From Acidobacteriota bacterium (GTDB taxonomy: Bacteria > Acidobacteriota > Terriglobia > Acidiferrales > UBA7541), in assembly GCA_003224055.1 (NCBI GenBank), contig QHYE01000107.1, positions 1 through 61,647 of the forward strand: 61,647 bases of DNA, read 5' to 3'. The notes under the pieces were generated by a model. That model saw only the letters and a list, made by a program, of their open reading frames with translations, made no database searches and had not been told where the DNA came from. The position numbers were made by a program, and so were the translations under genes. Positions 1 through 61,647 of this stretch are shown here, piece by piece; positions within the stretch are counted from its first letter, which is position 1; each line of letters opens with the position of its first letter.

Positions 1-267
1 CTCAATGTGCTGGATGTTGAGCGTCGAGATAACGTCGATCTTTGCCGCCAGGAGTTCCTGGATGTCTTCGTAGCGTTTACGATGCTTGCTGCCGGGGATA
101 TTGGTGTGTGCCAGCTCATCGACCAGAACCACTGCGGGGCGGCGCGCAAGAATGGCGTCGACGTCCATTTCTTCGAAAACCGTGCCCTTGTACTCAATCT
201 TTTTTCGCGGAACGGACTCCATCTGCGTGACGAGGTCTTCGATGCCTTTGCGGCCGTGGCTTTCCAC
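1..267 (-). pseudogene. kdpD: KdpD N-terminal domain fragment, P-loop missing
   Basis: Read from 267 down to 1 the frame gives VESHGRKGIEDL, then VVLVDELAHTNIPGSKH (Walker-B-like segment), then IDVISTLNIQHIE. This is the conserved N-terminal sensing domain of KdpD osmosensitive potassium sensor kinases. The family normally has about 45 residues before the ESHGR motif, including the GxxPGVGKT P-loop. Here an in-frame TAA lies at 283-285 and no other frame upstream supplies the missing part. The gene therefore either starts internally (GTG at 265-267) or is 5'-truncated; it runs off the window to the left. It lies 99 bases after the histidine-kinase stop, on the same strand. The family assignment is firm; calling it broken is an inference. 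Confidence 0.7.
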
Positions 268-326
268 GACTCCGATGGTTGTTTAGTTTCTTGCGAATAA
301 ATAGCAAAAGGAAATTCCCAAATTGG

Positions 327-343
327 AACAAAGTCGCGTGCCA
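327..343 (-). promoter_or_regulatory. possible sigma-54-type promoter upstream of the kdpD fragment
   Basis: On the minus strand TGGCACG (343-337) matches the -24 element of sigma-54 promoters. TTGTT (331-327) resembles the -12 TTGCW element, but the spacing is one base longer than consensus and one core base differs. It points to the kdpD fragment, just after a sensor/NtrC-type pair, which is the only reason to take it seriously. Weak candidate. Confidence 0.25.
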
Positions 344-365
344 CGGTCCGATACGAACTGCACCG

Positions 366-1703
366 CTAAATCGGCAGTCGCAGTCGCGCTTCACAGCCCC
401 GCGCGTCGGTGCGGTTCGCCAAACTGAGTACGCCGCCGTGTGCTTCCGCAATCTGACGGCTGAGCACGAGTCCAATGCCGGAGCCACCCGGTTTGGTCGT
501 AAAGAACGGAACAAACAGATTGGCGGTATTTGGCAGGCCCAGACCATCGTCCAAAACCCAAACATCAAGCTGCGAGCCCTGCCGGGACCAGCCAACCCGC
601 ACGGTGCCCCCTGTTTCCTGCGTGGCATCCGCCGCGTTTCGAACCAGATTGATCAGCAATTGCTCCAGCTGGTCCGCATCCGCAGAGATTACAACTTTCG
701 GGCCTTCCACGATGCTGACTTTCACGCGAGTCTCGAGTTTTACCGTCCGGCTGATCCAGTCCGGCACATTCACCGGCAGCAATTTTGGTTGCGGCAGCCG
801 CGCCAGGTGCGAGTACGCCGCCATGAAGCGCGCCAGCGCCTCGGTTCGAGATCGAATAATGCCGAGACCCTGCCGCAAGTCGTCCAAGAGCGCCGCGGTT
901 GATTCGCCTCGCAATTCAGAGGACTTTGCAGCACTGACGAGTCCGCTCTCGAGCCCCTGCGCCACGGATTGGATGGGAGCGAGAGAGTTATTCAGTTCGT
1001 GGCCCAGAACGCGGATCAGTCGCTGCCACGCCTTGCGCTCTTCATCTCTCAACGTGCGGCTCAGGTCGCTCAGGACTACAAGATGGTGCGGCAAGCCGCC
1101 CTCCCGGAAGGACCCGCGCCGCAATCCCCAGCGCCCGGACCCGCCCGGAAAATTCAGCTCCATGGTGCGCGCAGGATCCCCGTCCAGGCAGGCGCCGAGT
1201 CCCAACTCTTCCGCCGTAAAACCCAGGAGACGCCCCATCGGCCGTCCCAGCAAGCGCTCGCCGGCGCGATTAACGAGGCGCAGCTTCGCGTGGTTGTCGA
1301 ACGTAAAGATGGCGAGGTCGATTTCTTCCATCACGGTGCGCAGTAGCGCGCTGGCTTCCAGCGCACCCAGGCGCTGCTGCCTCAGCGTCTCGCTGAGCGC
1401 GTTCACTTCAATGATCACTTCGCCCATGGCGTCGTCGCTGCGCGCGCCGCGCGCCCGCAACGAAAAATCCTCTTCGCGCAGGGCCGCCAGCAGATTCGAA
1501 AGTGTTTGCAGGGAGAAGACCACCCGGGAGCGCAGCGAGAAGGCGAATCCCAGCCAAAGAGAAACGATAAGAAAAGCCAGCGTCCAAAACGCGCCGGAAG
1601 AAAAATTTCCCGTCCACAGCAGAATGAGCGCAATCAGCGAACCAGGAAGGCCTGCAGCCAGCGCGAGGAGCTGGATGCGGCGCTCATATGACAGTTGCTT
1701 CAT
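366..1703 (-). CDS. NtrY-like membrane sensor histidine kinase
   Basis: A 445-aa kinase. Two hydrophobic helices at about residues 12-32 and 37-57 anchor it. A linker/HAMP-like stretch follows (about 58-112), then a PAS-like domain (about 115-215, with IFTFDNHAKLRLVNRAGERL). The phosphoacceptor box RVLGHELNNS has His235. The ATPase domain shows the N-box (LVRNAADAT, Asn356), the G1 box DDGLGLP (385-391) and the G2 box GGSGIGL (406-412). The HELNN form of the H-box is typical of NtrY/NtrB-type kinases that pair with NtrC-like regulators. The ATG at 1701-1703 overlaps the stop of the upstream regulator gene by 4 bases, so the two are translationally coupled. The signal is unknown; the neighbouring ABC export genes suggest envelope or toxic-compound stress (inference). 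Confidence 0.92.
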   Translation of the reverse strand: MKQLSYERRIQLLALAAGLPGSLIALILLWTGNFSSGAFWTLAFLIVSLWLGFAFSLRSRVVFSLQTLSNLLAALREEDFSLRARGARSDDAMGEVIIEVNALSETLRQQRLGALEASALLRTVMEEIDLAIFTFDNHAKLRLVNRAGERLLGRPMGRLLGFTAEELGLGACLDGDPARTMELNFPGGSGRWGLRRGSFREGGLPHHLVVLSDLSRTLRDEERKAWQRLIRVLGHELNNSLAPIQSVAQGLESGLVSAAKSSELRGESTAALLDDLRQGLGIIRSRTEALARFMAAYSHLARLPQPKLLPVNVPDWISRTVKLETRVKVSIVEGPKVVISADADQLEQLLINLVRNAADATQETGGTVRVGWSRQGSQLDVWVLDDGLGLPNTANLFVPFFTTKPGGSGIGLVLSRQIAEAHGGVLSLANRTDARGCEARLRLPI

Positions 1704-3076
1704 TCCAATCCGTGTTTTTGCAGTCTGCGGTACATGGCGCTGCGGCTTAATCCTAGCGCTTTTGCGGCCTGGCTGACATTTCCTTCATGGCGGGAAAGCG
1801 TGCGTTGAATCAGATACCTTTCGACTTCATCGAGGCTCATTTCCTCGAGCTTTGCGGCGCCGCCGGCGGCTTGCGCGCGCAAACCCAGATCTCCGGCGCG
1901 CACCGTTGGTCCGGCCGCCATCAGCACGCCGCGTTCGACGGCATGATCCAGCTCGCGGACGTTTCCCGGCCAGGCGTGTTCGTGAAGAGCCCGGACCGCG
2001 GCTGAGTCAAAGCTGGCAATATTTTTGCGGTAGCGGTTCGAATAGCCTTGCAGAAAATGGTGCGCCAGAAGATCGATGTCCTCGCGGCGGTCCCGCAGCG
2101 GCGGAATGTGGATCTCGATGGTGTTCAAGCGAAAGAGCAGGTCCTGCCGAAAACGCCCCGAACTAGCCTCTGCGTTGATGTCCGCGTTCGTCGCGGCGAG
2201 CACGCGCACGTTCACGCGCCGCGTCGTGGACGATCCCACGCGCTCCAGATCTCCGGTTTCCAGCACACGCAGCAATTTTGCCTGCAGATTGAGCGGCACA
2301 TTGGCAATTTCGTCCAGGAACAAAGTGCTGTTATCGGCGAGTTCGAACCGCCCGACACGATCGGAGCGCGCGTCCGTGAAGGCTCCCTTGACGTGACCGA
2401 AGAGCTCGCTTTCGAACACTCCTTCCGAAAGACCGCCGGCGTTTACCGTCACCATCGGTTTCGACGTGCGGTTCGAAAGGGCATGAAGCGTTCGCGCCAC
2501 AACCTCTTTGCCGGTGCCGTGCTCTCCGGTGATCAAGACGTTCGCATCCGAAGGCCCGATGCGCCCGATTAATTCCAGCACTGGCGCCATCGCAGGTGAT
2601 TTTGCCAGAAACGTCGGCCGCGACTCCGCGCGCAGGATGCGATTCTCGGCTTCCAGCCGCGAGGCCTGCCTCAATGCCTGCCGCAAATCAATTTGTGTGC
2701 GCAGGATAGACAGCAGCCGCGTGTTCTCCCAGGGCTTTTGGACAAAATCGCGCGCGCCCCGGCGCATCGCTTCGACGGCCACCTCGATGCTGCTCCACGC
2801 GGTCATGACCACCACCGGCAGTGTGCTGTCCAGCATCTGGATATTCGTCAGCAGGTCCAGACCCTCCTGGCCCGACGTGGTGTCTCTCGCATAGTTGAGG
2901 TCCATGAGGACGGCGTCGAATTCTCGCGATTCGATAGCGCTCAACGCTTCCGCAGGCGAAGCCACCGCCTGGGTTTCGTAGCCCTCGCGCTTCAAGAGCA
3001 GTCGCAGGGCGTCGCGGATGTCCGCCTGGTCGTCGGCTAATAGGACTCGGTAGAGTTGCGCGGTGGCTGTCTTCAT
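1700..3076 (-). CDS. NtrC-family sigma-54-dependent response regulator
   Basis: 458 aa, partner of the adjoining kinase. The receiver domain (about 8-125) has acidic pair DD (15-16), phospho-acceptor Asp59 (VLMDL), Thr92 and Lys114. The AAA+ domain has Walker A GEHGTGKE (184-191) and Walker B LFLDEI (252-257). The sigma-54 contact loop reads GAFTDA (231-236) instead of GAFTGA. A Fis-type helix-turn-helix ends the protein (GNVSQAAKALGLSRSAMYRR). The ATG at 3074-3076 is preceded by AGGA. The gene starts 85 bases after the last permease gene and on the same strand, so it may be co-transcribed with the transporter it controls. The GAFTGA change may alter how it engages sigma-54; I recall it in related regulators, but that is not checked. 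Confidence 0.93.
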   Translation of the reverse strand: MKTATAQLYRVLLADDQADIRDALRLLLKREGYETQAVASPAEALSAIESREFDAVLMDLNYARDTTSGQEGLDLLTNIQMLDSTLPVVVMTAWSSIEVAVEAMRRGARDFVQKPWENTRLLSILRTQIDLRQALRQASRLEAENRILRAESRPTFLAKSPAMAPVLELIGRIGPSDANVLITGEHGTGKEVVARTLHALSNRTSKPMVTVNAGGLSEGVFESELFGHVKGAFTDARSDRVGRFELADNSTLFLDEIANVPLNLQAKLLRVLETGDLERVGSSTTRRVNVRVLAATNADINAEASSGRFRQDLLFRLNTIEIHIPPLRDRREDIDLLAHHFLQGYSNRYRKNIASFDSAAVRALHEHAWPGNVRELDHAVERGVLMAAGPTVRAGDLGLRAQAAGGAAKLEEMSLDEVERYLIQRTLSRHEGNVSQAAKALGLSRSAMYRRLQKHGLE

Positions 3077-3160
3077 TCCTATATGTAGACGGAGTTTACC
3101 CTACTGTTGTTTCCGAGGCACGGCAGGAAGCACGCGGGGAACCGTCAGTCCCCGGATGCC

Positions 3161-5587
3161 TCATTCATACCGAAGGGCAACGAGCGGATCCACACGAGTG
3201 GCGCGCCGCGCCGGCAGGCAGCAGGCAAGCAGCAGAACCAGGCCGAGGCCAATCGCTCCCAGGGCGAAGGTTCCGACGTCCAGCGCGCTGACGTGGAAGA
3301 GCATGCTGGAAAGGAAATGGGTCAGCGCGAGTGCTCCAGCCAGCCCACCCGCGATGCCAACCAATGCCAGCCGCAAACCCTGTCGTAGGACCATCTCCAG
3401 GATGTTTCTTTGGTTTGCCCCCAGTGCCATTCGAATCCCGATCTCGTGCCTGCGTTGGGTCACCGCGTACGCCATCACGCCATAAACGCCAACCCCGGCA
3501 AGCACCAGTGCCAGTACCGCGAACGAGCCGATCAGGACAACGGACAGCCGCCGTGAAGCGGTGTTTTCGCTGACGATATCCTCCATCGAGCGCACGTCGT
3601 AGAGGGGGACATCCGGATCCAGAGAACGAACCGCGGCGCGTATGCCGGAAGTAAGTGCAGCGGGATCGCCCGATGACCGGACGACAAGGGTGCCGCCTCC
3701 AGCGGGCCTCTGGGCCTGCGGGATGTAAGTCTCAAAGCGCGAAGCCTGATCCACACCGTAATTCTTGACGTGTGCAACGACGCCTACAATCGTCATCCAA
3801 TCAAGCTGCTTTCCCGGGGCCGGCGGGCCGCCGTTGGCGAGCCTCTTGCCCAGTGGTTCCTCGTTTGGGAATTCTTGTTTAGCAAACGTTTCATCAATGA
3901 TGCAGACGAGCTGGGATTTCTCATTGTCGTGATCATCGAAGAACCGGCCGCGGAGCAGACGCATTCCCATGGCGCGCATCGCATCCGGCGTGACGCGGCC
4001 CATATCCGTGGAGGGATACTGCCCCGGCTTGGGCGCCGGCCGGCCATCAATCGAATAAGCCGATTGCCAGCCGCCCAGCAGGGGATTCTTGAATCCTGCG
4101 GATTGCACGCCGGGAAGCGATTGAACCTTCGCCACGAGCTGAGCGACGAAGGCGCGACGCTCGACGTCCGTTTCATATTTGGCATCCGGCGTCGCGAATC
4201 TTGCCGTGAGCACATTTGCGGGGTCGATGCCTCCGTTGTCTTCGAGTACACGTATGAGGCTCTTGGTCATGAGTCCAGCCCCAACCAGGAGCATCAGGGA
4301 GATCGCGACTTCCGCGGCCACAAGGAAATCCCTTAAATGTGTGCGCTTGCTGCCGGCAGTGCCAGTCCGGCCGCCTTCCTGAAGTGTGGCGTTGACTTCC
4401 GCGCGCGTGGCTTGCAGCGCGGGGAAAATCCCAAAGAAAATCCCGGTCGCAAGCGAGAGGCCCAGCGTGAAGGACAGCACGCTCAAGTCCGCTGACGCCT
4501 CGTCCATACGCGGCACGCCCCTCGGGGTCGCAGACACGAGCGCCGCCGTGATCCACACCGCCATGAGCAGTCCGAGAATCCCGCCCGCCAGCGACAGGAG
4601 CACGCTTTCCGTGAGCATCTGGCGGACCAGCCGGCCACGCGTTGCGCCGAGCGCGACTCGCACGGCGAGTTCGCGATGACGCTCTGTGGCGCGTGCGAGA
4701 AGGAGATTCGCAATATTGGCGCAAGCGATCAGCAGCACAAAACCGACCGCGAAGCTCAGCACCAGCAGAGGGGACCGCACATCCTCGACAATGGCGCCCA
4801 GCAGAGGCTTCAGAGTGACGCTGTCCTTACCGTTGCTTTCGGGATGCAACTCGTCAAGATGTTGCGCGATGCCCTTCATCTCCCCTAGAGCTAGCGAGAC
4901 GCTGACCCCGGGCTTGAGGCGCGCATAAGCGTAAATTCCCGGATGATTGCCGCGGTTTGCCTCTCCCCCGAGTTGATCTTCCAACCGCCATAACGATGTA
5001 AAGACATCCGTTTGCCGCACGCTGCCGTGGAGCCGTGCTGGCAGCACGCCGATGATCGTGAACGGCTCGGCGTCAAGGACGAGTTGCTGGCCAACAATGG
5101 CTGGATCTCCACCGAAGCGGCGCTCCCAGAATCCTTCACCCAGCAGCACCACGCGAGCGGCGCCTACCTTGTCATCCTCGGGTGTCAGCTCACGGCCGAT
5201 GATGGGTTTGACTCGCAACGTCGGGAAAAATCCTGCCGTGATTCGTCGCAGGCGCAATCGCTCCGGTTCTCCCCGGCCCGTCAACACCACGTTGTCATTT
5301 TGATAGGCGACCATGCTCTCAAACACTTTGTTCTGGTTTCGCCAATCGTTGAAATTCGCCATCGAGATACTCATCTCGGGGATTTGCTCGGACCATTCTC
5401 CGAGAAAGACCAGCCGATTCGGTTCGCGGTAGGGAAGCGGGCGCAGCAGCACCGCGTTTACGACACTGAAGATTGCCGTGTTTGCGCCGATGCCGAGAGC
5501 CAGCGTGAGGATCGCCACCAGTGTGAAGCCGCGACTCTTGGCGAGCATCCGGAGCGCATACCGCAAGTCGTGCAGAAAGTTCGACAT
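3161..5587 (-). CDS. duplicated FtsX/MacB-type ABC permease (ADOP family), third copy
   Basis: 808 aa from the ATG at 5585-5587, which has GGGAGG upstream; the open frame runs to 5686 but that extension overlaps the ATPase gene and is unlike the family. The N-terminus ([20 protein letters not shown]) and [13 protein letters not shown] are the hallmark of acidobacterial duplicated orphan permeases. There is one N-terminal helix, a periplasmic MacB-PCD domain, an FtsX helix bundle around residues 280-430 ([19 protein letters not shown]), a second periplasmic domain and a second FtsX bundle at the C-terminus ([17 protein letters not shown]). Such permeases act with LolD/MacB-type ATPases as mechanotransmitters or exporters. 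It follows an ATPase gene by 34 bases. The substrate is unknown. Confidence 0.93.
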
Positions 5588-5621
5588 CACATACCTCCCG
5601 GCCCTGCGAAGAGGTCTCGGT

Positions 5622-6338
5622 TCAGGCGGGTTGCGGCGCGCTGGCTCGTGCTCCGGCCGTCGCCGTCTCGCTGACCACCCAGCCATCCTTCAACTGGATA
5701 ATGCGGCTCCCATACGACGCGTTTCTCTCGGAGTGCGTGACCTGGATAATCGTCGTGCCCGCGTCATTCAGCCTCTTGAACAGCTCCATGATTTCTTCGC
5801 CCTGCGCGGAATGCAGGTTTCCGGTCGGTTCGTCGGCAAGGATGAGCTTCGGATTCAGAATCACGGCGCGGGCCACCCCGACGAGCTGCTGCTGCCCGCC
5901 GGAGAGCTGGTTCGGGAAGAGATCTTTCTTGCCGACAATGTGAAAACGGTCCAACGTGTCGCAGACCAGGCTGACGCGTTCCTTATGCGGCACATTCTTG
6001 TAAGAGAGCGGGACTTCTAGGTTCTCGAACACCGTCAAATTGTCGATCAGGTGATAGCTCTGAAACACGAAGCCGATGTTCGCTTTGTGCAGCTCGTTGC
6101 GCTTCTTGACGTTGAGCTTGTGGACGGCTTCTCCGTTGAAAAAGTAATCTCCCGTCCACGCACCATCCAGCATTCCAAGAATGCTCAGCAGCGTGGACTT
6201 GCCCGCGCCGGAAGGCCCCATGATGGTCACAAATTCGCCCGGCTGAATATCGAGATTAACTCTCCGCAACAGGTAGAACTTGTTCGGCCCGGCCTCGATC
6301 ACTTTTTCCAGATTTCGCAGCTGTATTAAAGGTTCCAC
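5622..6338 (-). CDS. ABC transporter ATPase, MacB/LolD type
   Basis: 238 aa. Walker [11 protein letters not shown]-loop [10 protein letters not shown], signature [14 protein letters not shown], Walker [14 protein letters not shown] and the H-loop in VTHSERN are all present, so it should be an active nucleotide-binding subunit. The LADEPTGNL sequence and the short length place it with MacB/LolD/FtsE ATPases. The start is GTG at 6336-6338 with TAGGAG upstream; an ATG two bases upstream is out of frame. It sits between two permease genes on the same strand. The signature position usually held by R in QQQRV is L here (QQQLV), a small deviation. Confidence 0.93.
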
Positions 6339-6411
6339 ATCGGCTCCTAGCGGTTCGAAGGGTGAATCGCGTCTCTATCTTAGCGCATGTTTTGGCGGCG
6401 TAAATCCCGCG

Positions 6412-8850
6412 CTACTCGTACCGTAAGGCGGTGATCGGATCCACGCGCACGGCGCGCCGGGCCGGAAGGTAGGACGCCAGTGTGGCAACGGCCGCCAGCA
6501 CCAGCGGAAGTACGATGAATGCGACGGGATCAGCCGCCTTGACTCCGAAAAGCAAGCTGGAGAGAGCATTCGCGAGAAGGAACGCGACCGGAAGCCCGAT
6601 GCCCGTTCCGATGAGCGTAAGCAGCGCTCCCTTCCCCAGAACCAGCTTTTGAATGTCGTTCGCGGTGGCACCCATCGCCATGCGGATGCCGATTTCATTG
6701 GTGCGCTCGCTGACCGCATTGGACATCACGCCGTACACGCCGACAGCAGCCAGCACCAGCGCGATGATTCCCAGAACGCCCATCATGACTGCAACATATG
6801 CGATGCCGACTACCGAATCGCTGATGACCTTGTCGAGCGCCTTGATGTTGAAGAGAGACAAGTCCGGATCCACAGCAGCAACCTGGCTGCGCGCGGCTGG
6901 CACGAAAGACAGCGGTTCCTCGCCGGTGCGCAGGACTAGGGAGGCGTAGTAGGGCGGCGATTGCCGGTACGACCGGTAAATCGTGGGGACATCATTCTTG
7001 TCGATCCAACTGTAGTGCACGTCATCCACAATCCCGACTATCGTCAGCCACGCCGAGCTGTCGTCGGCCGGACCGACCCTCAGCTTTTTCCCCAGAGGCT
7101 TCTCGTCCGGAAAATACCTCCGGGCCAGGCTTCTGCTGATCACCGCGACTGGCAGCGTACCATCGGCATCCGTATTGGCGATTTCACGTCCCTCGCGCAG
7201 CGCAATCTGCATGAGTCCAAAATAGTTCGAACTGATGGTCTGGACGATGGCATTGCGCATTTCACCGCGATCCGTGGCCGGGCGGCCTTCGACCGAAAAA
7301 GCTCTCGTGCTCACTCCTCCTCCGTCCGCATAGGGAACGTGCGTGACCATCGCCGCCGATTGAACGTTCGGCAGCGTTGAAAGGCGTTGCAGCACTTGCT
7401 CGTGGAAAGACACACGTCCCGGCTGCGCTTTGTACTGCAGTTCCGGCAGGCTCAGGTTCATCGTGAGAATGGATTCGGGGTGATACTTCTCATTCACGTC
7501 GATCAGCGCGGTAAAGTTTTTGACCAGCAAGCCGGCGCCGACCAGCAGCACCAAGGAAAGAGAAATCTCGGCGACAACGAGCGCATTGCGCAGTCGATGC
7601 CGCGCCCGGCCGGCCGACGACCCCCGGCCGCTCTCTTTCAGCGTTTCGCTGACGTTGGTGCGGGACGTCAGCAAGGCTGGCGCAATTCCTGCAAGAATTC
7701 CGCTGAACAACGCGATTGCCAGCGTAAAGAAGAACGCGTTTATATCCAGGCTGATGGTCCTCCATCCCGCCACGAACTTAGCCACGTCTGCGGGCATGTG
7801 CGCCAGGATCAAAGTGATGCTCCACTGCGCGAAGAACAATCCGGCGGCGGAACCCAGCAGCGCGAGAAGAATACTCTCCGTGAGCAATTGGCACACGATG
7901 CGCCAGCGGCTCGCCCCCATGGCCGCTCGCACGGCCAGCTCCTTCTGACGGCCGGAAACGCGGGCAAATTGCACGTTGGCGACGTCGGCACAGGCAATCA
8001 ACAGCACGAAGCCCACCGCGCCCATCAAGAGCAGTGTGTACTGGCGGGTGAGATCGCTGGTCGCAAACTCGCGCACCGGCAGCACGCGAAGCTGCCAACC
8101 CTTGGAAGAATCTGGATAGGTAGCGGCTTCGCGCTGCGCAAGGCCGCTCATTTCCGCAGCCGCTTGTTTGACCGAGGTATCCGGTTTCAGCTTGCCCAGG
8201 ACCCAGATGTAGCGAGAGTTGCGCTCCGAGCGCTGCTTCACCGTCAGCGCCAATGGCATCCACGCTTCCGCGGGCATTGGAAAATCAAACCCTTTGCCCA
8301 TCACTCCCACAATGGTGTAGCTCTTGCCATCGACTTTGACTAGCTTATTCAGGATATTCGGATCGGACGCGTAGCGCCGCTCCCACAGCCCATAACTGAG
8401 AATGATCTCCTGCTCTTTTCCCGGCTGCTCTTCTTCCGGTAAAAACGCACGGCCCATCTTCGGCTGGACAGCCAGAAGTCCAAAGAAATTTGCCGTTACA
8501 TCGAACCCCACGATCTTCTCTGGCTCGCGGCTTCCGGTCAGGTTCACCTCGTCCCACGCGTAGGCGCCCATCTGCTCGAAGGACTTCGCCTGTGCTTTCC
8601 AATCCATATAAGTGGCCGGCGCGACCGGATTCCTCTCGATGTTCTGCTGCGGCCGCACGTTTACCAGGGCCACGATCCCGTCGGCATTTTCGAAAGGAAC
8701 AGAATGCAGCAGGAACGCCTCCGCCAGGCTGAACATCGCCGTGTTCGCGCCAATTCCCAGCGCCAAGGCCAGGACGCAGACCAGCGTCGCCAGCCGGTGC
8801 TTCCACAACATGCGCGCGCCGTAGCGAACGTCCTGCCAGATTGTGTGCAA
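6412..8850 (-). CDS. duplicated FtsX/MacB-type ABC permease (ADOP family), second copy
   Basis: 812 aa with the same architecture as its two neighbours. The N-terminal signature is IWQDVRYGARMLWKHR followed by [14 protein letters not shown], then MacB-PCD, FtsX, MacB-PCD, FtsX. The C-terminal bundle carries NEIGIRMAMGATANDIQ and the protein ends VDPITALRYE, the usual closing motif of this family. The start is TTG at 8848-8850, with CGGAGG seven bases upstream; no ATG in frame gives a better site. It follows the ATPase gene ending at 8866 by 15 bases, so the two are almost certainly in one operon. Confidence 0.92.
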   Translation of the reverse strand: MHTIWQDVRYGARMLWKHRLATLVCVLALALGIGANTAMFSLAEAFLLHSVPFENADGIVALVNVRPQQNIERNPVAPATYMDWKAQAKSFEQMGAYAWDEVNLTGSREPEKIVGFDVTANFFGLLAVQPKMGRAFLPEEEQPGKEQEIILSYGLWERRYASDPNILNKLVKVDGKSYTIVGVMGKGFDFPMPAEAWMPLALTVKQRSERNSRYIWVLGKLKPDTSVKQAAAEMSGLAQREAATYPDSSKGWQLRVLPVREFATSDLTRQYTLLLMGAVGFVLLIACADVANVQFARVSGRQKELAVRAAMGASRWRIVCQLLTESILLALLGSAAGLFFAQWSITLILAHMPADVAKFVAGWRTISLDINAFFFTLAIALFSGILAGIAPALLTSRTNVSETLKESGRGSSAGRARHRLRNALVVAEISLSLVLLVGAGLLVKNFTALIDVNEKYHPESILTMNLSLPELQYKAQPGRVSFHEQVLQRLSTLPNVQSAAMVTHVPYADGGGVSTRAFSVEGRPATDRGEMRNAIVQTISSNYFGLMQIALREGREIANTDADGTLPVAVISRSLARRYFPDEKPLGKKLRVGPADDSSAWLTIVGIVDDVHYSWIDKNDVPTIYRSYRQSPPYYASLVLRTGEEPLSFVPAARSQVAAVDPDLSLFNIKALDKVISDSVVGIAYVAVMMGVLGIIALVLAAVGVYGVMSNAVSERTNEIGIRMAMGATANDIQKLVLGKGALLTLIGTGIGLPVAFLLANALSSLLFGVKAADPVAFIVLPLVLAAVATLASYLPARRAVRVDPITALRYE

Positions 8851-8865
8851 AATATCCTCCGTGTA

Positions 8866-9576
8866 TCAGGCCCCGACGCGTGCTTCCTGTGTTTCTTCGA
8901 CGATGCGCCCGTCGAACAGGTGGATGGTACGCTCCGCAAAGTTCGCGTAGCGCTGGTCGTGTGTCACCATGCAGATTGTCGCCCCGTTGCGGTGCAAATC
9001 GCGCAGCAGCTCCATCACCGCTTCGCCGTTCTTTGAATCGAGGTTTCCGGTCGGCTCGTCAGCCATCAGAATCAGCGGATCGCCCACCAGTGCGCGAGCC
9101 ACGGCCACACGCTGTTGCTGACCGCCGGAAAGCTGCGACGGGTAGTGCCGCAGACGATGTGCCATGCCGACGCGTTCGAGTGCGTGCTGCACCTTCTGTT
9201 TGCGCTCCGCTGCGCTGGTGCCCCGGTACGTCAATGGCAGCTCCACGTTTTCATAGACCGTCAGGTCGCCAATCAGGTTGAACGCCTGGAAAATGAAACC
9301 GATTTCGCGGTTGCGAATCCTCGTTCGCTCGCTGATCGAAAGCTTGGACACCGGCTGGCCGTTCAACATATAGCTGCCGTCACTGGGTGAATCGAGCAGC
9401 CCAAGAATGGAAAGCAGCGTCGATTTCCCGCAGCCCGAAGGGCCGGCGATGGAGATGTACGTCCCCTTCTTGATCTCCAGGTGTATCTCCGACAGAGCGT
9501 GCGTTTCCACCTCATCCGTCAAGAAAACCTTCTTCACACCCTCCATCTTGATCAACGTTCCGTTTGCGTCAGCCAT
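8866..9576 (-). CDS. ABC transporter ATPase, MacB/LolD type
   Basis: 236 aa. Walker A GPSGCGKST, Q-loop GFIFQAFNLIG, signature LSGGQQQRVAVARA, Walker [15 protein letters not shown] and H-loop VTHDQRYA are all canonical. It is closer to the MacB/LolD consensus than the 5622-6338 paralogue. The ATG at 9574-9576 has AAGGAG upstream. It lies between two duplicated permeases. With two ATPases and three permeases in the operon, each ATPase may serve more than one permease (inference). Confidence 0.93.
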   Translation of the reverse strand: MADANGTLIKMEGVKKVFLTDEVETHALSEIHLEIKKGTYISIAGPSGCGKSTLLSILGLLDSPSDGSYMLNGQPVSKLSISERTRIRNREIGFIFQAFNLIGDLTVYENVELPLTYRGTSAAERKQKVQHALERVGMAHRLRHYPSQLSGGQQQRVAVARALVGDPLILMADEPTGNLDSKNGEAVMELLRDLHRNGATICMVTHDQRYANFAERTIHLFDGRIVEETQEARVGA

Positions 9577-9671
9577 GGTGTCTCCTTCGAATGGAATCTA
9601 CGAATCTCATCTTGCGAATGTTCCCAAGATTTGCCTTATTCCTTGCACCCCAATTCCTTCAATCCGGAAAC

Positions 9672-12179
9672 TCATTCATAGCGCAGCGCCACGATGGGAT
9701 CGATTCGCGTCGCTCGCCGCGATGGGATGTAGCACGCAACAAAGGCCACCAGGCAGATAATCCCCAGCGATGTCAGATACACCGCTGCATCTCCCCCGTG
9801 TACCCCGTACAGCAGCGACTCGCTCAGCCGCCCCATCCCATACGCCGCTGGCAATCCTACCAGCGCACCCGTCAGAACCATCCATCCTACTTCCTTGAAT
9901 ACCAGCCCTCTGACATGCCCGGTGCCGGCCCCCAGCGCCAACCGAATTCCAATCTCACGCGTCCGCTGAACCACGAGGTACGCCAGTACGCCGTAAATCC
10001 CCAGCGCCGCCAGCAACGCAGCCAGCCCGCCAAACGCTACCGAAAGCCCCGCGACGACGCGCTCCGCAAACAAATCCTCGTCCACGACCCGCTGCACCGT
10101 TTTCAGGTCGTATATCGGCAAATTCGCGTTCGCTCCCCGAACCGTCTCCCGCATAGCGTTCGCGATCAATAAGGGGTCTTGTTGGCTGCGAACATAGAAA
10201 CTCATCCCGAAAAGTTTTCCGAACTGCGAGTACGGTTGATAGAAATACGGCCGATCCGTATCCCGGACGTGTGACTCTTTTGTGTCCTTCACCACTCCCA
10301 CGATCTCAATGTTCAGCTTCACATCGTCACCGGAGCCCATTCCGAAGTGCACTCCGATCGGGTTTCTCTTCGGAAAGAACTCCTTCACCATCGCCTCATT
10401 GATGATCGCCACTTTCGTATTCGTCGCTGTGTCCCCGGCATTGAATTCACGCCCGGAAAGCAACGGGATCCGCATCGTCGAAAAATAGTTCGGACTCACC
10501 GCGTCAAAATTTACGTGCCTATCATCAGTGTCCAGGTTTTGACGCCCTTCCACAATGATGTTCCCGCCCATGTCCGTTCCCGTCAGTACCGGAATCTGCG
10601 ACGACCCTACGCCCAGCACTCCCGGCAGCGCCCCCAGCCGTTCCCTCAATTGGTCGACCAGCGCCACCGTTCTGGGCGCGTTATAGCCGCTCAACTGCGG
10701 CGCAATCGAAAACGTGATCAGGTTCTCCGTGCTCAATCCCAGGTTCTGCTTTCTCAGGTTCCACAGCGTTCGTGCAAATAGCGCCCCGCCCGTCAGCAAC
10801 AGCAGCGTGAACGCCACCTGTCCCGCAACGAGGTACTTCCGGAATCGCACGTGCCCCGGCCCCGCGGACGTCGTCGAGCCTTGATCTTTCAGCATTTGCG
10901 AAACGCCTGTTTGCGTCGCGCGCCACGCCGGGATTAGCCCGAAAAGCATCGCCGAGACCACCGTGGCCGCTGCCGCAAACCCCAAGACGCTTCCATCCAC
11001 CCGGGACGTGATCCCTTTTACCCCTGCGTCAGAAACGACGGCTTGCGTCAAAATGTTCATGATCCACGTGCCCAAAATCAGCCCTAGAACCCCTCCCCCT
11101 AGCGCGCACAGCAAGCTCTCTATTAGTAGTTGCTGCATCATTCGCCCCGGCGAAGCCCCTAGTGCCGACCGAATCGCAAACTCCCGCTGTCGTGCCGCAG
11201 CCTTCGCCAGCAGTAGATTCGCCACGTTGGTACACGCAATCAGCAGAACCAGCGCCACCATCGCAAACAGCGCCATTAGCGCGGGCCCCGAATCCCGCTG
11301 GACCGTCGTCCTACCTTGCCCCCCGGGATACAGCACAATCTTCTTGCCTAGAAATTCCTGCCGTTCTTTTCCTTCGCGCAGCTTGAGGGTCGCAGCTTGC
11401 TGCTCCAGCAGCCCCGGGTAGTCGACGTTGATCCCCGCCTGCGCCTGCTCGACGGAAATGCCCGGCTTCCGTCGCGCCAGCACCGCCAAAAACGAATCAT
11501 TCCAGTCGTCCAGCCCATTCCGGATCGGTGTCATCTGCCCCTTCATCGTCATGGGTACAAAAATGTCCGGCGTCTGTCCCACCTGGATGCCGCTGAACCC
11601 TGATTGCGCCACTCCGACAATCGTCATTTCCGCGTTATTCACCAGAATCGCCTGATTCAACACGCCCGAATCGCCGCCAAAATGCCGTGTCCAGTAGGAA
11701 TGGCTCAACACAAGTACGGGGTGTGCCCCCTGCACGTCGTCATCGGCAGGCGAAAGCACTCGGCCTAGGACCGGCCGCACGCCCAGCACATCGAAATAGT
11801 TCCCGGTTACCAATTCGCCAGACCCGCGCTCCGTCTGCCCATGACTCGCGATGCTGGCCTCAAATGGATACCGCGCGATCACTCCATTGAATACCGCGGT
11901 GTTCTTCGCCAGCCCCTTATAAAGCGGGTACGAAAAAATCTCCGAATCGTCGCCATCGCTCCACACGTGCCCCCGCTTCGGTCCAGGCGACTTCAGAATG
12001 ACCAACTCGCCCGGATTCCGAACCGGAAGCCGTCGCAACAACACTTGATTGAGCAGGGAAAAAATCGCGGTGTTCGCGCCAATGCCCAGCGCCAGTGTCA
12101 AAACCGCAATCGCCGTAAATCCCGGATGCTTCGCCAGCATTCGCAGGCCGTAGCGCACGTCCTGCCAGAGCGCGTGCAT
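9672..12179 (-). CDS. duplicated FtsX/MacB-type ABC permease (ADOP family), first copy
   Basis: 835 aa. The N-terminus LWQDVRYGLRMLAKHPGF then [18 protein letters not shown], a periplasmic MacB-PCD domain, a central FtsX bundle (MALFAMVALVLLIACTNVAN), a second MacB-PCD domain and a C-terminal FtsX bundle (REIGIRLALGAGTG) give the duplicated architecture. It ends IDPIVALRYE. The ATG at 12177-12179 has a good AGGAGG site. It is the first permease after the membrane-fusion protein (60-base gap), so it and the fusion protein most likely belong together. Confidence 0.93.
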   Translation of the reverse strand: MHALWQDVRYGLRMLAKHPGFTAIAVLTLALGIGANTAIFSLLNQVLLRRLPVRNPGELVILKSPGPKRGHVWSDGDDSEIFSYPLYKGLAKNTAVFNGVIARYPFEASIASHGQTERGSGELVTGNYFDVLGVRPVLGRVLSPADDDVQGAHPVLVLSHSYWTRHFGGDSGVLNQAILVNNAEMTIVGVAQSGFSGIQVGQTPDIFVPMTMKGQMTPIRNGLDDWNDSFLAVLARRKPGISVEQAQAGINVDYPGLLEQQAATLKLREGKERQEFLGKKIVLYPGGQGRTTVQRDSGPALMALFAMVALVLLIACTNVANLLLAKAAARQREFAIRSALGASPGRMMQQLLIESLLCALGGGVLGLILGTWIMNILTQAVVSDAGVKGITSRVDGSVLGFAAAATVVSAMLFGLIPAWRATQTGVSQMLKDQGSTTSAGPGHVRFRKYLVAGQVAFTLLLLTGGALFARTLWNLRKQNLGLSTENLITFSIAPQLSGYNAPRTVALVDQLRERLGALPGVLGVGSSQIPVLTGTDMGGNIIVEGRQNLDTDDRHVNFDAVSPNYFSTMRIPLLSGREFNAGDTATNTKVAIINEAMVKEFFPKRNPIGVHFGMGSGDDVKLNIEIVGVVKDTKESHVRDTDRPYFYQPYSQFGKLFGMSFYVRSQQDPLLIANAMRETVRGANANLPIYDLKTVQRVVDEDLFAERVVAGLSVAFGGLAALLAALGIYGVLAYLVVQRTREIGIRLALGAGTGHVRGLVFKEVGWMVLTGALVGLPAAYGMGRLSESLLYGVHGGDAAVYLTSLGIICLVAFVACYIPSRRATRIDPIVALRYE

Positions 12180-12239
12180 TCTTTGCCTCCTGCGATTAGG
12201 GATTCAAGAATCTCCTGTCGCCCGCAACACCGGAAATTG

Positions 12240-13493
12240 TTATCGCAGCCGGATGCGGTCGAAGTTGTCCCACGCGGACATGTCGGAGAGAATCACTTTG
12301 TCTCCCACCTTCAACCCTTGCACCACTTCAATCGTGTTCACCGAGCTCCGCCCCAGCTTTACATTGACGCGTACTGCCTCCGAACCGTCATCCACAAGCT
12401 TGAAAATTCCAATCGTGCTGTCCGCTTGCCCATGAACCGGCCGTCCCACGAAGAGCACGTCTTTCAGGTTCTCCAACTCCACCGTGCCGTCCACGCTCAA
12501 ATCCGGCCTCGCCCCGTTCGGCAGCGGATCCGTGATCGACACGTCCACGGTAACCGTGCCGTTCACCACGGAAGGATCGATCCGCGAAACGTGCCCATTC
12601 ACCACACCGTTCCGCGTGTCAATCGTCGCTTTTTGCCCAATGGTCACGTCTTTCGCTTGCGTCTCCGCAATCTTAATTTCAGCTTTCAGTTTCTTCGGAT
12701 CGGCCACCCGCGCCAAATTCGTTCCAGGCGTCACATGCTGCCCCACCTCCACCGGCACAAGCTGCAAAACGCCATCGATGCCGGCGCGAACATGCAGCGC
12801 ATCCAACTGGCTCCTTTTCAGTTGATAGAGCGCTTTCTGTTGGTTAATTTTTGCCTGCTGGGCGGCCAGCCGCGCCCTTGCGGAATCGGCGGCGACTTTC
12901 GTCCGTTCCCCCTCCAGTTGGACGCGGATCGCCAATTGCTCCTCCCTCACTTTGGAGAGATTCCTGATGTGGTCAGACCCGATCCCCTCTTTGAATAACT
13001 TTTCGTCTACATCATGTTGCAGGTGGGCCTGCTCGTAATCACTGCGCACGGCGGCTTCGTTCGCTTTCTGGTTCATCAGTTCGCTGTTGACTTGCACTTG
13101 CAGGTTCGCATACTCCGCTTCCGCGCCTTTGAGCTGGAATTCCGCGTCCAGCGCGTCTCGCTGCAAAGTCGGGTCGCTCAGTTCCATAATGACGGAATTT
13201 GCCTTGACGATAGCCCCCGGACGCAATACCCAGCGGTCCACTCGGGAGTCCGTCTGCGCTGGAATCCAGCGAATATCTTCGGGTACCAGCGTCCCCAGCC
13301 CGCGCACTTCGCGCAGCATCGGCCCGCGTTTCACTTCGTCCGGCCAAATCGTGGCGCGGTCTACCGTGGGCGCCGCCGGCCGCAGCCGCGAGAGCCCGTA
13401 GGTCACGCCCCCGACTAACAGGATAGCGACGGTCGCATACACGATCCGCCGGATTTTCTTTGCTCTTGCGTTGGATGGTCGTTGAATGTCCAT
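12240..13493 (-). CDS. HlyD/MacA-like membrane fusion (periplasmic adaptor) protein
   Basis: 417 aa from the ATG at 13491-13493; the frame extends nine codons further to a TTG, but neither has a good ribosome site. A basic N-terminus is followed by one membrane anchor (about 19-37, VYATVAILLVGGVTYGL). Then come a barrel/lipoyl half (IPAQTDSRVDRWVLRPGAIV), a long alpha-hairpin coiled coil (about 105-205), the second lipoyl half (HVRAGIDGVLQLVPVEVGQ) and a C-terminal beta-barrel region (VQGLKVGDKVILSDMSAWD). This adaptor joins an inner-membrane ABC permease to the periplasm or an outer-membrane channel. It is the first gene of the minus-strand ABC operon. No TolC-like gene is in the window. Confidence 0.9.
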   Translation of the reverse strand: MDIQRPSNARAKKIRRIVYATVAILLVGGVTYGLSRLRPAAPTVDRATIWPDEVKRGPMLREVRGLGTLVPEDIRWIPAQTDSRVDRWVLRPGAIVKANSVIMELSDPTLQRDALDAEFQLKGAEAEYANLQVQVNSELMNQKANEAAVRSDYEQAHLQHDVDEKLFKEGIGSDHIRNLSKVREEQLAIRVQLEGERTKVAADSARARLAAQQAKINQQKALYQLKRSQLDALHVRAGIDGVLQLVPVEVGQHVTPGTNLARVADPKKLKAEIKIAETQAKDVTIGQKATIDTRNGVVNGHVSRIDPSVVNGTVTVDVSITDPLPNGARPDLSVDGTVELENLKDVLFVGRPVHGQADSTIGIFKLVDDGSEAVRVNVKLGRSSVNTIEVVQGLKVGDKVILSDMSAWDNFDRIRLR

Positions 13494-13989
13494 GATGTTG
13501 TGCCACTGTATAGAACGCAACTCGCCTGCCCCGTGTTCCCCTCCGTAAGTCTACGCCTTTTCAACGTCTTAGCCTGCCTCCTTTTGCGGCAGCCCCTTCA
13601 GATTGCCCGGAAATGGGATTCCCCGTCCCGCCTTCGGACAAACTCAGCCCCGCACACTCTTCGCCCCGAGCGCTCTCACCAATCCCTTTGACGTCTCAAC
13701 CCCCCATCCGGTCTTGAGCGAAGTGCCTGCGCGTGCGCCGCTGGGCCGACCAGGAGATCTCCCGCTCTGTTCCCGCTGGTTGTGACCGCATAGTTCGGGT
13801 GCTTGGCGCCGGCCATGGCGCCTTACCTGAGCGGATTTTAACTCTTGTACACCACTTTGCTCACTCAAATTCTCGGTTCTCGCAGTAGTCCCCTTGTTAG
13901 CTCCGACGCCAATTTATGCCCTATGAGTCTTTCAAGCCGCAAATTCTTCAGCGAGTTACAGCTCCGTTCGAATGATACCCAGAAAGTAA
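13494..13989. other. intergenic region without a supportable gene
   Basis: Upstream of the membrane-fusion gene. Short frames exist but none has family features or a ribosome site. A small dyad made of two GGCGCC hexamers separated by six bases lies at 13805-13822. The promoter of the minus-strand ABC operon should be here, but I could not pick a convincing one. Confidence 0.5.
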
Positions 13990-14018
13990 TTGACAAGCGC
14001 AGTACTTTGTGGTATTCT
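13990..14018 (+). promoter_or_regulatory. near-consensus housekeeping promoter
   Basis: TTGACA at 13990-13995, a 17-base spacer and TATTCT at 14013-14018. Transcription would start near 14025, about 460 bases before the next supportable start codon (14486). It therefore drives either a long 5' leader of the yceH-like gene or a separate small RNA. Confidence 0.6.
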
Positions 14019-14485
14019 CTAGCGTGTTTGTTTACATTGACCCTCGAGTTGTCGATCAAAATCTCTATCGCTCCGCCCCTCTTCCGTCACGTGAGGGAAA
14101 AACCGTCACCGCAAGTTCTTTAGAATCTGCATTTACAAACCGTGACGCCTGCAACTCCTTTAGAATGTGCTTTTACGAGAATTGCCGGGTGTCTCTAGAG
14201 CAAACGTCCCTATTCCTAAAGTTTCACTTTAACTTGGTCGCTCATCACCCGCGCTTGGCTCCCGACTCGCCACTTTTTTCGCCCTTTCCTTTCATACGTT
14301 TACGCACTCTTTCATTTTCCGTGTCCCGTAAGTTCTGTGTTTGCCACTCATACGAAAACGGCCGGGTGTGTACCAACAATTCCCATTCTGGAACTGAAGA
14401 ACTGGGCTGGACGGTGGGCTCCCTCCCTCTTCACCAGTCACTAGTCACCAGTTACCTCCCACCAATCGTTGTATCATTCCACCCC
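14019..14485 (+). other. long untranslated leader or small-RNA region
   Basis: No frame here looks like a protein; the one open frame that joins the YceH frame (from 14009) lacks a ribosome site and resembles no YceH N-terminus. The stretch is AT-richer than its surroundings and contains imperfect 40-base repeats (see 14111-14192 and 14328-14369). Confidence 0.4.
14111..14192 (+). repeat. tandem pair of imperfect ~41-base intergenic repeats
   Basis: Unit A (14111-14150) and unit B (14151-14192) abut exactly and share GCAAsTyCTTTAGAATsTGC and a following TTTAC. Unit B ends in GCCGGGTGT. A diverged third unit (14328-14369) starts GTAAGTTCTGTG and ends with ACGAAAACGGCCGGGTGT. They lie between a strong promoter and the yceH-like gene. 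Their role is unknown. Confidence 0.5.
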
Positions 14486-15142
14486 GTGAACATCCTCCTG
14501 ACTGACGTCGAGTGCCGCGTGCTGGGCTCCCTTGTCGAAAAAGAAATCACCACTCCTGAATATTACCCGCTCTCCTTGAACGGCCTCGTCAATGCTTGCA
14601 ACCAGAAATCGAACCGGGAACCCGCCACGAATCTCGACGAAGCGGCCGTCCGCCAGGCGCTCCATTCTTTGAGCGAGCAATCCCTCGTCCGCTCCGTCAG
14701 CGCCGCGGACAGCCGCGTCACCAAGTACGAGCACCGCCTGCAGGAAGCCTTCAACTTCTATCGCCACGAAATCGCCATTCTCTGTGTCCTGCTCTTGCGC
14801 GGCCCCCAGACGCCCGGCGAACTCCGCACGCGCGCCGAGCGGATGCACCCCTTCGACGATCGCGGCGCCGTGCAATCCAGCCTGCAACACCTGATGAAGC
14901 GCGAGCCGGCCCTCGTCAAGGTTCTTCCCCGGCAGCCCGGCACCAAAGAGGCGCGCTACGCCCATCTACTCGCCGGCGATGTGGAAGTTAGCGACGCCAG
15001 GCCCGCATTCGAGGCCACTGCCGCCAGTCTCAACGCTGATGGCGAGCGCATCGCCATCCTGGAAGAGAAAATCGCAGGTCTTCAGAAAGAGATTGCCGAA
15101 TTGCGGCAGCAGTTCGCGGTGTTCCGAAAGCAGTTCGAGTAG
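14486..15142 (+). CDS. YceH-family (DUF480) winged-helix protein
   Basis: 218 aa from GTG 14486. The opening LTDVECRVLGSLVEKEITTP, then YYPLSLNGLVNACNQKSNREP, is the diagnostic start of the YceH/DUF480 family. Two tandem winged-helix domains follow (second around GPQTPGELRTRAERMHPF), and a C-terminal coiled coil (about 180-218, ERIAILEEKIAGLQKEIAEL) closes the protein. Family members are cytoplasmic and of poorly known function, possibly DNA-binding. The frame is open further upstream, but the family begins here. It is monocistronic on the plus strand, followed by a CheB fragment. Confidence 0.9.
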   Translation: MNILLTDVECRVLGSLVEKEITTPEYYPLSLNGLVNACNQKSNREPATNLDEAAVRQALHSLSEQSLVRSVSAADSRVTKYEHRLQEAFNFYRHEIAILCVLLLRGPQTPGELRTRAERMHPFDDRGAVQSSLQHLMKREPALVKVLPRQPGTKEARYAHLLAGDVEVSDARPAFEATAASLNADGERIAILEEKIAGLQKEIAELRQQFAVFRKQFE

Positions 15143-15177
15143 AGAGTCGCCGCCAGGCGCGGGCACTCGTTCTCAGT

Positions 15178-15584
15178 GGAGAATTGCAGACAACGCTAAG
15201 AAGTCAGAGCCGAAGAAACGGACCCCACCCAAAGCCTCCAAACTGGAAGCCGCGGTTCACTCAGCCCCGAAAGACGATCTGCTGATCGCCGCGGTCGGCG
15301 CTTCCGCCGGCGGTATTGAAGCCTTTACGGAATTGATGATCAATCTGCCGGCGGACTCGGGCATGGCGTTTGTGCTAGTGCAGCACCTGGACCCGAAACA
15401 TCGCAGTGTGCTGACCGAATTGCTTTCCAAGAAAACCGCGATGCGCGTAACAGAAGTGACCGATGGGATGAAAGTGGAGCGCGACCACGTCTGCGTTCCG
15501 TTGATTTTCCTCTTGAGAATCCGGCACGGTGCAGAGAAGTGGATCGCTCCGCGGCGGCTGCCAAAACGCTCGGCGGGTTTTTGA
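15178..15584 (+). pseudogene. truncated CheB methylesterase-domain fragment
   Basis: After a basic linker (AKKSEPKKRTPPKASKLE) the frame reads VGASAGGIEAFTELM, then MAFVLVQHLDPKHRS and VTEVTDGMKVERDHVCVP. This is the first half of the CheB-type catalytic domain found in CheB-CheR fusion proteins; the active-site Ser is in GASAGG and a conserved His in QHLDP. After the VCVP point, where the family continues with PPNT, similarity stops and the frame ends about 25 codons later. The rest of CheB, all of CheR and any PAS/kinase modules are missing. No good start codon is seen in the frame. Best read as a decayed remnant. Confidence 0.7.
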
Positions 15585-15635
15585 ATACGAGAAGCGTTCC
15601 GCGCACATAAGGGATTCGTTTTGATTACTCGAGGC

Positions 15636-15662
15636 TTGACACTAACTATCGCGTGTTATAAA
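15636..15662 (+). promoter_or_regulatory. probable promoter of the TonB receptor gene
   Basis: TTGACA (15636-15641), a 15-base spacer and TATAAA (15657-15662). The spacer is shorter than ideal, but both boxes are close to consensus. It lies 58 bases before the receptor ATG. Confidence 0.5.
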
Positions 15663-15719
15663 CCGTCGAACATTGAAACGTTCGTTGCATGCGGATGATT
15701 CTTCCGGGGGGAGGGTGTG

Positions 15720-18700
15720 ATGAACCGAATCAAGCGGATGACGGTTCTACTGGTCTGCTCGTTTGCTTGCCTGTTTGCACTGGTTTCCTTCTATGCGACG
15801 GATGCCTCCGGTCAGGCGGTATCGGCAACACTCATCGGAAGAATCACGGACGCGTCGGGCGGCAGCATTGCCAAAGCCAGCGTAACAGTCCTCAATGCCG
15901 CGACGGGGTTTTCGCGGTCGGCGCAAACCTCCGACGCTGGGGAATACACGATTCCGGCTCTTCCGGCAGGCGACTATTCAGTGACCGTGGTATTCAGCGG
16001 GTTTGGGAAGCAGACAAAAAACATTACGTTACAAGTGGGGCAGTCCGCGGCGCTCGACTTCACCATGTCACCGGGCGAAGTAGCGCAAAAAGTGGAGGTC
16101 GATGCAACCTCCGAATTGGTGGAATCGACGAGGACGCAGGTAAGTACCGTGATCACGGAGCGCCAGATTATCAATCTGCCGGTGAATGGCCGCGAATTCA
16201 TAAACTTCGCACTTCTTTCGCCGTCCGTGACTATTGGCGACACGACGTCAGGCAGCACGGATGTGATCGTCGAGCCGGTGACCAAGCTCTCCTTCGCGGG
16301 ACAGAATATCCACTACAACTTTATTGCCGTGGACGGCGCCGACGACATTTCCACGGCTTCGGGGATCCAGCGCGGGACGCCGCCGCAGGAATCCGTGCAG
16401 GAATTTCGCGTGATCAATTCGGATTACTCCACAGAATTTGGACGCGCCGTCGGCGGCATCGTCAACATCATCACCAAGAGCGGAACCAATGACTGGCACG
16501 GAAGCGTCTACGAGTATTTCCGGAACGATACACTCGACGCTATCAACCTGCTGCAAGCAAGCGGGGCACACGTCCTGCGACAAAACCAATTCGGCGCGGC
16601 GATCGGCGGGCCTATTCAGAAGGATAAGACCTTTCTATACGCGAACTACGAGGCGCAGCTCCGCGGCGAATCGCCTTTCTATAATTCCGCCGTCCTCACC
16701 AACATTACGTCCATCAACAATTTCAAGACTTCTTTCAACCTTCCTGTCGAGCCGAATCTCGGCAGCGTCCTGCGCACGAATGACACCGACAACGGCTTTG
16801 TCCGCCTCGATCGCAGTATCGGAACAAACCAGAACTTTTTCGTCCGCTATTTCGTCAATGACGGCCGCCTGCTGAACCAGTCGCCGCTCAATGACGGATT
16901 CGACTTGCCGTCCGCGTTCAAAAACAATTTCTACCGCGATCAGTCAATTGCCGGCACCCTCGCTTCTGTAGTCAATCCCAAGGTGGTGAATGAGTTGCGT
17001 GTGCAATTTGCACGGCGATCGTTTGATTTCCCGACGGTCACCACGCAACCACACCTCGAAGTTTCCAACACTTTTACGACCGGGGTAAACCGGGGCAATC
17101 CGGATTTCTACCGTGAATCACGCTTCGAACTGGTCGACAATGTCACGCTTAGCCGCGACCGCCATACCATCAGCTTTGGCGGCAATTACAATTTCGTCCA
17201 CACCACCGAATCCTTTCCGCTCTTCTATCCCTTCGAAGGCGATTTTGGCTGCATCTTTGCGAGCCAGTGTCCGTTTAGTCTGCAAGCGGGTTCGCCATTC
17301 GTGCTGTTCTTCGAGCGCTTCCTGGCTCCCAACTTCACTGAACCCACTTTTGACAAAGCGGTCTTTCAAGGGGGCAGAATTACACCTGCTATCCGCAATG
17401 AGGCGAAGGGCACCCTAAACCATACTTATAATGGCCTGTACATCCAGGACAAATGGCGTGCGACCAGCCGCCTCACCCTTAACGGCGGATTGCGTTGGGA
17501 GTGGGAGACTTGGCCTTCGAACGTCCTCGACACGCAGTGGAAGAATTTCGATCCCCGTTTGGGCCTGGCGTACAACGTCGGGACGAGTCGTCACGTGGTT
17601 GTCCGCGCCGGCTTCGGGCTCTTTCACGGCATGATTCCAGCGCCGCTGCTTGCCTGTCAGCTACCTTCGTGCGGCGGAACAAAAGGAAAGTATCCAGGCC
17701 GGCCGTTTGAAGATTCACTGGATGCCAAGACGCGGCTCTTCGCCTTCGCGAGCGGGCCGAATATTACTTCCATCGCGTTGGCTGACATGCTCGGGGGAAC
17801 GTACCCTGATGCCGCGCCGCTAGGTTTCTGTCCCGGTGGGACGGTTTCCGGCTGCGGTTTCTTTGGGGATGCCACAATCGTGCGCTTCGTGAAGGATCAC
17901 AAAAATCCGTACGGAATTCAGGCGAGTCTAGCGGTGGAATTCGAACCGCTGCCAGACACAACCGTCAGCATCAGCGGACTGCACGTTCGGGGCGTGCACC
18001 TCGGCAGCTTCTTCAACGTAAATCAGCCGGACCCGTCCGGGCAGGCGATGGTGCACGACTCACTGGGTCGCAGTGGCTTGAAGAACACCTACTTTTGTCC
18101 CGTTGCCATCTGCGGACAGGGCATTCCCGGCTCGCGCAGTGCCGGTCCTGGTTTTCCCACTTTGTACGCCGTTTACTTTGAAGCGACGTCCCGATGGGAT
18201 TCGCAATACGACGGACTCCTAATCAACGTGAACAAGCGGCTTGCACATAACTTTTCCTACGGCATCAGCTACACATGGTCGAAGTCCATCGACAATGGCC
18301 CGAATCCCAGCTTCGTGCTGATTCCACAAGACAGCCAGAATTTCCGCGCGGAGCGCGCGCTGTCTTCTGACGACGTCCGGAACCGGATCGTGCTCAATGC
18401 GACGGTAACGACGCCCAAAACATGGAACCCCTTCGCGCGGGACTTTCTGTTTGGCATTATTACCAGCATTCAATCGCCGATGCGCTTCACGAAGTTCGCC
18501 GGCTTCGACGCGAACGGCGACATTTTTGGAAACAACGACCGCGTAGGCATCGAGCCGCGCAACACCTTCATTGGCGATAATTTCCGTTCCGTGGATGTGC
18601 GCGTCTCTCGCAAGTTTGATTTCCGCGAGAAGCGCAGCCTCGAATTCATCGCCGAAGCGTTCAACCTCTCCAACACTTTGAACGTTCGGTACTTCAATAC

Positions 18701-18863
18701 GGTTTATGGCGCCGCAGATTTCTGCCCATTTAGTCCGGGTACAGGTGGTTGTCCGGCGACGTCCTCCGGTTTCCCCGAAGGTTCGCCGAATCAGTACTAT
18801 GGGACACCGCGGGCTGTAAACAATCCGCGGCAGATTCAGTTGGCGTTGAAATTTAGTTTCTAA
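15720..18863 (+). CDS. TonB-dependent receptor, Oar-like, with carboxypeptidase-regulatory domain
   Basis: 1047 aa from ATG 15720 (GGGGGAGG upstream; a GTG one codon earlier is possible). The signal peptide is about residues 1-31, with likely cleavage near ASGQA. A CarboxypepD_reg-like beta-sandwich follows (about 36-115: GRITDASGGSIAKASVTVLN, then YTIPALPAGDYSVTV). The plug domain (about 130-240) contains LPVNGREFINF and the signature VQEFRVINSDYSTEFGRAVG, then a large beta-barrel with ending VNNPRQIQLALKFSF. These proteins take up oligosaccharides or other polymers across the outer membrane, powered by TonB. No SusD-like partner is nearby, as usual for acidobacterial members. The substrate is unknown. 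Confidence 0.93.
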   Translation: MNRIKRMTVLLVCSFACLFALVSFYATDASGQAVSATLIGRITDASGGSIAKASVTVLNAATGFSRSAQTSDAGEYTIPALPAGDYSVTVVFSGFGKQTKNITLQVGQSAALDFTMSPGEVAQKVEVDATSELVESTRTQVSTVITERQIINLPVNGREFINFALLSPSVTIGDTTSGSTDVIVEPVTKLSFAGQNIHYNFIAVDGADDISTASGIQRGTPPQESVQEFRVINSDYSTEFGRAVGGIVNIITKSGTNDWHGSVYEYFRNDTLDAINLLQASGAHVLRQNQFGAAIGGPIQKDKTFLYANYEAQLRGESPFYNSAVLTNITSINNFKTSFNLPVEPNLGSVLRTNDTDNGFVRLDRSIGTNQNFFVRYFVNDGRLLNQSPLNDGFDLPSAFKNNFYRDQSIAGTLASVVNPKVVNELRVQFARRSFDFPTVTTQPHLEVSNTFTTGVNRGNPDFYRESRFELVDNVTLSRDRHTISFGGNYNFVHTTESFPLFYPFEGDFGCIFASQCPFSLQAGSPFVLFFERFLAPNFTEPTFDKAVFQGGRITPAIRNEAKGTLNHTYNGLYIQDKWRATSRLTLNGGLRWEWETWPSNVLDTQWKNFDPRLGLAYNVGTSRHVVVRAGFGLFHGMIPAPLLACQLPSCGGTKGKYPGRPFEDSLDAKTRLFAFASGPNITSIALADMLGGTYPDAAPLGFCPGGTVSGCGFFGDATIVRFVKDHKNPYGIQASLAVEFEPLPDTTVSISGLHVRGVHLGSFFNVNQPDPSGQAMVHDSLGRSGLKNTYFCPVAICGQGIPGSRSAGPGFPTLYAVYFEATSRWDSQYDGLLINVNKRLAHNFSYGISYTWSKSIDNGPNPSFVLIPQDSQNFRAERALSSDDVRNRIVLNATVTTPKTWNPFARDFLFGIITSIQSPMRFTKFAGFDANGDIFGNNDRVGIEPRNTFIGDNFRSVDVRVSRKFDFREKRSLEFIAEAFNLSNTLNVRYFNTVYGAADFCPFSPGTGGCPATSSGFPEGSPNQYYGTPRAVNNPRQIQLALKFSF

Positions 18864-18911
18864 CCGCTTTGTTTCGGGGATTATAGCAAGCGAGAGCTGC
18901 AAAAAGCCGCT

Positions 18912-20036
18912 ATGGGATTCTCCAAGTCCTCGTTTAGCGAAAAGACTCATAAATTGGATGCGTCATCTTTTGCTCCCTTGAGCGCGCGGCGCTTGCTCGT
19001 GCTTGGCGGGATCGGGCTCATCCTCATTGGAATGCTGTTCGGGGACATTTTTGCGGTGTTCGTGTTGCACCAGAATGCGGCGCACGTCGGGGCGAGCCTG
19101 GCGGCTGCCGCACATGCTGCTCTGGCCGGGAATCATGCCGCAGTTCTCGCCAGTTTTCAGAATGTTGGGGCGTTTCTGGAGAATCGCGGAACCAAGGTGG
19201 ACACCCATGTCCACATGATCGATTTTGGATATCTGGCGCTCCTGCTCGCGATCTTGCAGCCATGGATCGCATTTGAGGAAAAAACAAAACGAGGCTTTGC
19301 GTGGCTATTCCTCGCGGGAGCGGCGCTGCTGCCGGTAGGTGTCTTTCTGATTCACTATGTCGGGCTCGCGTATAGCCCGCTGCAAGCGATTGGGTGGGCC
19401 AGCATTTTTGCGGACCTTGGTGGATTGCTGGTAATCCTTGCCACTCTCGGATTTCTCCTGGGTTTCGTGAATCATTTTCGGACCTATGCGCCAGCGCATG
19501 TAAAGGATGGGCTGCTCTCTGACCGTAGCGCGGCGGGCCGCTTGCTGCTTGCCGGTGGCATGGTGCTGGTCCTCGCTGGTTTCCTACATGGCGCGTACTA
19601 CGCAGCCGTCGATCTGTATCGTCATGAAGCGCTCGATTCTTCGATCCTCACGGAAATGGCGATGGCGGCCGCGGCAAACGATGCGGGTACGGTCGACCGG
19701 TCACTGGAAGCTTACGGACAACTGCAGGGCGATAAGGCCGTGAAGATCGCCGCGCACGCGCACAGTATTGAGTTCGGTCTTTTGGCGATGATGCTCGCGT
19801 TTTTTCAGCCTTATGTACGTCTGCGGGAGAGCTGGAAATTGCGATGGGGGTACGTTTTGATTCTCGGCTCGGTGTTGCTTCCCGTATGTGTGCTGATGGA
19901 ATTGCGGTACGGGCTGGTCGCCGGCGGGTTGGCGGACTTTGGAGGCTTTCTGGTGATCCTCGCGCTGCTGGCCATGTGGGTCGGAATTCTTCGCTACACC
20001 GGTCAGCTTGACTCGCAAGCGGGAGATGTACGATGA
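18912..20036 (+). CDS. membrane protein with two copies of a four-helix HxH domain
   Basis: 374 aa, about eight transmembrane helices, made of two homologous halves. Half 1 (about 25-195) begins ARRLLVLGGIGLILIGMLFG and carries VDTHVHMIDFG before a helix ending LAILQPW. Half 2 (about 205-370) begins AGRLLLAGGMVLVLAGFLHG and carries IAAHAHSIEFG before a helix ending LAFFQPY. The His-x-His pair sits at the start of the second helix in both halves, as expected for a heme or metal site in the membrane (inference). I do not recognise a named family; short membrane proteins of the DUF2871 type also have an HTH-like His pair, but that comparison is from memory. The ATGA overlap with the next gene couples them. 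Confidence 0.75.
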   Translation: MGFSKSSFSEKTHKLDASSFAPLSARRLLVLGGIGLILIGMLFGDIFAVFVLHQNAAHVGASLAAAAHAALAGNHAAVLASFQNVGAFLENRGTKVDTHVHMIDFGYLALLLAILQPWIAFEEKTKRGFAWLFLAGAALLPVGVFLIHYVGLAYSPLQAIGWASIFADLGGLLVILATLGFLLGFVNHFRTYAPAHVKDGLLSDRSAAGRLLLAGGMVLVLAGFLHGAYYAAVDLYRHEALDSSILTEMAMAAAANDAGTVDRSLEAYGQLQGDKAVKIAAHAHSIEFGLLAMMLAFFQPYVRLRESWKLRWGYVLILGSVLLPVCVLMELRYGLVAGGLADFGGFLVILALLAMWVGILRYTGQLDSQAGDVR

Positions 20037-20527
20037 GCAGCAGCAGGCGGCTTCTGATTGTGGGCGGCATCGCACTGGCTCTGTGGGGCATGGGTTATGG
20101 CTTGTGGTACGCGGTTTTTGCGGAGCACCAGGCGTTGAATGGAATCGGTGGTTCGCTCGCGACGGCGTTCGATGCCGCGGCGAGTCGAAACCTTGGAGCT
20201 GCCGAGACTGCCTTCCGCAACTACAAGGAAGCGAAATATATCTACGATCGCCAGGTGGATGTGCATGGTCACTGGATTGGATTGGCGATGTTGCTGATCG
20301 TCGTGGGGATTGCGTTCGATCGCGTGCGATTTGCCGAACGACACAAACTGGTGCTGGCATGCACACTTCTGGCGGGAGCCGCAATTTTCCCTTTCGGAGT
20401 TTTGCTTCAGACCTTCGATCACGGCGCGATCCCGCGGGGGATCGCCATTCTCGGATCAGTGCTGGTGATTGCCGCGCTGATCGGGATCACGCTGGGCTTG
20501 GCGGGTCGCAAAGCTCCCTCAGAATAG
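20033..20527 (+). CDS. membrane protein, single copy of the HxH four-helix domain
   Basis: 164 aa, about four transmembrane helices. It is a third copy of the domain in the preceding gene: it starts SSRRLLIVGGIALALWGMGYG and carries VDVHGHWIGLAM at the corresponding place. The ATG overlaps the previous stop (ATGA), with GGAG upstream, so the two proteins are coupled and probably form one complex. The loop between helices 1 and 2 (about 50 residues, charged) has the same length as in the other two copies. No enzyme function can be assigned. Confidence 0.75.
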   Translation: MSSSRRLLIVGGIALALWGMGYGLWYAVFAEHQALNGIGGSLATAFDAAASRNLGAAETAFRNYKEAKYIYDRQVDVHGHWIGLAMLLIVVGIAFDRVRFAERHKLVLACTLLAGAAIFPFGVLLQTFDHGAIPRGIAILGSVLVIAALIGITLGLAGRKAPSE

Positions 20528-20541
20528 CGCTCGCGCAGTAT

Positions 20542-21141
20542 TCATCCTTTTCTCGTCCTGAATTTTCGAAGACACAGCCGGTAGGACTCCGGCGTATCGA
20601 AATCCGTGAAAATGGCGCGCGTTTGGACTTCTATAACCCGCACTCGGGAAGGAAGACGATAAATCACGTCGCGCGCAGTCTTCGACTTGAAGAACTCTCG
20701 GCGCAGTTTTCCGGATACGATGGCCGGGTGGCCGTAGAGACTTCCATGCCGCGGTATGACAATCTCCTGCGATTCCTCCCGAGTCCGGAACGCGCGCACG
20801 AATTGCTGAATCGTTTTCCGTTTCAGGAGGGGATGGTCCACCGGATAGATCAAGAAAGCGGCATCCACAGGAATTTGTTTTAGCGCGCGCCGCAGCGAGC
20901 TGATCTGGCCCCGCCGCCAGCCACGATTCCATACAACTTGTGCTGCGCGAGGAACGGCGCGACGGACGCGCGGTGCATCGCATCCAAGAACGAGAAGCGG
21001 GCGCTCCAGCCCCGCGCAGTTTTCAATCGCGATGGCCAGCGCTGTTTTTCCGCCGAACATCGCGAGGGGCTTTGGGAATGGAAGATGGTGCGAGGGACCC
21101 GCTACCAGGATAATCGGAAAAATGTTTTCACGTTTTCTCAT
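20542..21141 (-). CDS. MocA-like molybdenum cofactor cytidylyltransferase
   Basis: 199 aa, MobA/MocA nucleotidyltransferase fold. N-terminal FPIILVAGPSHHLPFPKPL corresponds to the LAAGxSxRMGxPK nucleotide-binding loop, and FLIYPVDHPLLKR to the metal-binding DxP motif. HGSLYGHPAIVSGKL is the conserved GxxGHP motif of MocA. The S-x-R-M part of the loop is diverged (SHHLPF). MocA attaches CMP to the molybdopterin of xanthine-oxidase-family enzymes. It is divergent from the molybdenum hydroxylase genes that start at 21346, which supports that role. Confidence 0.82.
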   Translation of the reverse strand: MRKRENIFPIILVAGPSHHLPFPKPLAMFGGKTALAIAIENCAGLERPLLVLGCDAPRVRRAVPRAAQVVWNRGWRRGQISSLRRALKQIPVDAAFLIYPVDHPLLKRKTIQQFVRAFRTREESQEIVIPRHGSLYGHPAIVSGKLRREFFKSKTARDVIYRLPSRVRVIEVQTRAIFTDFDTPESYRLCLRKFRTRKG

Positions 21142-21345
21142 CGCAAGGCTGCGGCAGCATAGATGAGTCAGGTGCCAAACGCCAGAGTTGAAGCCGTCTA
21201 TTTTTCGTCAGCGGGAGGCGAAACAGCCGTTTCGTCTTGCCTCTCCGCTCCAATCGCAATAGAATGCGCCCGCACTACAACCAATGATTTTTGCCGCAGT
21301 CCAACTGCGGACACCCGCCATCCCAAGAGGCAAGCGGAAAACATC

Positions 21346-22248
21346 GTGTACGCGCATCCTTTCTCATATCACCGCGCCGGGTCCCTACTGGAGGCTTCCG
21401 AGCTCCTGCAGCAGTTGGGGGAAGAGGCGCGGCTGATTGCCGGCGGGCAAAGCCTCATCCCGCTGATGAAGATGCGCATGGTGCGTCCCAGCGCGCTGGT
21501 GGATATCAATTTCATACCAGGGCTGAGTGAAATCCGGTGCAGCGACGGTCAACTGCGATTCGGGGCTTTGGCGCGACACGCGGACATCGAGGAATCGGAC
21601 GCCGCTTCGTCCATTCCCATCGTTCAAGATTGCGCGGCGGGCATCGCGGACGTGCAGGTGCGCAATCAAGGGACGATCGGCGGGTCTCTTGCGGAAGCGG
21701 ACCCCAGCGGAGATTGGGGCGCTGTCCTGCTTACCTTGGAGACATCGGTGCGATGCTCCCGGCCGTCAGGAGAGCGAACCATCGCGCTCGATGATTTCTT
21801 CAAGGATGCGTATACGACGGTGCTCGGACATGACGAACTGATCAGCGAAATTATTGTCAAACAGCCCGCGAAGAATAGCGCCGGTGCCTATCTGGCGTTC
21901 AAGCGCAGCGCGCCCGTCTATGCGACGGCTAGCGCGGCGGTGCAGCTCACGCTCGGAGACAGCGACACGTGCAAGGATGTGAGGATTGTACTTGGCTGCG
22001 TTGGATTGACCGCGATTCGCGCTAAGGAAGCGGAGAAAACTTTGCGGGAGAAAAAACTCGAGAAGAAGAGGATCGATAGCGCCGTCGAAGCGGTGCGCGC
22101 GGCCGCTGAACCTCAAGATGACATGCGAGGCTCCGCGGATTATAAGCGCGTCTTGATCGCCGCCCTCGTCAAGCGGGCCATTGGAATCGCGGCGCGGCGG
22201 GCGCGCGGGGAACAAGTTGAGGCGGGACACGAATATGTCGGGCGTTGA
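21346..22248 (+). CDS. molybdenum hydroxylase FAD-binding (M) subunit
   Basis: About 301 aa from GTG 21346, where homology begins (YAHPFSYHRAGSLLEASELL). The frame is open to ATG 21163, but the 61 extra residues look unlike the family. FAD-binding motif 1 is LIAGGQSLIPLMKMR; motif 2 is IRNQGTIGGSLAEADPSGD-like (VRNQGTIGGSL, then DWGAVLL). The C-terminal CODH-FAD domain follows. It passes electrons from the 2Fe-2S subunit to FAD. It overlaps the S-subunit gene by 14 bases. An imperfect hairpin at 21211-21248 lies in the leader and could be regulatory. Confidence 0.88.
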   Translation: MYAHPFSYHRAGSLLEASELLQQLGEEARLIAGGQSLIPLMKMRMVRPSALVDINFIPGLSEIRCSDGQLRFGALARHADIEESDAASSIPIVQDCAAGIADVQVRNQGTIGGSLAEADPSGDWGAVLLTLETSVRCSRPSGERTIALDDFFKDAYTTVLGHDELISEIIVKQPAKNSAGAYLAFKRSAPVYATASAAVQLTLGDSDTCKDVRIVLGCVGLTAIRAKEAEKTLREKKLEKKRIDSAVEAVRAAAEPQDDMRGSADYKRVLIAALVKRAIGIAARRARGEQVEAGHEYVGR

Positions 22249-22720
22249 AAAAATTCTGGTGCACGTTCGCGTCAACGGAGAGCCGCGGGAGGCGCTGGTC
22301 GAACCGCGGACCCTGCTCGTGGAATTGCTGCGCGAGCATTTCAACCTTACCGGAACGCATATCGGCTGCGATACCACGTATTGCGGCGCCTGCACCGTCC
22401 TGCTGAATGGCCGCACGACAAAATCCTGCACGATGTTCGCGCCGATGGCCGAGGGCGGCGAAATCATCACCGTCGAAGGACTTTCCAAGGATGGCGAATT
22501 GCATCCCGTCCAGCAAGCGTTTGCGGAATGTCATGGGCTGCAATGCGGTTTTTGTACGCCCGGGCTGCTGCTTTCCACGGTTCACCTGTTGTCGAAAACG
22601 CGCAAGCCCAGCGAAAAAGAAATTCGCAAGGGGATTGCCGGCAATACCTGCCGGTGCACGGGGTATCAAAATATTTTAAAGGCTGTTCGAGCGGCTGCCG
22701 CCGAAATGGGGAAGAGCTGA
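22235..22720 (+). CDS. molybdenum hydroxylase 2Fe-2S (S) subunit
   Basis: 161 aa from ATG 22235. The N-terminal plant-ferredoxin-type cluster has CDTTYCGACTVLLNG, preceded by the expected LREHFNLTGTHIGC. The C-terminal alpha-helical cluster is built from CGFCTPG and CRCTGYQNI. All eight cysteines are visible. It carries electrons from the Mo site to FAD. It sits between the M subunit (overlap) and a CoxG-like gene (3-base gap). Confidence 0.93.
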   Translation: MSGVEKILVHVRVNGEPREALVEPRTLLVELLREHFNLTGTHIGCDTTYCGACTVLLNGRTTKSCTMFAPMAEGGEIITVEGLSKDGELHPVQQAFAECHGLQCGFCTPGLLLSTVHLLSKTRKPSEKEIRKGIAGNTCRCTGYQNILKAVRAAAAEMGKS

Positions 22721-22723
22721 GCT

Positions 22724-23167
22724 ATGGAGATCAAATTTGGCGGCGACTTCACGGTGCCGAAAAAACCAGAGGCCGTCTACGATTTTCTGGTGGATCCGAA
22801 TCGGTTTTGTCCCTTGCTTCCGGACTATCAGAGCATGGAGATCCGCGACGAGAAGAATTTTCTGGTGAAGTTGAGCGTGGGTATTTCGCATATTCGGGGA
22901 ACGGCGGCGGTGAAGATGTCGCTGGTGGAAACTGAACGGCCGAAGCATGCCGTCTATGAGGGAAATGGGGATGTGCCGGGCGGATCGGCTACGCTGCGAG
23001 CCGCGTTTGAACTGGAGCTTGCTGCGGGAGGAGCGACCAAGGTGATTTGGAGCGGCCAATCCAATGTGATGGGGCGAATTGCGTCGCTGGCCGGAGGATT
23101 GCTTCAGCCGCTGGCGAAGAAAAATGTGCAGAAATTGATTGATGGACTGCAGAAAGCGTTGACGTAG
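22724..23167 (+). CDS. CoxG-like SRPBCC-domain protein
   Basis: 147 aa with the CoxG pattern: FTVPKKPEAVYDFLVDPNRF near the N-terminus, then GTAAVKMSLVE and a C-terminal GRIASLAGGLLQPLAKK helix. CoxG proteins are SRPBCC-fold and in carboxydotrophs help anchor CO dehydrogenase to the membrane, by a surface helix. Here it is placed between the S and L subunits, in the same operon, so a similar assembly or anchoring role is likely (inference). Confidence 0.85.
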   Translation: MEIKFGGDFTVPKKPEAVYDFLVDPNRFCPLLPDYQSMEIRDEKNFLVKLSVGISHIRGTAAVKMSLVETERPKHAVYEGNGDVPGGSATLRAAFELELAAGGATKVIWSGQSNVMGRIASLAGGLLQPLAKKNVQKLIDGLQKALT

Positions 23168-23182
23168 GCGCGAGACAAGGCG

Positions 23183-25720
23183 ATGGCGAAAACAACTCGA
23201 GTGAAAAACAAGAGATTGAAGGCTGCGGCCGGCTCCGGCAAGAGCCGCGCAACGGGCGCTCCCAAGTGGGTGGGGCAGCCGATTCGCCGCGTAGAGGAAG
23301 ACCGCCTGGTGCGAGGGAAGGGAATTTTTGTTGACGACCAGAAGTTGACGGGGATGCTGCACATCCGGTTTGTGCGGTCGTCCTACGGACACGCGAAAAT
23401 CACGCGAGTGGATGTCACGAAGGCTGCCGCGTTGCCGGGAGTGGTGTGCACGTTGACCGGCGCGGAAGTGAAAGGGCTGGTGAAGCCTTTCATCGAGATC
23501 GGGCCGGACGTCGGTCAGAAAATCGCGGACTACCCGATGGCCGTGGACAAGGTCGTGTACCAGGGCGAGCCGGTGGCCGCGGTCGTGGCGGAGAATCGGA
23601 TGGCGGCTGAGGATGCGGCGGAACTCGTTGAAGTGGAATATGAGCCTCTGCCTCCCGTGATGACCGCGGAAGATGCGCTCAAGGAGGGGAGTCTCGTTCA
23701 CCCGGGCATGGGCACGAACCGCAACTGGCATGGCGTGTTCGAATATGGAGACATGGAGAAAGCTTTCAAGCAGGCTGATCATGTTGTGCACATTGACCGG
23801 TTGCACTTCCATCGCTTTTCGAGCACGCCGCTCGAATGCAACGCGATGATTGCGGTTTGGGATTCGCGCTCCGAACGGATCGAGTATTGGTCCAACAATT
23901 CGTTTCCGTCTTTCGCGGCACAGTTCCTCTCGCCGGCGCTGGGCGTTCGAATCGATCAGATTCTGATGAAGAGCTTCGACATTGGTGGCGGCTTCGGGAT
24001 CAAGATTACGAATTATCCGTACATGGCTTTGTGTGCGCTGGCTTCGCGGAAAGCGGGCGATCGGCCGGTGAAATGGACCGAGACGCGCACCGAACACATG
24101 CAGGCGAGTGCTCACGGGAATGAGCGCACTTTCCTGGATACACGCGTGGCGCTGGATAAGAATGGCGTAATCACGGCGATTGATTCGCGACACGTCGATG
24201 ATTGCGGCGCTTACCCGCGTTACGAGCCGCTTGGCTGTGTGATTTGGGCACAGGTGCTTCCGGGTTCGTACCGCGTCAGAAACATTCGCATTGACATGAA
24301 TCAGGTGGTCACGAATAAGTGCCCCGTGGGACCGAATCGCGGCTATTCGCGGATGCAGCAGCTCTGGTTCCTGGAGCGAGTGCTGGATATTTGCGGGCAC
24401 TCGCTCGGGATTCCCACCGATGAAATGCGCCTGCGCAACTACATCCGGAAAAATGAGATGCCGTACGAGACTCCGAACGGCTGCGTGTACGATTCGGGCG
24501 ATTATGCGGGGATGCTCGCAATGGGCAAGACACTTGTCGGCTGGGACGATTGGAAAAGGAAACAGGCGGCCGCGCGCGAGGAAGGACGCTGGATCGGGTT
24601 GGGAATCGGCTCGACGCTGGATTCCGGCACGAACAATTTTGGCCAGGCGCGCATCATTAATGCGGGAGCCCCGTTTTCTGGACAATCCAAGGCGGCGATC
24701 GCCAAGCTGGACATCTACGGCGAAGTCGTCATCAGCATGGGCTCCGTGCCGCAGGGACAGGGCCACGAAACGACGGCCGCGCAGGTGGTGGCCGATGTGC
24801 TGGGCGTGTCTCCCGGCCACGTCAAAGTAAAACCGGGGTTCGATACGGAGCAAAACGCTTACACCGGTCACACCGGAACGTATGCCAGCCAGTTCGCAGT
24901 CACGGGTCTCTCGGCCATTCACGGCGCGGCGACCAAGCTTCGAAAGGAAATGAGCCGGCTGGCGGCCTGGGCGCTGAAGGCCAAAGAAAAGGATCTGGAA
25001 TTTGGCGTCGGCGCGCAAGGACCGGAGGTCCGGGACAAGCGATCGAAGAAATCCATCAATTACTGGGCGCTCGCGAACATTGTGAACGTGAACAACGCGG
25101 GCATGCCAGAGAAATTGTGGGATGTGACGCTTAATTGCCGCCACGTATATCACGCGCCGTTTCAATTGCCGGACGTGAAGAAAAAATTTGGTAATCTCAC
25201 GCTCACGTATGCGGCGCAGATTCATGTCGCGGTCGTCGAGGTGGATCGAGATACGTTTCAGCCGAAAATCCTGGCATACGCTTGTGTGGACGATTGCGGC
25301 CGCGCCATAAATCCCAGGATCGTGGAGGGGCAAGTGCACGGCTGCACCGCGCACGGCATCGGCGCCGCGTTGATGGAGGATTGCGCTTACGATGGCGATG
25401 GCAATCTGCTGGCCTCGACTTTCAGCGACTACACTCCGATCACCGCGATGAACATGCCCGATCTGCTGTACGGCCACATGGAATCGCCATCGCCGTTCAC
25501 TTTCAATGGCGCGAAGGGCATGGGCGAAGGCGGTGCAGCGCCGGTCCATACGATTTGCGCGGCGCTGCAGGATGCTCTCTACTCGAAGGGCGTGATCATC
25601 AATGATTCGCACAACACCGGCGATTCGATCTTTCTAGCAGTGCAACGCGCAGGCACCGGCGGGTTTGCTTCCTCGGTTCGCATCGAACACCGGCGCGCTG
25701 CCGGCAGGAGCGCACGCTGA
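23183..25720 (+). CDS. molybdenum hydroxylase catalytic (L) subunit, atypical active-site loop
   Basis: 845 aa, xanthine dehydrogenase/CoxL family. An unusual basic N-terminal tail of about 28 residues is followed by GQPIRRVEEDRLVRGKGIF. Further motifs are FDIGGGFGIKI, the Mo-cofactor motif PQGQGHETTAAQVVADVLG (about 525-545) and the catalytic Glu in GMGEGGAAP (about residue 781). The active-site loop reads CPVGPNRGYSR (about 380-390). Carbon monoxide dehydrogenases have AYRCSFR (form I) or AYRGAGR (form II), so this is not a canonical CODH. It probably hydroxylates a ring or aldehyde carbon of an unknown substrate. The next gene starts 67 bases on. Confidence 0.9.
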   Translation: MAKTTRVKNKRLKAAAGSGKSRATGAPKWVGQPIRRVEEDRLVRGKGIFVDDQKLTGMLHIRFVRSSYGHAKITRVDVTKAAALPGVVCTLTGAEVKGLVKPFIEIGPDVGQKIADYPMAVDKVVYQGEPVAAVVAENRMAAEDAAELVEVEYEPLPPVMTAEDALKEGSLVHPGMGTNRNWHGVFEYGDMEKAFKQADHVVHIDRLHFHRFSSTPLECNAMIAVWDSRSERIEYWSNNSFPSFAAQFLSPALGVRIDQILMKSFDIGGGFGIKITNYPYMALCALASRKAGDRPVKWTETRTEHMQASAHGNERTFLDTRVALDKNGVITAIDSRHVDDCGAYPRYEPLGCVIWAQVLPGSYRVRNIRIDMNQVVTNKCPVGPNRGYSRMQQLWFLERVLDICGHSLGIPTDEMRLRNYIRKNEMPYETPNGCVYDSGDYAGMLAMGKTLVGWDDWKRKQAAAREEGRWIGLGIGSTLDSGTNNFGQARIINAGAPFSGQSKAAIAKLDIYGEVVISMGSVPQGQGHETTAAQVVADVLGVSPGHVKVKPGFDTEQNAYTGHTGTYASQFAVTGLSAIHGAATKLRKEMSRLAAWALKAKEKDLEFGVGAQGPEVRDKRSKKSINYWALANIVNVNNAGMPEKLWDVTLNCRHVYHAPFQLPDVKKKFGNLTLTYAAQIHVAVVEVDRDTFQPKILAYACVDDCGRAINPRIVEGQVHGCTAHGIGAALMEDCAYDGDGNLLASTFSDYTPITAMNMPDLLYGHMESPSPFTFNGAKGMGEGGAAPVHTICAALQDALYSKGVIINDSHNTGDSIFLAVQRAGTGGFASSVRIEHRRAAGRSAR

Positions 25721-25787
25721 CAACCCTGCAACTTGAATCACGGCGAATTTCAGCGAATCGCTACGTGCACTCGGCCGAATAAAATCG

Positions 25788-26735
25788 ATGAAGCGCGTTT
25801 GCATTATCGGTTGCGGATCCATCGGAAGCCTCTACGCTGCTCACCTGGCAAGAGTCACCGAGACCTGGGCATATGTCCGGCGGGCGGAGCACGCACGCGC
25901 GCTTAATGAGCACGGCATTTCTGTTACGGGGTCGCACGAATTTCATGCGAAGCTTCGCGCCACCAACGATCCCGCGGAGATGCCACAGTTTGATCTGGGA
26001 ATCGTCGCGAGCAAAGCCACGCAAACCGCGGAAGCGCTCGGCCCAGTCGCGCATCTCTTCAAGAATGGCGCAATCCTTTCGTCGCAAAATGGCTTGGGCA
26101 GCGAAGAAATCATTGCCGCACTGACGGATGCCTTCGTGATTCGCGGGACGACGTTCATGAGCGGAACGCGCCACACGGACACGCACGTGCAGTACGAGCT
26201 CGACACAGCAACATGGATGGGGCCGTTTGAGCCGACCAAAACGCCTTTCGCGCTGGTAAAAGAAGCGGCGGAGCTCATCACCTCTTCCGGCCTGAAGGCC
26301 GTTGCGCTGGAAGACGCGCGCCCCGCGCAGTGGTCGAAGCTGATCTTCAATTCCTCGGTCAATTCTGTTGCCGCGCTCACCGAATTGCCGCACAGTTTTC
26401 ATTTTGCCGAGGAAAAAGATTTTGGTGATCTGGGTCACCTCCTGCATGCGCTGATGGAAGAGGGAAAGAGTGTGGCCGCCGGCCTGGGCGTAAAACTTTA
26501 CGAAGATCCGTGGGAAATGAACAAGGTTGGCGCGCAGACGGATCATCCCCCTTCCATGCTGTACGACATCCGGCACAAACTCAGAACGGAAATTGATTTT
26601 CTGGGCGGAGCGATTGCTCGCGAAGCCGCCCGGGCGGGAATTCCGGCGCCACTGCACGCGGCGCTCTACCGTTTGATCAAGGGCAAGGAAGAATCGTGGA
26701 GGTACCAGGGTAAGGGCCACCCGGCCGCGAAATAA
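25788..26735 (+). CDS. 2-dehydropantoate 2-reductase-like protein, copy 1
   Basis: 315 aa, PanE/ApbA fold. N-terminal NADP-binding motif CIIGCGSIGSLYAAHLA; catalytic-domain motif ARPAQWSKLIFNSSVNSVAAL, where the Lys and Asn match the KPR active-site residues. The usual PGTTT segment reads VIRGTTFMSGT. A second copy in this cluster (30362-31291) shares VIRGTTF, GPFEPTxTP and AQWxKLIFN with it. Two KPR paralogues among catabolic enzymes suggest reduction of a 2-oxo acid intermediate rather than pantothenate synthesis (inference). Confidence 0.85.
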   Translation: MKRVCIIGCGSIGSLYAAHLARVTETWAYVRRAEHARALNEHGISVTGSHEFHAKLRATNDPAEMPQFDLGIVASKATQTAEALGPVAHLFKNGAILSSQNGLGSEEIIAALTDAFVIRGTTFMSGTRHTDTHVQYELDTATWMGPFEPTKTPFALVKEAAELITSSGLKAVALEDARPAQWSKLIFNSSVNSVAALTELPHSFHFAEEKDFGDLGHLLHALMEEGKSVAAGLGVKLYEDPWEMNKVGAQTDHPPSMLYDIRHKLRTEIDFLGGAIAREAARAGIPAPLHAALYRLIKGKEESWRYQGKGHPAAK

Positions 26736-26746
26736 TCCGAGGCGCT

Positions 26747-27922
26747 ATGGCATATCCGCTCGATCACGAAAAATGGAAACGCGTCCGGCAAATGCTGGGG
26801 CGGCAAGATCTTGATGCGGTCGTCGTGCGCGCCCCCGACAACGTCCTCTATCTCACCAATTACTGGACCATGAAGGGCTATGACCTCGCGATCTTTCCCC
26901 GCGACGGAGATCCCACGCTGCTGGTCATCGAACCCCAGTTTCGCGAAGCGCAGCTCACGGCCTGGAACAAAGATGTTCGCTTTTTCCCTTTTTACCACCC
27001 CAGGGACCCGCGCCCGCCGATGATTCGCGCTGTGGAAATGGCGGTGGATGTTTTACGGGAACGAAAGCTGTCGCGCCGCGTCGGGATCGAGCTTTCTCAA
27101 ACTTCACAGATCTGCGACCGCATGGTTGGCGAACCGACAGTCTATTGGCAGGGTTTTTACGATGCTTTTCGCGCAGGTTGCGCTGAAGTCGTGGACACCG
27201 CGCCACTGCTTTCCGAATTGCGCATGATCAAAACGCCGCAGGAGATCGAGCGCATGCGCCTGGCAAACGAGCTGGCGGCCATCGGAATGGAGTATGCGCG
27301 CGACAACATCAAGCCCGGCATGAAAGAGAGCGAAGTCGCCGCGATGATTGAAGGGCACATTCACGCCGTAGGCGTTGGATACAAAGGCAAAGTGGAGATG
27401 GCACGCGCGTTCACCCTGGTGTGGTCAGGGAAGGGCATTGCCACTTTTACTGCGACCTCGCACCGCCCGGTGATCGAAAATGAACCGACGCTCATCGAAA
27501 TTTGGGTTTGCGCCGATGGGTACTGGACGGACCTGACCAAGAATCTTTGCCCCGGGCGCTTGACGGCGGAATACAATCGGCTGCTCGATCAATTACTGAA
27601 GATTTTCGACGATGCGGTGGGTTGCGTGCGGGACGGCGCTCCGCTTGGCGAGATTGACCGGATCATTCGTGCGGGGATCGATGCCGCGGGTTACCCGGGT
27701 CAGCCCTCGCACCCTGTTGGGCACGGGGTGGGTGCGCGCGCGCATGAACCGCCTTATTCGCATCAGGCAACCCTGGGAGTGATGCGCTCGGGGATGGTCC
27801 TGGCCATTGAGCCGGGTGTTTACTGGGAGGGTGGCGGCGGATTGCGGCTCGAAGACAATTTCCTGATCACCGCCGGCGGTTGCGAAAAGCTATGTTCGTA
27901 TCCGGATGATTTTCGCCGGTAG
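26747..27922 (+). CDS. M24-family (Xaa-Pro peptidase/creatinase fold) hydrolase
   Basis: 391 aa. N-terminal creatinase-type domain (about 1-165: VVVRAPDNVLYLTNYW), then the pita-bread domain. The metal ligands can be placed: LIEIWVCADGYWTDLT has Glu where the first Asp is usual and keeps the second Asp; GHGVGARAHEPP holds the His; LAIEPGVY and LRLEDNFLI give the two Glu. Four of five ligands are standard and one is a D-to-E change, so it may still bind metal. Substrates in this fold include prolyl peptides, creatine and other C-N or C-S compounds. It starts 11 bases after the KPR-like gene. Confidence 0.88.
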   Translation: MAYPLDHEKWKRVRQMLGRQDLDAVVVRAPDNVLYLTNYWTMKGYDLAIFPRDGDPTLLVIEPQFREAQLTAWNKDVRFFPFYHPRDPRPPMIRAVEMAVDVLRERKLSRRVGIELSQTSQICDRMVGEPTVYWQGFYDAFRAGCAEVVDTAPLLSELRMIKTPQEIERMRLANELAAIGMEYARDNIKPGMKESEVAAMIEGHIHAVGVGYKGKVEMARAFTLVWSGKGIATFTATSHRPVIENEPTLIEIWVCADGYWTDLTKNLCPGRLTAEYNRLLDQLLKIFDDAVGCVRDGAPLGEIDRIIRAGIDAAGYPGQPSHPVGHGVGARAHEPPYSHQATLGVMRSGMVLAIEPGVYWEGGGGLRLEDNFLITAGGCEKLCSYPDDFRR

Positions 27923-27965
27923 CCGCCCGGAGAGACGGAACCGTGACTCCGAGGAGTCTCATTTC

Positions 27966-29207
27966 ATGAAGAAAGACCTGGCCAAGACGATCCTCTCGCA
28001 AATTCGCGAGGACGAAATCGTCGCGATGTGCTGCGACGTCGTGAACATCCCGAGCCCCACGGGCGAAGAACTGGAGATGGGCCGGTACATGCGGCGGGCG
28101 CTGGAGGACACTGGGCTCAGCGTCACATGGCAGGAAGTCGAGGAGGGCCGGGCCAATGTTGTTGGCCTGTGGGAAGGCACCGGCAATGGAAAAAGTTTGA
28201 TGTTCAACGGCCACATGGACACGTCGAACACCGGACGCGAAACTTTTCTGACTGGACTCGGCTACAAAGCGAAAGCCGCGATCCGTAAGGGCATGATCTA
28301 CGGCCTGGGAATCTATAACATGAAAGGCGCTCTGGTCTGCTACACCCTGGCCGTGAAGGCCCTGATGCGCGCGGGCGTGAAGTTGGAGGGCGACGTCATC
28401 ATTGCCGCTGTCGTGGGCGAAATTGAGAAAACACAATGGAGCGATGAATTCGTCGGCAAGGAATTCCGTGGTTACGGCGTTGGCACGCATCACCTCGTGA
28501 ATCACGGCGTTTTACCCGATATGTGCATTCTCGGCGAACCCACGGACCTGCAGCTAGTGCTGGGCCATTACGGAACCGTTTGGGTCCGCATTTCAACGCG
28601 CGGCCACTACGTGCACACGGCATTTACACGCGGGAAGCAGGAGCACAGCTCGGTCTTTCGAATGAAAGAGATTCTAGACCCGATTTATGCCTGGATCATA
28701 GCGTGGGAAAAGAAAGCGACGTACGACAGACAGCCCGGCGTTGTGAATGTGGGTTGCGTACGCGGCGGCCACCCGTGGCGCGTCAGCCGGACGCCCGACC
28801 GCGCCGATGTCTTCCTGGATGTTCGCGTTCCGCCAACGATGCCGCTCAAGGAAGTGCGGACTTCCATCAAACAGCTTGTCCTGGAGCTTCGCAAGAAACA
28901 TCCGGACTACGGCGTGGAGTACGAAACCTATGTGTCCGTCCCGGGCGCGGAAATCTCCCAGGATCATCCGTTGGTGAAGACCGTCGAAGCGTGCCACCAG
29001 CGGGTCCTCGGCGCCGTGCCGAAACACGCCACCGTCTTGTGGGATTCCGATGCTTCCGTGATGACACGTTATGGAATCGAAACTCTGAATTACGGCCCTT
29101 CCAGCGGGCCGCGCGACGCCGAAGGCGAAAAAGTAGCCATCGAAACGCTCGTCAATACCACGCGGGTTTACGCGTTGGCTGCCGCAGAGATTTGCGGCGC
29201 GCACTGA
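27966..29207 (+). CDS. M20-family (ArgE/DapE-like) amidohydrolase with altered metal motif
   Basis: 413 aa from ATG 27966 (GAGGAG upstream). First metal motif LMFNGHMDTSNTG is intact. The second motif reads YGLGIYNMKGALVCY: the usual bridging Asp of GxGxxDMKGG is Asn (about residue 118). The catalytic pair appears as VVGEIEKTQW and a later ligand in CILGEPTDL; the final His is not obvious. M20 enzymes hydrolyse N-acyl or carbamoyl bonds using two zinc ions. The Asn change may weaken one site. The gene lies between two M24-fold genes in the same operon. Confidence 0.85.
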   Translation: MKKDLAKTILSQIREDEIVAMCCDVVNIPSPTGEELEMGRYMRRALEDTGLSVTWQEVEEGRANVVGLWEGTGNGKSLMFNGHMDTSNTGRETFLTGLGYKAKAAIRKGMIYGLGIYNMKGALVCYTLAVKALMRAGVKLEGDVIIAAVVGEIEKTQWSDEFVGKEFRGYGVGTHHLVNHGVLPDMCILGEPTDLQLVLGHYGTVWVRISTRGHYVHTAFTRGKQEHSSVFRMKEILDPIYAWIIAWEKKATYDRQPGVVNVGCVRGGHPWRVSRTPDRADVFLDVRVPPTMPLKEVRTSIKQLVLELRKKHPDYGVEYETYVSVPGAEISQDHPLVKTVEACHQRVLGAVPKHATVLWDSDASVMTRYGIETLNYGPSSGPRDAEGEKVAIETLVNTTRVYALAAAEICGAH

Positions 29208-29228
29208 GAAGAGAACCGGATCACACCA

Positions 29229-30365
29229 ATGACCAGTCAAAAGGAAATCGATCGCCGCTACAGCAACATCCGCGCTGCCATGGAAGCGGAAAAGGTCGAC
29301 GCCCTCATCGTCTGCGGCAATCAGTACGCTGGATTTGAAGGCGCGGTGCGCTACACCTCCGGCTTCGAAATTGTTCATCGCTACGTTTACGTCCTCATTC
29401 CTCTTGCGGGAGATCCCACGCTGGTTTTTCCGCGCGAGGCTCGCTGGATCGGAGATAAGAAAGCATCCTGGGTCCGCGAAAAAGTTTGGGCGGAGATTCC
29501 CGGGAAGTGGCTGCGTGAAGAAAGTGAGAAACATCATTGGAAGCGCGTGGCGGTGTATGGACTGGATTTCGTGATGGCCGTTCGTGATTACCGCGAGCTG
29601 CAGCAGGGTGCGTTCGAACTCGTCCCGTTCGATTTTCACTTTGACATGGCGCGGGCCGTAAAAAGTGAAGAGGAACTCGAAGGCTTTCGCGACAGTATGG
29701 ATATCATCCTTGATGGCTTCCACGCACTCCTCAAGGCCTACGAGCCGGGAAAATCCGAAGCCGAAATCATGGCTCCAGCGGTCGAACGCTTTTTCGCGCG
29801 TGGAGCAGGCCCGCGCATGATGAACATCGTTCTGAGTGGCAGCAACGGCGAAGCGGAGGCCTTTTTCAAAGTGCCATCGCAGCGCAAAGTCGCCGCGGAT
29901 GATTTGTTGCTCTATTCCCTCGAGGTGACCGGCGCCGACGGCTACTGGATCGAATTTACGCGCGCACTGATTCGGGGGAAAGTCAGCCCTCGCACCCGCG
30001 CCATGAGCGATGTCTATCCACACGCTATGGAATGCGCGCGCTTGAAAATGCGCGAAGGCGTGCTTGCCAGTGAAGTTCACAAGGCAGCAGCCGATGTTTT
30101 TGCGAAGGCTGGATTTGCGCTGGGCCACCTTACGGGTCATTCCATCGGCATGACCATGCTGGAGCATCCCTCCATCGGCGCGAACACGCAGATCGAGCTG
30201 AAAGAAAACATGGTCGTTAGCTTTCATCCGCAAGTCGTCGACCAAGAGGGCCAGGTCTGCCTCTACACCCAGGACACCTACCGCGTCGGCAAAAAGGAAG
30301 GCGAGTGCTTCGCGAACGTGCCGTGGCGGTTTTATTCCGGAGCGGAAGAGTTGAAGACGGCATGA
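29229..30365 (+). CDS. M24-fold protein lacking the metal ligands (creatinase-like)
   Basis: 378 aa, same two-domain fold as the 26747-27922 product. The ligand positions are changed: the DGY segment reads LYSLEVTGADGYWIEFTR (Asp to Leu and Asp to Glu), the IEPG motif is SFHPQ (Glu to His), and the final Glu is Gln (LYTQDTY). Only the GHSIG His remains. Creatinase is a known metal-free member of this fold, so a metal-independent hydrolysis is possible; a non-catalytic role is the alternative. The stop overlaps the next start by 4 bases. Confidence 0.82.
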   Translation: MTSQKEIDRRYSNIRAAMEAEKVDALIVCGNQYAGFEGAVRYTSGFEIVHRYVYVLIPLAGDPTLVFPREARWIGDKKASWVREKVWAEIPGKWLREESEKHHWKRVAVYGLDFVMAVRDYRELQQGAFELVPFDFHFDMARAVKSEEELEGFRDSMDIILDGFHALLKAYEPGKSEAEIMAPAVERFFARGAGPRMMNIVLSGSNGEAEAFFKVPSQRKVAADDLLLYSLEVTGADGYWIEFTRALIRGKVSPRTRAMSDVYPHAMECARLKMREGVLASEVHKAAADVFAKAGFALGHLTGHSIGMTMLEHPSIGANTQIELKENMVVSFHPQVVDQEGQVCLYTQDTYRVGKKEGECFANVPWRFYSGAEELKTA

Positions 30366-31291
30366 AGGTCAAGGTTTGCATCGTCGGTTGCGGAGCAATC
30401 GGCAGCATCTTCGGCGCACATCTCGCGCGTCTCGAAGATGTTGAGTTGCATGCTTACGATGTTTCGAAAGAACAAACGCGCGCGATTCGCGAGGGCGGGC
30501 TGCGCATCAGCGGCGCGGCGGATTTCACAGCCCAACTTCACGCGACTTCTGACCCCAGGGAGATTCCCAGTTGTGATTTCGGAATCGTGGCCACAAAGAG
30601 CACGCACACGCGGGCGGCCATCGAGCAGACCGCGCACATTTTTGGCGCGGGGAGCGCGGTTTGCTCCGTGCAAAACGGCGTCGGCAATGAAGAGATTCTC
30701 GCGCAGCATGTTCCTTGCGTGATTCGCGGTACCACTTTTCCCGCGGGTCACGTGATTGAGCGGGGCCACGTAGGCTTCGACATCAATGGCGATACGTGGA
30801 TAGGCCCGTTCGAGCCCACGCATACACCGTACGCTCGCGTTGAGCAACTCGCCGAATTGCTTAATCGCGCGGGCTTGCGCGTAATTCCCTTGCGGGACGC
30901 TCGAGGTGCGCAGTGGACCAAGCTAATTTTCAATGCTTCGACGAATCCGGTTGGCGCGCTGACCCTGCTGCACCATGGCGCAGCGACGCGGTTCGCGCCT
31001 ACTGGCGCGCTGTTCAATGCCTTGATCGCGGAAGGTGAAGCGGTAGCCAAAGCGCTGGGGATCGAGCTGCATGGTGATCCGCGCGCCCTGGTGCAAAAAG
31101 GCGCGAACGCGCCCGGCAAACACAAGGCCAGCATGTTGCAGGACATTCTTGCGCGGCGCCAGACCGAAGTGGACTTCATGAACGGCGCAATCGCGGACTT
31201 GGGCGAAAAAACCGGCGTGCCTACTCCGCTCAATCGCGCCTTGTGGCAACTTGTGAAGGGACTCGAACATTCCTGGAGCGATCCGAGCTGA
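30362..31291 (+). CDS. 2-dehydropantoate 2-reductase-like protein, copy 2
   Basis: 309 aa from ATG 30362 (ATGA overlap with the M24 stop). NADP motif CIVGCGAIGSIFGAHLA; active-site region GAQWTKLIFNASTNPVGALT with the conserved Lys and Asn. It shares cluster-specific motifs with copy 1 (VIRGTTFPAG, WIGPFEPTHTP) and is clearly its paralogue. Retention of both copies in one operon suggests two reduction steps or two stereochemistries (inference). Confidence 0.85.
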   Translation: MKVKVCIVGCGAIGSIFGAHLARLEDVELHAYDVSKEQTRAIREGGLRISGAADFTAQLHATSDPREIPSCDFGIVATKSTHTRAAIEQTAHIFGAGSAVCSVQNGVGNEEILAQHVPCVIRGTTFPAGHVIERGHVGFDINGDTWIGPFEPTHTPYARVEQLAELLNRAGLRVIPLRDARGAQWTKLIFNASTNPVGALTLLHHGAATRFAPTGALFNALIAEGEAVAKALGIELHGDPRALVQKGANAPGKHKASMLQDILARRQTEVDFMNGAIADLGEKTGVPTPLNRALWQLVKGLEHSWSDPS

Positions 31292-31333
31292 TCGGCAATC
31301 GCAACGAGCGACTTTCAACGGAGAACTGACACG

Positions 31334-32410
31334 ATGAGCATGCCTTTCAAAATCGGTGTGTTGCAGCTCAGCATGGAGCCGCTCGACGACACGGTGCGCA
31401 TGGCTCAGGCCTGCGACGCCGCCGGGTTTGACACGTTTTGGCTGGCGGAGGCCTATCCCTGGTGGCGCAAACACTCGATGGAAGCGCGCTCCTCAACGGC
31501 AGTCACCGCCATCGTCGCTCGCGAAACCAAAAAAATCACCATCGGCTGGGGCATCATTTCTCCGTACACGCGTCACCCCGTGCAAATCGCCATGGAGGCT
31601 CGCGTCCTTCAGGAAGCTGCGGGTAAAGACCGTTTTCTCCTCGGGCTGGGCGCTTCGAAGATTTTCATGAAAGAGATCGGCGAGGGCGAAAAGGGAAAAG
31701 AGGTGGGTCCTGCAACCGTGATGCGGGAAAGCATCGAGATCATCGAGGCGATGCTCGCCGGTGGTGAAGTGAAATATGAGGGCAAAGCGTTTCAGGCGTA
31801 TGCGCCCGCACTCAAAGCCGATACTCACGTCCCGCGCTGGCGCGTGCCGACCTACGTTGGAGCTACTGGCCCTGTTTTGCAGCGCCTCGCCGGATCGCAT
31901 TCCGATGGTTTGTTGACGGCCAGCATCACCACGCCGAAGTTTGTGGAGTACTCGCGGAAGATGATGGAAGAGGGCGCCCACAAGGCTGGAAAAGATTCTT
32001 CGAAGCTCGATTTAGGTTCAGTGATTGTCGGCAGCGTTGGCGAAGATCCCAAATCTGCCCATGAAGGCGCCAGAGAAATGGCCGCCATGTACCTCGCCAA
32101 CAAAGTGCAGAACATCCGCGGTTCAGCGGACACGCTTCTGGAATGCGCCGGTCTTTCGTTCGAAGAGATTCGCCCGATTGCTGACGCGATGGAACAGGGA
32201 GGCCGGAAAGCCGCGGCCCGCGCGGTCACGGATGCGGTGCTCGAGAAAGTGTGCGCTATTGCGGGCACACCGGCACAGTGCATCGCGCGATTGGAGGAGT
32301 ATCGCGCCGCCGGGTGCACGCACATCATGTTGGAGCTTTGGGGCGACGACCGGCTCGAACAAGCGCGATTGTTCGGAGAAAAAGTCTTGCCGCACTTCAG
32401 CAAGAAGTAG
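31334..32410 (+). CDS. LLM-class (luciferase-like) flavin-dependent oxidoreductase
   Basis: 358 aa, TIM-barrel bacterial-luciferase superfamily. Recognisable features are AQACDAAGFDTFWLAEAY, ITIGWGIISPYTRHPVQIA, GKDRFLLGLGASKIF and the C-terminal GTPAQCIARLEEYRAAGCTH. Members use FMN or coenzyme F420; which one cannot be told from the sequence. It is the last plus-strand gene of the cluster, 42 bases after the second KPR-like gene. A C-C or C-N oxidative step is plausible. Confidence 0.88.
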   Translation: MSMPFKIGVLQLSMEPLDDTVRMAQACDAAGFDTFWLAEAYPWWRKHSMEARSSTAVTAIVARETKKITIGWGIISPYTRHPVQIAMEARVLQEAAGKDRFLLGLGASKIFMKEIGEGEKGKEVGPATVMRESIEIIEAMLAGGEVKYEGKAFQAYAPALKADTHVPRWRVPTYVGATGPVLQRLAGSHSDGLLTASITTPKFVEYSRKMMEEGAHKAGKDSSKLDLGSVIVGSVGEDPKSAHEGAREMAAMYLANKVQNIRGSADTLLECAGLSFEEIRPIADAMEQGGRKAAARAVTDAVLEKVCAIAGTPAQCIARLEEYRAAGCTHIMLELWGDDRLEQARLFGEKVLPHFSKK

Positions 32411-32463
32411 ATCCACTGCCGTCGCTCCGTTTGCGGCAACCGCGACTGATCTTGAACTTCCGC

Positions 32464-33474
32464 TTATGCCGTCACCGATTTGCCGCCTTGCATCTCTTTG
32501 TAAGATACGACTGGATTCCGGAGCACTCCGATTTTCTCGATTTCGCATTCCACAATGTCGCCGGGTTTCAGATAGAGCGACTTCGGATCCGCGCTGAAAG
32601 CCGCAACCCCGGAAACCGTGCCCGTGGAAAGCACATCGCCCGCGGAGTAACCCATGGGCGAATAATGGGCGATAATTTCCGGAATCGTCACGGACATTTT
32701 GCTTGTGTGCGATTCCTGCCGGATCTTTCCATTCACGCGAAGCTGCATCGCCAGTTTGTGCGGGTCCGGAATTTCATCCGCCGTCACGATATAGGGCCCA
32801 AGCGGGCAAAACGTATCGATGCCCTTGCAAAAGCTGAACACGCCGGACTTCATCTCTCGGCGCTGGATGTCGCGCGCCGTCACATCATTGAAAATCACAT
32901 ACCCGCCGATGTACTCGCGCGCCTGCTCCGCGGAGAAGTGCTTTCCCCCTTTCTTGAGAACCACGGCAAGTTCAAGCTCGTAATCGAGTTCTTCCGTCAA
33001 ATGCTCGGGATAAATAATCGGCGCGTCCGGACCGATGATGGCATCCACGTTTTGAAAGAACACAATCCATGGAAGTATGGGATGAGAAAATCCCGCCTTT
33101 TGCGCATCCTCGTGATGTTCGCGGAAATTTCCCGCCGTGTGGAAAAACTTTCTGGGAACGATAGGCGCCTTGATGCTTACAGTTTCCCGTCGGGGAAAAA
33201 TGGGCTCGCCGGAAACTCCCTTCGTTTCCGGCCCGCCCTTTGTCGCGTATTCGAGGGCAGTCTGCGCCGCGTCCAGACCACGGTCTCCATTCTCGAACAA
33301 CGCACGCATGTCGGAAGGCACGCGCGCATCTGCAAGCGCATAGAACGCCCCTTCCCGCTCGACGTTTCTCAAATAGCTTGCGTAGGCAGCATTCAGGTCA
33401 ACAATCCATCCCTCTGCGGTCAGCGCCCCGATGCGATCTCCGCGCGACGCCCCTTGGAAAGTAACCAGCTTCAT
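32464..33474 (-). CDS. fumarylacetoacetate hydrolase (FAH) family protein
   Basis: 336 aa. The FAH core is clear: FFHTAGNFREHHEDAQKAGF, metal-binding TEELDYELELAVVLKKG, GYVIFNDVTARDIQRREM and GDVLSTGTVSGVA. Family members cleave C-C bonds of acylpyruvates or isomerise/decarboxylate related diketo acids, with a divalent metal. It converges on the plus-strand cluster, 53 bases after the flavin oxidoreductase, so it may be transcribed separately yet serve the same pathway (inference). Confidence 0.88.
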   Translation of the reverse strand: MKLVTFQGASRGDRIGALTAEGWIVDLNAAYASYLRNVEREGAFYALADARVPSDMRALFENGDRGLDAAQTALEYATKGGPETKGVSGEPIFPRRETVSIKAPIVPRKFFHTAGNFREHHEDAQKAGFSHPILPWIVFFQNVDAIIGPDAPIIYPEHLTEELDYELELAVVLKKGGKHFSAEQAREYIGGYVIFNDVTARDIQRREMKSGVFSFCKGIDTFCPLGPYIVTADEIPDPHKLAMQLRVNGKIRQESHTSKMSVTIPEIIAHYSPMGYSAGDVLSTGTVSGVAAFSADPKSLYLKPGDIVECEIEKIGVLRNPVVSYKEMQGGKSVTA

Positions 33475-33755
33475 GAACTACCTCGCATCATTCCTGACGC
33501 CGAAAATCTTATCAGAATCGCCGTGGATTCGCAGGTCCGCCCTCGCCGTCGCACGGAGACGTAATTATGCCAACGGTTGTCGTCCTAGGAGTGCTTTGGG
33601 CAAATGGCGGTCTTTTGGTATTCAGGGACAAAGCTGCGGGTACCGCCGCAAACCGTTAAAAGGAATCGACTTACCAGGACGCTTTCTAGTCTGTATCGCA
33701 GAATAGTCTGCCTCGCAAACCAGAATCCTCCACCCGCAAACAAATTCCGTTCCCG

Positions 33756-34049
33756 TCATGTAGCTATTTGTCGGTTAGCTTCGGAAAGACTGGATAGAGC
33801 GCGCGCAAAGTTTTCGATCGTCTGCGGCACCACGCGATTGTGCACGAATTGTCCGCGGCGGCGGCACTCGATCAGCCCTGCGTCCGACAGGATCTTAAGG
33901 TGATGCGAAACCGTCGCCGGCGTTACTTTTCGCAGGGTCATAATTGCGCTGCAGTTGATTTCCTTATTGCCGGCGATGGCCTCGAAGATCAGCAACCGCG
34001 TTTCGTTAGCTAGCGCTTTGGAAATTCTTTCGATATTGGCGCTATCCAT
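33756..34049 (-). CDS. ArsR-family winged-helix regulator
   Basis: 97 aa. ISKALANETRLLIFEAIAG then TPATVSHHLKILSDAGLIECRRRGQF is the ArsR/SmtB recognition region. No CxC metal motif is present, so a metal sensor is unlikely. It is 24 bases after the MDR reductase gene, same strand, and probably autoregulates that pair. Confidence 0.88.
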   Translation of the reverse strand: MDSANIERISKALANETRLLIFEAIAGNKEINCSAIMTLRKVTPATVSHHLKILSDAGLIECRRRGQFVHNRVVPQTIENFARALSSLSEANRQIAT

Positions 34050-34073
34050 AAATATCCGATGACGCTCCCGTAA

Positions 34074-35087
34074 TCAGCGCGACGCGAGCGTCGATCCGCC
34101 GGTGCCAAACTTGAACAGGATCTTGCCGGCGCGATGCGATTTCAAAGATTGCTTGAACGCTTCCTTGAACTGGTCGAGCGGGTACACATGCTCCACTGCG
34201 GCGGAGAGCGATCCATCAGCTACGAGGTCTCCCAGCTTCTGGTAAATCTCTTCGATTTCTGTGCCCGGCGCGTTGCGTATCCAATTGATGAGCCAGAATC
34301 CGTGGAGGCTAAGACCACGGTAGACGAACTCTTTGGGCGGCATGGCTGGGAACTGCCCACTTTGAAGGCCGTAGACGACAATCGAGCCGCCAGGTTTAAG
34401 CGATTTGGCCAACTCGCCCACGGGAGTTCCACCCACCGTATCGAGGACGAGGCTAAGTTTCTTCCCGTCGAGAGCCTCCTCAATATCCATGTGTAAATTG
34501 TCGCCTTGGAGGACTACGCGGTCACCTCCCCACTGCCGCACTTGTTCGGCAGCTTCTTCCCGCCGGACGACATTCAGCGTCTTGACTCCTGCAAGCTTCG
34601 CGAGCGCAATGATATACTGCCCCATGGCTGCGTTTGCTGCCGTTTGACCGATCCAGTCGTCGGGCATCAGGGAAACGTATCGGTTCAAGAGGAGATAGGC
34701 CGTAACCGGGTTAATCCCTATCATCGAAAGTTGCAGGGGATCCGCTTCGTCGCTCATCGGCACGAGGTTGCGCACTGGGGCGACAACCTGGTCTGCCCAG
34801 GTGCCCTGCTCGTAGGTAGGAAGAATCAGGACTCGCTTTCCCCGCAGAGCAACATCAACCTTCGATCCGATCTTTGCGACTCGGCCAACACCCTCCGCGC
34901 CGACGGAGGATGGGAAGGCCGGCCGGACGCCGTACATGCCGCGGACAAACAGAAAGTCTGATGGATTGAGCGGGGCCGCTTCCATCGAGATGAGAACATC
35001 TTCCGGGCCAAGAGCCGGATCCGGCACTGTCCTGAGTTCGATGACATCGGAAGGTTCGCCGTGAGCTACGAGTTGCAACTGCCGCAT
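34074..35087 (-). CDS. MDR-family zinc-independent NADPH reductase (quinone/enoyl reductase-like)
   Basis: 337 aa from ATG 35085-35087 with AAGGAG upstream (an 18-codon extension has no site). GroES-like N-terminal domain: PLNPSDFLFVRGMYGVRP, FPSSVGAEGVGRVAKIG. Rossmann domain: QTAANAAMGQYIIALAKLAG, as in 2-enoyl thioester reductases (MECR) rather than the GxGxxG of zinc alcohol dehydrogenases. No zinc ligands are seen. It ends HRAGKILFKFG, typical of the family. Likely reduces an alpha,beta-unsaturated carbonyl. Confidence 0.87.
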   Translation of the reverse strand: MRQLQLVAHGEPSDVIELRTVPDPALGPEDVLISMEAAPLNPSDFLFVRGMYGVRPAFPSSVGAEGVGRVAKIGSKVDVALRGKRVLILPTYEQGTWADQVVAPVRNLVPMSDEADPLQLSMIGINPVTAYLLLNRYVSLMPDDWIGQTAANAAMGQYIIALAKLAGVKTLNVVRREEAAEQVRQWGGDRVVLQGDNLHMDIEEALDGKKLSLVLDTVGGTPVGELAKSLKPGGSIVVYGLQSGQFPAMPPKEFVYRGLSLHGFWLINWIRNAPGTEIEEIYQKLGDLVADGSLSAAVEHVYPLDQFKEAFKQSLKSHRAGKILFKFGTGGSTLASR

Positions 35088-35121
35088 TAGAAAACTCCTT
35101 TCGTTCGAAACACTTTTTCCG

Positions 35122-35183
35122 GTAAGCAACAACTCGAACATGCCGCTTACACGTATACAGATCGCGTCCTTGCCTGTAAGGAC
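35122..35183. promoter_or_regulatory. two inverted repeats upstream of the MDR reductase gene
   Basis: GTAAGC (35122-35127) is mirrored by GCTTAC (35145-35150), and GTCCTT (35166-35171) by AAGGAC (35178-35183). Both lie in the 200-base gap between the MDR and SDR genes, where the promoter of the MDR-arsR pair must be. They could be operators for the ArsR protein, but nothing proves this. Confidence 0.35.
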
Positions 35184-35296
35184 GAATCCTCATGGTCCAC
35201 TACGCGAGTGACTCCGTCTCGCTGTCACCCACCTTCGATGAGCTATGAGACCGGCGCGGCTCGAGATAGCGATGCTTTCGTACTACGCGCTCGGCA

Positions 35297-36118
35297 TCAC
35301 GCCCGCTGCTGAGCGGGCACACCAATCCTGTATCGCTGCGCCGGCACGGAATTACCGAAATGCTGCGAGATGGCGCGGCGCGCGGCCTCGAAACGAGTCC
35401 ATTCGTCTCCATCATGGAGGCCGGGAATCGTCACCAGTTCACCCTGGTCGAGCCCGGCCAGCGCTGCATCGACCATGTCTTCCACGGACATGACGATCGA
35501 CGGCGGCAATTTCTGCCATGGGAGGCCGGCGATCTCCCAGAGGTCGGTCGCGGTCGCGCCCGGCAGCACCGCCTGGACGCGGATACCTTTGTCGGCGAGC
35601 TCGTGCTGCAGCGAATGGCTGAGCGCAAGGACATAGGCTTTGCTCGCGCCGTATACACCGTTGAGCGCCTCGGGCGAGACGCCCACCACCGATCCGATGT
35701 TGATGATCGCCCCTGTGCCGCGCGCGACAAATGCAGGAGCTGCTGCATAGGTCAGGCGCGTAAGCGCAGTAATGTTGAGAGCGATTATTTCGTCCATCTT
35801 GTTAACGTCGGCATTCAGCAATGGCGCAACGGAGGCCGTGCCGGCATTGTTGACGAGCATGGTGATGCTCGGATCGTTCCCCAGCGTAGCCTCGACCTTG
35901 GCGAGCTCCGCCCGGTTGCTAAGGTCGGTGGGCAGTACCTTAGTGGACCGTCCCGTCTCGCTCGTCAGACGTGCAGAAAGGGACTTCAGCCGCGCCTCAT
36001 TCCGGGCCACCAGGATGAGGTCGTAGCCACGCTTTGCGAGCCGATCGGCATAGACCGCGCCGATGCCCGACGATGCGCCCGTGATTAGGGCGACGCCTTT
36101 TCTCGATGAGTTTGACAT
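35297..36118 (-). CDS. short-chain dehydrogenase/reductase (SDR)
   Basis: 273 aa from ATG 36116-36118; AAGGAG lies seven bases upstream, which favours this ATG over a GTG two codons earlier. Cofactor motif TGASSGIG, NNAG motif (LVNNAGTAS), catalytic Ser in INIGSVVG, and YGASK (Tyr-x-x-x-Lys). It is a classical SDR of unknown substrate. It is divergent from the thioesterase gene and shares its upstream region with candidate TetR operators. Confidence 0.9.
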   Translation of the reverse strand: MSNSSRKGVALITGASSGIGAVYADRLAKRGYDLILVARNEARLKSLSARLTSETGRSTKVLPTDLSNRAELAKVEATLGNDPSITMLVNNAGTASVAPLLNADVNKMDEIIALNITALTRLTYAAAPAFVARGTGAIINIGSVVGVSPEALNGVYGASKAYVLALSHSLQHELADKGIRVQAVLPGATATDLWEIAGLPWQKLPPSIVMSVEDMVDAALAGLDQGELVTIPGLHDGDEWTRFEAARRAISQHFGNSVPAQRYRIGVPAQQRA

Positions 36119-36178
36119 TGGCACGCTCCTTTATCTGAACGGCCAGCTTTCATCAGCACCCCTTTCGATGTAAGACGA

Positions 36179-36233
36179 GACCGCTCGGTTTCATTTATTT
36201 TGTGTTAAAATCGCGCGTAGAGACCAGTCGGTC
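36179..36233. promoter_or_regulatory. two candidate TetR operators between SDR and thioesterase genes
   Basis: GACC-AGTC-GGTC at 36222-36233 is a perfect GACC-N4-GGTC dyad. GACC-GCTC-GGTT at 36179-36190 matches except for the last base. The first lies just downstream of a TTAAAAT -10-like box (36205-36211), a typical repressor position. The same dyad occurs twice in front of the tetR/MFS genes. Confidence 0.55.
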
Positions 36234-36281
36234 GCATCAATAGCAGGGATAGCGCGGCAACCTACGCATCAGCGAGGATTT

Positions 36282-36689
36282 ATGGCTCACCCAGAGACGA
36301 ACGACATTCCAGTCGCCCGGCTAATCGGATTTGAAGCGAAGGAAATTGCCGATGGACGAGCCGTCGTCACGCTGGCCGCTGGGCAACAGCATGCCAATCC
36401 CATGGGAACGCTCCATGGGGGTATTCTTTGCGATATTGCTGACGCAGCGATGGGAATGGCGTTTTCCAGCACGCTCGCGCCCGGCGAATCCTTCACAACA
36501 ATCGAACTAAAGATCAATTTCTTCCGCCCCGTGTGGGAGGCTCGTCTGCGAGCCGAGGGCAAAGTGGTGCGACGGGGCACCACGATCGGCTACATCGAGT
36601 GTGAGATCACGGATGAAGGCGGGCGGCTAGTTGCGAAGGCGTCCTCGACTTGTATGGCCCTGAGAGGCGAGCGCGCCAAGGGACGCTAG
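36282..36689 (+). CDS. PaaI-like hotdog-fold thioesterase
   Basis: 135 aa. HANPMGTLHGGILCDIADAA is the PaaI-type signature (G-T-x-H-G-G), and ELKINFFRPVW the following strand. These enzymes hydrolyse acyl-CoA thioesters, often phenylacetyl- or other aryl-CoA. GAGGA precedes the ATG. Its promoter region carries GACC-N4-GGTC sites, so it is probably controlled by the neighbouring TetR protein (inference). Confidence 0.88.
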   Translation: MAHPETNDIPVARLIGFEAKEIADGRAVVTLAAGQQHANPMGTLHGGILCDIADAAMGMAFSSTLAPGESFTTIELKINFFRPVWEARLRAEGKVVRRGTTIGYIECEITDEGGRLVAKASSTCMALRGERAKGR

Positions 36690-36705
36690 ACTCCATCCCT
36701 ATTGG

Positions 36706-37302
36706 TTACTTAGACGGAGCTCGCACTTCTGTTTCGAGGTAGCTGTCAAGATGAGCTTGGACGGCGCGCAGCGCTTCCTCAGTTCGTTCAAGGCGGTAGA
36801 CCATGATCGCACCCTCGAGAGACGAAATAATGAGAGTCGCCAGCTTCTTTGCGTCGATCCTTGGGCGGATTTCCTGCGCTTTGATTCCGGCCCTGATCAT
36901 CGAAATAAGGTAGCTCCGCCAGCCACGCAAGGCCTTGCGTGCGCGCTCGCGCAGAACAGAATTTCCATCGTCCGCATCGACCGCCGTGTTGAGCAATGGA
37001 CAGCCGCCGGGAATAATTCCGCGTCGCTCCACAAAATTAGCAACCAACTGCTTTAACCTATCTACGGTGTTCGGGATGGTATTCAGATCGTGAATTCGTG
37101 CGTCTAACGTTTCCCGCCAGGCATAGTCAAAAGCCTCGGCAGCCAGCGCCTCTTTGCTGGAGAAGTGCCTGTATATCCCGCCTTTTTCGAGACCCGTTGC
37201 CCGCATGAGATCGGACAAGGCCGCACCGTCATAGCCCCTCTGATTGAAGATGGGCGCCGCCTTGCGAATGATTTCCTGGCGGGTCTGCTCGCCTTTGCGC
37301 AT
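36706..37302 (-). CDS. TetR-family repressor
   Basis: 198 aa. TetR-type helix-turn-helix at about 12-55: IFNQRGYDGAALSDLMRATG, then LEKGGIYRHFSSKEAL. The C-terminal ligand domain resembles the group annotated with RHH-like efflux regulators (GCPLLNTAVDADDGN). Divergent from an MFS pump, with two GACC-N4-GGTC dyads in the 110-base gap. It likely represses itself, the pump, and the thioesterase/SDR genes. Confidence 0.9.
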   Translation of the reverse strand: MRKGEQTRQEIIRKAAPIFNQRGYDGAALSDLMRATGLEKGGIYRHFSSKEALAAEAFDYAWRETLDARIHDLNTIPNTVDRLKQLVANFVERRGIIPGGCPLLNTAVDADDGNSVLRERARKALRGWRSYLISMIRAGIKAQEIRPRIDAKKLATLIISSLEGAIMVYRLERTEEALRAVQAHLDSYLETEVRAPSK

Positions 37303-37327
37303 CTAGATCCCTCAAAACTAGCCCTGC

Positions 37328-37339
37328 GACCAACTGGTC
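37328..37339. promoter_or_regulatory. TetR operator candidate, GACC-AACT-GGTC
   Basis: Perfect dyad, extended to GCGACC-AACT-GGTCGC (37326-37341), in the tetR/MFS intergenic region, closer to tetR. Confidence 0.6.
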
Positions 37340-37370
37340 GCTTATTGCATTGTACCAAACATTTAGATGC

Positions 37371-37382
37371 GACCGAACGGTC
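37371..37382. promoter_or_regulatory. TetR operator candidate, GACC-GAAC-GGTC
   Basis: Perfect dyad 31 bases upstream of the MFS pump ATG; preceded by GC as in the site at 37328. Confidence 0.6.
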
Positions 37383-37412
37383 TCTTGCTGCATCCAAGAA
37401 ACCGGGCACCGT

Positions 37413-39023
37413 ATGAGCGCTACAACGGGTTCCATTTCCTTTCCGAATGTGGCCGCAACGCGCGCCGGAATCAATCCCTGGATCATTGCAGTCACCGTTA
37501 CGCTTGCGACTTTCATGGAACTCCTCGACACGGCCATCGCCAATGTCGCCTTGCCCCATATTGCCGGCGGCCTCGCGGTCAGCTATGACGAGAGCACCTG
37601 GGTCCTGACAAGCTATCTGGTATCGAATGCTGTAGTTCTTCCGCTCTCCGCATGGTTGAGCCGTGTGTTCGGACGGAAGCGCTACTATATGCTCTGCGTC
37701 GTGCTCTTCACGCTGAGTTCGCTGCTGTGCGGACTCGCTCCTTCACTAGGCTTGCTCATCTTCTTTCGCGTCTTGCAGGGCGTCGGCGGCGGTGGCCTCG
37801 CTCCCGTGGAGCAGGCCATTCTCGTGGACACGTTCCCTCCGCAAAAGCGGCCCGCGGCTTTCGCTCTCTACAGCATGGCCATCGTCACTGCCCCTGTGAT
37901 TGGCCCGCCCCTCGGGGGTTGGATCACCGACAATTGGAGTTGGCGCTGGATCTTCTTCATCAACATTCCCATCGGGATTGTGTCCCTGATACTCACGAAC
38001 CGGCTCGTTTCCGACCCTCCAGAGTTCACCCGTGAAGTCGAATCTGCCCGGAAAGGCGGCAGGCTTCGGATTGATGGCCTGGGGATTGTCCTAGTGGCCC
38101 TCGGCTTTGCGTGCCTGGAGGTCGTACTGGACCGCGGACAAACCGAAGACTGGTTCGAAAGCGGCTTCATTGTTTTGTTCTTTTCGATCGCGCTTGTGGC
38201 ACTGATTGCGGCCGCCTTCTGGGAGTGGCGCCATCCCGACCCGGTGGTTGAAATTCGTCTGCTCGCAGACCGGAACTTCGCCATTGCGAACGTTTATTAT
38301 TTCCTTTTTGGCTTTGCTCTGTTCGGGTCGACGGTATTGATTCCCCAGATGCTCCAGAGCCTCTATGGCTACACCGCCACCGACGCAGGACTCGTTCTTG
38401 GACCTGGCGCCTTCGTCATCGTGGCGCTTGCTCCGCTGGTCGTGAAAATCTTGCCGAAAGTTGGAATCAAGCCGCTCATTTTCACCGGATACATTATTTT
38501 TGGCATTGCCATGTGGCGCTACGCCAGCATCGACCTGGGCACAGACTACAAGCATGTGGCGATCGCCCGTGCGATCCAGGGGCTTGGGATTGCCCCACTG
38601 TTTGTGCCGGTGAGCCAGCTGGCCTATTCCTTCCTGCCGAAGAATAAGAACAACAAAGCTTCAAGTCTGACCAATCTGTTCCGGAACCAAGGGGGAAGCG
38701 TTGGGATCGCGTTCGTTACAACCGTTCTTGCGCGTCGAACGCAGTATCACCAGTCGGTCCTGGTCGCTCACGCCACTCCATTCCACCTGCGCTACCAGGA
38801 AACACTCGCCACTTTGTCGCGATATTTTGTGACGCACGGTTTTACGACCCCGGACGCGGCTCTGCACGCAAAAGCGCAATTGGCACGAATGATCCACCAG
38901 CAAGCGGCATTCCTTGGCTTTCTCGATTGTTTCTGGCTGCTGGGCTGCGCCTGCTTGATCGGGGCGCCTTTGGTTTTCTTCACACGCAAATTCAGGTTGG
39001 CTGGTCCCGGCGCCGGACATTAG
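37413..39023 (+). CDS. DHA2-type (EmrB/QacA-like) MFS drug efflux pump
   Basis: 536 aa, about 14 transmembrane helices. Motif D1 (ATFMELLDTAIANVALPHIAG) and motif A (SRVFGRKRYYM) are clear; the antiporter motif C lies in VTAPVIGPPLGGWITDNWSW. The start is ATG 37413; the open frame begins 21 codons earlier, overlapping an operator. DHA2 pumps expel drugs and amphiphiles by proton exchange. No EmrA-like adaptor is next to it. Divergent from and likely repressed by the TetR gene. Confidence 0.92.
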   Translation: MSATTGSISFPNVAATRAGINPWIIAVTVTLATFMELLDTAIANVALPHIAGGLAVSYDESTWVLTSYLVSNAVVLPLSAWLSRVFGRKRYYMLCVVLFTLSSLLCGLAPSLGLLIFFRVLQGVGGGGLAPVEQAILVDTFPPQKRPAAFALYSMAIVTAPVIGPPLGGWITDNWSWRWIFFINIPIGIVSLILTNRLVSDPPEFTREVESARKGGRLRIDGLGIVLVALGFACLEVVLDRGQTEDWFESGFIVLFFSIALVALIAAAFWEWRHPDPVVEIRLLADRNFAIANVYYFLFGFALFGSTVLIPQMLQSLYGYTATDAGLVLGPGAFVIVALAPLVVKILPKVGIKPLIFTGYIIFGIAMWRYASIDLGTDYKHVAIARAIQGLGIAPLFVPVSQLAYSFLPKNKNNKASSLTNLFRNQGGSVGIAFVTTVLARRTQYHQSVLVAHATPFHLRYQETLATLSRYFVTHGFTTPDAALHAKAQLARMIHQQAAFLGFLDCFWLLGCACLIGAPLVFFTRKFRLAGPGAGH

Positions 39024-39058
39024 GCGCCGAAGAATAGCTCCTGAAAGGTGTTGCAGAG

Positions 39059-39568
39059 ATGATTTGGGTTGGCAGTTTCAAATCGCTGCAGTCGATGCTC
39101 CCCAAACTTCGCTTCACGGATGCACCGCTGGAGGTGCACACCTGGGTGCAGAGCGAGATCGGCCAGATCTCGCCGCTGGTGGATTAGCTTATAAGACTGA
39201 TCGTAGCATCTGGCTGTGTTTGCGGAGAGGAAGAGTTCGTTGAACTCGCGCTTCGGGAAGCCCTGAGTAATGCGATGCTCCACGGCAATCGCGGAGACGC
39301 AAGCAAGTTGGTCCACGTCCGTTGCCGCTGCGAATGCGGCGGTGGACTGTCTGTCGTAGTCAGGGATCAAGGGCAAGGATTCGACGCCAATAAAGTTCCC
39401 GATCCTCTGGCGTTCGAAAACCTCGGTGCCGAACACGGGCGCGGCATCCACTTGATGAAATTGGCCATGGACGAAGTTTCCTTTGAACGCGGAGGAACGG
39501 AGGTCCATATGTGGAAGAAACTGGGGCGTGAACAAAGAACATCGGTTCCATGCGCCCACGCATTGTGA
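39059..39568 (+). pseudogene. RsbW-like anti-sigma serine kinase interrupted by an in-frame amber codon
   Basis: From ATG 39059 the frame reads MIWVGSFKSL... up to QISPLVD, then TAG (39185-39187), then continues without shift as LIRLIVASGC and ELALREALSNAMLHGNRGD. After that come VVVRDQGQGFDA and GRGIHLMKLAMDEVSFERGG. This is the HATPase of RsbW/SpoIIAB-type kinases: the N-box (Asn in ALSNAMLHGN), G1 (DQGQGFD) and G2 (GRGIHLM) are intact. The part before the TAG matches the family's first helix region in place and length, so a single CAG-to-TAG type change splits the gene. Whether it is dead, read through, or restarted internally is not known. Confidence 0.75.
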
Positions 39569-39694
39569 GCAGACGGAAGATACCGCACCGCCGAGGTGGC
39601 AGTTGGCCCGCCTAGACGCCCCGCCGCGAGCGAGTTTGCCGTCTTGGTTTCGACCAGTGGAATCTGAAAACAGCGTATAGCTCACACAAAAGAA

Positions 39695-39721
39695 AAGGCC
39701 GGAATCCTGTGTTCCGGCCTT
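39695..39721. terminator. hairpin terminator
   Basis: A perfect 10-bp stem (AAGGCCGGAA 39695-39704, TTCCGGCCTT 39712-39721) with a 7-base loop; ACAC/GTGT outside can extend it. Flanked by an A-rich stretch on the left. It closes the region just before the tRNA-Gly remnants and probably works for the minus strand at least. Confidence 0.65.
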
Positions 39722-39820
39722 GTGTATCTCAGATTGGTTGCGGGGGACCGCAACGTACTCAAAATTCCTACAATTCCTTTCTCCTTCGATATTCTTCGTC
39801 CGGCCGCATGATTCGCATTC

Positions 39821-39870
39821 CGGCTTCCCAAAGTTCGAACGTGGGGGTTCGATTCCCCTCGCCCGCTCCA
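39821..39870 (+). repeat. tRNA-Gly 3'-half remnant (att-like site 1)
   Basis: It contains a degraded anticodon arm (GGCTTCCCAAAG), a T-arm GGGGGTTCGATTCCCC and the acceptor end CGCCCGCTCCA with encoded CCA. There is no D-arm or 5' acceptor strand upstream, so it is not a working tRNA. It resembles the sites at 40646 and 61263 and is probably an older attachment site. Confidence 0.65.
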
Positions 39871-39915
39871 TAACTCACGATGATCCAATGAGCGTGATGG
39901 CGAACCCGGCGAGAG

Positions 39916-40287
39916 CTATACGTGCCACTTGAATGGGGGGCCTTCGAATTGTATGCCCACAAAATAGCCACCCTTCGGTTGAGGATCACAATAGACGACT
40001 CGCGCGTGCTTCGGAAACTCGCCCATCAAGGGGGTAACCAGCGGTGCTTCGCCGGGCTGCCAGCATCGTTTGGTGAGCACTCGAGCACCGTGGGGACTGA
40101 CGTCTTCCGTTACGGTGCGTTCGCGAGCCCGCGGCTCTTCCAAGTTCGCGAGGTAGATCTGAACTGGCAGAGGCTCGCGCCTCTCAATTCTCGCATCGAA
40201 ACTCTTCAGACGAAGAATCTTCCGCTGCGTACTGCGATAATCAGCTTGCCCGTTCTCGACGGGCTCGATTCTTTTTGGAGATTTCAT
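39916..40287 (-). CDS. PilZ-domain protein
   Basis: 123 aa. ARIERREPLPVQIYL (with the RxxxR-like basic start), TVTEDVSPHGARVLTKR (D/N-x-S-x-x-G motif) and ARVVYCDPQPKGGYFVGIQF match the PilZ c-di-GMP-binding domain. GGAGG lies eight bases before the ATG. It sits between two tRNA-Gly remnants, so it may have arrived with an earlier insertion. Confidence 0.78.
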   Translation of the reverse strand: MKSPKRIEPVENGQADYRSTQRKILRLKSFDARIERREPLPVQIYLANLEEPRARERTVTEDVSPHGARVLTKRCWQPGEAPLVTPLMGEFPKHARVVYCDPQPKGGYFVGIQFEGPPFKWHV

Positions 40288-40645
40288 GGGCTTGCCTCCG
40301 CGGCACTGGTTCTGAAAGCGATGCGTAAGGGACAGCGCCTGGAAGCCAAAGCTCCCCTCACTGGAATGCCCAAAACCTTTGCTCAGCCGCTTTCAATTCG
40401 AAGGAATATCGAAAACAGTTATCATTGAGCGTATGAGCTGACAAGTTAGGGAAACACTGGAGTTGCGATGCGGGTAATCCCTTTAGCCCGTTTACGGTGT
40501 CCGGCACGGTGGGGCCTTAAACTTGAGTGATATGATTTTTGGGATTGCTCCGGCGTTCCGATCCCCCTGCTCCAATTGGAATCCATTGAAGAACTTCGAA
40601 AAACGCTAAATTGCCACCAATTCTCGAGTTTTTGCTCACCTACAA

Positions 40646-40698
40646 CAAGCTTCCCAAGCTTCGGACGTGGGTTCGATTCCCATCGCCCGCTCCATAAA
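40646..40698 (+). repeat. tRNA-Gly(CCC) 3'-half remnant, left attachment site of the element
   Basis: Anticodon arm AAGC-TTCCCAA-GCTT (anticodon CCC), T-arm GTGGGTTCGATTCCCAT and acceptor end CGCCCGCTCCA; no 5' half is present. From 40668 to 40698 it is identical over 31 bases to 61267-61297. These two copies bound the 20.6-kb element, with the integrase inside the right copy. Confidence 0.78.
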
Positions 40699-41057
40699 GC
40701 CTGATGATTCAACTACCCTTACGCGGCTGGGCGCCTGGAAAACACCATAAAAAGTGCTGGTTTTGGACGGTGGATGGACGGAAGTTCATTCAATTGGACG
40801 GAGCTTCAGTCTCCGGTAGCCCGCCCCAAGGAACTGATGCAAAGCCAGTTCGATTCGGGGGCCCGGTTTGCACCACGCGTACCTCCGAATTTTGCCTATC
40901 GCTTGCCGCCTGACGACGAGTCGGCAGACGCTGAAAAACGGATCGTTGAATACGGTTCTCAAGTCCCAGCGCATTAGGCGTTAACTGGGGCCGAACATTC
41001 AAAAGGTAAAGGCTCTGTTGATTGAGTTTGTCGCTGAATCTTCATTGATGGTGAAGA
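40699..41057. other. left end of the element, no gene; repeated TGGACG motifs
   Basis: TGGACG occurs at 40764, 40775 and 40795, with TTTTGGAC at 40761. Similar TGGAC repeats lie at 61199, 61209, 61373 and 61404 near the right end. Such repeated short motifs near att sites suit integrase arm-binding sites. The small frames here are not supported. Confidence 0.4.
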
Positions 41058-42545
41058 TTACCGCTCGAAGATCAAGAGGGAGCGGTTGGTGGACGCGGAC
41101 GGGTCCCACAACAACAGCACCACAAACTTCGAGGGGGAAATCACGTAGACTATTCCTGCCAAGTACCCATTCACATACCAAGATCCTTTTCCGTTTACGG
41201 AGGGCGAGGAAATGGAGTATGTGGCATTGGCTACGACACCCAAGCTCCCACCGATCGCGGAGCCGATATCTTCAATGCCGGAGATATTGCCCGTGGGGCT
41301 GGCACCATCCGCGGTGAATTCGCCGGAGAAGATAACGTCTCTCACGTTCGTCGGAATCGCCGTCGAGCCGGCATAGTTGCCTGCGATGGCACTATTCGTT
41401 ATTGTCCCCGGGGCTTGTGGCTCTCCGAACCCGAACGAAGCACAAGAATCCGGCAAGATGAAGAAGGCCTCATTGGAGCCCACCAGGTAGGCAGCCGCAT
41501 AACCACCCCCGGCCCTGATGGCTGTCCGCCCATTGCTTGCAACGGTATACGTCCCACTACCGCCACCCTCGGCCCAGCAGACCCCGTTAAAGTCCACCTG
41601 CAGCATTCCAATCCCGTCGGCCGTGAGCAGCCCTCCTTCGGGACCGGGGCCGCCGGTGCCGCCGGTGCCGCCGGACCCGTACATCACCATGCCACCATTC
41701 AGCGATGCGTTGGTGAAACCTACGATGGCAGGAGTTTGCTGCTGCAGCGCAACGCCAGTTAAGAGCGGGGTCGCGGGAGAGAGGGCATCCATCTCCATGG
41801 CAAACACCTTTCCGGCATTGACCACGTAGAAGACAAAATCCAGGTTTATTGGCGTACCGCCGACCACGGGAGGCATATTCAAGATGCCGCGTCCGGTTGC
41901 CCCGTCGGTTACCATGTAACTTCCTGCAAAAACGTTTAGAGTGGAAAACGTGCCGGACAGATTGATGTCGGCAGCTCCGTTGGTAAACGTGCCCGTTCCG
42001 TTTGCGGTAAAGCGGCCAGCCATCGCCGTACGATTATTCGACTGGTCAAAGCCGGAAACGCCAAACGCATAGTCACCCGTGATTTTGGCTGTGCTGTAGG
42101 CAGTCGTATCCACCTTCTCCATAGTGCCAGAGCCGACTGTCCCGTGCCCTCCCGAGGCGTCAATCTCGACGAACTTAGCGTTGCCGTTGGCCATCATCGC
42201 GAAAGCCAGCGTGCCGCCACCTGGGATGTTTAGGTTCATCACACCCCGATGATCCGCGCCTATCGAATAGGTTCCTGTGAATGCGAGAGCCACGGCCTTT
42301 TCCACTCCAGCTAGGCTGACACCAAGGCCGTTGCTATCAAGCTCGCCGATCGGCAGATTCCCGGCTCCATCGGCAGTGAATCTTCCGACGGCCGCGAAAG
42401 GAGTTGATGCGGAGCCGTCTCCGGTGGTCATGCCGGTAAAACTGAACGCGTAGTCGCCTTTCAGCTCGGAATTGTTCTGGGCGCGGGCGGTCGCTGTGAC
42501 CATCAGAGCGAAACCCAGGGTAAGGGCAATACTCAACTTCTTCAT
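41058..42545 (-). CDS. secreted repeat protein of unknown function
   Basis: 495 aa from ATG 42543-42545 (GAGG upstream). The signal peptide (KKLSIALTLGFALMVTATARAQ) indicates export. The mature part has repeated beta-rich units opening LKGDYAFSFTGM, ITGDYAFGVSGF and IAGNYAGS, each followed by a GRFTADGAG-, GRFTANGTG- or GEFTADGAS-like segment, plus LLTADGIG. I recognise this as a common acidobacterial surface type but no function is known. A Gly-rich tract (GSGGTGGTGGPGPEGG) lies in the middle. The open frame extends to 43043, over the tRNA-Arg, which is not credible. It is the leftmost gene of the element. Confidence 0.8.
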   Translation of the reverse strand: MKKLSIALTLGFALMVTATARAQNNSELKGDYAFSFTGMTTGDGSASTPFAAVGRFTADGAGNLPIGELDSNGLGVSLAGVEKAVALAFTGTYSIGADHRGVMNLNIPGGGTLAFAMMANGNAKFVEIDASGGHGTVGSGTMEKVDTTAYSTAKITGDYAFGVSGFDQSNNRTAMAGRFTANGTGTFTNGAADINLSGTFSTLNVFAGSYMVTDGATGRGILNMPPVVGGTPINLDFVFYVVNAGKVFAMEMDALSPATPLLTGVALQQQTPAIVGFTNASLNGGMVMYGSGGTGGTGGPGPEGGLLTADGIGMLQVDFNGVCWAEGGGSGTYTVASNGRTAIRAGGGYAAAYLVGSNEAFFILPDSCASFGFGEPQAPGTITNSAIAGNYAGSTAIPTNVRDVIFSGEFTADGASPTGNISGIEDIGSAIGGSLGVVANATYSISSPSVNGKGSWYVNGYLAGIVYVISPSKFVVLLLWDPSASTNRSLLIFER

Positions 42546-42566
42546 CTTCTTCCTCGCTTTCTCCAT

Positions 42567-42950
42567 GGCAGTGGCCTGCTGGGACTGGGTTTGGCGCCTG
42601 CCACTGCGAATCGCCACGTTCGTTTCGTGGCGCGCTGAACTTGAAAATTGCACAGTCCTGGATACGAGGACCAAGACCGGCTCCGAGGTAGCCCGCATCT
42701 GCGGACCTATCGATTGCGACATGAAATTTTCGAGGAAGTGTAAGCCGGACGCAATTCGGTCCATGCTGTATTTTTGTGTGCAGAAGAGGCCTGCTACTCG
42801 GTCATGAATTCGCCTGATGAACTGCGCGGGAAAGCATTGAGTGCGTGGACGTTTCGATGGTGCCGGGGGCCCGGTTCGCACCGTTCGCCCATGTTCGTTC
42901 AGCCTGTCGCTGGCAGCGTAATACTCTCCGCACGGCTCCTTTGGCTCGCT
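42567..42950. other. gene-free spacer before the tRNA
   Basis: No frame with coding features. GGGGGCCCGGTTCGCACC at about 42868-42885 is nearly repeated at about 40858-40875 (one base differs). Otherwise nothing seen. Confidence 0.4.
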
Positions 42951-43024
42951 ATGCCCGTAGCTCAGCAGGATAGAGCATCCCGATCCGAACGGGGAGGTCG
43001 CAGGTTCGAGTCCTGGCGGGCGTT
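42951..43024 (+). tRNA. tRNA-Arg(CCG)-like gene inside the element
   Basis: The cloverleaf can be drawn: acceptor ATGCCCG/CGGGCGT (A1-U72, one G-U), D-arm GCTC/GAGC, anticodon arm TCCCG/CGGGG with loop ATCCGAA (anticodon CCG), variable AGGTC, and T-arm with loop TTCGAGT (outermost pair mismatched). CCA is not encoded. The A1-U72 pair is unusual for tRNA-Arg. It lies between the secreted protein gene and the minus-strand operon and has no neighbouring tRNA. Confidence 0.7.
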
Positions 43025-43118
43025 CAATAGACCGTAGAGGCAACTCTCTGAAATGGTGAAATGGAGGATCCGATGGCAGTGCAGATAGGCGTCAAGTTGG
43101 CCGAAGTTCCAGAGTGGG

Positions 43119-43394
43119 CTACTCAGCAACTCTTTTCGAAATCCAAGGGGAATCCACTATTGCGTAAATGGCCAAGATTTGCGCGAATGGTAGAAAGAGC
43201 AGGAAGGTTCGTGGAGTCATTGTGTGCGGGGTTTCGGCGAGCATCTCTTCCATGAAGTCTTGGCTCTCTACCCAAATACCTCCCGCTTCTACCGCGAGGA
43301 GTTTTAGGGTGATCATGGCCCCATTCTTAAAGGCTGGGACCTTCGCTAGGATGTTTGTGCCTACCAGCCTTTCCAAAGAAATTGGAGTCTCCAT
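43119..43394 (-). CDS. small hypothetical protein (last gene of the left operon)
   Basis: 91 aa. VGTNILAKVPAFKNGAMITL, AGGIWVESQDFMEEML and FLPFAQILAIYAIVDSP look like a small acidobacterial family of beta-rich cytoplasmic proteins, recalled without a named function. It starts 4 bases after the 43399-43872 gene. An opposing plus-strand frame (43061-43255) has no comparable features. Confidence 0.65.
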   Translation of the reverse strand: METPISLERLVGTNILAKVPAFKNGAMITLKLLAVEAGGIWVESQDFMEEMLAETPHTMTPRTFLLFLPFAQILAIYAIVDSPWISKRVAE

Positions 43395-43398
43395 TGCT

Positions 43399-43872
43399 TT
43401 AGCCAGCCTGATTCAACATCCGGGGAAGAACTTCAACCAAGAGCTTGGCGACCAGCTCCGGTGAGTTTTGAGCTATGCTCTCACGCAACTTGAAAAGAAA
43501 GGCACCGCGAGACTGCTCCGGATAGGTGAGGATTTCTTTTTCAATTGACTGTACTACGCGAGGTAGCATCGGGTCCTGTCCAAATTCGGCGAGTTCTGGC
43601 TGCACGAAGTGCTGCCCCGTTGCGGTGAGCCGAATTCCATCAATACCGCCGCCCAAGAGCCGCGATCCAACTTCGAGGTAACCCGAGTCCTCAAGGAAAC
43701 TCACGTGGCGCTCAATGCTGAAAAACAGTTCGCTTTCAGGCGCTGGTTGAGCGGTTGGAGTTATTAGGTCCAGCAGATCGGCACCGGAAGAAAGACCCCA
43801 ATTCTTATGTCTCCGTGCGCCCAAGCGGGCCATGATCTGATACAGCATTCCCACGTCTAAATCACCTTCCAT
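43399..43872 (-). CDS. hypothetical protein with winged-helix-like middle
   Basis: 157 aa, ATG preceded by GGAGGG. The middle part (IERHVSFLEDSGYLEVGSRL, then GIDGIRLTATGQHFVQPEL) reads like a winged-helix domain, as in restriction-associated or PadR-like small proteins. The C-terminus (about 110-155) is helical. No family recognised. It follows the serine recombinase gene in the same operon. Confidence 0.65.
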   Translation of the reverse strand: MEGDLDVGMLYQIMARLGARRHKNWGLSSGADLLDLITPTAQPAPESELFFSIERHVSFLEDSGYLEVGSRLLGGGIDGIRLTATGQHFVQPELAEFGQDPMLPRVVQSIEKEILTYPEQSRGAFLFKLRESIAQNSPELVAKLLVEVLPRMLNQAG

Positions 43873-43937
43873 ATTGCCGACCCTCCGGTTACGAAATCAA
43901 ATCAATTCGTACCACAGAACGAAGGCAAACGGAGTGC

Positions 43938-44552
43938 TCAATCTAAGGGGCTTGCGGCGACCGTTCCGGCCGGGATTTCGTACCGCTCGACGGCGCGGTA
44001 CAGGGTTGGCACTCCAACTCCCATCTCCTTCGCGATAGCACGCCAGGAGACGCCAGCGGATCGCTGTGACCGGATCCTGCGACAGTCAACGTAAACCCGC
44101 GGCCGTCCCAACTTCTTGCCCTTGGCCACGGCGTTGCGCAACCCGGCCCGGACGCGTTCGACGATCATTTGACGCTCCATTTCAGCTACTGATCCCAGGA
44201 TCGTGAAGACCATCTTTCCGACTGGGGTTGAGGTATCGATCTGCTCGGACAGGCTCACGAACTCAATACCGAGGGCGCGGAAAGTTTCAAGCACGCGGAG
44301 CAAATGACTGACGCTGCGTGCCATCCGATCGAAGCGCCAGACAGCGACGGCGTCGCAGCGGCGTCGGTGTGCATCGGCCATAAGTCGGTCGAGTTCCGGG
44401 CGCTTCTCCTTTGTGCCCGAGATCCCGACATCTACGTACTCGCCGACCACGGTCCAGCCGCGGCGCGCGCAGTATTCCTGTAACTCTCGAGTTTGGGTTG
44501 TGGGATCCTGTCCATTCAGAGTTGAGCATCTCGCGTAGATAGCCACTTTCAT
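43938..44552 (-). CDS. serine recombinase (resolvase/invertase family)
   Basis: 204 aa. Catalytic domain: AIYARCST with nucleophile Ser9, YVDVGISGTKEKRPELDRLM, and VWRFDRMARSVSHLL containing the conserved Arg residues. A long helix follows, then a C-terminal helix-turn-helix (GVSWRAIAKEMGVGVPTLYRA). Of resolvase/invertase size, not a large integrase. It may resolve element dimers or invert DNA within the element. ATG overlaps the stop of the 59-aa gene upstream. Confidence 0.93.
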   Translation of the reverse strand: MKVAIYARCSTLNGQDPTTQTRELQEYCARRGWTVVGEYVDVGISGTKEKRPELDRLMADAHRRRCDAVAVWRFDRMARSVSHLLRVLETFRALGIEFVSLSEQIDTSTPVGKMVFTILGSVAEMERQMIVERVRAGLRNAVAKGKKLGRPRVYVDCRRIRSQRSAGVSWRAIAKEMGVGVPTLYRAVERYEIPAGTVAASPLD

Positions 44553-44728
44553 TGTCCGTCTCCCTTCGATTGAAGCGTTCCCAGCAGATTCACCCGCACG
44601 CGAATCCCTAACAGCTCCCGATACCTCGGCTTCCGGCTAGGACGGAATATCGCTTTCTTCCGCCATTGCATCGCCTTGTACCCAGGATGCTGTCTGTGCC
44701 ATTCCCGAAAATAGGCTGTGCGTTTCAT
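44549..44728 (-). CDS. small basic protein, 59 aa, coupled on both sides
   Basis: From ATG 44726-44728 to TGA 44549-44551. It begins MKRTAYFREWHRQHPGYKAM and is very basic, with Trp/Tyr-rich amphipathic pattern. Its ATG overlaps the stop of the preceding gene (ATGA) and its stop overlaps the recombinase ATG (ATGA), strong evidence that it is translated. The pattern resembles short nucleic-acid-binding peptides found next to phage recombinases; no function known. Confidence 0.65.
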   Translation of the reverse strand: MKRTAYFREWHRQHPGYKAMQWRKKAIFRPSRKPRYRELLGIRVRVNLLGTLQSKGDGQ

Positions 44729-45558
44729 TTTTCGCCCTGCTTCTCGGTTGCCTCTGCCAGTGCAGCCGTAACTTTGTCAGAGCGTTTCACACCGGTGGCC
44801 ACATTGCGGACGTGAATTGCGCTCATCCGTAGTTGTTTGGCAATCCGATCCCAGAGGGCTCTTTCCTCGGCGGTGGTGCGTATACGCTTCTTCCTTGCCG
44901 CTGCCAGCGCCATGAGAGTCCCCGGCTGTTTGCCATGACCGCCCTTCGGGGGTTTTCTCAGGCGTTCGACCGTAAGGTGTCGCGGACAATAACGGACGCT
45001 GTTCCGGTCAAGCGGTTGCGGGCAGCGCTCGCATTTTCCTGCCGCAATGTTTCGGAGTACGTAGCCAGCTACCGCAGAACGATGCGCCGCGCCCGGATCG
45101 TCCTTCACGCGTTGGCGCCATTCGGCGAGAGATGCTTGCTCCTCCGGAGAGCGGCCGTAATTGCGAATTTGTGCTTTTGCGTCGTCGAGCGCTGTCTGGA
45201 ACGTGCTCGGACCGTCGAGAATCGCTTGTCGAATTTCTTCAATGCCGCCATTTAGAGCCCACTGCGTGAGGCGGACAGCGCACAACCCGTCCGCGAGGCA
45301 ATCGAGAAGGCTATACCTGTAAGCTGACAGACTTCCGTATTTGGCCTTGCGTGCCCGCCGGACGTCGCGAGCGAGACGTGGATCGGCGAGGAAGTGCTCC
45401 AGTTCTGAGCGAAGGTTCGCCGTCTCCGCGAATTTAACGAGCAGGAGGGCTTGCAGGTCCCCTGCAGAATGGTGGACGAGAAACTTTGTGTCTATCTCCA
45501 ATGAAGCAGAGAGACTGGATGCGCAGGCTAACGGCACATTGGTTTTGATCGTCGGCAT
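44725..45558 (-). CDS. hypothetical protein with CxxC...CxxH zinc motif
   Basis: 277 aa from ATG 45556-45558; an upstream ATG (45607-45609) would overlap the previous gene. The N-terminal half is helical. A zinc knuckle (CERC, 12 residues later CPRH) lies near residue 200, followed by a basic tail with a helix-turn-helix-like segment (LWDRIAKQLRMSAIHVRNVA). This suits a DNA-binding protein of the element. Start choice is uncertain; neither start has a clear ribosome site. Confidence 0.65.
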   Translation of the reverse strand: MPTIKTNVPLACASSLSASLEIDTKFLVHHSAGDLQALLLVKFAETANLRSELEHFLADPRLARDVRRARKAKYGSLSAYRYSLLDCLADGLCAVRLTQWALNGGIEEIRQAILDGPSTFQTALDDAKAQIRNYGRSPEEQASLAEWRQRVKDDPGAAHRSAVAGYVLRNIAAGKCERCPQPLDRNSVRYCPRHLTVERLRKPPKGGHGKQPGTLMALAAARKKRIRTTAEERALWDRIAKQLRMSAIHVRNVATGVKRSDKVTAALAEATEKQGEK

Positions 45559-45562
45559 GGCG

Positions 45563-45841
45563 CTATGCCCCCACCCGGCGCGGGCGGCCGAATCGGATGC
45601 GAGCCACATAGGGGATTAGGAAGCGCGCGTCGCCGTGCTCAACGTCGGGTTGGACTTCTCCCCGCCGTATGAGTGCGTGAGGTCCGGTGAACGTGTCAGT
45701 TGCAGTGCAGCATCCCGCGAGAAGATCGGCGCCGTCTAAGACCGCCTCGCGGACATTCCTTGGGATTTGAGCTACTTCAGATCGGGAGATGTGGTGGGAA
45801 ACGTTTAACAGACGCTTTACAAATGTAGTACGCTTGCGCAT
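45563..45841 (-). CDS. hypothetical protein, 92 aa
   Basis: ATG at 45839-45841 with a strong AGGAGG nine bases upstream. Basic N-terminus (MRKRTTFVKRLLNVSHHISR), middle LDGADLLAGCCTATDTFTG. No family recognised. Ends 4 bases before the next start in the operon. Confidence 0.6.
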   Translation of the reverse strand: MRKRTTFVKRLLNVSHHISRSEVAQIPRNVREAVLDGADLLAGCCTATDTFTGPHALIRRGEVQPDVEHGDARFLIPYVARIRFGRPRRVGA

Positions 45842-45871
45842 GGCGTTGTGCCTCCTGTGCACGACGTTTTA

Positions 45872-45905
45872 GAGCTCGTCGCCTGCGGAAACAGGCGGCG
45901 GGCTC
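45872..45905. terminator. strong intercistronic hairpin
   Basis: A 14-bp stem (two G-U pairs) with loop CGGAAA. It lies between the HTH gene and the 92-aa gene of the minus-strand operon. On the plus strand it is followed by a T-rich run (GCTTTGTTT); on the minus strand it is not. It may attenuate or process the operon mRNA, or end plus-strand read-through. Confidence 0.5.
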
Positions 45906-45912
45906 GCTTTGT

Positions 45913-46134
45913 TTACCTCTTCTTCGGTCGTCCGACTCTCTTCTGCATCTTTGCCTTCACTGCCCGGAGTCGAGTGATATCCGATGTGGTCCAAAGCCTT
46001 ACGGGGGACTTTCCGGTGCGAACCTGAATCTCTGGTGGCTGCACTCTGCCGCTCTTAATCCATGCCTGGAGAGTGGCGCGGGTGACACCGATCTTCTTGG
46101 CCGCTTCGGTTGTCGTGTAGGATTCGGAACCCAT
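45913..46134 (-). CDS. MerR/excisionase-like HTH protein, leaderless
   Basis: 73 aa from ATG 46132-46134. YTTTEAAKKIGVTRATLQAWI is a MerR/Xis-type winged helix start, with basic C-terminus KMQKRVGRPKKR. A minus-strand promoter (TTGACA-17-TATAAA) places the first transcribed base on the A of the ATG, and no ribosome site exists, so the mRNA should be leaderless. Likely the element's regulator or excision factor. Confidence 0.8.
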   Translation of the reverse strand: MGSESYTTTEAAKKIGVTRATLQAWIKSGRVQPPEIQVRTGKSPVRLWTTSDITRLRAVKAKMQKRVGRPKKR

Positions 46135-46140
46135 GAAGGC

Positions 46141-46184
46141 TTTATATGAAAACAGTTGACAACTGTCAAGCTTTATTTTAGGCT
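46141..46184. promoter_or_regulatory. divergent promoters with shared palindromic operator
   Basis: Minus strand: TTGACA (46169-46164), 17 bases, TATAAA (46146-46141); predicted start 46134, the A of the HTH gene ATG. Plus strand: TTGACA (46156-46161), 17 bases, TAGGCT (46179-46184); predicted start 46192, the A of the next ATG. The palindrome ACAGTTG-A-CAACTGT (46152-46166) overlaps both -35 regions. Confidence 0.75.
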
Positions 46185-46191
46185 TTCTCGC

Positions 46192-46689
46192 ATGACGTCG
46201 TCGAAAAAGCCCAAGATCACCAAGAATCCTCTTTCGTTTTACGACTGGCAAAACGTAGCGAGTGATGGGCTGCTCTCGGATGCCATGGACCCGGACTCGA
46301 TGAAACGGGCCGCCGCGCGTGTGTTCGGGAACCAAGTGAAGCGAGAACTGGCCGAATCGAAACAGGAACTCAAGGCAGTGCTGGTGAAGATAGGTTCACT
46401 GGAAGCCGCAATTGCGAAGGAGGCGAGGATCAATCGGTCTTCCCGTGCAGACGAATTGCGAAAGATCATCCACCAGCTGAAGCGCACGAACCGCGACCGC
46501 GCCTCTAACGCATTGTTCATTGCCTCAAAGGTGGACGCCTTTCTGAAGAGGGAGAAACGCCAGTTATACACCGTATGCCCGAAGAATTGGAAAGACCACG
46601 CCCCGACCAATCGGCTCGTGGATTTGCTGAACCCCAAGACCTATCCGAAACTGCACAAGCTTGTGAAATCCTATATTTCGAAGGCGTAG
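46192..46689 (+). CDS. hypothetical helical protein, leaderless, divergent from the HTH gene
   Basis: 165 aa from ATG 46192. Mostly helical and charged, with coiled-coil-like stretches (about 45-85: ESKQELKAVLVKIGSLEAAI). C-terminus WKDHAPTNRLVDLLNPKTY. No family recognised. The promoter predicts transcription to start at the ATG itself. Its opposing partner encodes a small HTH protein, the layout of an early switch. Confidence 0.65.
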   Translation: MTSSKKPKITKNPLSFYDWQNVASDGLLSDAMDPDSMKRAAARVFGNQVKRELAESKQELKAVLVKIGSLEAAIAKEARINRSSRADELRKIIHQLKRTNRDRASNALFIASKVDAFLKREKRQLYTVCPKNWKDHAPTNRLVDLLNPKTYPKLHKLVKSYISKA

Positions 46690-46879
46690 AGTAGTTGCCG
46701 CAGTTGCCGTTCTAATTGTCTACCTGCCGATTATATTTGCACTTACGGACGTGAGTTGCCGTTGAGCCGATAACCGTTCCAAAGTGACGGTACCTTCTCT
46801 ATTCTGGCCAATGCTGTTCGCCGCGACAATCCGTTGCGTGCGCCACCCATCCATCGGGTGCAAAAGGGAGCGCAGGACC

Positions 46880-47119
46880 ATGTCTGCTCACAGCGTCAGA
46901 CTCAAATTTGAAGATGGTGGTGTGATCTACATTTCGTCCAGCAGGGCGCGCCAGCTTCTCAACGGCAAGGCCGCAGACGTTGTTTCGCGGCGACCCTTCG
47001 TCCTGAAATTGAAGAAACGTATGTCCTCTGACGAGTTCCTTCTCCAAAGGTGGACCTCGGTCAGTGAGGGAATGCCCATGAGCGGCAGACTACTCGAACG
47101 GAATCCACCTCGACCGTAA
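46880..47119 (+). CDS. small hypothetical protein, 79 aa
   Basis: Start ATG 46880. VRLKFEDGGVIYISSSRARQLL suggests a small beta-rich domain with a basic C-terminus. The frame is open upstream but without a start site. Nothing else can be said. Confidence 0.5.
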   Translation: MSAHSVRLKFEDGGVIYISSSRARQLLNGKAADVVSRRPFVLKLKKRMSSDEFLLQRWTSVSEGMPMSGRLLERNPPRP

Positions 47120-47134
47120 AAAGGGAGGGAAGTT

Positions 47135-47419
47135 GTGGCAATCACACTGAAAGAACGTAGAAGGAAACTCGGCGTCAGTCTTGATGAACTGTCCGCGGCG
47201 CTTGGGCCTGGCTTCAGTCGGGCTCGGCTTTCTGTTGCCGAGCGAGGACTGATTCAGCTTCCTGAGTCCGAGCAAGAAATTATCCTGGCTGCCGTGGAAC
47301 GGATCGGGGAAATACGAGCCATTCACCGGGAGATGGTCCAGTCGGCCTCGTCTGTTGATTTGGTGTCCATCTGTGCGGACCTTCGTCAGAAGGCGCAGGC
47401 CCCGCAGGTAGTGTCGTAA
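47135..47419 (+). CDS. small XRE-like HTH protein
   Basis: 94 aa, GTG start at 47135 with GGGAGG upstream. ITLKERRRKLGVSLDELSAA then FSRARLSVAERGLIQLPES resembles a Cro/C1-type helix-turn-helix with the family's typical SxxE-R-G pattern. Likely an early regulator of the element. Confidence 0.7.
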   Translation: MAITLKERRRKLGVSLDELSAALGPGFSRARLSVAERGLIQLPESEQEIILAAVERIGEIRAIHREMVQSASSVDLVSICADLRQKAQAPQVVS

Positions 47420-47493
47420 GGAAAAGAATCGGGCCCTAGGCGTGATGTGAGTTCGTAAGCAACGGAAATTCAACAAGAAAGAGGATTCAAGCT

Positions 47494-47769
47494 ATGAAGA
47501 CAAAAGATGTGGTTACGGTCGAGACGGAGAATGTCCATGTGTTTGCAGTGGGATATGTGGTGCGGCAATTGAACGGAGAATTTGGCGAGCCAAAGGAAGA
47601 ATTCGGCCCCGTAATTCAACGGCCGACTCAGAAGATCGCAGCTTCGACGCAAGAGGAAGCCGTTGCCTACGTCAAGAGGGAAGAGGCCGGTTTTTCGGTC
47701 ACGGTGACTCACGTCGCAAACATTCTTCAGAATGTCCTCATTAAGAAACGCACTGCGGTTGCGGCCTGA
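47494..47769 (+). CDS. hypothetical protein, 91 aa
   Basis: ATG with AGAGG upstream. Beta-strand-rich (VHVFAVGYVVRQLNGEF) then a helix (STQEEAVAYVKREE). No family recognised. Part of the plus-strand run of small genes with good ribosome sites. Confidence 0.6.
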   Translation: MKTKDVVTVETENVHVFAVGYVVRQLNGEFGEPKEEFGPVIQRPTQKIAASTQEEAVAYVKREEAGFSVTVTHVANILQNVLIKKRTAVAA

Positions 47770-47832
47770 TTCCGGCGCCGAAAAATCTTTCAGTTGAAGC
47801 CACGCCACTGATGGCGTGCCAGGAGGGTTGTG

Positions 47833-48186
47833 ATGGGGTTAGCTGATCTGATTCACCGCCAAGCAAAACAGCGCGAGGCATCTGAGGTCGATGCAATTGT
47901 TGGCGGCAACGGTACAGCGCACGGAGCTGTTTTGGAGAAGTTGACTGCTCCGGCGCGGAAAGCAACGGCGGACGCGGAATTGTCTGCTATGCGGGCAGAG
48001 CTGGAAGAGCACCCAGAGCACGCCGATACCGGTGCAGGAACAGGCTATCTGTTTGGGAAGTACAAGAATATTCCGGACGCGCAGATGTGGAAGGTCATTG
48101 AGGGAGTAAAGGCCGCGCGACATCCCCGCACAGGTGGTGATACTCCCGAAGCCGAACCCGGCGAGTTCGTTCGGTTCAGGCGCTGA
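47833..48186 (+). CDS. hypothetical protein, 117 aa
   Basis: ATG 47833 with AGGAGG nine bases upstream. Helical, Ala/Glu-rich (ADAELSAMRAELEEHPEHAD), low-complexity C-terminus (GGDTPEAEPGEF). No family recognised; possibly a virion or scaffolding-type small protein by position before the large structural-like genes. Confidence 0.6.
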   Translation: MGLADLIHRQAKQREASEVDAIVGGNGTAHGAVLEKLTAPARKATADAELSAMRAELEEHPEHADTGAGTGYLFGKYKNIPDAQMWKVIEGVKAARHPRTGGDTPEAEPGEFVRFRR

Positions 48187-48236
48187 TTCTCGGCGGGCCA
48201 TTTCTATAATTCCTAGACAAGAAAGCAAGGTGAAGC

Positions 48237-48479
48237 ATGGCAACGACAAATATCTACAGAACCACATTTTCGATTGTTCGGGGAAAAACTCCTCCCTTCG
48301 CCGGGGCTAGCCATTTTTACAGGCGAGAAGTTCGGACGGTACTTTGCGCGGCGCAATCTGACCAGGGCCTGCAAGCCGTTTTGGTTGCCGATATCCCTTT
48401 GGCCGGCGGGGAATCGATCGAGATTCTTGCTTCCCAGCAAGTGGTATCAGGGACCGATGGCGGCAGCGTTCTTACCTAG
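48237..48479 (+). CDS. hypothetical protein, 80 aa
   Basis: ATG with AAGGTG upstream. N-terminal TTNIYRTTFSIVRGKTPPF; the rest is beta-rich (LQAVLVADIPLAGGESIEIL). No family recognised. Confidence 0.5.
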   Translation: MATTNIYRTTFSIVRGKTPPFAGASHFYRREVRTVLCAAQSDQGLQAVLVADIPLAGGESIEILASQQVVSGTDGGSVLT

Positions 48480-48535
48480 TCGGCAATCGTGGCGAAAAAG
48501 TTTACTTGGCCAAGTGACGGCCAGACAGGAGCTTC

Positions 48536-49942
48536 ATGTGTTCATCTTCAACACCCGACGGACCTCAGTTCGACCCGAGCACAATGGTGGTGCCCCCAAA
48601 CGACCCGATGATGGGGCCGTCGCAGGGCGCCAACGATAACGGCACAGGGACGCCGGCGCTTTCGAACGGCCCTGGATTCCCTGGCGGCCAGCCTGATTTT
48701 GGTGGCGCAGAGTCTGGAGACCCGCTCGCCGCTTCGATCAAAGCCGCGCGGACCGGACCGGCCAAACCGAAGACGCCATTCGCGGATACGAAAGCCGGGA
48801 AGCTCCTTAGGTTCGTTGCGCCGATGCTCGAAGGTGGATTAGTCGGTGGCTTCGGCGGCCATGCTCATTCTGACGGTGGATTCGGAGCCGCGCAAGAATT
48901 CTACGCACAGCGCCACGCACAGCAGGTGCAGCGGGCGATGTTGCTGGAGAGGATGCAGAACGATCAGACCAGGAATGCTCTTGAGCGGGCCAAGACCCAA
49001 CGTGAAATAGATCGACCGAACTTTCCGGGCACACACGCTCCGATCAAAGTGCGCGATGACAATCCGGACAGTCCGACATACGGGAAGAGATTCTATTTCG
49101 CTCAAGACACGGAGACGGGCAAATGGGCGCGCGTTCCCGGTGGTGAAGTGCCCGAAGAAGATGGCGGGGAGCATTACCGCATGACAGACCAGGGACTCGT
49201 AAAAGTGGAGGGAACAACGGCCACACCGGTTACGGTCGCTGGGGCGCAAGGTGCTTCGAGCGGACCAGTGCCGCCACAGGGACCGCCAGCTTCTACTGGA
49301 GTAGTTGAGATTGGCGGAAAAGTTTCGCCGATGTACGTGGCGCGTAGGCCGGGATCTGGTGCCCAATCTCCATCTGCGATTCGCGCCAGCGGTGCTGGCG
49401 CGCCGCTCCACGCACCCGGATTCGGAAGGCCACAACACCAGAACGACTTCGAGCAGTTCTACGACAAATACCTTGACGAGAACGGGCTTGATGACACGTC
49501 CGGGAATCAGTTGAAGGCCCGCGCTGCCTACGCGGCTGCGGAGCGTAAGCCGACTGATGCTGCCGATTCTGCCAAACAGGACAAGGTGCGAAATAGCTTG
49601 CTGAGGATGCAGAACTCTGAAAACTCCAGATCGGGGCAGACGAGAAGTAAGGCCCTGGCAGACCTGAACAAGCGAAAGTTTACGATGAGCGACGAAGATT
49701 ACGCGGCAGCTCAACAGGAGATCGAGAACGACAAAACTTCCCGCGATCAAGACATCCAGAGTCGCTACGAAACTCTTGCGCAGCAGGAAGGTGTAGACCT
49801 TAACGGCGCACGTTCCAGTGGTGGGAAGGTGGCCGGTGCCGCTGACGTCGCCGCGTGGGCGCAGAAGAAGGGCATCTCGATCCAGGCGGCGCGCCGGCAA
49901 TTCAAGGCAAAGGGGTACACGGTGCAAGGTTCTCCGCAGTAG
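48536..49942 (+). CDS. virion-like structural protein candidate, 468 aa
   Basis: AGGAG precedes the ATG. Pro/Gly/Gln-rich N-terminus, then a Gly-rich hydrophobic stretch (MLEGGLVGGFGGHAHSDGGF) leading into a long charged helix (QQVQRAMLLERMQNDQTRNAL). A Pro-rich linker (about 225-300) precedes a helical C-terminal half. Such composition fits minor virion or ejection proteins of tailed phages. This is an inference from composition and from its place before the giant gene; no family recognised. Confidence 0.55.
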   Translation: MCSSSTPDGPQFDPSTMVVPPNDPMMGPSQGANDNGTGTPALSNGPGFPGGQPDFGGAESGDPLAASIKAARTGPAKPKTPFADTKAGKLLRFVAPMLEGGLVGGFGGHAHSDGGFGAAQEFYAQRHAQQVQRAMLLERMQNDQTRNALERAKTQREIDRPNFPGTHAPIKVRDDNPDSPTYGKRFYFAQDTETGKWARVPGGEVPEEDGGEHYRMTDQGLVKVEGTTATPVTVAGAQGASSGPVPPQGPPASTGVVEIGGKVSPMYVARRPGSGAQSPSAIRASGAGAPLHAPGFGRPQHQNDFEQFYDKYLDENGLDDTSGNQLKARAAYAAAERKPTDAADSAKQDKVRNSLLRMQNSENSRSGQTRSKALADLNKRKFTMSDEDYAAAQQEIENDKTSRDQDIQSRYETLAQQEGVDLNGARSSGGKVAGAADVAAWAQKKGISIQAARRQFKAKGYTVQGSPQ

Positions 49943-49956
49943 GGAAGGAGTCTCAA

Positions 49957-50364
49957 ATGGGAACGGAAAATAATCCACTTATCAACTCTTTGAAGCATGC
50001 CGCATCTGACAAGAATTCCGTGGCCGTCGTCCAGAAGGCAAGAGCGCTGGCATGGCTGCGAGCAATCGAACAGGCCATCTCCTTGCGAAGGATATTCGGC
50101 CTTCTTGCATGGCTAGCGGTAGTACTCGCGCTCGTTTCGGTATTTCGCGGCGCTCGGTGGGCGGTGGTCTCCGTTGCGCTTTCCGCCTGTGTGCTCGCGC
50201 ACACTGTGGCGGCGCTGCTCATCCAGTTTGGGATATTCGCGAACAGCTTCGCCATCATTCAGGAAGTGTACAAGCGTGATGTGGTGATTACCGAGAAGCA
50301 AAACGCAGAAAAGAAACAGGCCGAAGGGGCACCTGCGCAGTCCACGTCCACGAAAATCAACTAG
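49957..50364 (+). CDS. small membrane protein with two helices (holin-like position)
   Basis: 135 aa, ATG with GGAAGGAG upstream. Two adjacent transmembrane helices at about 48-63 (IFGLLAWLAVVLALVSVF) and 69-92, with a charged C-terminal tail (EKQNAEKKQAEG). The layout resembles phage holins or membrane anchors of ejection proteins, but no family is recognised. It lies 3 bases before the giant gene. Confidence 0.6.
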   Translation: MGTENNPLINSLKHAASDKNSVAVVQKARALAWLRAIEQAISLRRIFGLLAWLAVVLALVSVFRGARWAVVSVALSACVLAHTVAALLIQFGIFANSFAIIQEVYKRDVVITEKQNAEKKQAEGAPAQSTSTKIN

Positions 50365-50367
50365 TTC

Positions 50368-53300
50368 ATGCCGAATACAGCCACAGCAGTGCCAGATGAT
50401 CTGGATAGCTTCATGGCCCAGCGTCGCGCCGGGCGTGTGTCTCAATCGCCCGAAGATGACGACCTCGACGCGTTCATGCAAAGTCGCCAGGCTGCGGCTT
50501 CTCCCTCAAGCGATCTTCAAACAACCATTCCTCTCGACCCCACCGGCTCGCTAACTCCTCTCACCGAAGCAGCCTCTAAAGTTGGCCGTCCAATGATTCG
50601 CTTGCAGCCTCCGGCGGCAGACCTCACCCAAGTTCCGCGCAACGTGTTTACCGGTGGCGCACAAGAACCGGGCATGGCGACAGAGGAAGAGAAGGCGCGC
50701 TGGCGCGCAAGCCTGAGCGATGAGCACCGTCAACAGTTAGAGGAGTTTGAGGCGCGTCAAGCCGCTGAAGGAAGCCCGCGGTACGAGAGCGTGGTCGCTA
50801 CTCAAGGGGTCAAGCGCCTCGCGCGAAACATTCGCGATATTGCTGGCGATGTGTCGGGATACGGCCCGTCGGCGGATCCTAGCCAATCCCTAACCGATGT
50901 GACCGGATTTGTGCCGCCAGAGAAGCAACGTGAGCACCCCTACCAGACTGGCATAACGCAAGCGGTCACCGGGCTTGGCTCTCCGGAAAACGTGGCTTTG
51001 ATTGCCGCTACCGCCGGTCTTGGAGAACTGCCAGCACTGGCCCGCGCCGGTATCAGCGCTTACTTCGCCGCGCAGATGGCAAAGGGAGCCTACGACCAAA
51101 TTCCAGGAATTGAGGAAGCCCGAAGGCGCGGGGATTGGTCTGAGGTGAAAAGACTCGCGACCCTTGCAGGCGTGAATGTTTTGATGGGCGCTGCGACCGG
51201 GGCGCATGGAATCAGGGAAGCCGGTTTGGCTCCCGAGGTGAAGACTTCTCCATTCGTTGAGAAGGGAACGATCAGCGAACCGTTGGCTGCTGACAATGCG
51301 GTAGGAATGGGAGAACGCTTCGCGAGGATCAACGCGCGGGTTCCGCCAAAGAACCAATTCGAATCGCCCGCTGCAATCCTGCCACAACGCCCGGAAGGTC
51401 CGGAACCGAATCCGCTTTCTACCGAAGCCGCCAAGGTCCGCGAACAGCAAGGCAATCAGCGAGCCGACGAACAGGCAAAGAATCCTCCTGCATTCACGGT
51501 AAAAGATTCGCGGCGCGTGCGGCCTGCGGGTCCACAAGAACTTCCCGGACAGATTGGCCCAAAGCATGAACCGCTGGCGCCGGAATCTCCGGCGACGCTC
51601 AAGGCCCAGGTCGATGCGCTCAAGAAGGGCACGAATTCGGTCGTGTACTTCCCGAAGGGAACGGAAAACATTCCAGCGCCTCCGGAGAACTCTCAGGTCA
51701 CGGTCGTTCCTGGCGACCATGCTGGCTCGGGCACTTACTACCACACCGCGGATGTGACTCCGGAGCAGATCAAGTCTTCTGTCGCTGATGGTAGCTTTGG
51801 AAAGCTGCTCGGCTACCAGCAATCGAAGGAAGAGGCCCTCGGCGGGAAAGCACCTGCGGCCATCACGGCGCGCGATGCGCGAGGCGCTGAGATCAAGGGC
51901 GCGCTGGCCGATGTCGCTAACCCGCACGTTGTTGCGGCACAGGCCGCCGAATTGGCTCGCCAATTTCCGAATGCCAAAATCAGCATAGAGCCGCCAGAGA
52001 ACATCGTAAGAGAACGGCTAGGGGTTGGGACCAAGCAGTCCGTGAGTGCCCCGCAAACGCCGGTGTCTCGCGAGACACCGGCAACAGAGACGCAGACCAG
52101 GATCGCGAGCACGGTGCCAGAGGACTTGCGGCCGGTCATCGAACACAACGCCATGGATTTCTTTATGCTGTCGCGACGGGTGCGGCGTTTCGATCCGGAC
52201 TTCGCGGAGGGCATGGACGCGATAGCGGACGGGCGACTGCATACCCCTGATGCTTTACGGAAATTTGTCGATGAGACGATCCGCGACTCGAAAGCAAAAG
52301 CCGATCTCACTAAGCTCGTCGCCGACTACGCAGCACACTCGGAGCCCTCCACCGGTGTCAGCGCCACCAGTAAAGCTCGCGGCATTCCGCGCACTGCACC
52401 GAAGTCGGCCCGCGCGCCCAAATTCTCGCCAGAAGCCTTGGAAGAAGCGCGGCAGGAAATCCGCGCCGCGTCTGGCTTGGCATCATCCTTCGAACGTCCA
52501 GGCCGTTACTTTGCCGGGATTGGCCAGGACGAACAGGGGATTCCGCAACGGTCGCAATCATCCGCGAAAGGCATCCAGGCCGGCGGCACGTGGTATGGAG
52601 TCAGCTCATCGAAACACATGGTTGCTGATCAGTACCCATGGTTCGCAAAAATGAAGGGTGCCGGCGGCAAACTGGCCGAACTGGTTGGCAAAGAGAAGGG
52701 TGCGGAGTATGAGCGCCTGGTCGCTACGGTTGCCGAGCACATCCAGCGGGAAAAGGAAACAGCGGCGCCAGTGATCGCTGAGTTTGCTCCAAAGCTCAAG
52801 AGCCTATCCGACGAGATTGACGGAAACGATGTCGAGCTTTCTGAACTGCTGGCTCAAGTTGCAGTTGCTGATGGCCGCGGCTTCAAAAATCTGAGACAGT
52901 ATCTGGGAGAGAAGGTCAGCAATGCAGAACAAGCCCGAGACTTTTTCAAATCAGTCAATGAAGCGGCAGCCGAAGCAAGATCGGCCGGCGCTGAGGAACC
53001 TGTTGACCAAGCTCGTGAACTTCGCCAGTCAGAGAGCAGCCGAACTGCGGAAAGCTCCGAAGCCGCCCCAGGTGAAGCGTCCTCCTCGGCTTCCGAATTT
53101 CTCCCGGCACATCAACTAAGACAGAGAGCTCCCGCCGAGAAACAGAACGCCCTACCTGGCTTCGAATCTGCGATCGATGAGCAAAGGGCAAGCGCCGAAC
53201 GTGTGCGCGGCGAGGAATTGACCGATGAGGCCAATCGACCGCTTGGGGACATTACGCGGACGGCCGGGGAGATGGAGCGGAACTCACCACTCTTCCGCGG

Positions 53301-55938
53301 CACTGCCGCGAGTCCGCAGAACGAGATGTTCGGCGAAGCGCCGAAAGTCGCTGTCGGTGATCGCATCCGAGTGAATGCTGGTCCGCTTAAAGGTCAGAAC
53401 GCGGAGATCACGGCCGTCGGTGTGAGCGGCGTTCACGTTCGAATGCCCGAAGGCGGCCCGGTGAAGTTCGTAAACAATGGAGACTTCAAGCTCTCCTCGG
53501 AATTCACGAGTGGAAATACTCTCTTTGCGAACCCAATTGGGGCAGCCCTTTCCGAAGGTTCGAGATTGTTTTCGCGCGTTTGGGAGCAGAAGGTAGCACG
53601 TCCGTTCATAGATCGAGTTTTGAAGATTGGTGACAAATACCGGAAGGCCAGGGAAGCGGATCCAGCGGTAGCCGAAGGGCTGCATCTGCTCGACAACGCG
53701 CCGCAGTACCTTCGCGCGAAGGCCGCGCAGCAAGTCCAGAACGTCATTGGCGGATTGAGTCGAGTCCAGGAACGCCTGTTCACGTTGATGGCTGACGCCG
53801 ACAGCCGCGAGAATCTTCGCACGAACCACCCGCGGGAGTATCGCCAAGCGCAGAACGACCAGGCGATACAGGAAGCATTGCGGAAATACAAGCCTCTCGA
53901 ACAAGAGCTGACCGCGTTGCGCGAGAAGATGGGCGGCCAAACGCTCGAGCAGGACTACCTGCGCCGCGTGTATGACAAGTACGTCGCCGGCGTGAACAAA
54001 CCCGAAGCGGAAGGCAAGCTCGCCGAATCGGCTCCATCACAGTTCGACCGCGTAATCCGGCCGCAAACCGTAAACCCGAAGAGTCGCGAGGCGACTGCGG
54101 AATACCACTATCAGAATGGGCTTCACGAGTTTGGCCCTGCGTTCGCAACGAAGTTTGTGGCAACTCACTTGAAGGCGTTGCGGGATGAAGTCGCGCAAGA
54201 ATTCCTTTCCAAGGCAACGATGGAGCCGACTGGAGGCGTGGATCCGCGCTCGATCACGTACGGTGACGCCCGATACTACCGGCCAGACGTTGCGCGAGAG
54301 ATGCGGGAAGCAGGCGCGAAAGGTGCCAAGGAATACGGTTGGTACGATCCGACTCAAGGCGAGAAGTTTCCGACTCCGTCTGAGGGCCGCTACCTCGGGC
54401 CGAAGGAAATCACGAATGCGTTGACGGATTACGGTAGGAAGGAAGCGGGGGAACCTGGCTCGATCCGGAGATTCTTCCAAGAACAGATTCTAGGATTTGG
54501 TTTCGGCGTGCCGCACATCTTCAACATCTTGCGGCGCGTAACGCAGCAGACTGAGGGCGGCGCAGCTAACCCGGTCGCGTGGGCTCGGGCGATGAAGGTC
54601 GCTTTCGGCAGGGAACTGCGTAGCCGCGGCATCGAGGGATTGAATGACCCCACGTTTGACACGCTCGCCAAGCACGGCGCCATCTCGACCGGTGAAGTGG
54701 CGAACCTGAAGAAGTACATCGGCGGGAATCTGAATCCAGCGAACTGGATGCGCAGTTTCGCGCAGATCGGCCATAAGGCTCTCTTCGAGCCGGGTTCTTT
54801 CGGTGGACTCGGTGGCATCGACCAGCGTGCGCGAATCTACGTCGCCGACCTGATGCGCTCGCAAAGACCAGGGCTGAGTGATACGGAAGTCTCGCGGGCG
54901 GTCAACGATGCCCTTGGCGAGTACAACCGAGCGAACTGGACGGACCGGCAGAAGCTTCTCGGTCGCTTCCTCATGTTCCCTGGGTGGGATTTCGCCTCGC
55001 TGCGTTGGGTGCTACAGCATCCGATCCGTACGACAGTGCCGCCCGCGCTTGTGGTGATGCTGGCGAATCGTGCGCTGCATTCTCTCGGGCAGAACCGCGA
55101 GGAAGATCAGAACGACATCGCGGCAATTCATGTCGGCGATCGCGCGTACAGCACTGGTTTGCTGCGTGAGTCCATGGCTCGGAACCTGTTCCGCCCGGCT
55201 CTCAACTACGCGCAGTCGAAGATCCGCGGGGAGAACAATCAGCGGGCATTCGATGAAGCCGCGCGCGGTATGACGTCAGGTGCCGGCGGGCTACTGAGCA
55301 CACTTAGGCCAGACCTGTCGGGTTTCGTGGCGCTAGCAACAAACCGGGAAAGCCTGTTCAGCGGGAAAGAGATCGTCTCGAAGCAGGACTACGACACGCC
55401 CGGTAAGATTCTGCCCTCTAAGGCCCTTGAGAAGCAGGCCGTGTTCACGGTGCGCCACGCGCTACCCGCGCTCGATCGGATGCTCGACAGCAACCAGGAT
55501 GTGGACCTGCGGTCGTTCGTCGGTGGGAATCTTGGCGTGCCGAACTACAAAGACGACGCAGAGAAGCGCCTGATCCGAAACGACGCAGAGGCGGCCCGCG
55601 TAGGGCAGACGGTCAGCAAGCTCGCAAAGACGAGTCCAGGGCGCGCCCGGACATTCCTTCGTGATCCGGACAACGCAACGTACGCTCTTTTCCGGCGCGA
55701 CCTGGCTGAGATGACAAAGAACCTGCACGCCGTCGATGAGCAGAAGCAGTTCGTCGAGGACAGTAATCTGCCGGACGCACAGAAACAGAGCCGGCTGCAG
55801 GCCCTCGACAAGGTGCGGGCGAATGTCCTGGCCCACGCGGACGCGCTGAACAATCTGCTCTTCCGGAGGCGCATGGGGAGGAGAGCCGGAATTCCGATGG
55901 CACCTCCGGTTACAAGCATGTCGGCTCCAGCGAACTGA
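50368..55938 (+). CDS. giant multidomain phage-type protein, 1856 aa
   Basis: The largest gene of the window. It begins with two short repeats of the form DDLDSFM and DDLDAFM, an arrangement seen in phage virion/ejection proteins. Residues about 190-260 are hydrophobic and Ala-rich (NVALIAATAGLGELPALARA). A KOW-like segment (VGDRIRVNAGPLKGQNAEIT) lies near 1000. The C-terminal third is helical, with LGFGFGVPHIFNILRRVTQQ and QKLLGRFLMFPGWDFASLR. Length, low-complexity linkers and context suggest an injected virion protein or a polyvalent protein; I cannot name an enzymatic domain. No frameshift over 5.5 kb, so it is under selection. Confidence 0.6.
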   Translation: MPNTATAVPDDLDSFMAQRRAGRVSQSPEDDDLDAFMQSRQAAASPSSDLQTTIPLDPTGSLTPLTEAASKVGRPMIRLQPPAADLTQVPRNVFTGGAQEPGMATEEEKARWRASLSDEHRQQLEEFEARQAAEGSPRYESVVATQGVKRLARNIRDIAGDVSGYGPSADPSQSLTDVTGFVPPEKQREHPYQTGITQAVTGLGSPENVALIAATAGLGELPALARAGISAYFAAQMAKGAYDQIPGIEEARRRGDWSEVKRLATLAGVNVLMGAATGAHGIREAGLAPEVKTSPFVEKGTISEPLAADNAVGMGERFARINARVPPKNQFESPAAILPQRPEGPEPNPLSTEAAKVREQQGNQRADEQAKNPPAFTVKDSRRVRPAGPQELPGQIGPKHEPLAPESPATLKAQVDALKKGTNSVVYFPKGTENIPAPPENSQVTVVPGDHAGSGTYYHTADVTPEQIKSSVADGSFGKLLGYQQSKEEALGGKAPAAITARDARGAEIKGALADVANPHVVAAQAAELARQFPNAKISIEPPENIVRERLGVGTKQSVSAPQTPVSRETPATETQTRIASTVPEDLRPVIEHNAMDFFMLSRRVRRFDPDFAEGMDAIADGRLHTPDALRKFVDETIRDSKAKADLTKLVADYAAHSEPSTGVSATSKARGIPRTAPKSARAPKFSPEALEEARQEIRAASGLASSFERPGRYFAGIGQDEQGIPQRSQSSAKGIQAGGTWYGVSSSKHMVADQYPWFAKMKGAGGKLAELVGKEKGAEYERLVATVAEHIQREKETAAPVIAEFAPKLKSLSDEIDGNDVELSELLAQVAVADGRGFKNLRQYLGEKVSNAEQARDFFKSVNEAAAEARSAGAEEPVDQARELRQSESSRTAESSEAAPGEASSSASEFLPAHQLRQRAPAEKQNALPGFESAIDEQRASAERVRGEELTDEANRPLGDITRTAGEMERNSPLFRGTAASPQNEMFGEAPKVAVGDRIRVNAGPLKGQNAEITAVGVSGVHVRMPEGGPVKFVNNGDFKLSSEFTSGNTLFANPIGAALSEGSRLFSRVWEQKVARPFIDRVLKIGDKYRKAREADPAVAEGLHLLDNAPQYLRAKAAQQVQNVIGGLSRVQERLFTLMADADSRENLRTNHPREYRQAQNDQAIQEALRKYKPLEQELTALREKMGGQTLEQDYLRRVYDKYVAGVNKPEAEGKLAESAPSQFDRVIRPQTVNPKSREATAEYHYQNGLHEFGPAFATKFVATHLKALRDEVAQEFLSKATMEPTGGVDPRSITYGDARYYRPDVAREMREAGAKGAKEYGWYDPTQGEKFPTPSEGRYLGPKEITNALTDYGRKEAGEPGSIRRFFQEQILGFGFGVPHIFNILRRVTQQTEGGAANPVAWARAMKVAFGRELRSRGIEGLNDPTFDTLAKHGAISTGEVANLKKYIGGNLNPANWMRSFAQIGHKALFEPGSFGGLGGIDQRARIYVADLMRSQRPGLSDTEVSRAVNDALGEYNRANWTDRQKLLGRFLMFPGWDFASLRWVLQHPIRTTVPPALVVMLANRALHSLGQNREEDQNDIAAIHVGDRAYSTGLLRESMARNLFRPALNYAQSKIRGENNQRAFDEAARGMTSGAGGLLSTLRPDLSGFVALATNRESLFSGKEIVSKQDYDTPGKILPSKALEKQAVFTVRHALPALDRMLDSNQDVDLRSFVGGNLGVPNYKDDAEKRLIRNDAEAARVGQTVSKLAKTSPGRARTFLRDPDNATYALFRRDLAEMTKNLHAVDEQKQFVEDSNLPDAQKQSRLQALDKVRANVLAHADALNNLLFRRRMGRRAGIPMAPPVTSMSAPAN

Positions 55939-56019
55939 GCAGTCTGGACAGGTACAAAAATCTAAGAATTATAGAGCCGGTATAAAAATTATAGTGAAGT
56001 GCAGTAGGGGAGGGTGACG

Positions 56020-56460
56020 ATGTGCGCAGATCCAGGGGGAAGGTTTGTGGAAAAAATTGGCCGGCACGTCGGACCGGAGGCCCATGTATTCGAAGCTGCC
56101 CGGGTCTCAGGGGCGCCCGAAGCAATGGAACGCGAGAAGCGGGTGTGCGCTGATGAGGCTGCGCTGGAAGCGTGGCTTCGAAGTCGTGGCGGCAAGCCAT
56201 GGTTTGAAGGGATCATCGGGGAATGCCTCGAACGCTTCCCGGGACTCGACAGATTCCAGGTGAGCGCAGTGATTTACAAGCTCAGGGACGAGGACGGGGC
56301 GTTACTGGAGAAAAAGAGGGCGGAAGAATCGATCAGGGAGCATGGCTTTGACTTCGAAGAGCTATCGGATGAGGAAATAAAAGCCATCCTTACAGCGGGC
56401 CAGGAATCGCCTGGGGCAGTGCTGGCTGTGTGTGAAACGCTGAAAAGACGGGCGAAGTAG
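56020..56460 (+). CDS. hypothetical protein, 146 aa
   Basis: ATG 56020 with GGGGAGG upstream (a GTG two codons earlier is possible). Helical; the middle (FEGIIGECLERFPGLDRFQVSAVIYKLRD) could be a small helix-turn-helix. No family recognised. It sits directly before the terminase small-subunit gene. Confidence 0.6.
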   Translation: MCADPGGRFVEKIGRHVGPEAHVFEAARVSGAPEAMEREKRVCADEAALEAWLRSRGGKPWFEGIIGECLERFPGLDRFQVSAVIYKLRDEDGALLEKKRAEESIREHGFDFEELSDEEIKAILTAGQESPGAVLAVCETLKRRAK

Positions 56461-56472
56461 CTGACCACGAAC

Positions 56473-57009
56473 ATGGCAACCAACGGGGCGACAAAGAAGA
56501 ACAAGGGGCGTCGCGAACTGACGCTGAAGCAGGCGAGGCTCGTGAAAGAGTTGCCGACTGCCGACAGCGTTTCGGAAGCCGGAAGGAAAGCCGGTTACTG
56601 TGATGCCCCTACTGCTCACAGGGCTCTGGCGACCATTCGGGAAAAGATGCCCGACGTCCTTGACCGGCACGGTCTTACAGCGGACTTCGCTGCCCAAAAG
56701 TGCCTAAAACTGATGGACGCGAAGGAGACACGGTTCTTCGCGAAGGACGGCATGGTGATGGAGACTCGCGAGGTCGAGGCGCTCGACATTCAACTTCGTG
56801 CGTTGGATGCCTGGGCGAAGATGTACGGCGCGTTCAGGGAGGACAAGGTTCAAGTTGATGTCAACAACAGCTACCATTTCGACCTCCGCGAAGTCCCCGA
56901 CGCCGTCCTCTTCGGAATTGTTGGCGTGGCTTCGCAGCGATCCCATGGCCGCGCGCAAAGCGCAGGCAGAGATTTACAAACGCCACCCATTGATCTGGCT
57001 CCTGGGTAA
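56473..57009 (+). CDS. phage terminase small subunit-like protein
   Basis: 178 aa. ELTLKQARLVKELPTADSVS then EAGRKAGYCDAPTAHRALATI is the usual N-terminal helix-turn-helix of terminase small subunits (L-T-x-K-Q-x-x-F/L-V...A-x-x-A-G-Y). A helical oligomerisation part follows. It binds packaging sites on phage DNA. The large-subunit frame begins inside its 3' end (overlap of 65 bases). Confidence 0.7.
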   Translation: MATNGATKKNKGRRELTLKQARLVKELPTADSVSEAGRKAGYCDAPTAHRALATIREKMPDVLDRHGLTADFAAQKCLKLMDAKETRFFAKDGMVMETREVEALDIQLRALDAWAKMYGAFREDKVQVDVNNSYHFDLREVPDAVLFGIVGVASQRSHGRAQSAGRDLQTPPIDLAPG

Positions 57010-57610
57010 GAGTGGAGTCCAGGCGCAGGTAAGGACGCAAGACGAGCATGACGAGTCGATAGCTGCAAAGCCCTTTCCAGACAAGAAATATATTCGGGAG
57101 ATGGTCAGACTGTGGTTGGCGACACAGATGAACCTCTGGGAGAAATCCCGGCAGATCATGGCGAGCTGGCTCTTCTGTTCTTTGTATCTGCACGATACCC
57201 AGTTTATTTCGCAGAGCGGGGGACGCCGGCTGAACTTCATCCAGTCCAAGAAGGAAGAGGACTCTGACGCGCTGCTCAAGCGATGTTATTTCATCTACGA
57301 GAATCAAGAGCCTTGGCTGAAAGCTCTGTACCCAGCGGAGTATTCCTACTGCCACCTGAAGTTCTTCAGGCCGGAGGACGCGGACCGGAAATTGCCAGTC
57401 GGGGAACTGTGGGCGATCCCGCAGGGTGGTGATGTGCTCAGACAGCATACCGCCTCGGGATTGTTCATCGATGAAGGGGGCTTCCAGCCAGATCTTGCGA
57501 GCTCGATTCGGGCGGCACAACCCATGCTGACTGGTGGTGGCCGGGTGGATGTCGTGAGTTCGGCGAATCCAGGGTACTTCGAATTGCTGGCGGAAGGGTA
57601 TGCGAAGTGA
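56945..57610 (+). pseudogene. terminase large subunit, ATPase domain only
   Basis: 221 aa from ATG 56945. LWEKSRQIMASWLFCSLYL is the atypical Walker A region seen in some terminases, GLFIDEGGFQPD the Walker B with catalytic Glu, and VVSSANPGYFELL the coupling motif. Terminase large subunits are usually 400-600 aa, with an RNaseH-like nuclease after this point. Here the frame stops 13 residues later and no nuclease is found in any frame before the next gene at 57689. Either truncated or a reduced ATPase; both are possible. Confidence 0.7.
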
Positions 57611-57631
57611 CTAGGCCAGAATGCGCTTACT

Positions 57632-57662
57632 GAAAAAGAAAACCCCGCGTTGGCGCGCGGGG
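57632..57662 (-). terminator. rho-independent terminator, minus strand
   Basis: CCCCGCG (57643-57649) pairs with CGCGGGG (57656-57662) around a 6-base loop. On the minus strand it is followed by a T-rich tract (complement of AAAAAGAAAA, 57633-57642). It would stop antisense transcription entering the terminase genes; for the plus strand it has no U-tract. Confidence 0.5.
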
Positions 57663-57688
57663 CAGGAAACTCAAGGAGAACTGTATGC

Positions 57689-58699
57689 ATGTCGGACAAT
57701 AAGGCACAGCCACCAGTTTCGTCAACAGCAAATCGCGATCCTGGGTTCGTGAAGCTTCGTCGTGGGCTGAGAAAACATCTCCCCTTGATGTCGAGCAACG
57801 CGGCCAAGCTCTATACCTGGCTTCTCATCGCGGCAGAGTGGAAAGGCGAGCGTCGTGGGACCTACGAATCGACGTACGCCGAAATCGCCCAAGAGCTGCT
57901 CTGGAATCCGAAAATGCTTCGCCGAAGCTTCAGCGAGCTCCGTGAGAAGGGCTACATCGCGATCGTTGGTGCAGCAAACCAATACGAAAACACCCTGATC
58001 ACAATCTTAAAGTACGACCAAGATATGGCCGCATTTGGTGGGGACACCGGTGTCCGTAGCATCGGAGCCGAGGACACTGCTGAGGACAACGCTGGGGACA
58101 CTGGTGTCCACAGCTCTGTCCCCAGCAAACCGTCTAGCCCACTCAACACAAAGGTTTTAGAGGCCCCTAAGAATTTAGAAGAAGTTAAAGAAGTAGAAGA
58201 AGGGAAGCTTGACGCCGTACGGCGTCGGTTTTACGCCAAACGGCTGCCATCCACGAAAAGCGTTTTTTCTCCTTCGGAGAAAAAGAAAAAGCTCGCGGCC
58301 CACCTCGTCGCCAAGATTCGACAGGAAGACGATTCATTCCTCACTTGGATCGAGACGTGCAAAAAGAAGGGGTGGGAACATCCATTCGACAAGGATGAGC
58401 AGGAAGCCTTTCAAGAACTGCAATACGAGCCGGATCTAAAGAGTCCCTTGCTGTCGTGCGAGTTTGTCTTTGGAGCGGTGCATGTGTGCGACGACAACCG
58501 CGGCAAGGGGCTACCTCCTGGAATTCTTTGTTCGAAGGTCATCGACTTCTGCGAACGCGAAAGAAAAAGAGACAAGGCCCTCGGAGCCGACGGCGGTTAC
58601 TACTACCCGCCAGATTTTGTAGATCACAGGAATCGGCTGCGGGCAAAAGAACGGGTGATCGAACAGGGATCACGGACACCTGCGGAGGTGCGAACATGA
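57689..58699 (+). CDS. replication-initiation-type winged-helix protein
   Basis: 336 aa, ATG 57689 with AAGGAG upstream. N-terminal winged helix of the phage replisome-organiser kind (AAKLYTWLLIAAEWKGERRG, then YAEIAQELLWNPKMLRRSFS). An acidic low-complexity linker (about 165-185) and a basic C-terminal half with clustered Cys follow. Likely binds the element's origin. Next gene overlaps by 4 bases. Confidence 0.68.
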   Translation: MSDNKAQPPVSSTANRDPGFVKLRRGLRKHLPLMSSNAAKLYTWLLIAAEWKGERRGTYESTYAEIAQELLWNPKMLRRSFSELREKGYIAIVGAANQYENTLITILKYDQDMAAFGGDTGVRSIGAEDTAEDNAGDTGVHSSVPSKPSSPLNTKVLEAPKNLEEVKEVEEGKLDAVRRRFYAKRLPSTKSVFSPSEKKKKLAAHLVAKIRQEDDSFLTWIETCKKKGWEHPFDKDEQEAFQELQYEPDLKSPLLSCEFVFGAVHVCDDNRGKGLPPGILCSKVIDFCERERKRDKALGADGGYYYPPDFVDHRNRLRAKERVIEQGSRTPAEVRT

Positions 58700-59052
58700 G
58701 CAGCGCCGAAGAGTTATTTCGAAAGCGGCGTGAGATTGGGCGGGCAATCTGGTTGCTGACTTTCTATTGGTCGTTGCAGAACAGCGACGAGTGCACCTGG
58801 GCCTGGGTGAATGGCGGCACGCCGATCAGTGACGGCGATGTGGCCGCAGGTTTTCAAGTGTCGGTTTTCACGGCCGCGCGGTGGCGGGAGAAACTTCGCC
58901 GGGCCGGAATGATTCAAGTGTTTCCGCGCGAGCATGGCTTCAGCGTGTTCGCCTACCGCCCAGTGTTTGCGGGTAAGTTTCTCGATTATCTCGACGACGG
59001 GCTTGCGAGTGCGTCCCCCTGGCCGAAGCTGGCGAGCGAACTGGTGCAGTAG
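58696..59052 (+). CDS. small winged-helix protein, replication-associated
   Basis: 118 aa, coupled to the previous gene (ATGA). IGRAIWLLTFYWSLQNSDEC and DVAAGFQVSVFTAARWREKL then RRAGMIQVFPREHGFSVFAY give a DnaD/replisome-organiser-like winged helix. Probably a partner of the preceding protein. Confidence 0.62.
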   Translation: MSSAEELFRKRREIGRAIWLLTFYWSLQNSDECTWAWVNGGTPISDGDVAAGFQVSVFTAARWREKLRRAGMIQVFPREHGFSVFAYRPVFAGKFLDYLDDGLASASPWPKLASELVQ

Positions 59053-59064
59053 AAGGGCATTCCA

Positions 59065-59087
59065 AAAACCCTCGCGTCGCGGCGAGG
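59065..59087 (-). terminator. rho-independent terminator of the HEPN-like gene
   Basis: Stem CCTCGC (59070-59075) / GCGAGG (59082-59087). On the minus strand it is followed by GGTTTTTGG. It lies 52 bases past the stop of the 59139-59930 gene and fits as its terminator. Confidence 0.6.
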
Positions 59088-59138
59088 CTTAAGTCGTGTG
59101 GAATCAGTAGCGGTTTTCACGCTCTCAAAAACACATGA

Positions 59139-59930
59139 TTATGGAGTGAGGTCTCTGACGGTGTGATCGAGGGCCGCGAAGGACGAATGGGCTGTGCCGC
59201 GATCACATGTTTCTCGGAGGCGCAGGGCAAGTCCGGGATGGATGAGGTTTCGGAAGTGTCTCGCCAGCCTTGCTTGAATGGCGGTCTCTTTGCTGATTCT
59301 GTTGAGATGCGCGGATACTTCGATGTAGTGGTGGAGCACCCAGTTCTCAGGGTTTGAGGGTGGCTGTTTGGAGAAAGTTTTGTTTGCGACGAGGGCAGTC
59401 GCTGCTGTCCGAATATGTGCTGCGCAGTGTGTCTGAAGGTCCCAGAGGAGGAGAGCTTCGATCGTGGAGCCAGCAAGGACGGTGACGGCCTTCCACTCGC
59501 CGTTCGCCAAGGCTCGTGTGACGGCACCGATGTCAGACCGTAGGATCGCCCTGAAGTGCGGGTCCGTGATGAAGTTGAGTTCAGATGTGCCGGGAGAAGG
59601 GGACTCATCTGGGCACTGCGCGAGCGCGTCGCGGATGCGCGCAAGTGGATTCACGGGCGCGCCGAATTGAAAGCCCTGGGGGCTGTGGCCGGCGTTTCGG
59701 TTTGAAGTCCACGTTGCGAGTACGTGCTTAATTTGCTCTTTGGCGGTGATGAATGACGCGTATGCGTCGTTGTCCATCGTGAGGAGTTCGTCTGGGACCT
59801 GGTCAGCGAGAACGAGTACGCCAGAAAGTACGGCCGGGTCGATGCTGTTCATCTTTGCGATTCCATCGAATTCATAGACGGGCGTGCTGGCAATAAAGCG
59901 GCAGACTTGACTGGGGACGACTCGCGGCAT
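59139..59930 (-). CDS. hypothetical protein with HEPN-like C-terminal motif, cargo candidate
   Basis: 263 aa. The C-terminal half has WKAVTVLAGSTIEALLLWDL and later RHFRNLIHPGLALRLR. A helical pair with R-N-x-x-H followed by P is typical of HEPN/DUF4145-type domains, many of which are RNases of defence or toxin systems. Assignment is from this motif only. It is divergent from the integrase, has its own terminator, and is single, as expected for a cargo or defence gene. Confidence 0.55.
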   Translation of the reverse strand: MPRVVPSQVCRFIASTPVYEFDGIAKMNSIDPAVLSGVLVLADQVPDELLTMDNDAYASFITAKEQIKHVLATWTSNRNAGHSPQGFQFGAPVNPLARIRDALAQCPDESPSPGTSELNFITDPHFRAILRSDIGAVTRALANGEWKAVTVLAGSTIEALLLWDLQTHCAAHIRTAATALVANKTFSKQPPSNPENWVLHHYIEVSAHLNRISKETAIQARLARHFRNLIHPGLALRLRETCDRGTAHSSFAALDHTVRDLTP

Positions 59931-60090
59931 TGGACACCTCTAGAGGGAATCGGGCAATCGTAACAAAAAAGGAAGAAACGGACTGCGTGTGACTGAACGG
60001 CGGAAGGCGTGCGAGGGACTCGGCGCGCGCGAAGAGTCTGTTACACTCCTCGCCCAGAGGGATGGTTGGTCATCAGGTGAAGGGAACCTG

Positions 60091-61236
60091 ATGGCTCGAC
60101 GTCGTTTTCAGAAGGGCTTTGTGTTCCTACAAGGCAACCAATGGAAGGGACGGTACCGCGAAGACGTGATCGTTGGCACGGAGACGAAGCGCATCCGAAG
60201 GGAAGTTATCCTGGGCTCTAAACGGGACCTCCCCACCAAGCCGTTGGCAATGCGACGGCTGGAAGTGCTTCTCGCACGCATTAACGGTCTCGATTACCGG
60301 CCCGGCCGCGTTGCTAATTTCGGTGAGTTCTTGGATCGATGGAAGATGGAGATTCTGACGAAACAACAACCATCTTCTGCGCGAGCGGTGAAGTCGCACC
60401 TAAAGTGCTACATCGTTCCTCAACTCGAGAAACTTCGACTCGAACAGTTCGGAGTCGAGAATCAGCAAACGTTTATCACCCGCGTGGTTGAAAAGGGCGT
60501 TTCACGCAAGACGCTCCTGAACGTCCTTGGCACGCTTTCATCCATTCTGTCCACAGCCCGAGATTGGGGCTACAACTGCACGCAGATCGACGTGAGTAAG
60601 CTGCGGCTTCCACCCCGTGGCGCCCGCCATGAGGCACCCCACTTCACGATCGAGCAACTCCAAAAACTCCTAGCCATCGCCGAAGAACCGTGGCGAACCC
60701 TCTATTGCATTTTGACGATGGACGGCCTTCGCGCCGGCGAAGCTCTCGGGCTTCAATGGCAGGACATTGACTTTGATCGTCGGCTGCTGCACATCCGCCG
60801 GTCGGCGTGGTACGGGAAGATCCAAACCGCCAAGAGTCAAGCCAGCGAGACCATTCTCCCGATCCCAGATGCGCTCATCGAAGTTCTGAAACTCTTCCGG
60901 GCACAATGGAGGCCGAATTCGCAAGGATTCCTCTTCGTGACGCGCAATGATAGACCACCCTCGTCAAACAAAGTCGTGGAGTATCACCTCTGGGCTCTGC
61001 TGGACGCTCTCGGCATCCCGCGGTGTGGCCTTCACGCGTTCCGACACACTCACACAGCACTGCTCCTCGACTCCGGAGCGACTCCGAAAGTCGTCCAGCG
61101 GCAGCTTCGCCACGCCGACGCGCGCACAACGCTTGAGATTTATGGGCACGTTGTGGGAGATGCGCACCGCGAAGCAGTCGAGAAGGTAGCGTCGATGTTG
61201 GACGGTATTGGACGGTCGTCCGGTACGATTAACTAG
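60091..61236 (+). CDS. tyrosine recombinase (phage-type integrase)
   Basis: 381 aa from ATG 60091 (GAAGGG upstream; an open frame reaches GTG 59989). N-terminal arm-binding domain (RRRFQKGFVFLQGNQWKGRY), SAM-like core-binding domain (about 75-160), then the catalytic domain. Its residues are Arg in TMDGLRAGEALGL, HAFRHTHTALL (H-x-x-R), LRHADARTTLEIYGH (His and nucleophile Tyr). It ends 31 bases before the right tRNA-Gly repeat, the standard place for an integrase that uses that site. Confidence 0.95.
   Translation: MARRRFQKGFVFLQGNQWKGRYREDVIVGTETKRIRREVILGSKRDLPTKPLAMRRLEVLLARINGLDYRPGRVANFGEFLDRWKMEILTKQQPSSARAVKSHLKCYIVPQLEKLRLEQFGVENQQTFITRVVEKGVSRKTLLNVLGTLSSILSTARDWGYNCTQIDVSKLRLPPRGARHEAPHFTIEQLQKLLAIAEEPWRTLYCILTMDGLRAGEALGLQWQDIDFDRRLLHIRRSAWYGKIQTAKSQASETILPIPDALIEVLKLFRAQWRPNSQGFLFVTRNDRPPSSNKVVEYHLWALLDALGIPRCGLHAFRHTHTALLLDSGATPKVVQRQLRHADARTTLEIYGHVVGDAHREAVEKVASMLDGIGRSSGTIN
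61198..61214 (+). repeat. TTGGACG pair near the right end
   Basis: Two copies (61198-61204 and 61208-61214) inside the 3' end of the integrase gene. Similar copies lie at both element ends; candidate arm-type integrase sites. Confidence 0.35.
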
Positions 61237-61262
61237 TGTTTTCAGTCGCTTAGCCGCGTGCG

Positions 61263-61297
61263 GCGATGGGTTCGATTCCCATCGCCCGCTCCATAAA
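61263..61297 (+). repeat. right attachment site (tRNA-Gly 3' end)
   Basis: T-arm ATGGGTTCGATTCCCAT plus acceptor end CGCCCGCTCCA. Identical to 40668-40698 over 31 bases (61267-61297). Upstream is integrase sequence, so no working tRNA is formed here either; the intact tRNA-Gly must be elsewhere. Confidence 0.78.
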
Positions 61298-61504
61298 CCC
61301 TGTTGATGCAGTTGGCCTTACTGGCTTCTACCCCTGAAATAGACCCATAAACAGTCGTGTTTTGGACTCAGTTGGACGCGGATTCGCCGTGCTGATAGTC
61401 AATTGGACGCGACTGGAAGCGGTACACGTTGACACAGTGCGGTGACGCGAATGCCCGGTGACTGAAGGCTGAATCTATGGCGACCCTACCCATTCCATTC
61501 CCCG
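61298..61504. other. flank resembling the element's own left end
   Basis: After the att core, CATAAA, TTTTGGAC (61360) and TGGACG at 61373 and 61404 recur in the same order as at 40748-40800. This suggests a second, related element begins here in tandem. No gene seen. Confidence 0.4.
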
Positions 61505-61647
61505 CTAGTCTCCTGAGTCATTGATTTCTGACATATTTGTTGTGCCCTGTACAGCCAGAGTGCGGGAAGCGAACCGGCCAATGCTGTTGAGCATCGCATC
61601 GGCACTCTTGGTCCACACAAAGGGCTTGGGCTGCTCGTTGTGCACGG
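61505..61647 (-). CDS. IS630-family transposase, 3' end (partial)
   Basis: Read from the right window edge the frame gives VHNEQPKPFVWTKSADAML, then NSIGRFASR, ending at TAG 61505-61507. NxxPKPFVWTKxADxIL is the characteristic C-terminus of IS630-type DDE transposases. The catalytic part lies beyond the window. The last 20 residues differ from the common ending, so it could be a diverged copy. Confidence 0.78.
   Translation of the reverse strand, partial: VHNEQPKPFVWTKSADAMLNSIGRFASRTLAVQGTTNMSEINDSGD

Follow-up and report, generated by a model that had tools for sequence, protein, structure and literature searches.

A conserved molybdenum-hydroxylase operon of Acidobacteriota with a possible role in F420-linked breakdown of an imported nitrogen compound

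A 61,647-nucleotide stretch of DNA from an Acidobacteriota bacterium (contig QHYE01000107.1, analysed whole and referred to here as the window) raises the question of whether a molybdenum hydroxylase and the reductases and hydrolase-fold enzymes encoded beside it form one system, and of what that system does. Pfam profile searches found all the genes named in the original prediction in their places and in the families assigned to them. A ten-gene core lies on the forward strand (21163-32410) in the order M-S-CoxG-L, KPR1, M24a, M20, M24b, KPR2, LLM. The Mo-hydroxylase comprises the FAD-binding M subunit (21163..22248; FAD_binding_5/CO_deh_flav_C), whose FAD domain begins at residue 66, so that the true start may be further 3'; the [2Fe-2S] S subunit (22235..22720; Fer2/Fer2_2), where the reading frame opens at 22181 and the ATG at 22235 is the likelier start; and the molybdenum-binding L subunit (23183..25720; Ald_Xan_dh_C/MoCoBD_1/2), preceded by a CoxG-like protein (22724..23167; PF06240, COXG). 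There follow KPR1, an NAD(P) reductase of the ketopantoate reductase family (25788..26735; ApbA/ApbA_C), the M24-fold hydrolase M24a (26747..27922; Creatinase_N/Peptidase_M24), the M20 hydrolase (27966..29207; Peptidase_M20; reading frame from 27906, ATG at 27966 likelier), M24b, an M24-fold protein with an altered metal site (29229..30365; Creatinase_N/Peptidase_M24), the second ketopantoate-reductase-family enzyme KPR2 (30362..31291; ApbA/ApbA_C; reading frame from 30305) and LLM, a Mer-like, luciferase-like hydride transferase that is probably F420-dependent (31334..32410; Bac_luciferase). The gaps between the listed reading frames, some of whose starts are uncertain, measure -68 to +67 bases, in agreement with the very short spacing described earlier.

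The named genes lie together as described, with the correction that the two outermost are on the opposite strand. The first, at 20542..21141, encodes a MocA-like, MobA-fold nucleotidyltransferase (PF12804, NTP_transf_3) that scores under the curated MocA cut-off (84.1 vs 186.45 bits, TIGR03310). It had been counted as part of the set and is present here, but it is an optional part, occupying this place in only 4 of the 64 related loci (the M gene is reached in 40). The second, directly 3' of the core and convergent with it, encodes an FAH-superfamily hydrolase (32464..33474; FAA_hydrolase) found in 30 of the 64 loci, alongside an HMGL enzyme in 28 of those 30. The HMGL enzyme is missing from the FAH-adjacent place in the window, and the window's own genome has no close HMGL homologue (best 36% identity).

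The 64 loci were recovered by scanning genomes of 84,980 species with two short peptide patterns of M24b, which distant relatives in other phyla could escape, and all are labelled as Acidobacteriota MAGs. The complete core is present in order in 34 loci and runs unbroken up to a contig end in 24 more. The six exceptions lack genes inside the core (L120, L132), lack KPR2-LLM at the usual place (L133, L141), are rearranged (L136) or carry M24b-KPR2-LLM only (L142). The co-occurrence of the ten genes is more than chance, and the absence of joint conservation, named in the original prediction as the outcome that would speak against it, was not observed: the set is one conserved unit. Within the genus the operon is present in 14 of 36 genomes (M20 homologue, E<=1e-30), and across the phylum M24b is present in 6 of 396, the window's own genome included. 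The locus and genome sets overlap by at least 12 of the 64 loci (e.g. L088/G033, L092/G032, L123/G267, L142/G206), L125 and L150 belong to one assembly, and the loci share ancestry, so that Fisher and Poisson values overstate independence. Plasmid searches gave no match to M24b at 1e-12 and, with M20 and KPR2, matches only below 60% identity. Two downstream genes, ADH (34074-35141) and SDR (35297-36124), were excluded from the unit, a weak homologue of each occurring in one of the 64 loci.

Upstream, the unit reaches beyond the span first considered, to 15717. An outer-membrane beta-barrel receptor of 1048 aa (15717..18863, forward strand; CarboxypepD_reg and OMP_b-brl_4, TonB-receptor-like) ends 48 nt 5' of mem1 (18912..20036, forward strand), an 8-TM membrane protein without a Pfam family that consists of two homologous 4-TM units. 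Each half is homologous to the 4-TM protein mem2 (20033..20527, forward strand), and the pair thus makes up three homologous four-helix units. Histidines H53, H99, H101, H148, H282 and H284 of mem1 are invariant in 22 aligned sequences, as are H32, H78 and H80 of mem2 in 32/32. Strong receptor homologues (E<=1e-150) occur in 9/9 operon-bearing vs 0/14 operon-free genus genomes, a count covering 23 of the 36 genomes and the best 21 candidates in each, and the receptor has the same place in G012, G019 and G024. The mem1 gene is present in 13/14 operon-bearing genomes (one a remnant) vs 1/22 operon-free genomes; G032 and G025 have remnants or fragments of it. The receptor and the two membrane proteins (18912-20527), missed by the original prediction, therefore belong to the operon's unit.

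The Mo-hydroxylase has the FAD, two [2Fe-2S] and Mo domains and the GEGG motif of the molybdenum hydroxylase (xanthine oxidase) superfamily. The loop GPNRGYSR and the motif GMGEGG are invariant in 43/43 L subunits, and the Glu of GEGG is presumably the active-site Glu of this superfamily. Three narrower identities were considered and rejected. As an aerobic CO dehydrogenase, L falls below the cut-offs (TIGR02416, 408.8 vs 991.15; NF040766, 502.4 vs 950) and has GPNRGYSR in place of the active-site loop CSFR of form I CoxL; as an archaeal glyceraldehyde dehydrogenase, the three subunits are under the NCBIfam equivalog cut-offs (265.7 vs 350, 234.5 vs 290 and 499 vs 790); and the curated cut-offs for xanthine dehydrogenase are not reached. 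The L gene shares CoxL-type architecture and should not be read as a sign of CO oxidation.

The best solved relative of M20 is 5-nitroanthranilate aminohydrolase (5NAA-A, PDB 5k8m; E 5.3e-50), with which it has N138, GEIE/GEID and R295 in common, and these 5NAA-A-like positions are kept in 54/54 sequences. The Asn stands where we take M20 enzymes usually to have the bridging Asp; three further M20 proteins in the comparison have it too, so it is a subfamily marker. M20 was rejected as YgeY (NF009555, 104.7 bits vs 321; TIGR03526, 85.3 vs 321.5). M24a, whose best sequence matches are proline dipeptidases, has acidic residues or His at all five metal-ligand positions (E251-D262-H326-E355-E369, 53/53), the first Asp being replaced by Glu. 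The site of M24b is altered (E232, E242, H304, H333 and Q348, each in 60/60), with His and Gln at the fourth and fifth positions; the ligand roles are assumed and both proteins were mapped by eye from alignments. By structure, the M24b model comes closest to ectoine hydrolase EutD/DoeA (PDB 6yo9, 6twk; Z 35.0, 2.6 A over 358 residues), an enzyme that opens a reduced cyclic amidine. Neither protein was accepted as DoeA (TIGR02993/NF038259: M24a 41.4 vs 613 and 74.2 vs 575; M24b 32.4 and 40.9), and M24a, M24b and M20 all stay below the cut-offs of the NCBIfam models listed for them (for M20, 25 of 34 models). KPR1 and KPR2 pass TIGR00745 (203.7 and 223.9; cut-off 141.35), which places both in the ketopantoate reductase family, and keep K184, E268 and N101 (52/52) and K206, E288 and N124 (49/49), respectively, presumably the catalytic residues of PanE.

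The nearest solved and NCBIfam relative of LLM is Mer (PDB 1ezw, 8qq8), although LLM lies below the Mer cut-off (TIGR03555, 156.7 vs 348.7 bits). The loci in which F420-biosynthesis genes adjoin the operon fall into about four groups, formed by eye rather than from a tree. CofD-CofC-CofE-Fno lies directly 3' of M24b in L133 and L141, CofE adjoins FAH in L145, and the order CofG-Fno-receptor-mem1 occurs in three regions. Of 19 genomes that carry the operon in whole or in part, 17 have CofG (above the TIGR03550 cut-off), and in seven it is no more than about 5 kb from mem1 or M. Most loci have no F420 gene in the fetched flanks; the 5/64 that do compare with a Poisson expectation of 0.18-0.45 over 405,276 flank bases, assuming 2-5 F420 gene places per 4.5 Mb (P(>=4) 4e-5 to 1e-3). 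CofE by itself is no discriminator, 12/14 operon-bearing and 13/22 operon-free genomes having it (p = 0.14), and the window's own genome and G022 have neither CofE nor a CofG above cut-off. In G000 a gap is likely, because its Fno contig ends where CofD/CofG/CofE lie in G009. LLM, earlier called a flavoprotein, is rather probably F420-dependent, because it is Mer-like and F420 genes adjoin the system in several loci. A 2021 review states that what F420 does in bacteria other than Actinobacteria had not been addressed by any experiment, and counts Acidobacteria among the phyla with biosynthesis genes (PMC8498797); the operon offers a defined, conserved gene set for testing that role in a phylum common in soils.

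The locus thus presents a conserved unit, a receptor and membrane proteins that co-occur with it, F420 genes close by in several loci, and active-site residues that are invariant or, in M24b, uniformly altered. From these we infer a single, co-inherited system of Acidobacteriota for the F420-aided uptake and breakdown of one nitrogen compound, probably a cyclic or aromatic one, a reading to which we give an even chance; the catabolic direction, the N-heterocycle, the use of F420 by LLM and every step below are part of that inference. The receptor would import the compound and is in itself a handle on the substrate. The Mo-hydroxylase, which CoxG would bring to the membrane (a role suggested by its family), would hydroxylate the ring and pass electrons to the membrane, where mem1/mem2 may take them up. 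LLM would add an F420H2 hydride to the activated ring and so dearomatise it; M24a, of prolidase/ectoine-hydrolase type, and M24b would act on the reduced ring, or on an amide, to open it; and M20, of 5-nitroanthranilate-aminohydrolase type, would take off an amino or acyl-amide group. Reduction, or formation, of 2-oxo acids would fall to the two KPR enzymes, and FAH, joined in roughly half of the related loci by an HMGL enzyme, would cleave the carbon chain. The breakdown of an N-heterocycle or amide originally predicted fits the enzyme families and the co-occurring outer-membrane receptor, but no substrate, regulator or inner-membrane transporter was identified for the operon.

The mem1 model resembles the heme-copper-oxidase subunit I fold, weakly by Foldseek (E only 0.026) and without sequence support. 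In a second structural alignment all 50 listed rows were heme-copper oxidase subunit I (Z up to 19.6, 274 residues, 4.2 A), whereas hhalign of mem1 or mem1+mem2 against Acidobacteriota COX1 sequences gave no match and a BFVD search with the model gave nothing useful. It is conceivable, if very unlikely, that mem1+mem2 is a twelve-helix subunit I relative, split over two genes with its three-fold repeat still in the sequence, and that the F420-linked Mo-hydroxylase pathway has in it a dedicated electron acceptor (of quinol/O2 or NO type). If so, the operon would be the first known F420-dependent catabolic route in Acidobacteriota.

The same genes might instead be biosynthetic and make a small molecule for secretion, such as a signalling or metal-binding compound, that the receptor retrieves alone or as a complex. 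An outer-membrane receptor next to biosynthesis genes is typical of siderophores, HMGL relatives are synthases, KPR enzymes are biosynthetic elsewhere, and upstream in the window, at a distance of a few kb, there is a MacB/FtsX-HlyD efflux-type system (9672-13520). F420-dependent luciferase-like reductases are also known in antibiotic biosynthesis, according to the available part of PMC8498797. Such a cluster is nevertheless unlikely, given that the conserved unit contains no peptide/polyketide synthase or exporter, that none is among the recurrent neighbours shown (clusters in at least 4 loci, judged by eye), and that a Mo-hydroxylase combined with three enzymes of hydrolase fold has the character of a degradative system. 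Pyrrolobenzodiazepine-type F420 biosynthesis was likewise considered and dropped.

Salvage of peptides or amides by Xaa-Pro-type M24 and ArgE/DapE-type M20 enzymes, co-located with an aldehyde Mo-hydroxylase and operating without F420, would suit the proline dipeptidase matches of M24a, the generic NCBIfam names, and the recurrence on a Rhizobium plasmid of an M20 gene with an M24 gene immediately after it, near ABC-transporter genes. We regard it as distinctly unlikely: the whole set keeps one order across the phylum, F420 genes lie in the same gene run, the M20 and M24b sites are uniform, and the M24 and M20 proteins fall short of all the listed models noted above. Least probable, and only faintly so, is an indole/tryptophan-type pathway in which a TDO-like heme dioxygenase, encoded near FAH-HMGL in some relatives, opens the indole ring and the operon degrades the product. 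The TDO-like protein aligns with solved TDO (2nw7), and its gene is present in 8 of the 64 loci, all eight with FAH or HMGL, and in 22 of 36 genus genomes (operon-bearing 12/14 vs operon-free 10/22, p = 0.03), with a flavin reductase beside it and often F420 genes too in eight fetched regions. However, it is not in the window, it is absent from operon-bearing G007 and G010, and kynureninase-like genes (below cut-off) in 17/18 operon-bearing genomes could use the TDO product.

Returning to F420-linked catabolism, no described pathway with this gene set was found among the matches listed from the open-licence PMC literature, in agreement with the original prediction. Individual parts have known counterparts. 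L is homologous over nearly its full length to quinoline 2-oxidoreductase and aerobic CO dehydrogenase (PDB 1t3q, 8uem), which have the MSL + CoxG layout in common with the operon; its loop differs from the form II CoxL loop, given as AYRGAGR in the available part of PMC12582533. The predicted fold and HxH motifs of mem1 are like those of heme-copper oxidase subunit I (cbb3 CcoN 8smr_E, NorB 4xyd_A), whereas mem1/mem2 have no sequence-profile match to it and an 8+4 TM split. M24b resembles DoeA in its structure model but has changed metal ligands. LLM is related to Mer, the F420-dependent methylene-H4MPT reductase, with another substrate expected, and M20 shares with 5NAA-A the M20 fold, the Asn, GEI(D/E) and the Arg, but differs in its gene neighbours, which are those of the operon. 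A functional precedent is reductive urate breakdown, which according to PMC12507026 proceeds by the successive action of an Xdh-type enzyme, a dearomatising reductase and an M20 enzyme; its parts are XdhD, YgfK/UacX or an F420 luciferase-family protein, SsnA, HyuA, YgeW/UacY, YgeY and YgeX. The same source suggests that the Chloroflexota urate reductase is an F420 luciferase-family protein, and its passages do not settle whether the Chloroflexota clusters include the Mo enzyme as well (PMC12507026). A Mo enzyme and a luciferase-family protein, as families only, would be common to both systems, as would an M20 hydrolase. Membership in that pathway was rejected, with no SsnA in the unit and M20 far below the YgeY cut-off. 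No amidohydrolase was found among the operon genes by Pfam, and SsnA (TIGR03314) is above cut-off in one of 16 genomes (15 operon-bearing and G059), namely G179, where it lies about 165 kb away from the operon. Contig C31 of the window's own genome carries SsnA-like and M20 genes that look unrelated to the operon, with no tblastn match on that contig at 1e-5 to operon or F420 queries. Unlike the reductive uric-acid pathway, the unit has no SsnA, HyuA, carbamoyltransferase or ammonia lyase, and carries the M24 pair and the KPR pair instead.

The genes named in the original prediction of a catabolic cluster built around a molybdenum hydroxylase were all found, with their families as named, by Pfam. 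The window lies on contig C108 of a 4.53 Mb genome in 136 contigs, and ten genes run along its + strand at 21163-32410 in the order M, S, CoxG, L, KPR1, M24a, M20, M24b, KPR2 and LLM, where M, S and L are the hydroxylase subunits, KPR is the ketopantoate-reductase family and LLM is a luciferase-like, Mer-like protein. Neighbouring ORFs of this run, as listed, lie -68 to +67 bases apart, and the run is flanked on the - strand by a MocA-like gene upstream (20542-21141) and by the FAH hydrolase gene downstream (32464-33474). Elsewhere in the window, a sensor kinase, a sigma-54 response regulator, two MacB/FtsX permeases and an HlyD protein (366-13520) likely constitute an efflux system plus its regulators. 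The stretch at 42951-61236, in which a tRNA-Arg(CCG), a resolvase (43938-44552) and a phage integrase (59989-61236) flank ORFs without a Pfam match, one of them of 1856 aa (50368-55938), is a possible integrated element.

Conservation of the set as one unit is borne out by a gene order that is constant, up to contig limits, in the 13 same-genus regions fetched, and by the whole core in order in 34 of 64 loci from a scan of 84,980 species. In a further 24 loci the run is truncated at a contig end; six deviate (L120, L132, L133, L136, L141 and L142). All 64 are titled as MAGs of Acidobacteriota lineages, and at least 12 match contigs of the relative genomes in length, such that the sets overlap. 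An M20 homologue at E<=1e-30 is present in 14 of the 36 same-genus genomes and, as a 30% match, in G059, for a total of 15 among 61 relatives. M24b is present in only 6 of 396 phylum genomes, the window's own included; of the other five, three possess the whole ten-gene core, in G230 it is truncated by the contig, and G206 possesses M24b-KPR2-LLM only, plus FAH and HMGL, an enzyme often found with FAH in related loci. Close to the HMGL-FAH genes of this partial operon are genes for a styrene-monooxygenase-like flavoprotein and for an SDR (L045, 10147-12213). The checked positions are invariant in M24a (53/53), M24b (60/60), KPR2 (49/49), L (43/43), KPR1 (52/52, its glycine motif in 51/52 owing to one gap) and M20 (54/54), save R286 of M20 (48/54).

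FAH is present in 30 of the 64 loci, corresponding to 28 of the 40 that extend at least 3 kb beyond LLM. HMGL is present in 31 of 64 by clustering and in 33 of 64 by tblastn at >45% identity, 28 of these 33 also possessing FAH; in the window's genome the best HMGL homologue lies elsewhere, at 36% identity. An alpha/beta hydrolase is inserted in two of the 64 loci. The ORF at 15717-18863, which like mem1 (below) is counted with the unit, encodes a TonB-receptor-like barrel (Pfam), a strong homologue of which is present in 9/9 operon-bearing versus 0/14 operon-free genus genomes examined (G000-G022). A homologue with 60% identity also occurs in G041, from another family, where M20 was not found.

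The membrane protein mem1 (18912-20036) is present in 13 of 14 operon-bearing genomes, the G032 copy being a mere 54-residue remnant, and in 1 of 22 other genomes, as a contig-edge fragment; G026 has no mem1, and its contig stops shortly after M. Together, mem1 and mem2 (20033-20527) comprise three 4-TM units that are homologous and carry HxH motifs (18912-20527), the N half of mem1 sharing 34% with its C half and 38% with mem2, and the C half sharing 29% with mem2. In a second look at Foldseek's candidates for the mem1 model (pLDDT 81), all 50 listed rows were subunits I of the heme-copper oxidase superfamily (Z 19.6 to 14.3); the first pass gave E 0.026 and a query TM of at most 0.30 among listed rows, and mem1 profiles had no match to heme-copper oxidase subunit I. 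The modelled likeness is thus a lead, not membership.

Genes of cofactor F420 recur beside the operon. CofD, CofC, CofE and Fno directly follow M24b in L133 and L141 (Pfam), CofG adjoins the operon in L114 and G322, CofG and Fno adjoin it in L092 (the G032 contig), and CofE adjoins FAH in L145. CofG exceeds the cut-off in 17 of 19 genomes that have the operon, whole or partial; in seven (G008, G012, G019, G024, G030, G032 and G322) it lies on the operon's contig about 5 kb or less from mem1 or M; three of the regions read share the order CofG-Fno-receptor-mem1. Counting relatives once and grouping by eye, the linkage amounts to about four groups. Counting against such a link, no F420 gene was seen in most of the 64 flanks, CofE presence did not differ significantly (12/14 operon-bearing versus 13/22), and in the window's own genome and G022 neither CofE nor a CofG over the cut-off was found. 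A Flavin_Reduct gene lies upstream of mem1 in L096, L101, L103 and L123 and upstream of MocA/M in L137. Separately, in each of the eight regions retrieved (L080-L087), with and without the operon, a TDO-like heme dioxygenase gene adjoins one for a flavin reductase, and seven of these regions, L085 being the exception, have Fno and/or CofD/CofE genes. The operon with adjacent CofG on G322:C8 belongs to a genome of another family, 100% complete in 8 contigs, which is possibly from a cultured strain.

The nearest relatives of the encoded enzymes are CoxL (8uem) and quinoline 2-oxidoreductase (1t3q) for L, Mer for LLM, and 5-nitroanthranilate aminohydrolase for M20, which shares with it an Asn replacing the usual Asp, a GEIE/GEID motif and an Arg. 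The Asn is common to three other M20 proteins compared and therefore marks a subfamily. The M24b model (pLDDT 89.7) best matches ectoine hydrolase (Z 35.0), followed by Xaa-Pro dipeptidase (32.8) and creatinase (31.2). On a plasmid of Rhizobium sp. CC-CFT758 (L034, 10034-12374), an M20 gene (28% identity) is directly followed by an M24 gene, with PQQ and ABC-transporter genes alongside. The gene set is named in none of the matches listed from literature queries of open-licence PMC papers, which for three of the queries were 20 of 197, 10 of 14 and 10 of 26. A divergent sister cluster in G059 (L033, contig C273) comprises an alpha/beta hydrolase, CoxG (assigned from sequence by eye), S, L, a dihydroorotase/hydantoinase-like enzyme, an F420-type LLM, M, M20 and a DASS transporter, a set that fits urate-like logic. 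In reductive urate breakdown, as described in PMC12507026, an Xdh-type enzyme, a reductase and an M20 enzyme work in sequence, and F420-dependence is suggested for the Chloroflexota urate reductase; by analogy, the operon probably works in a similar mode.
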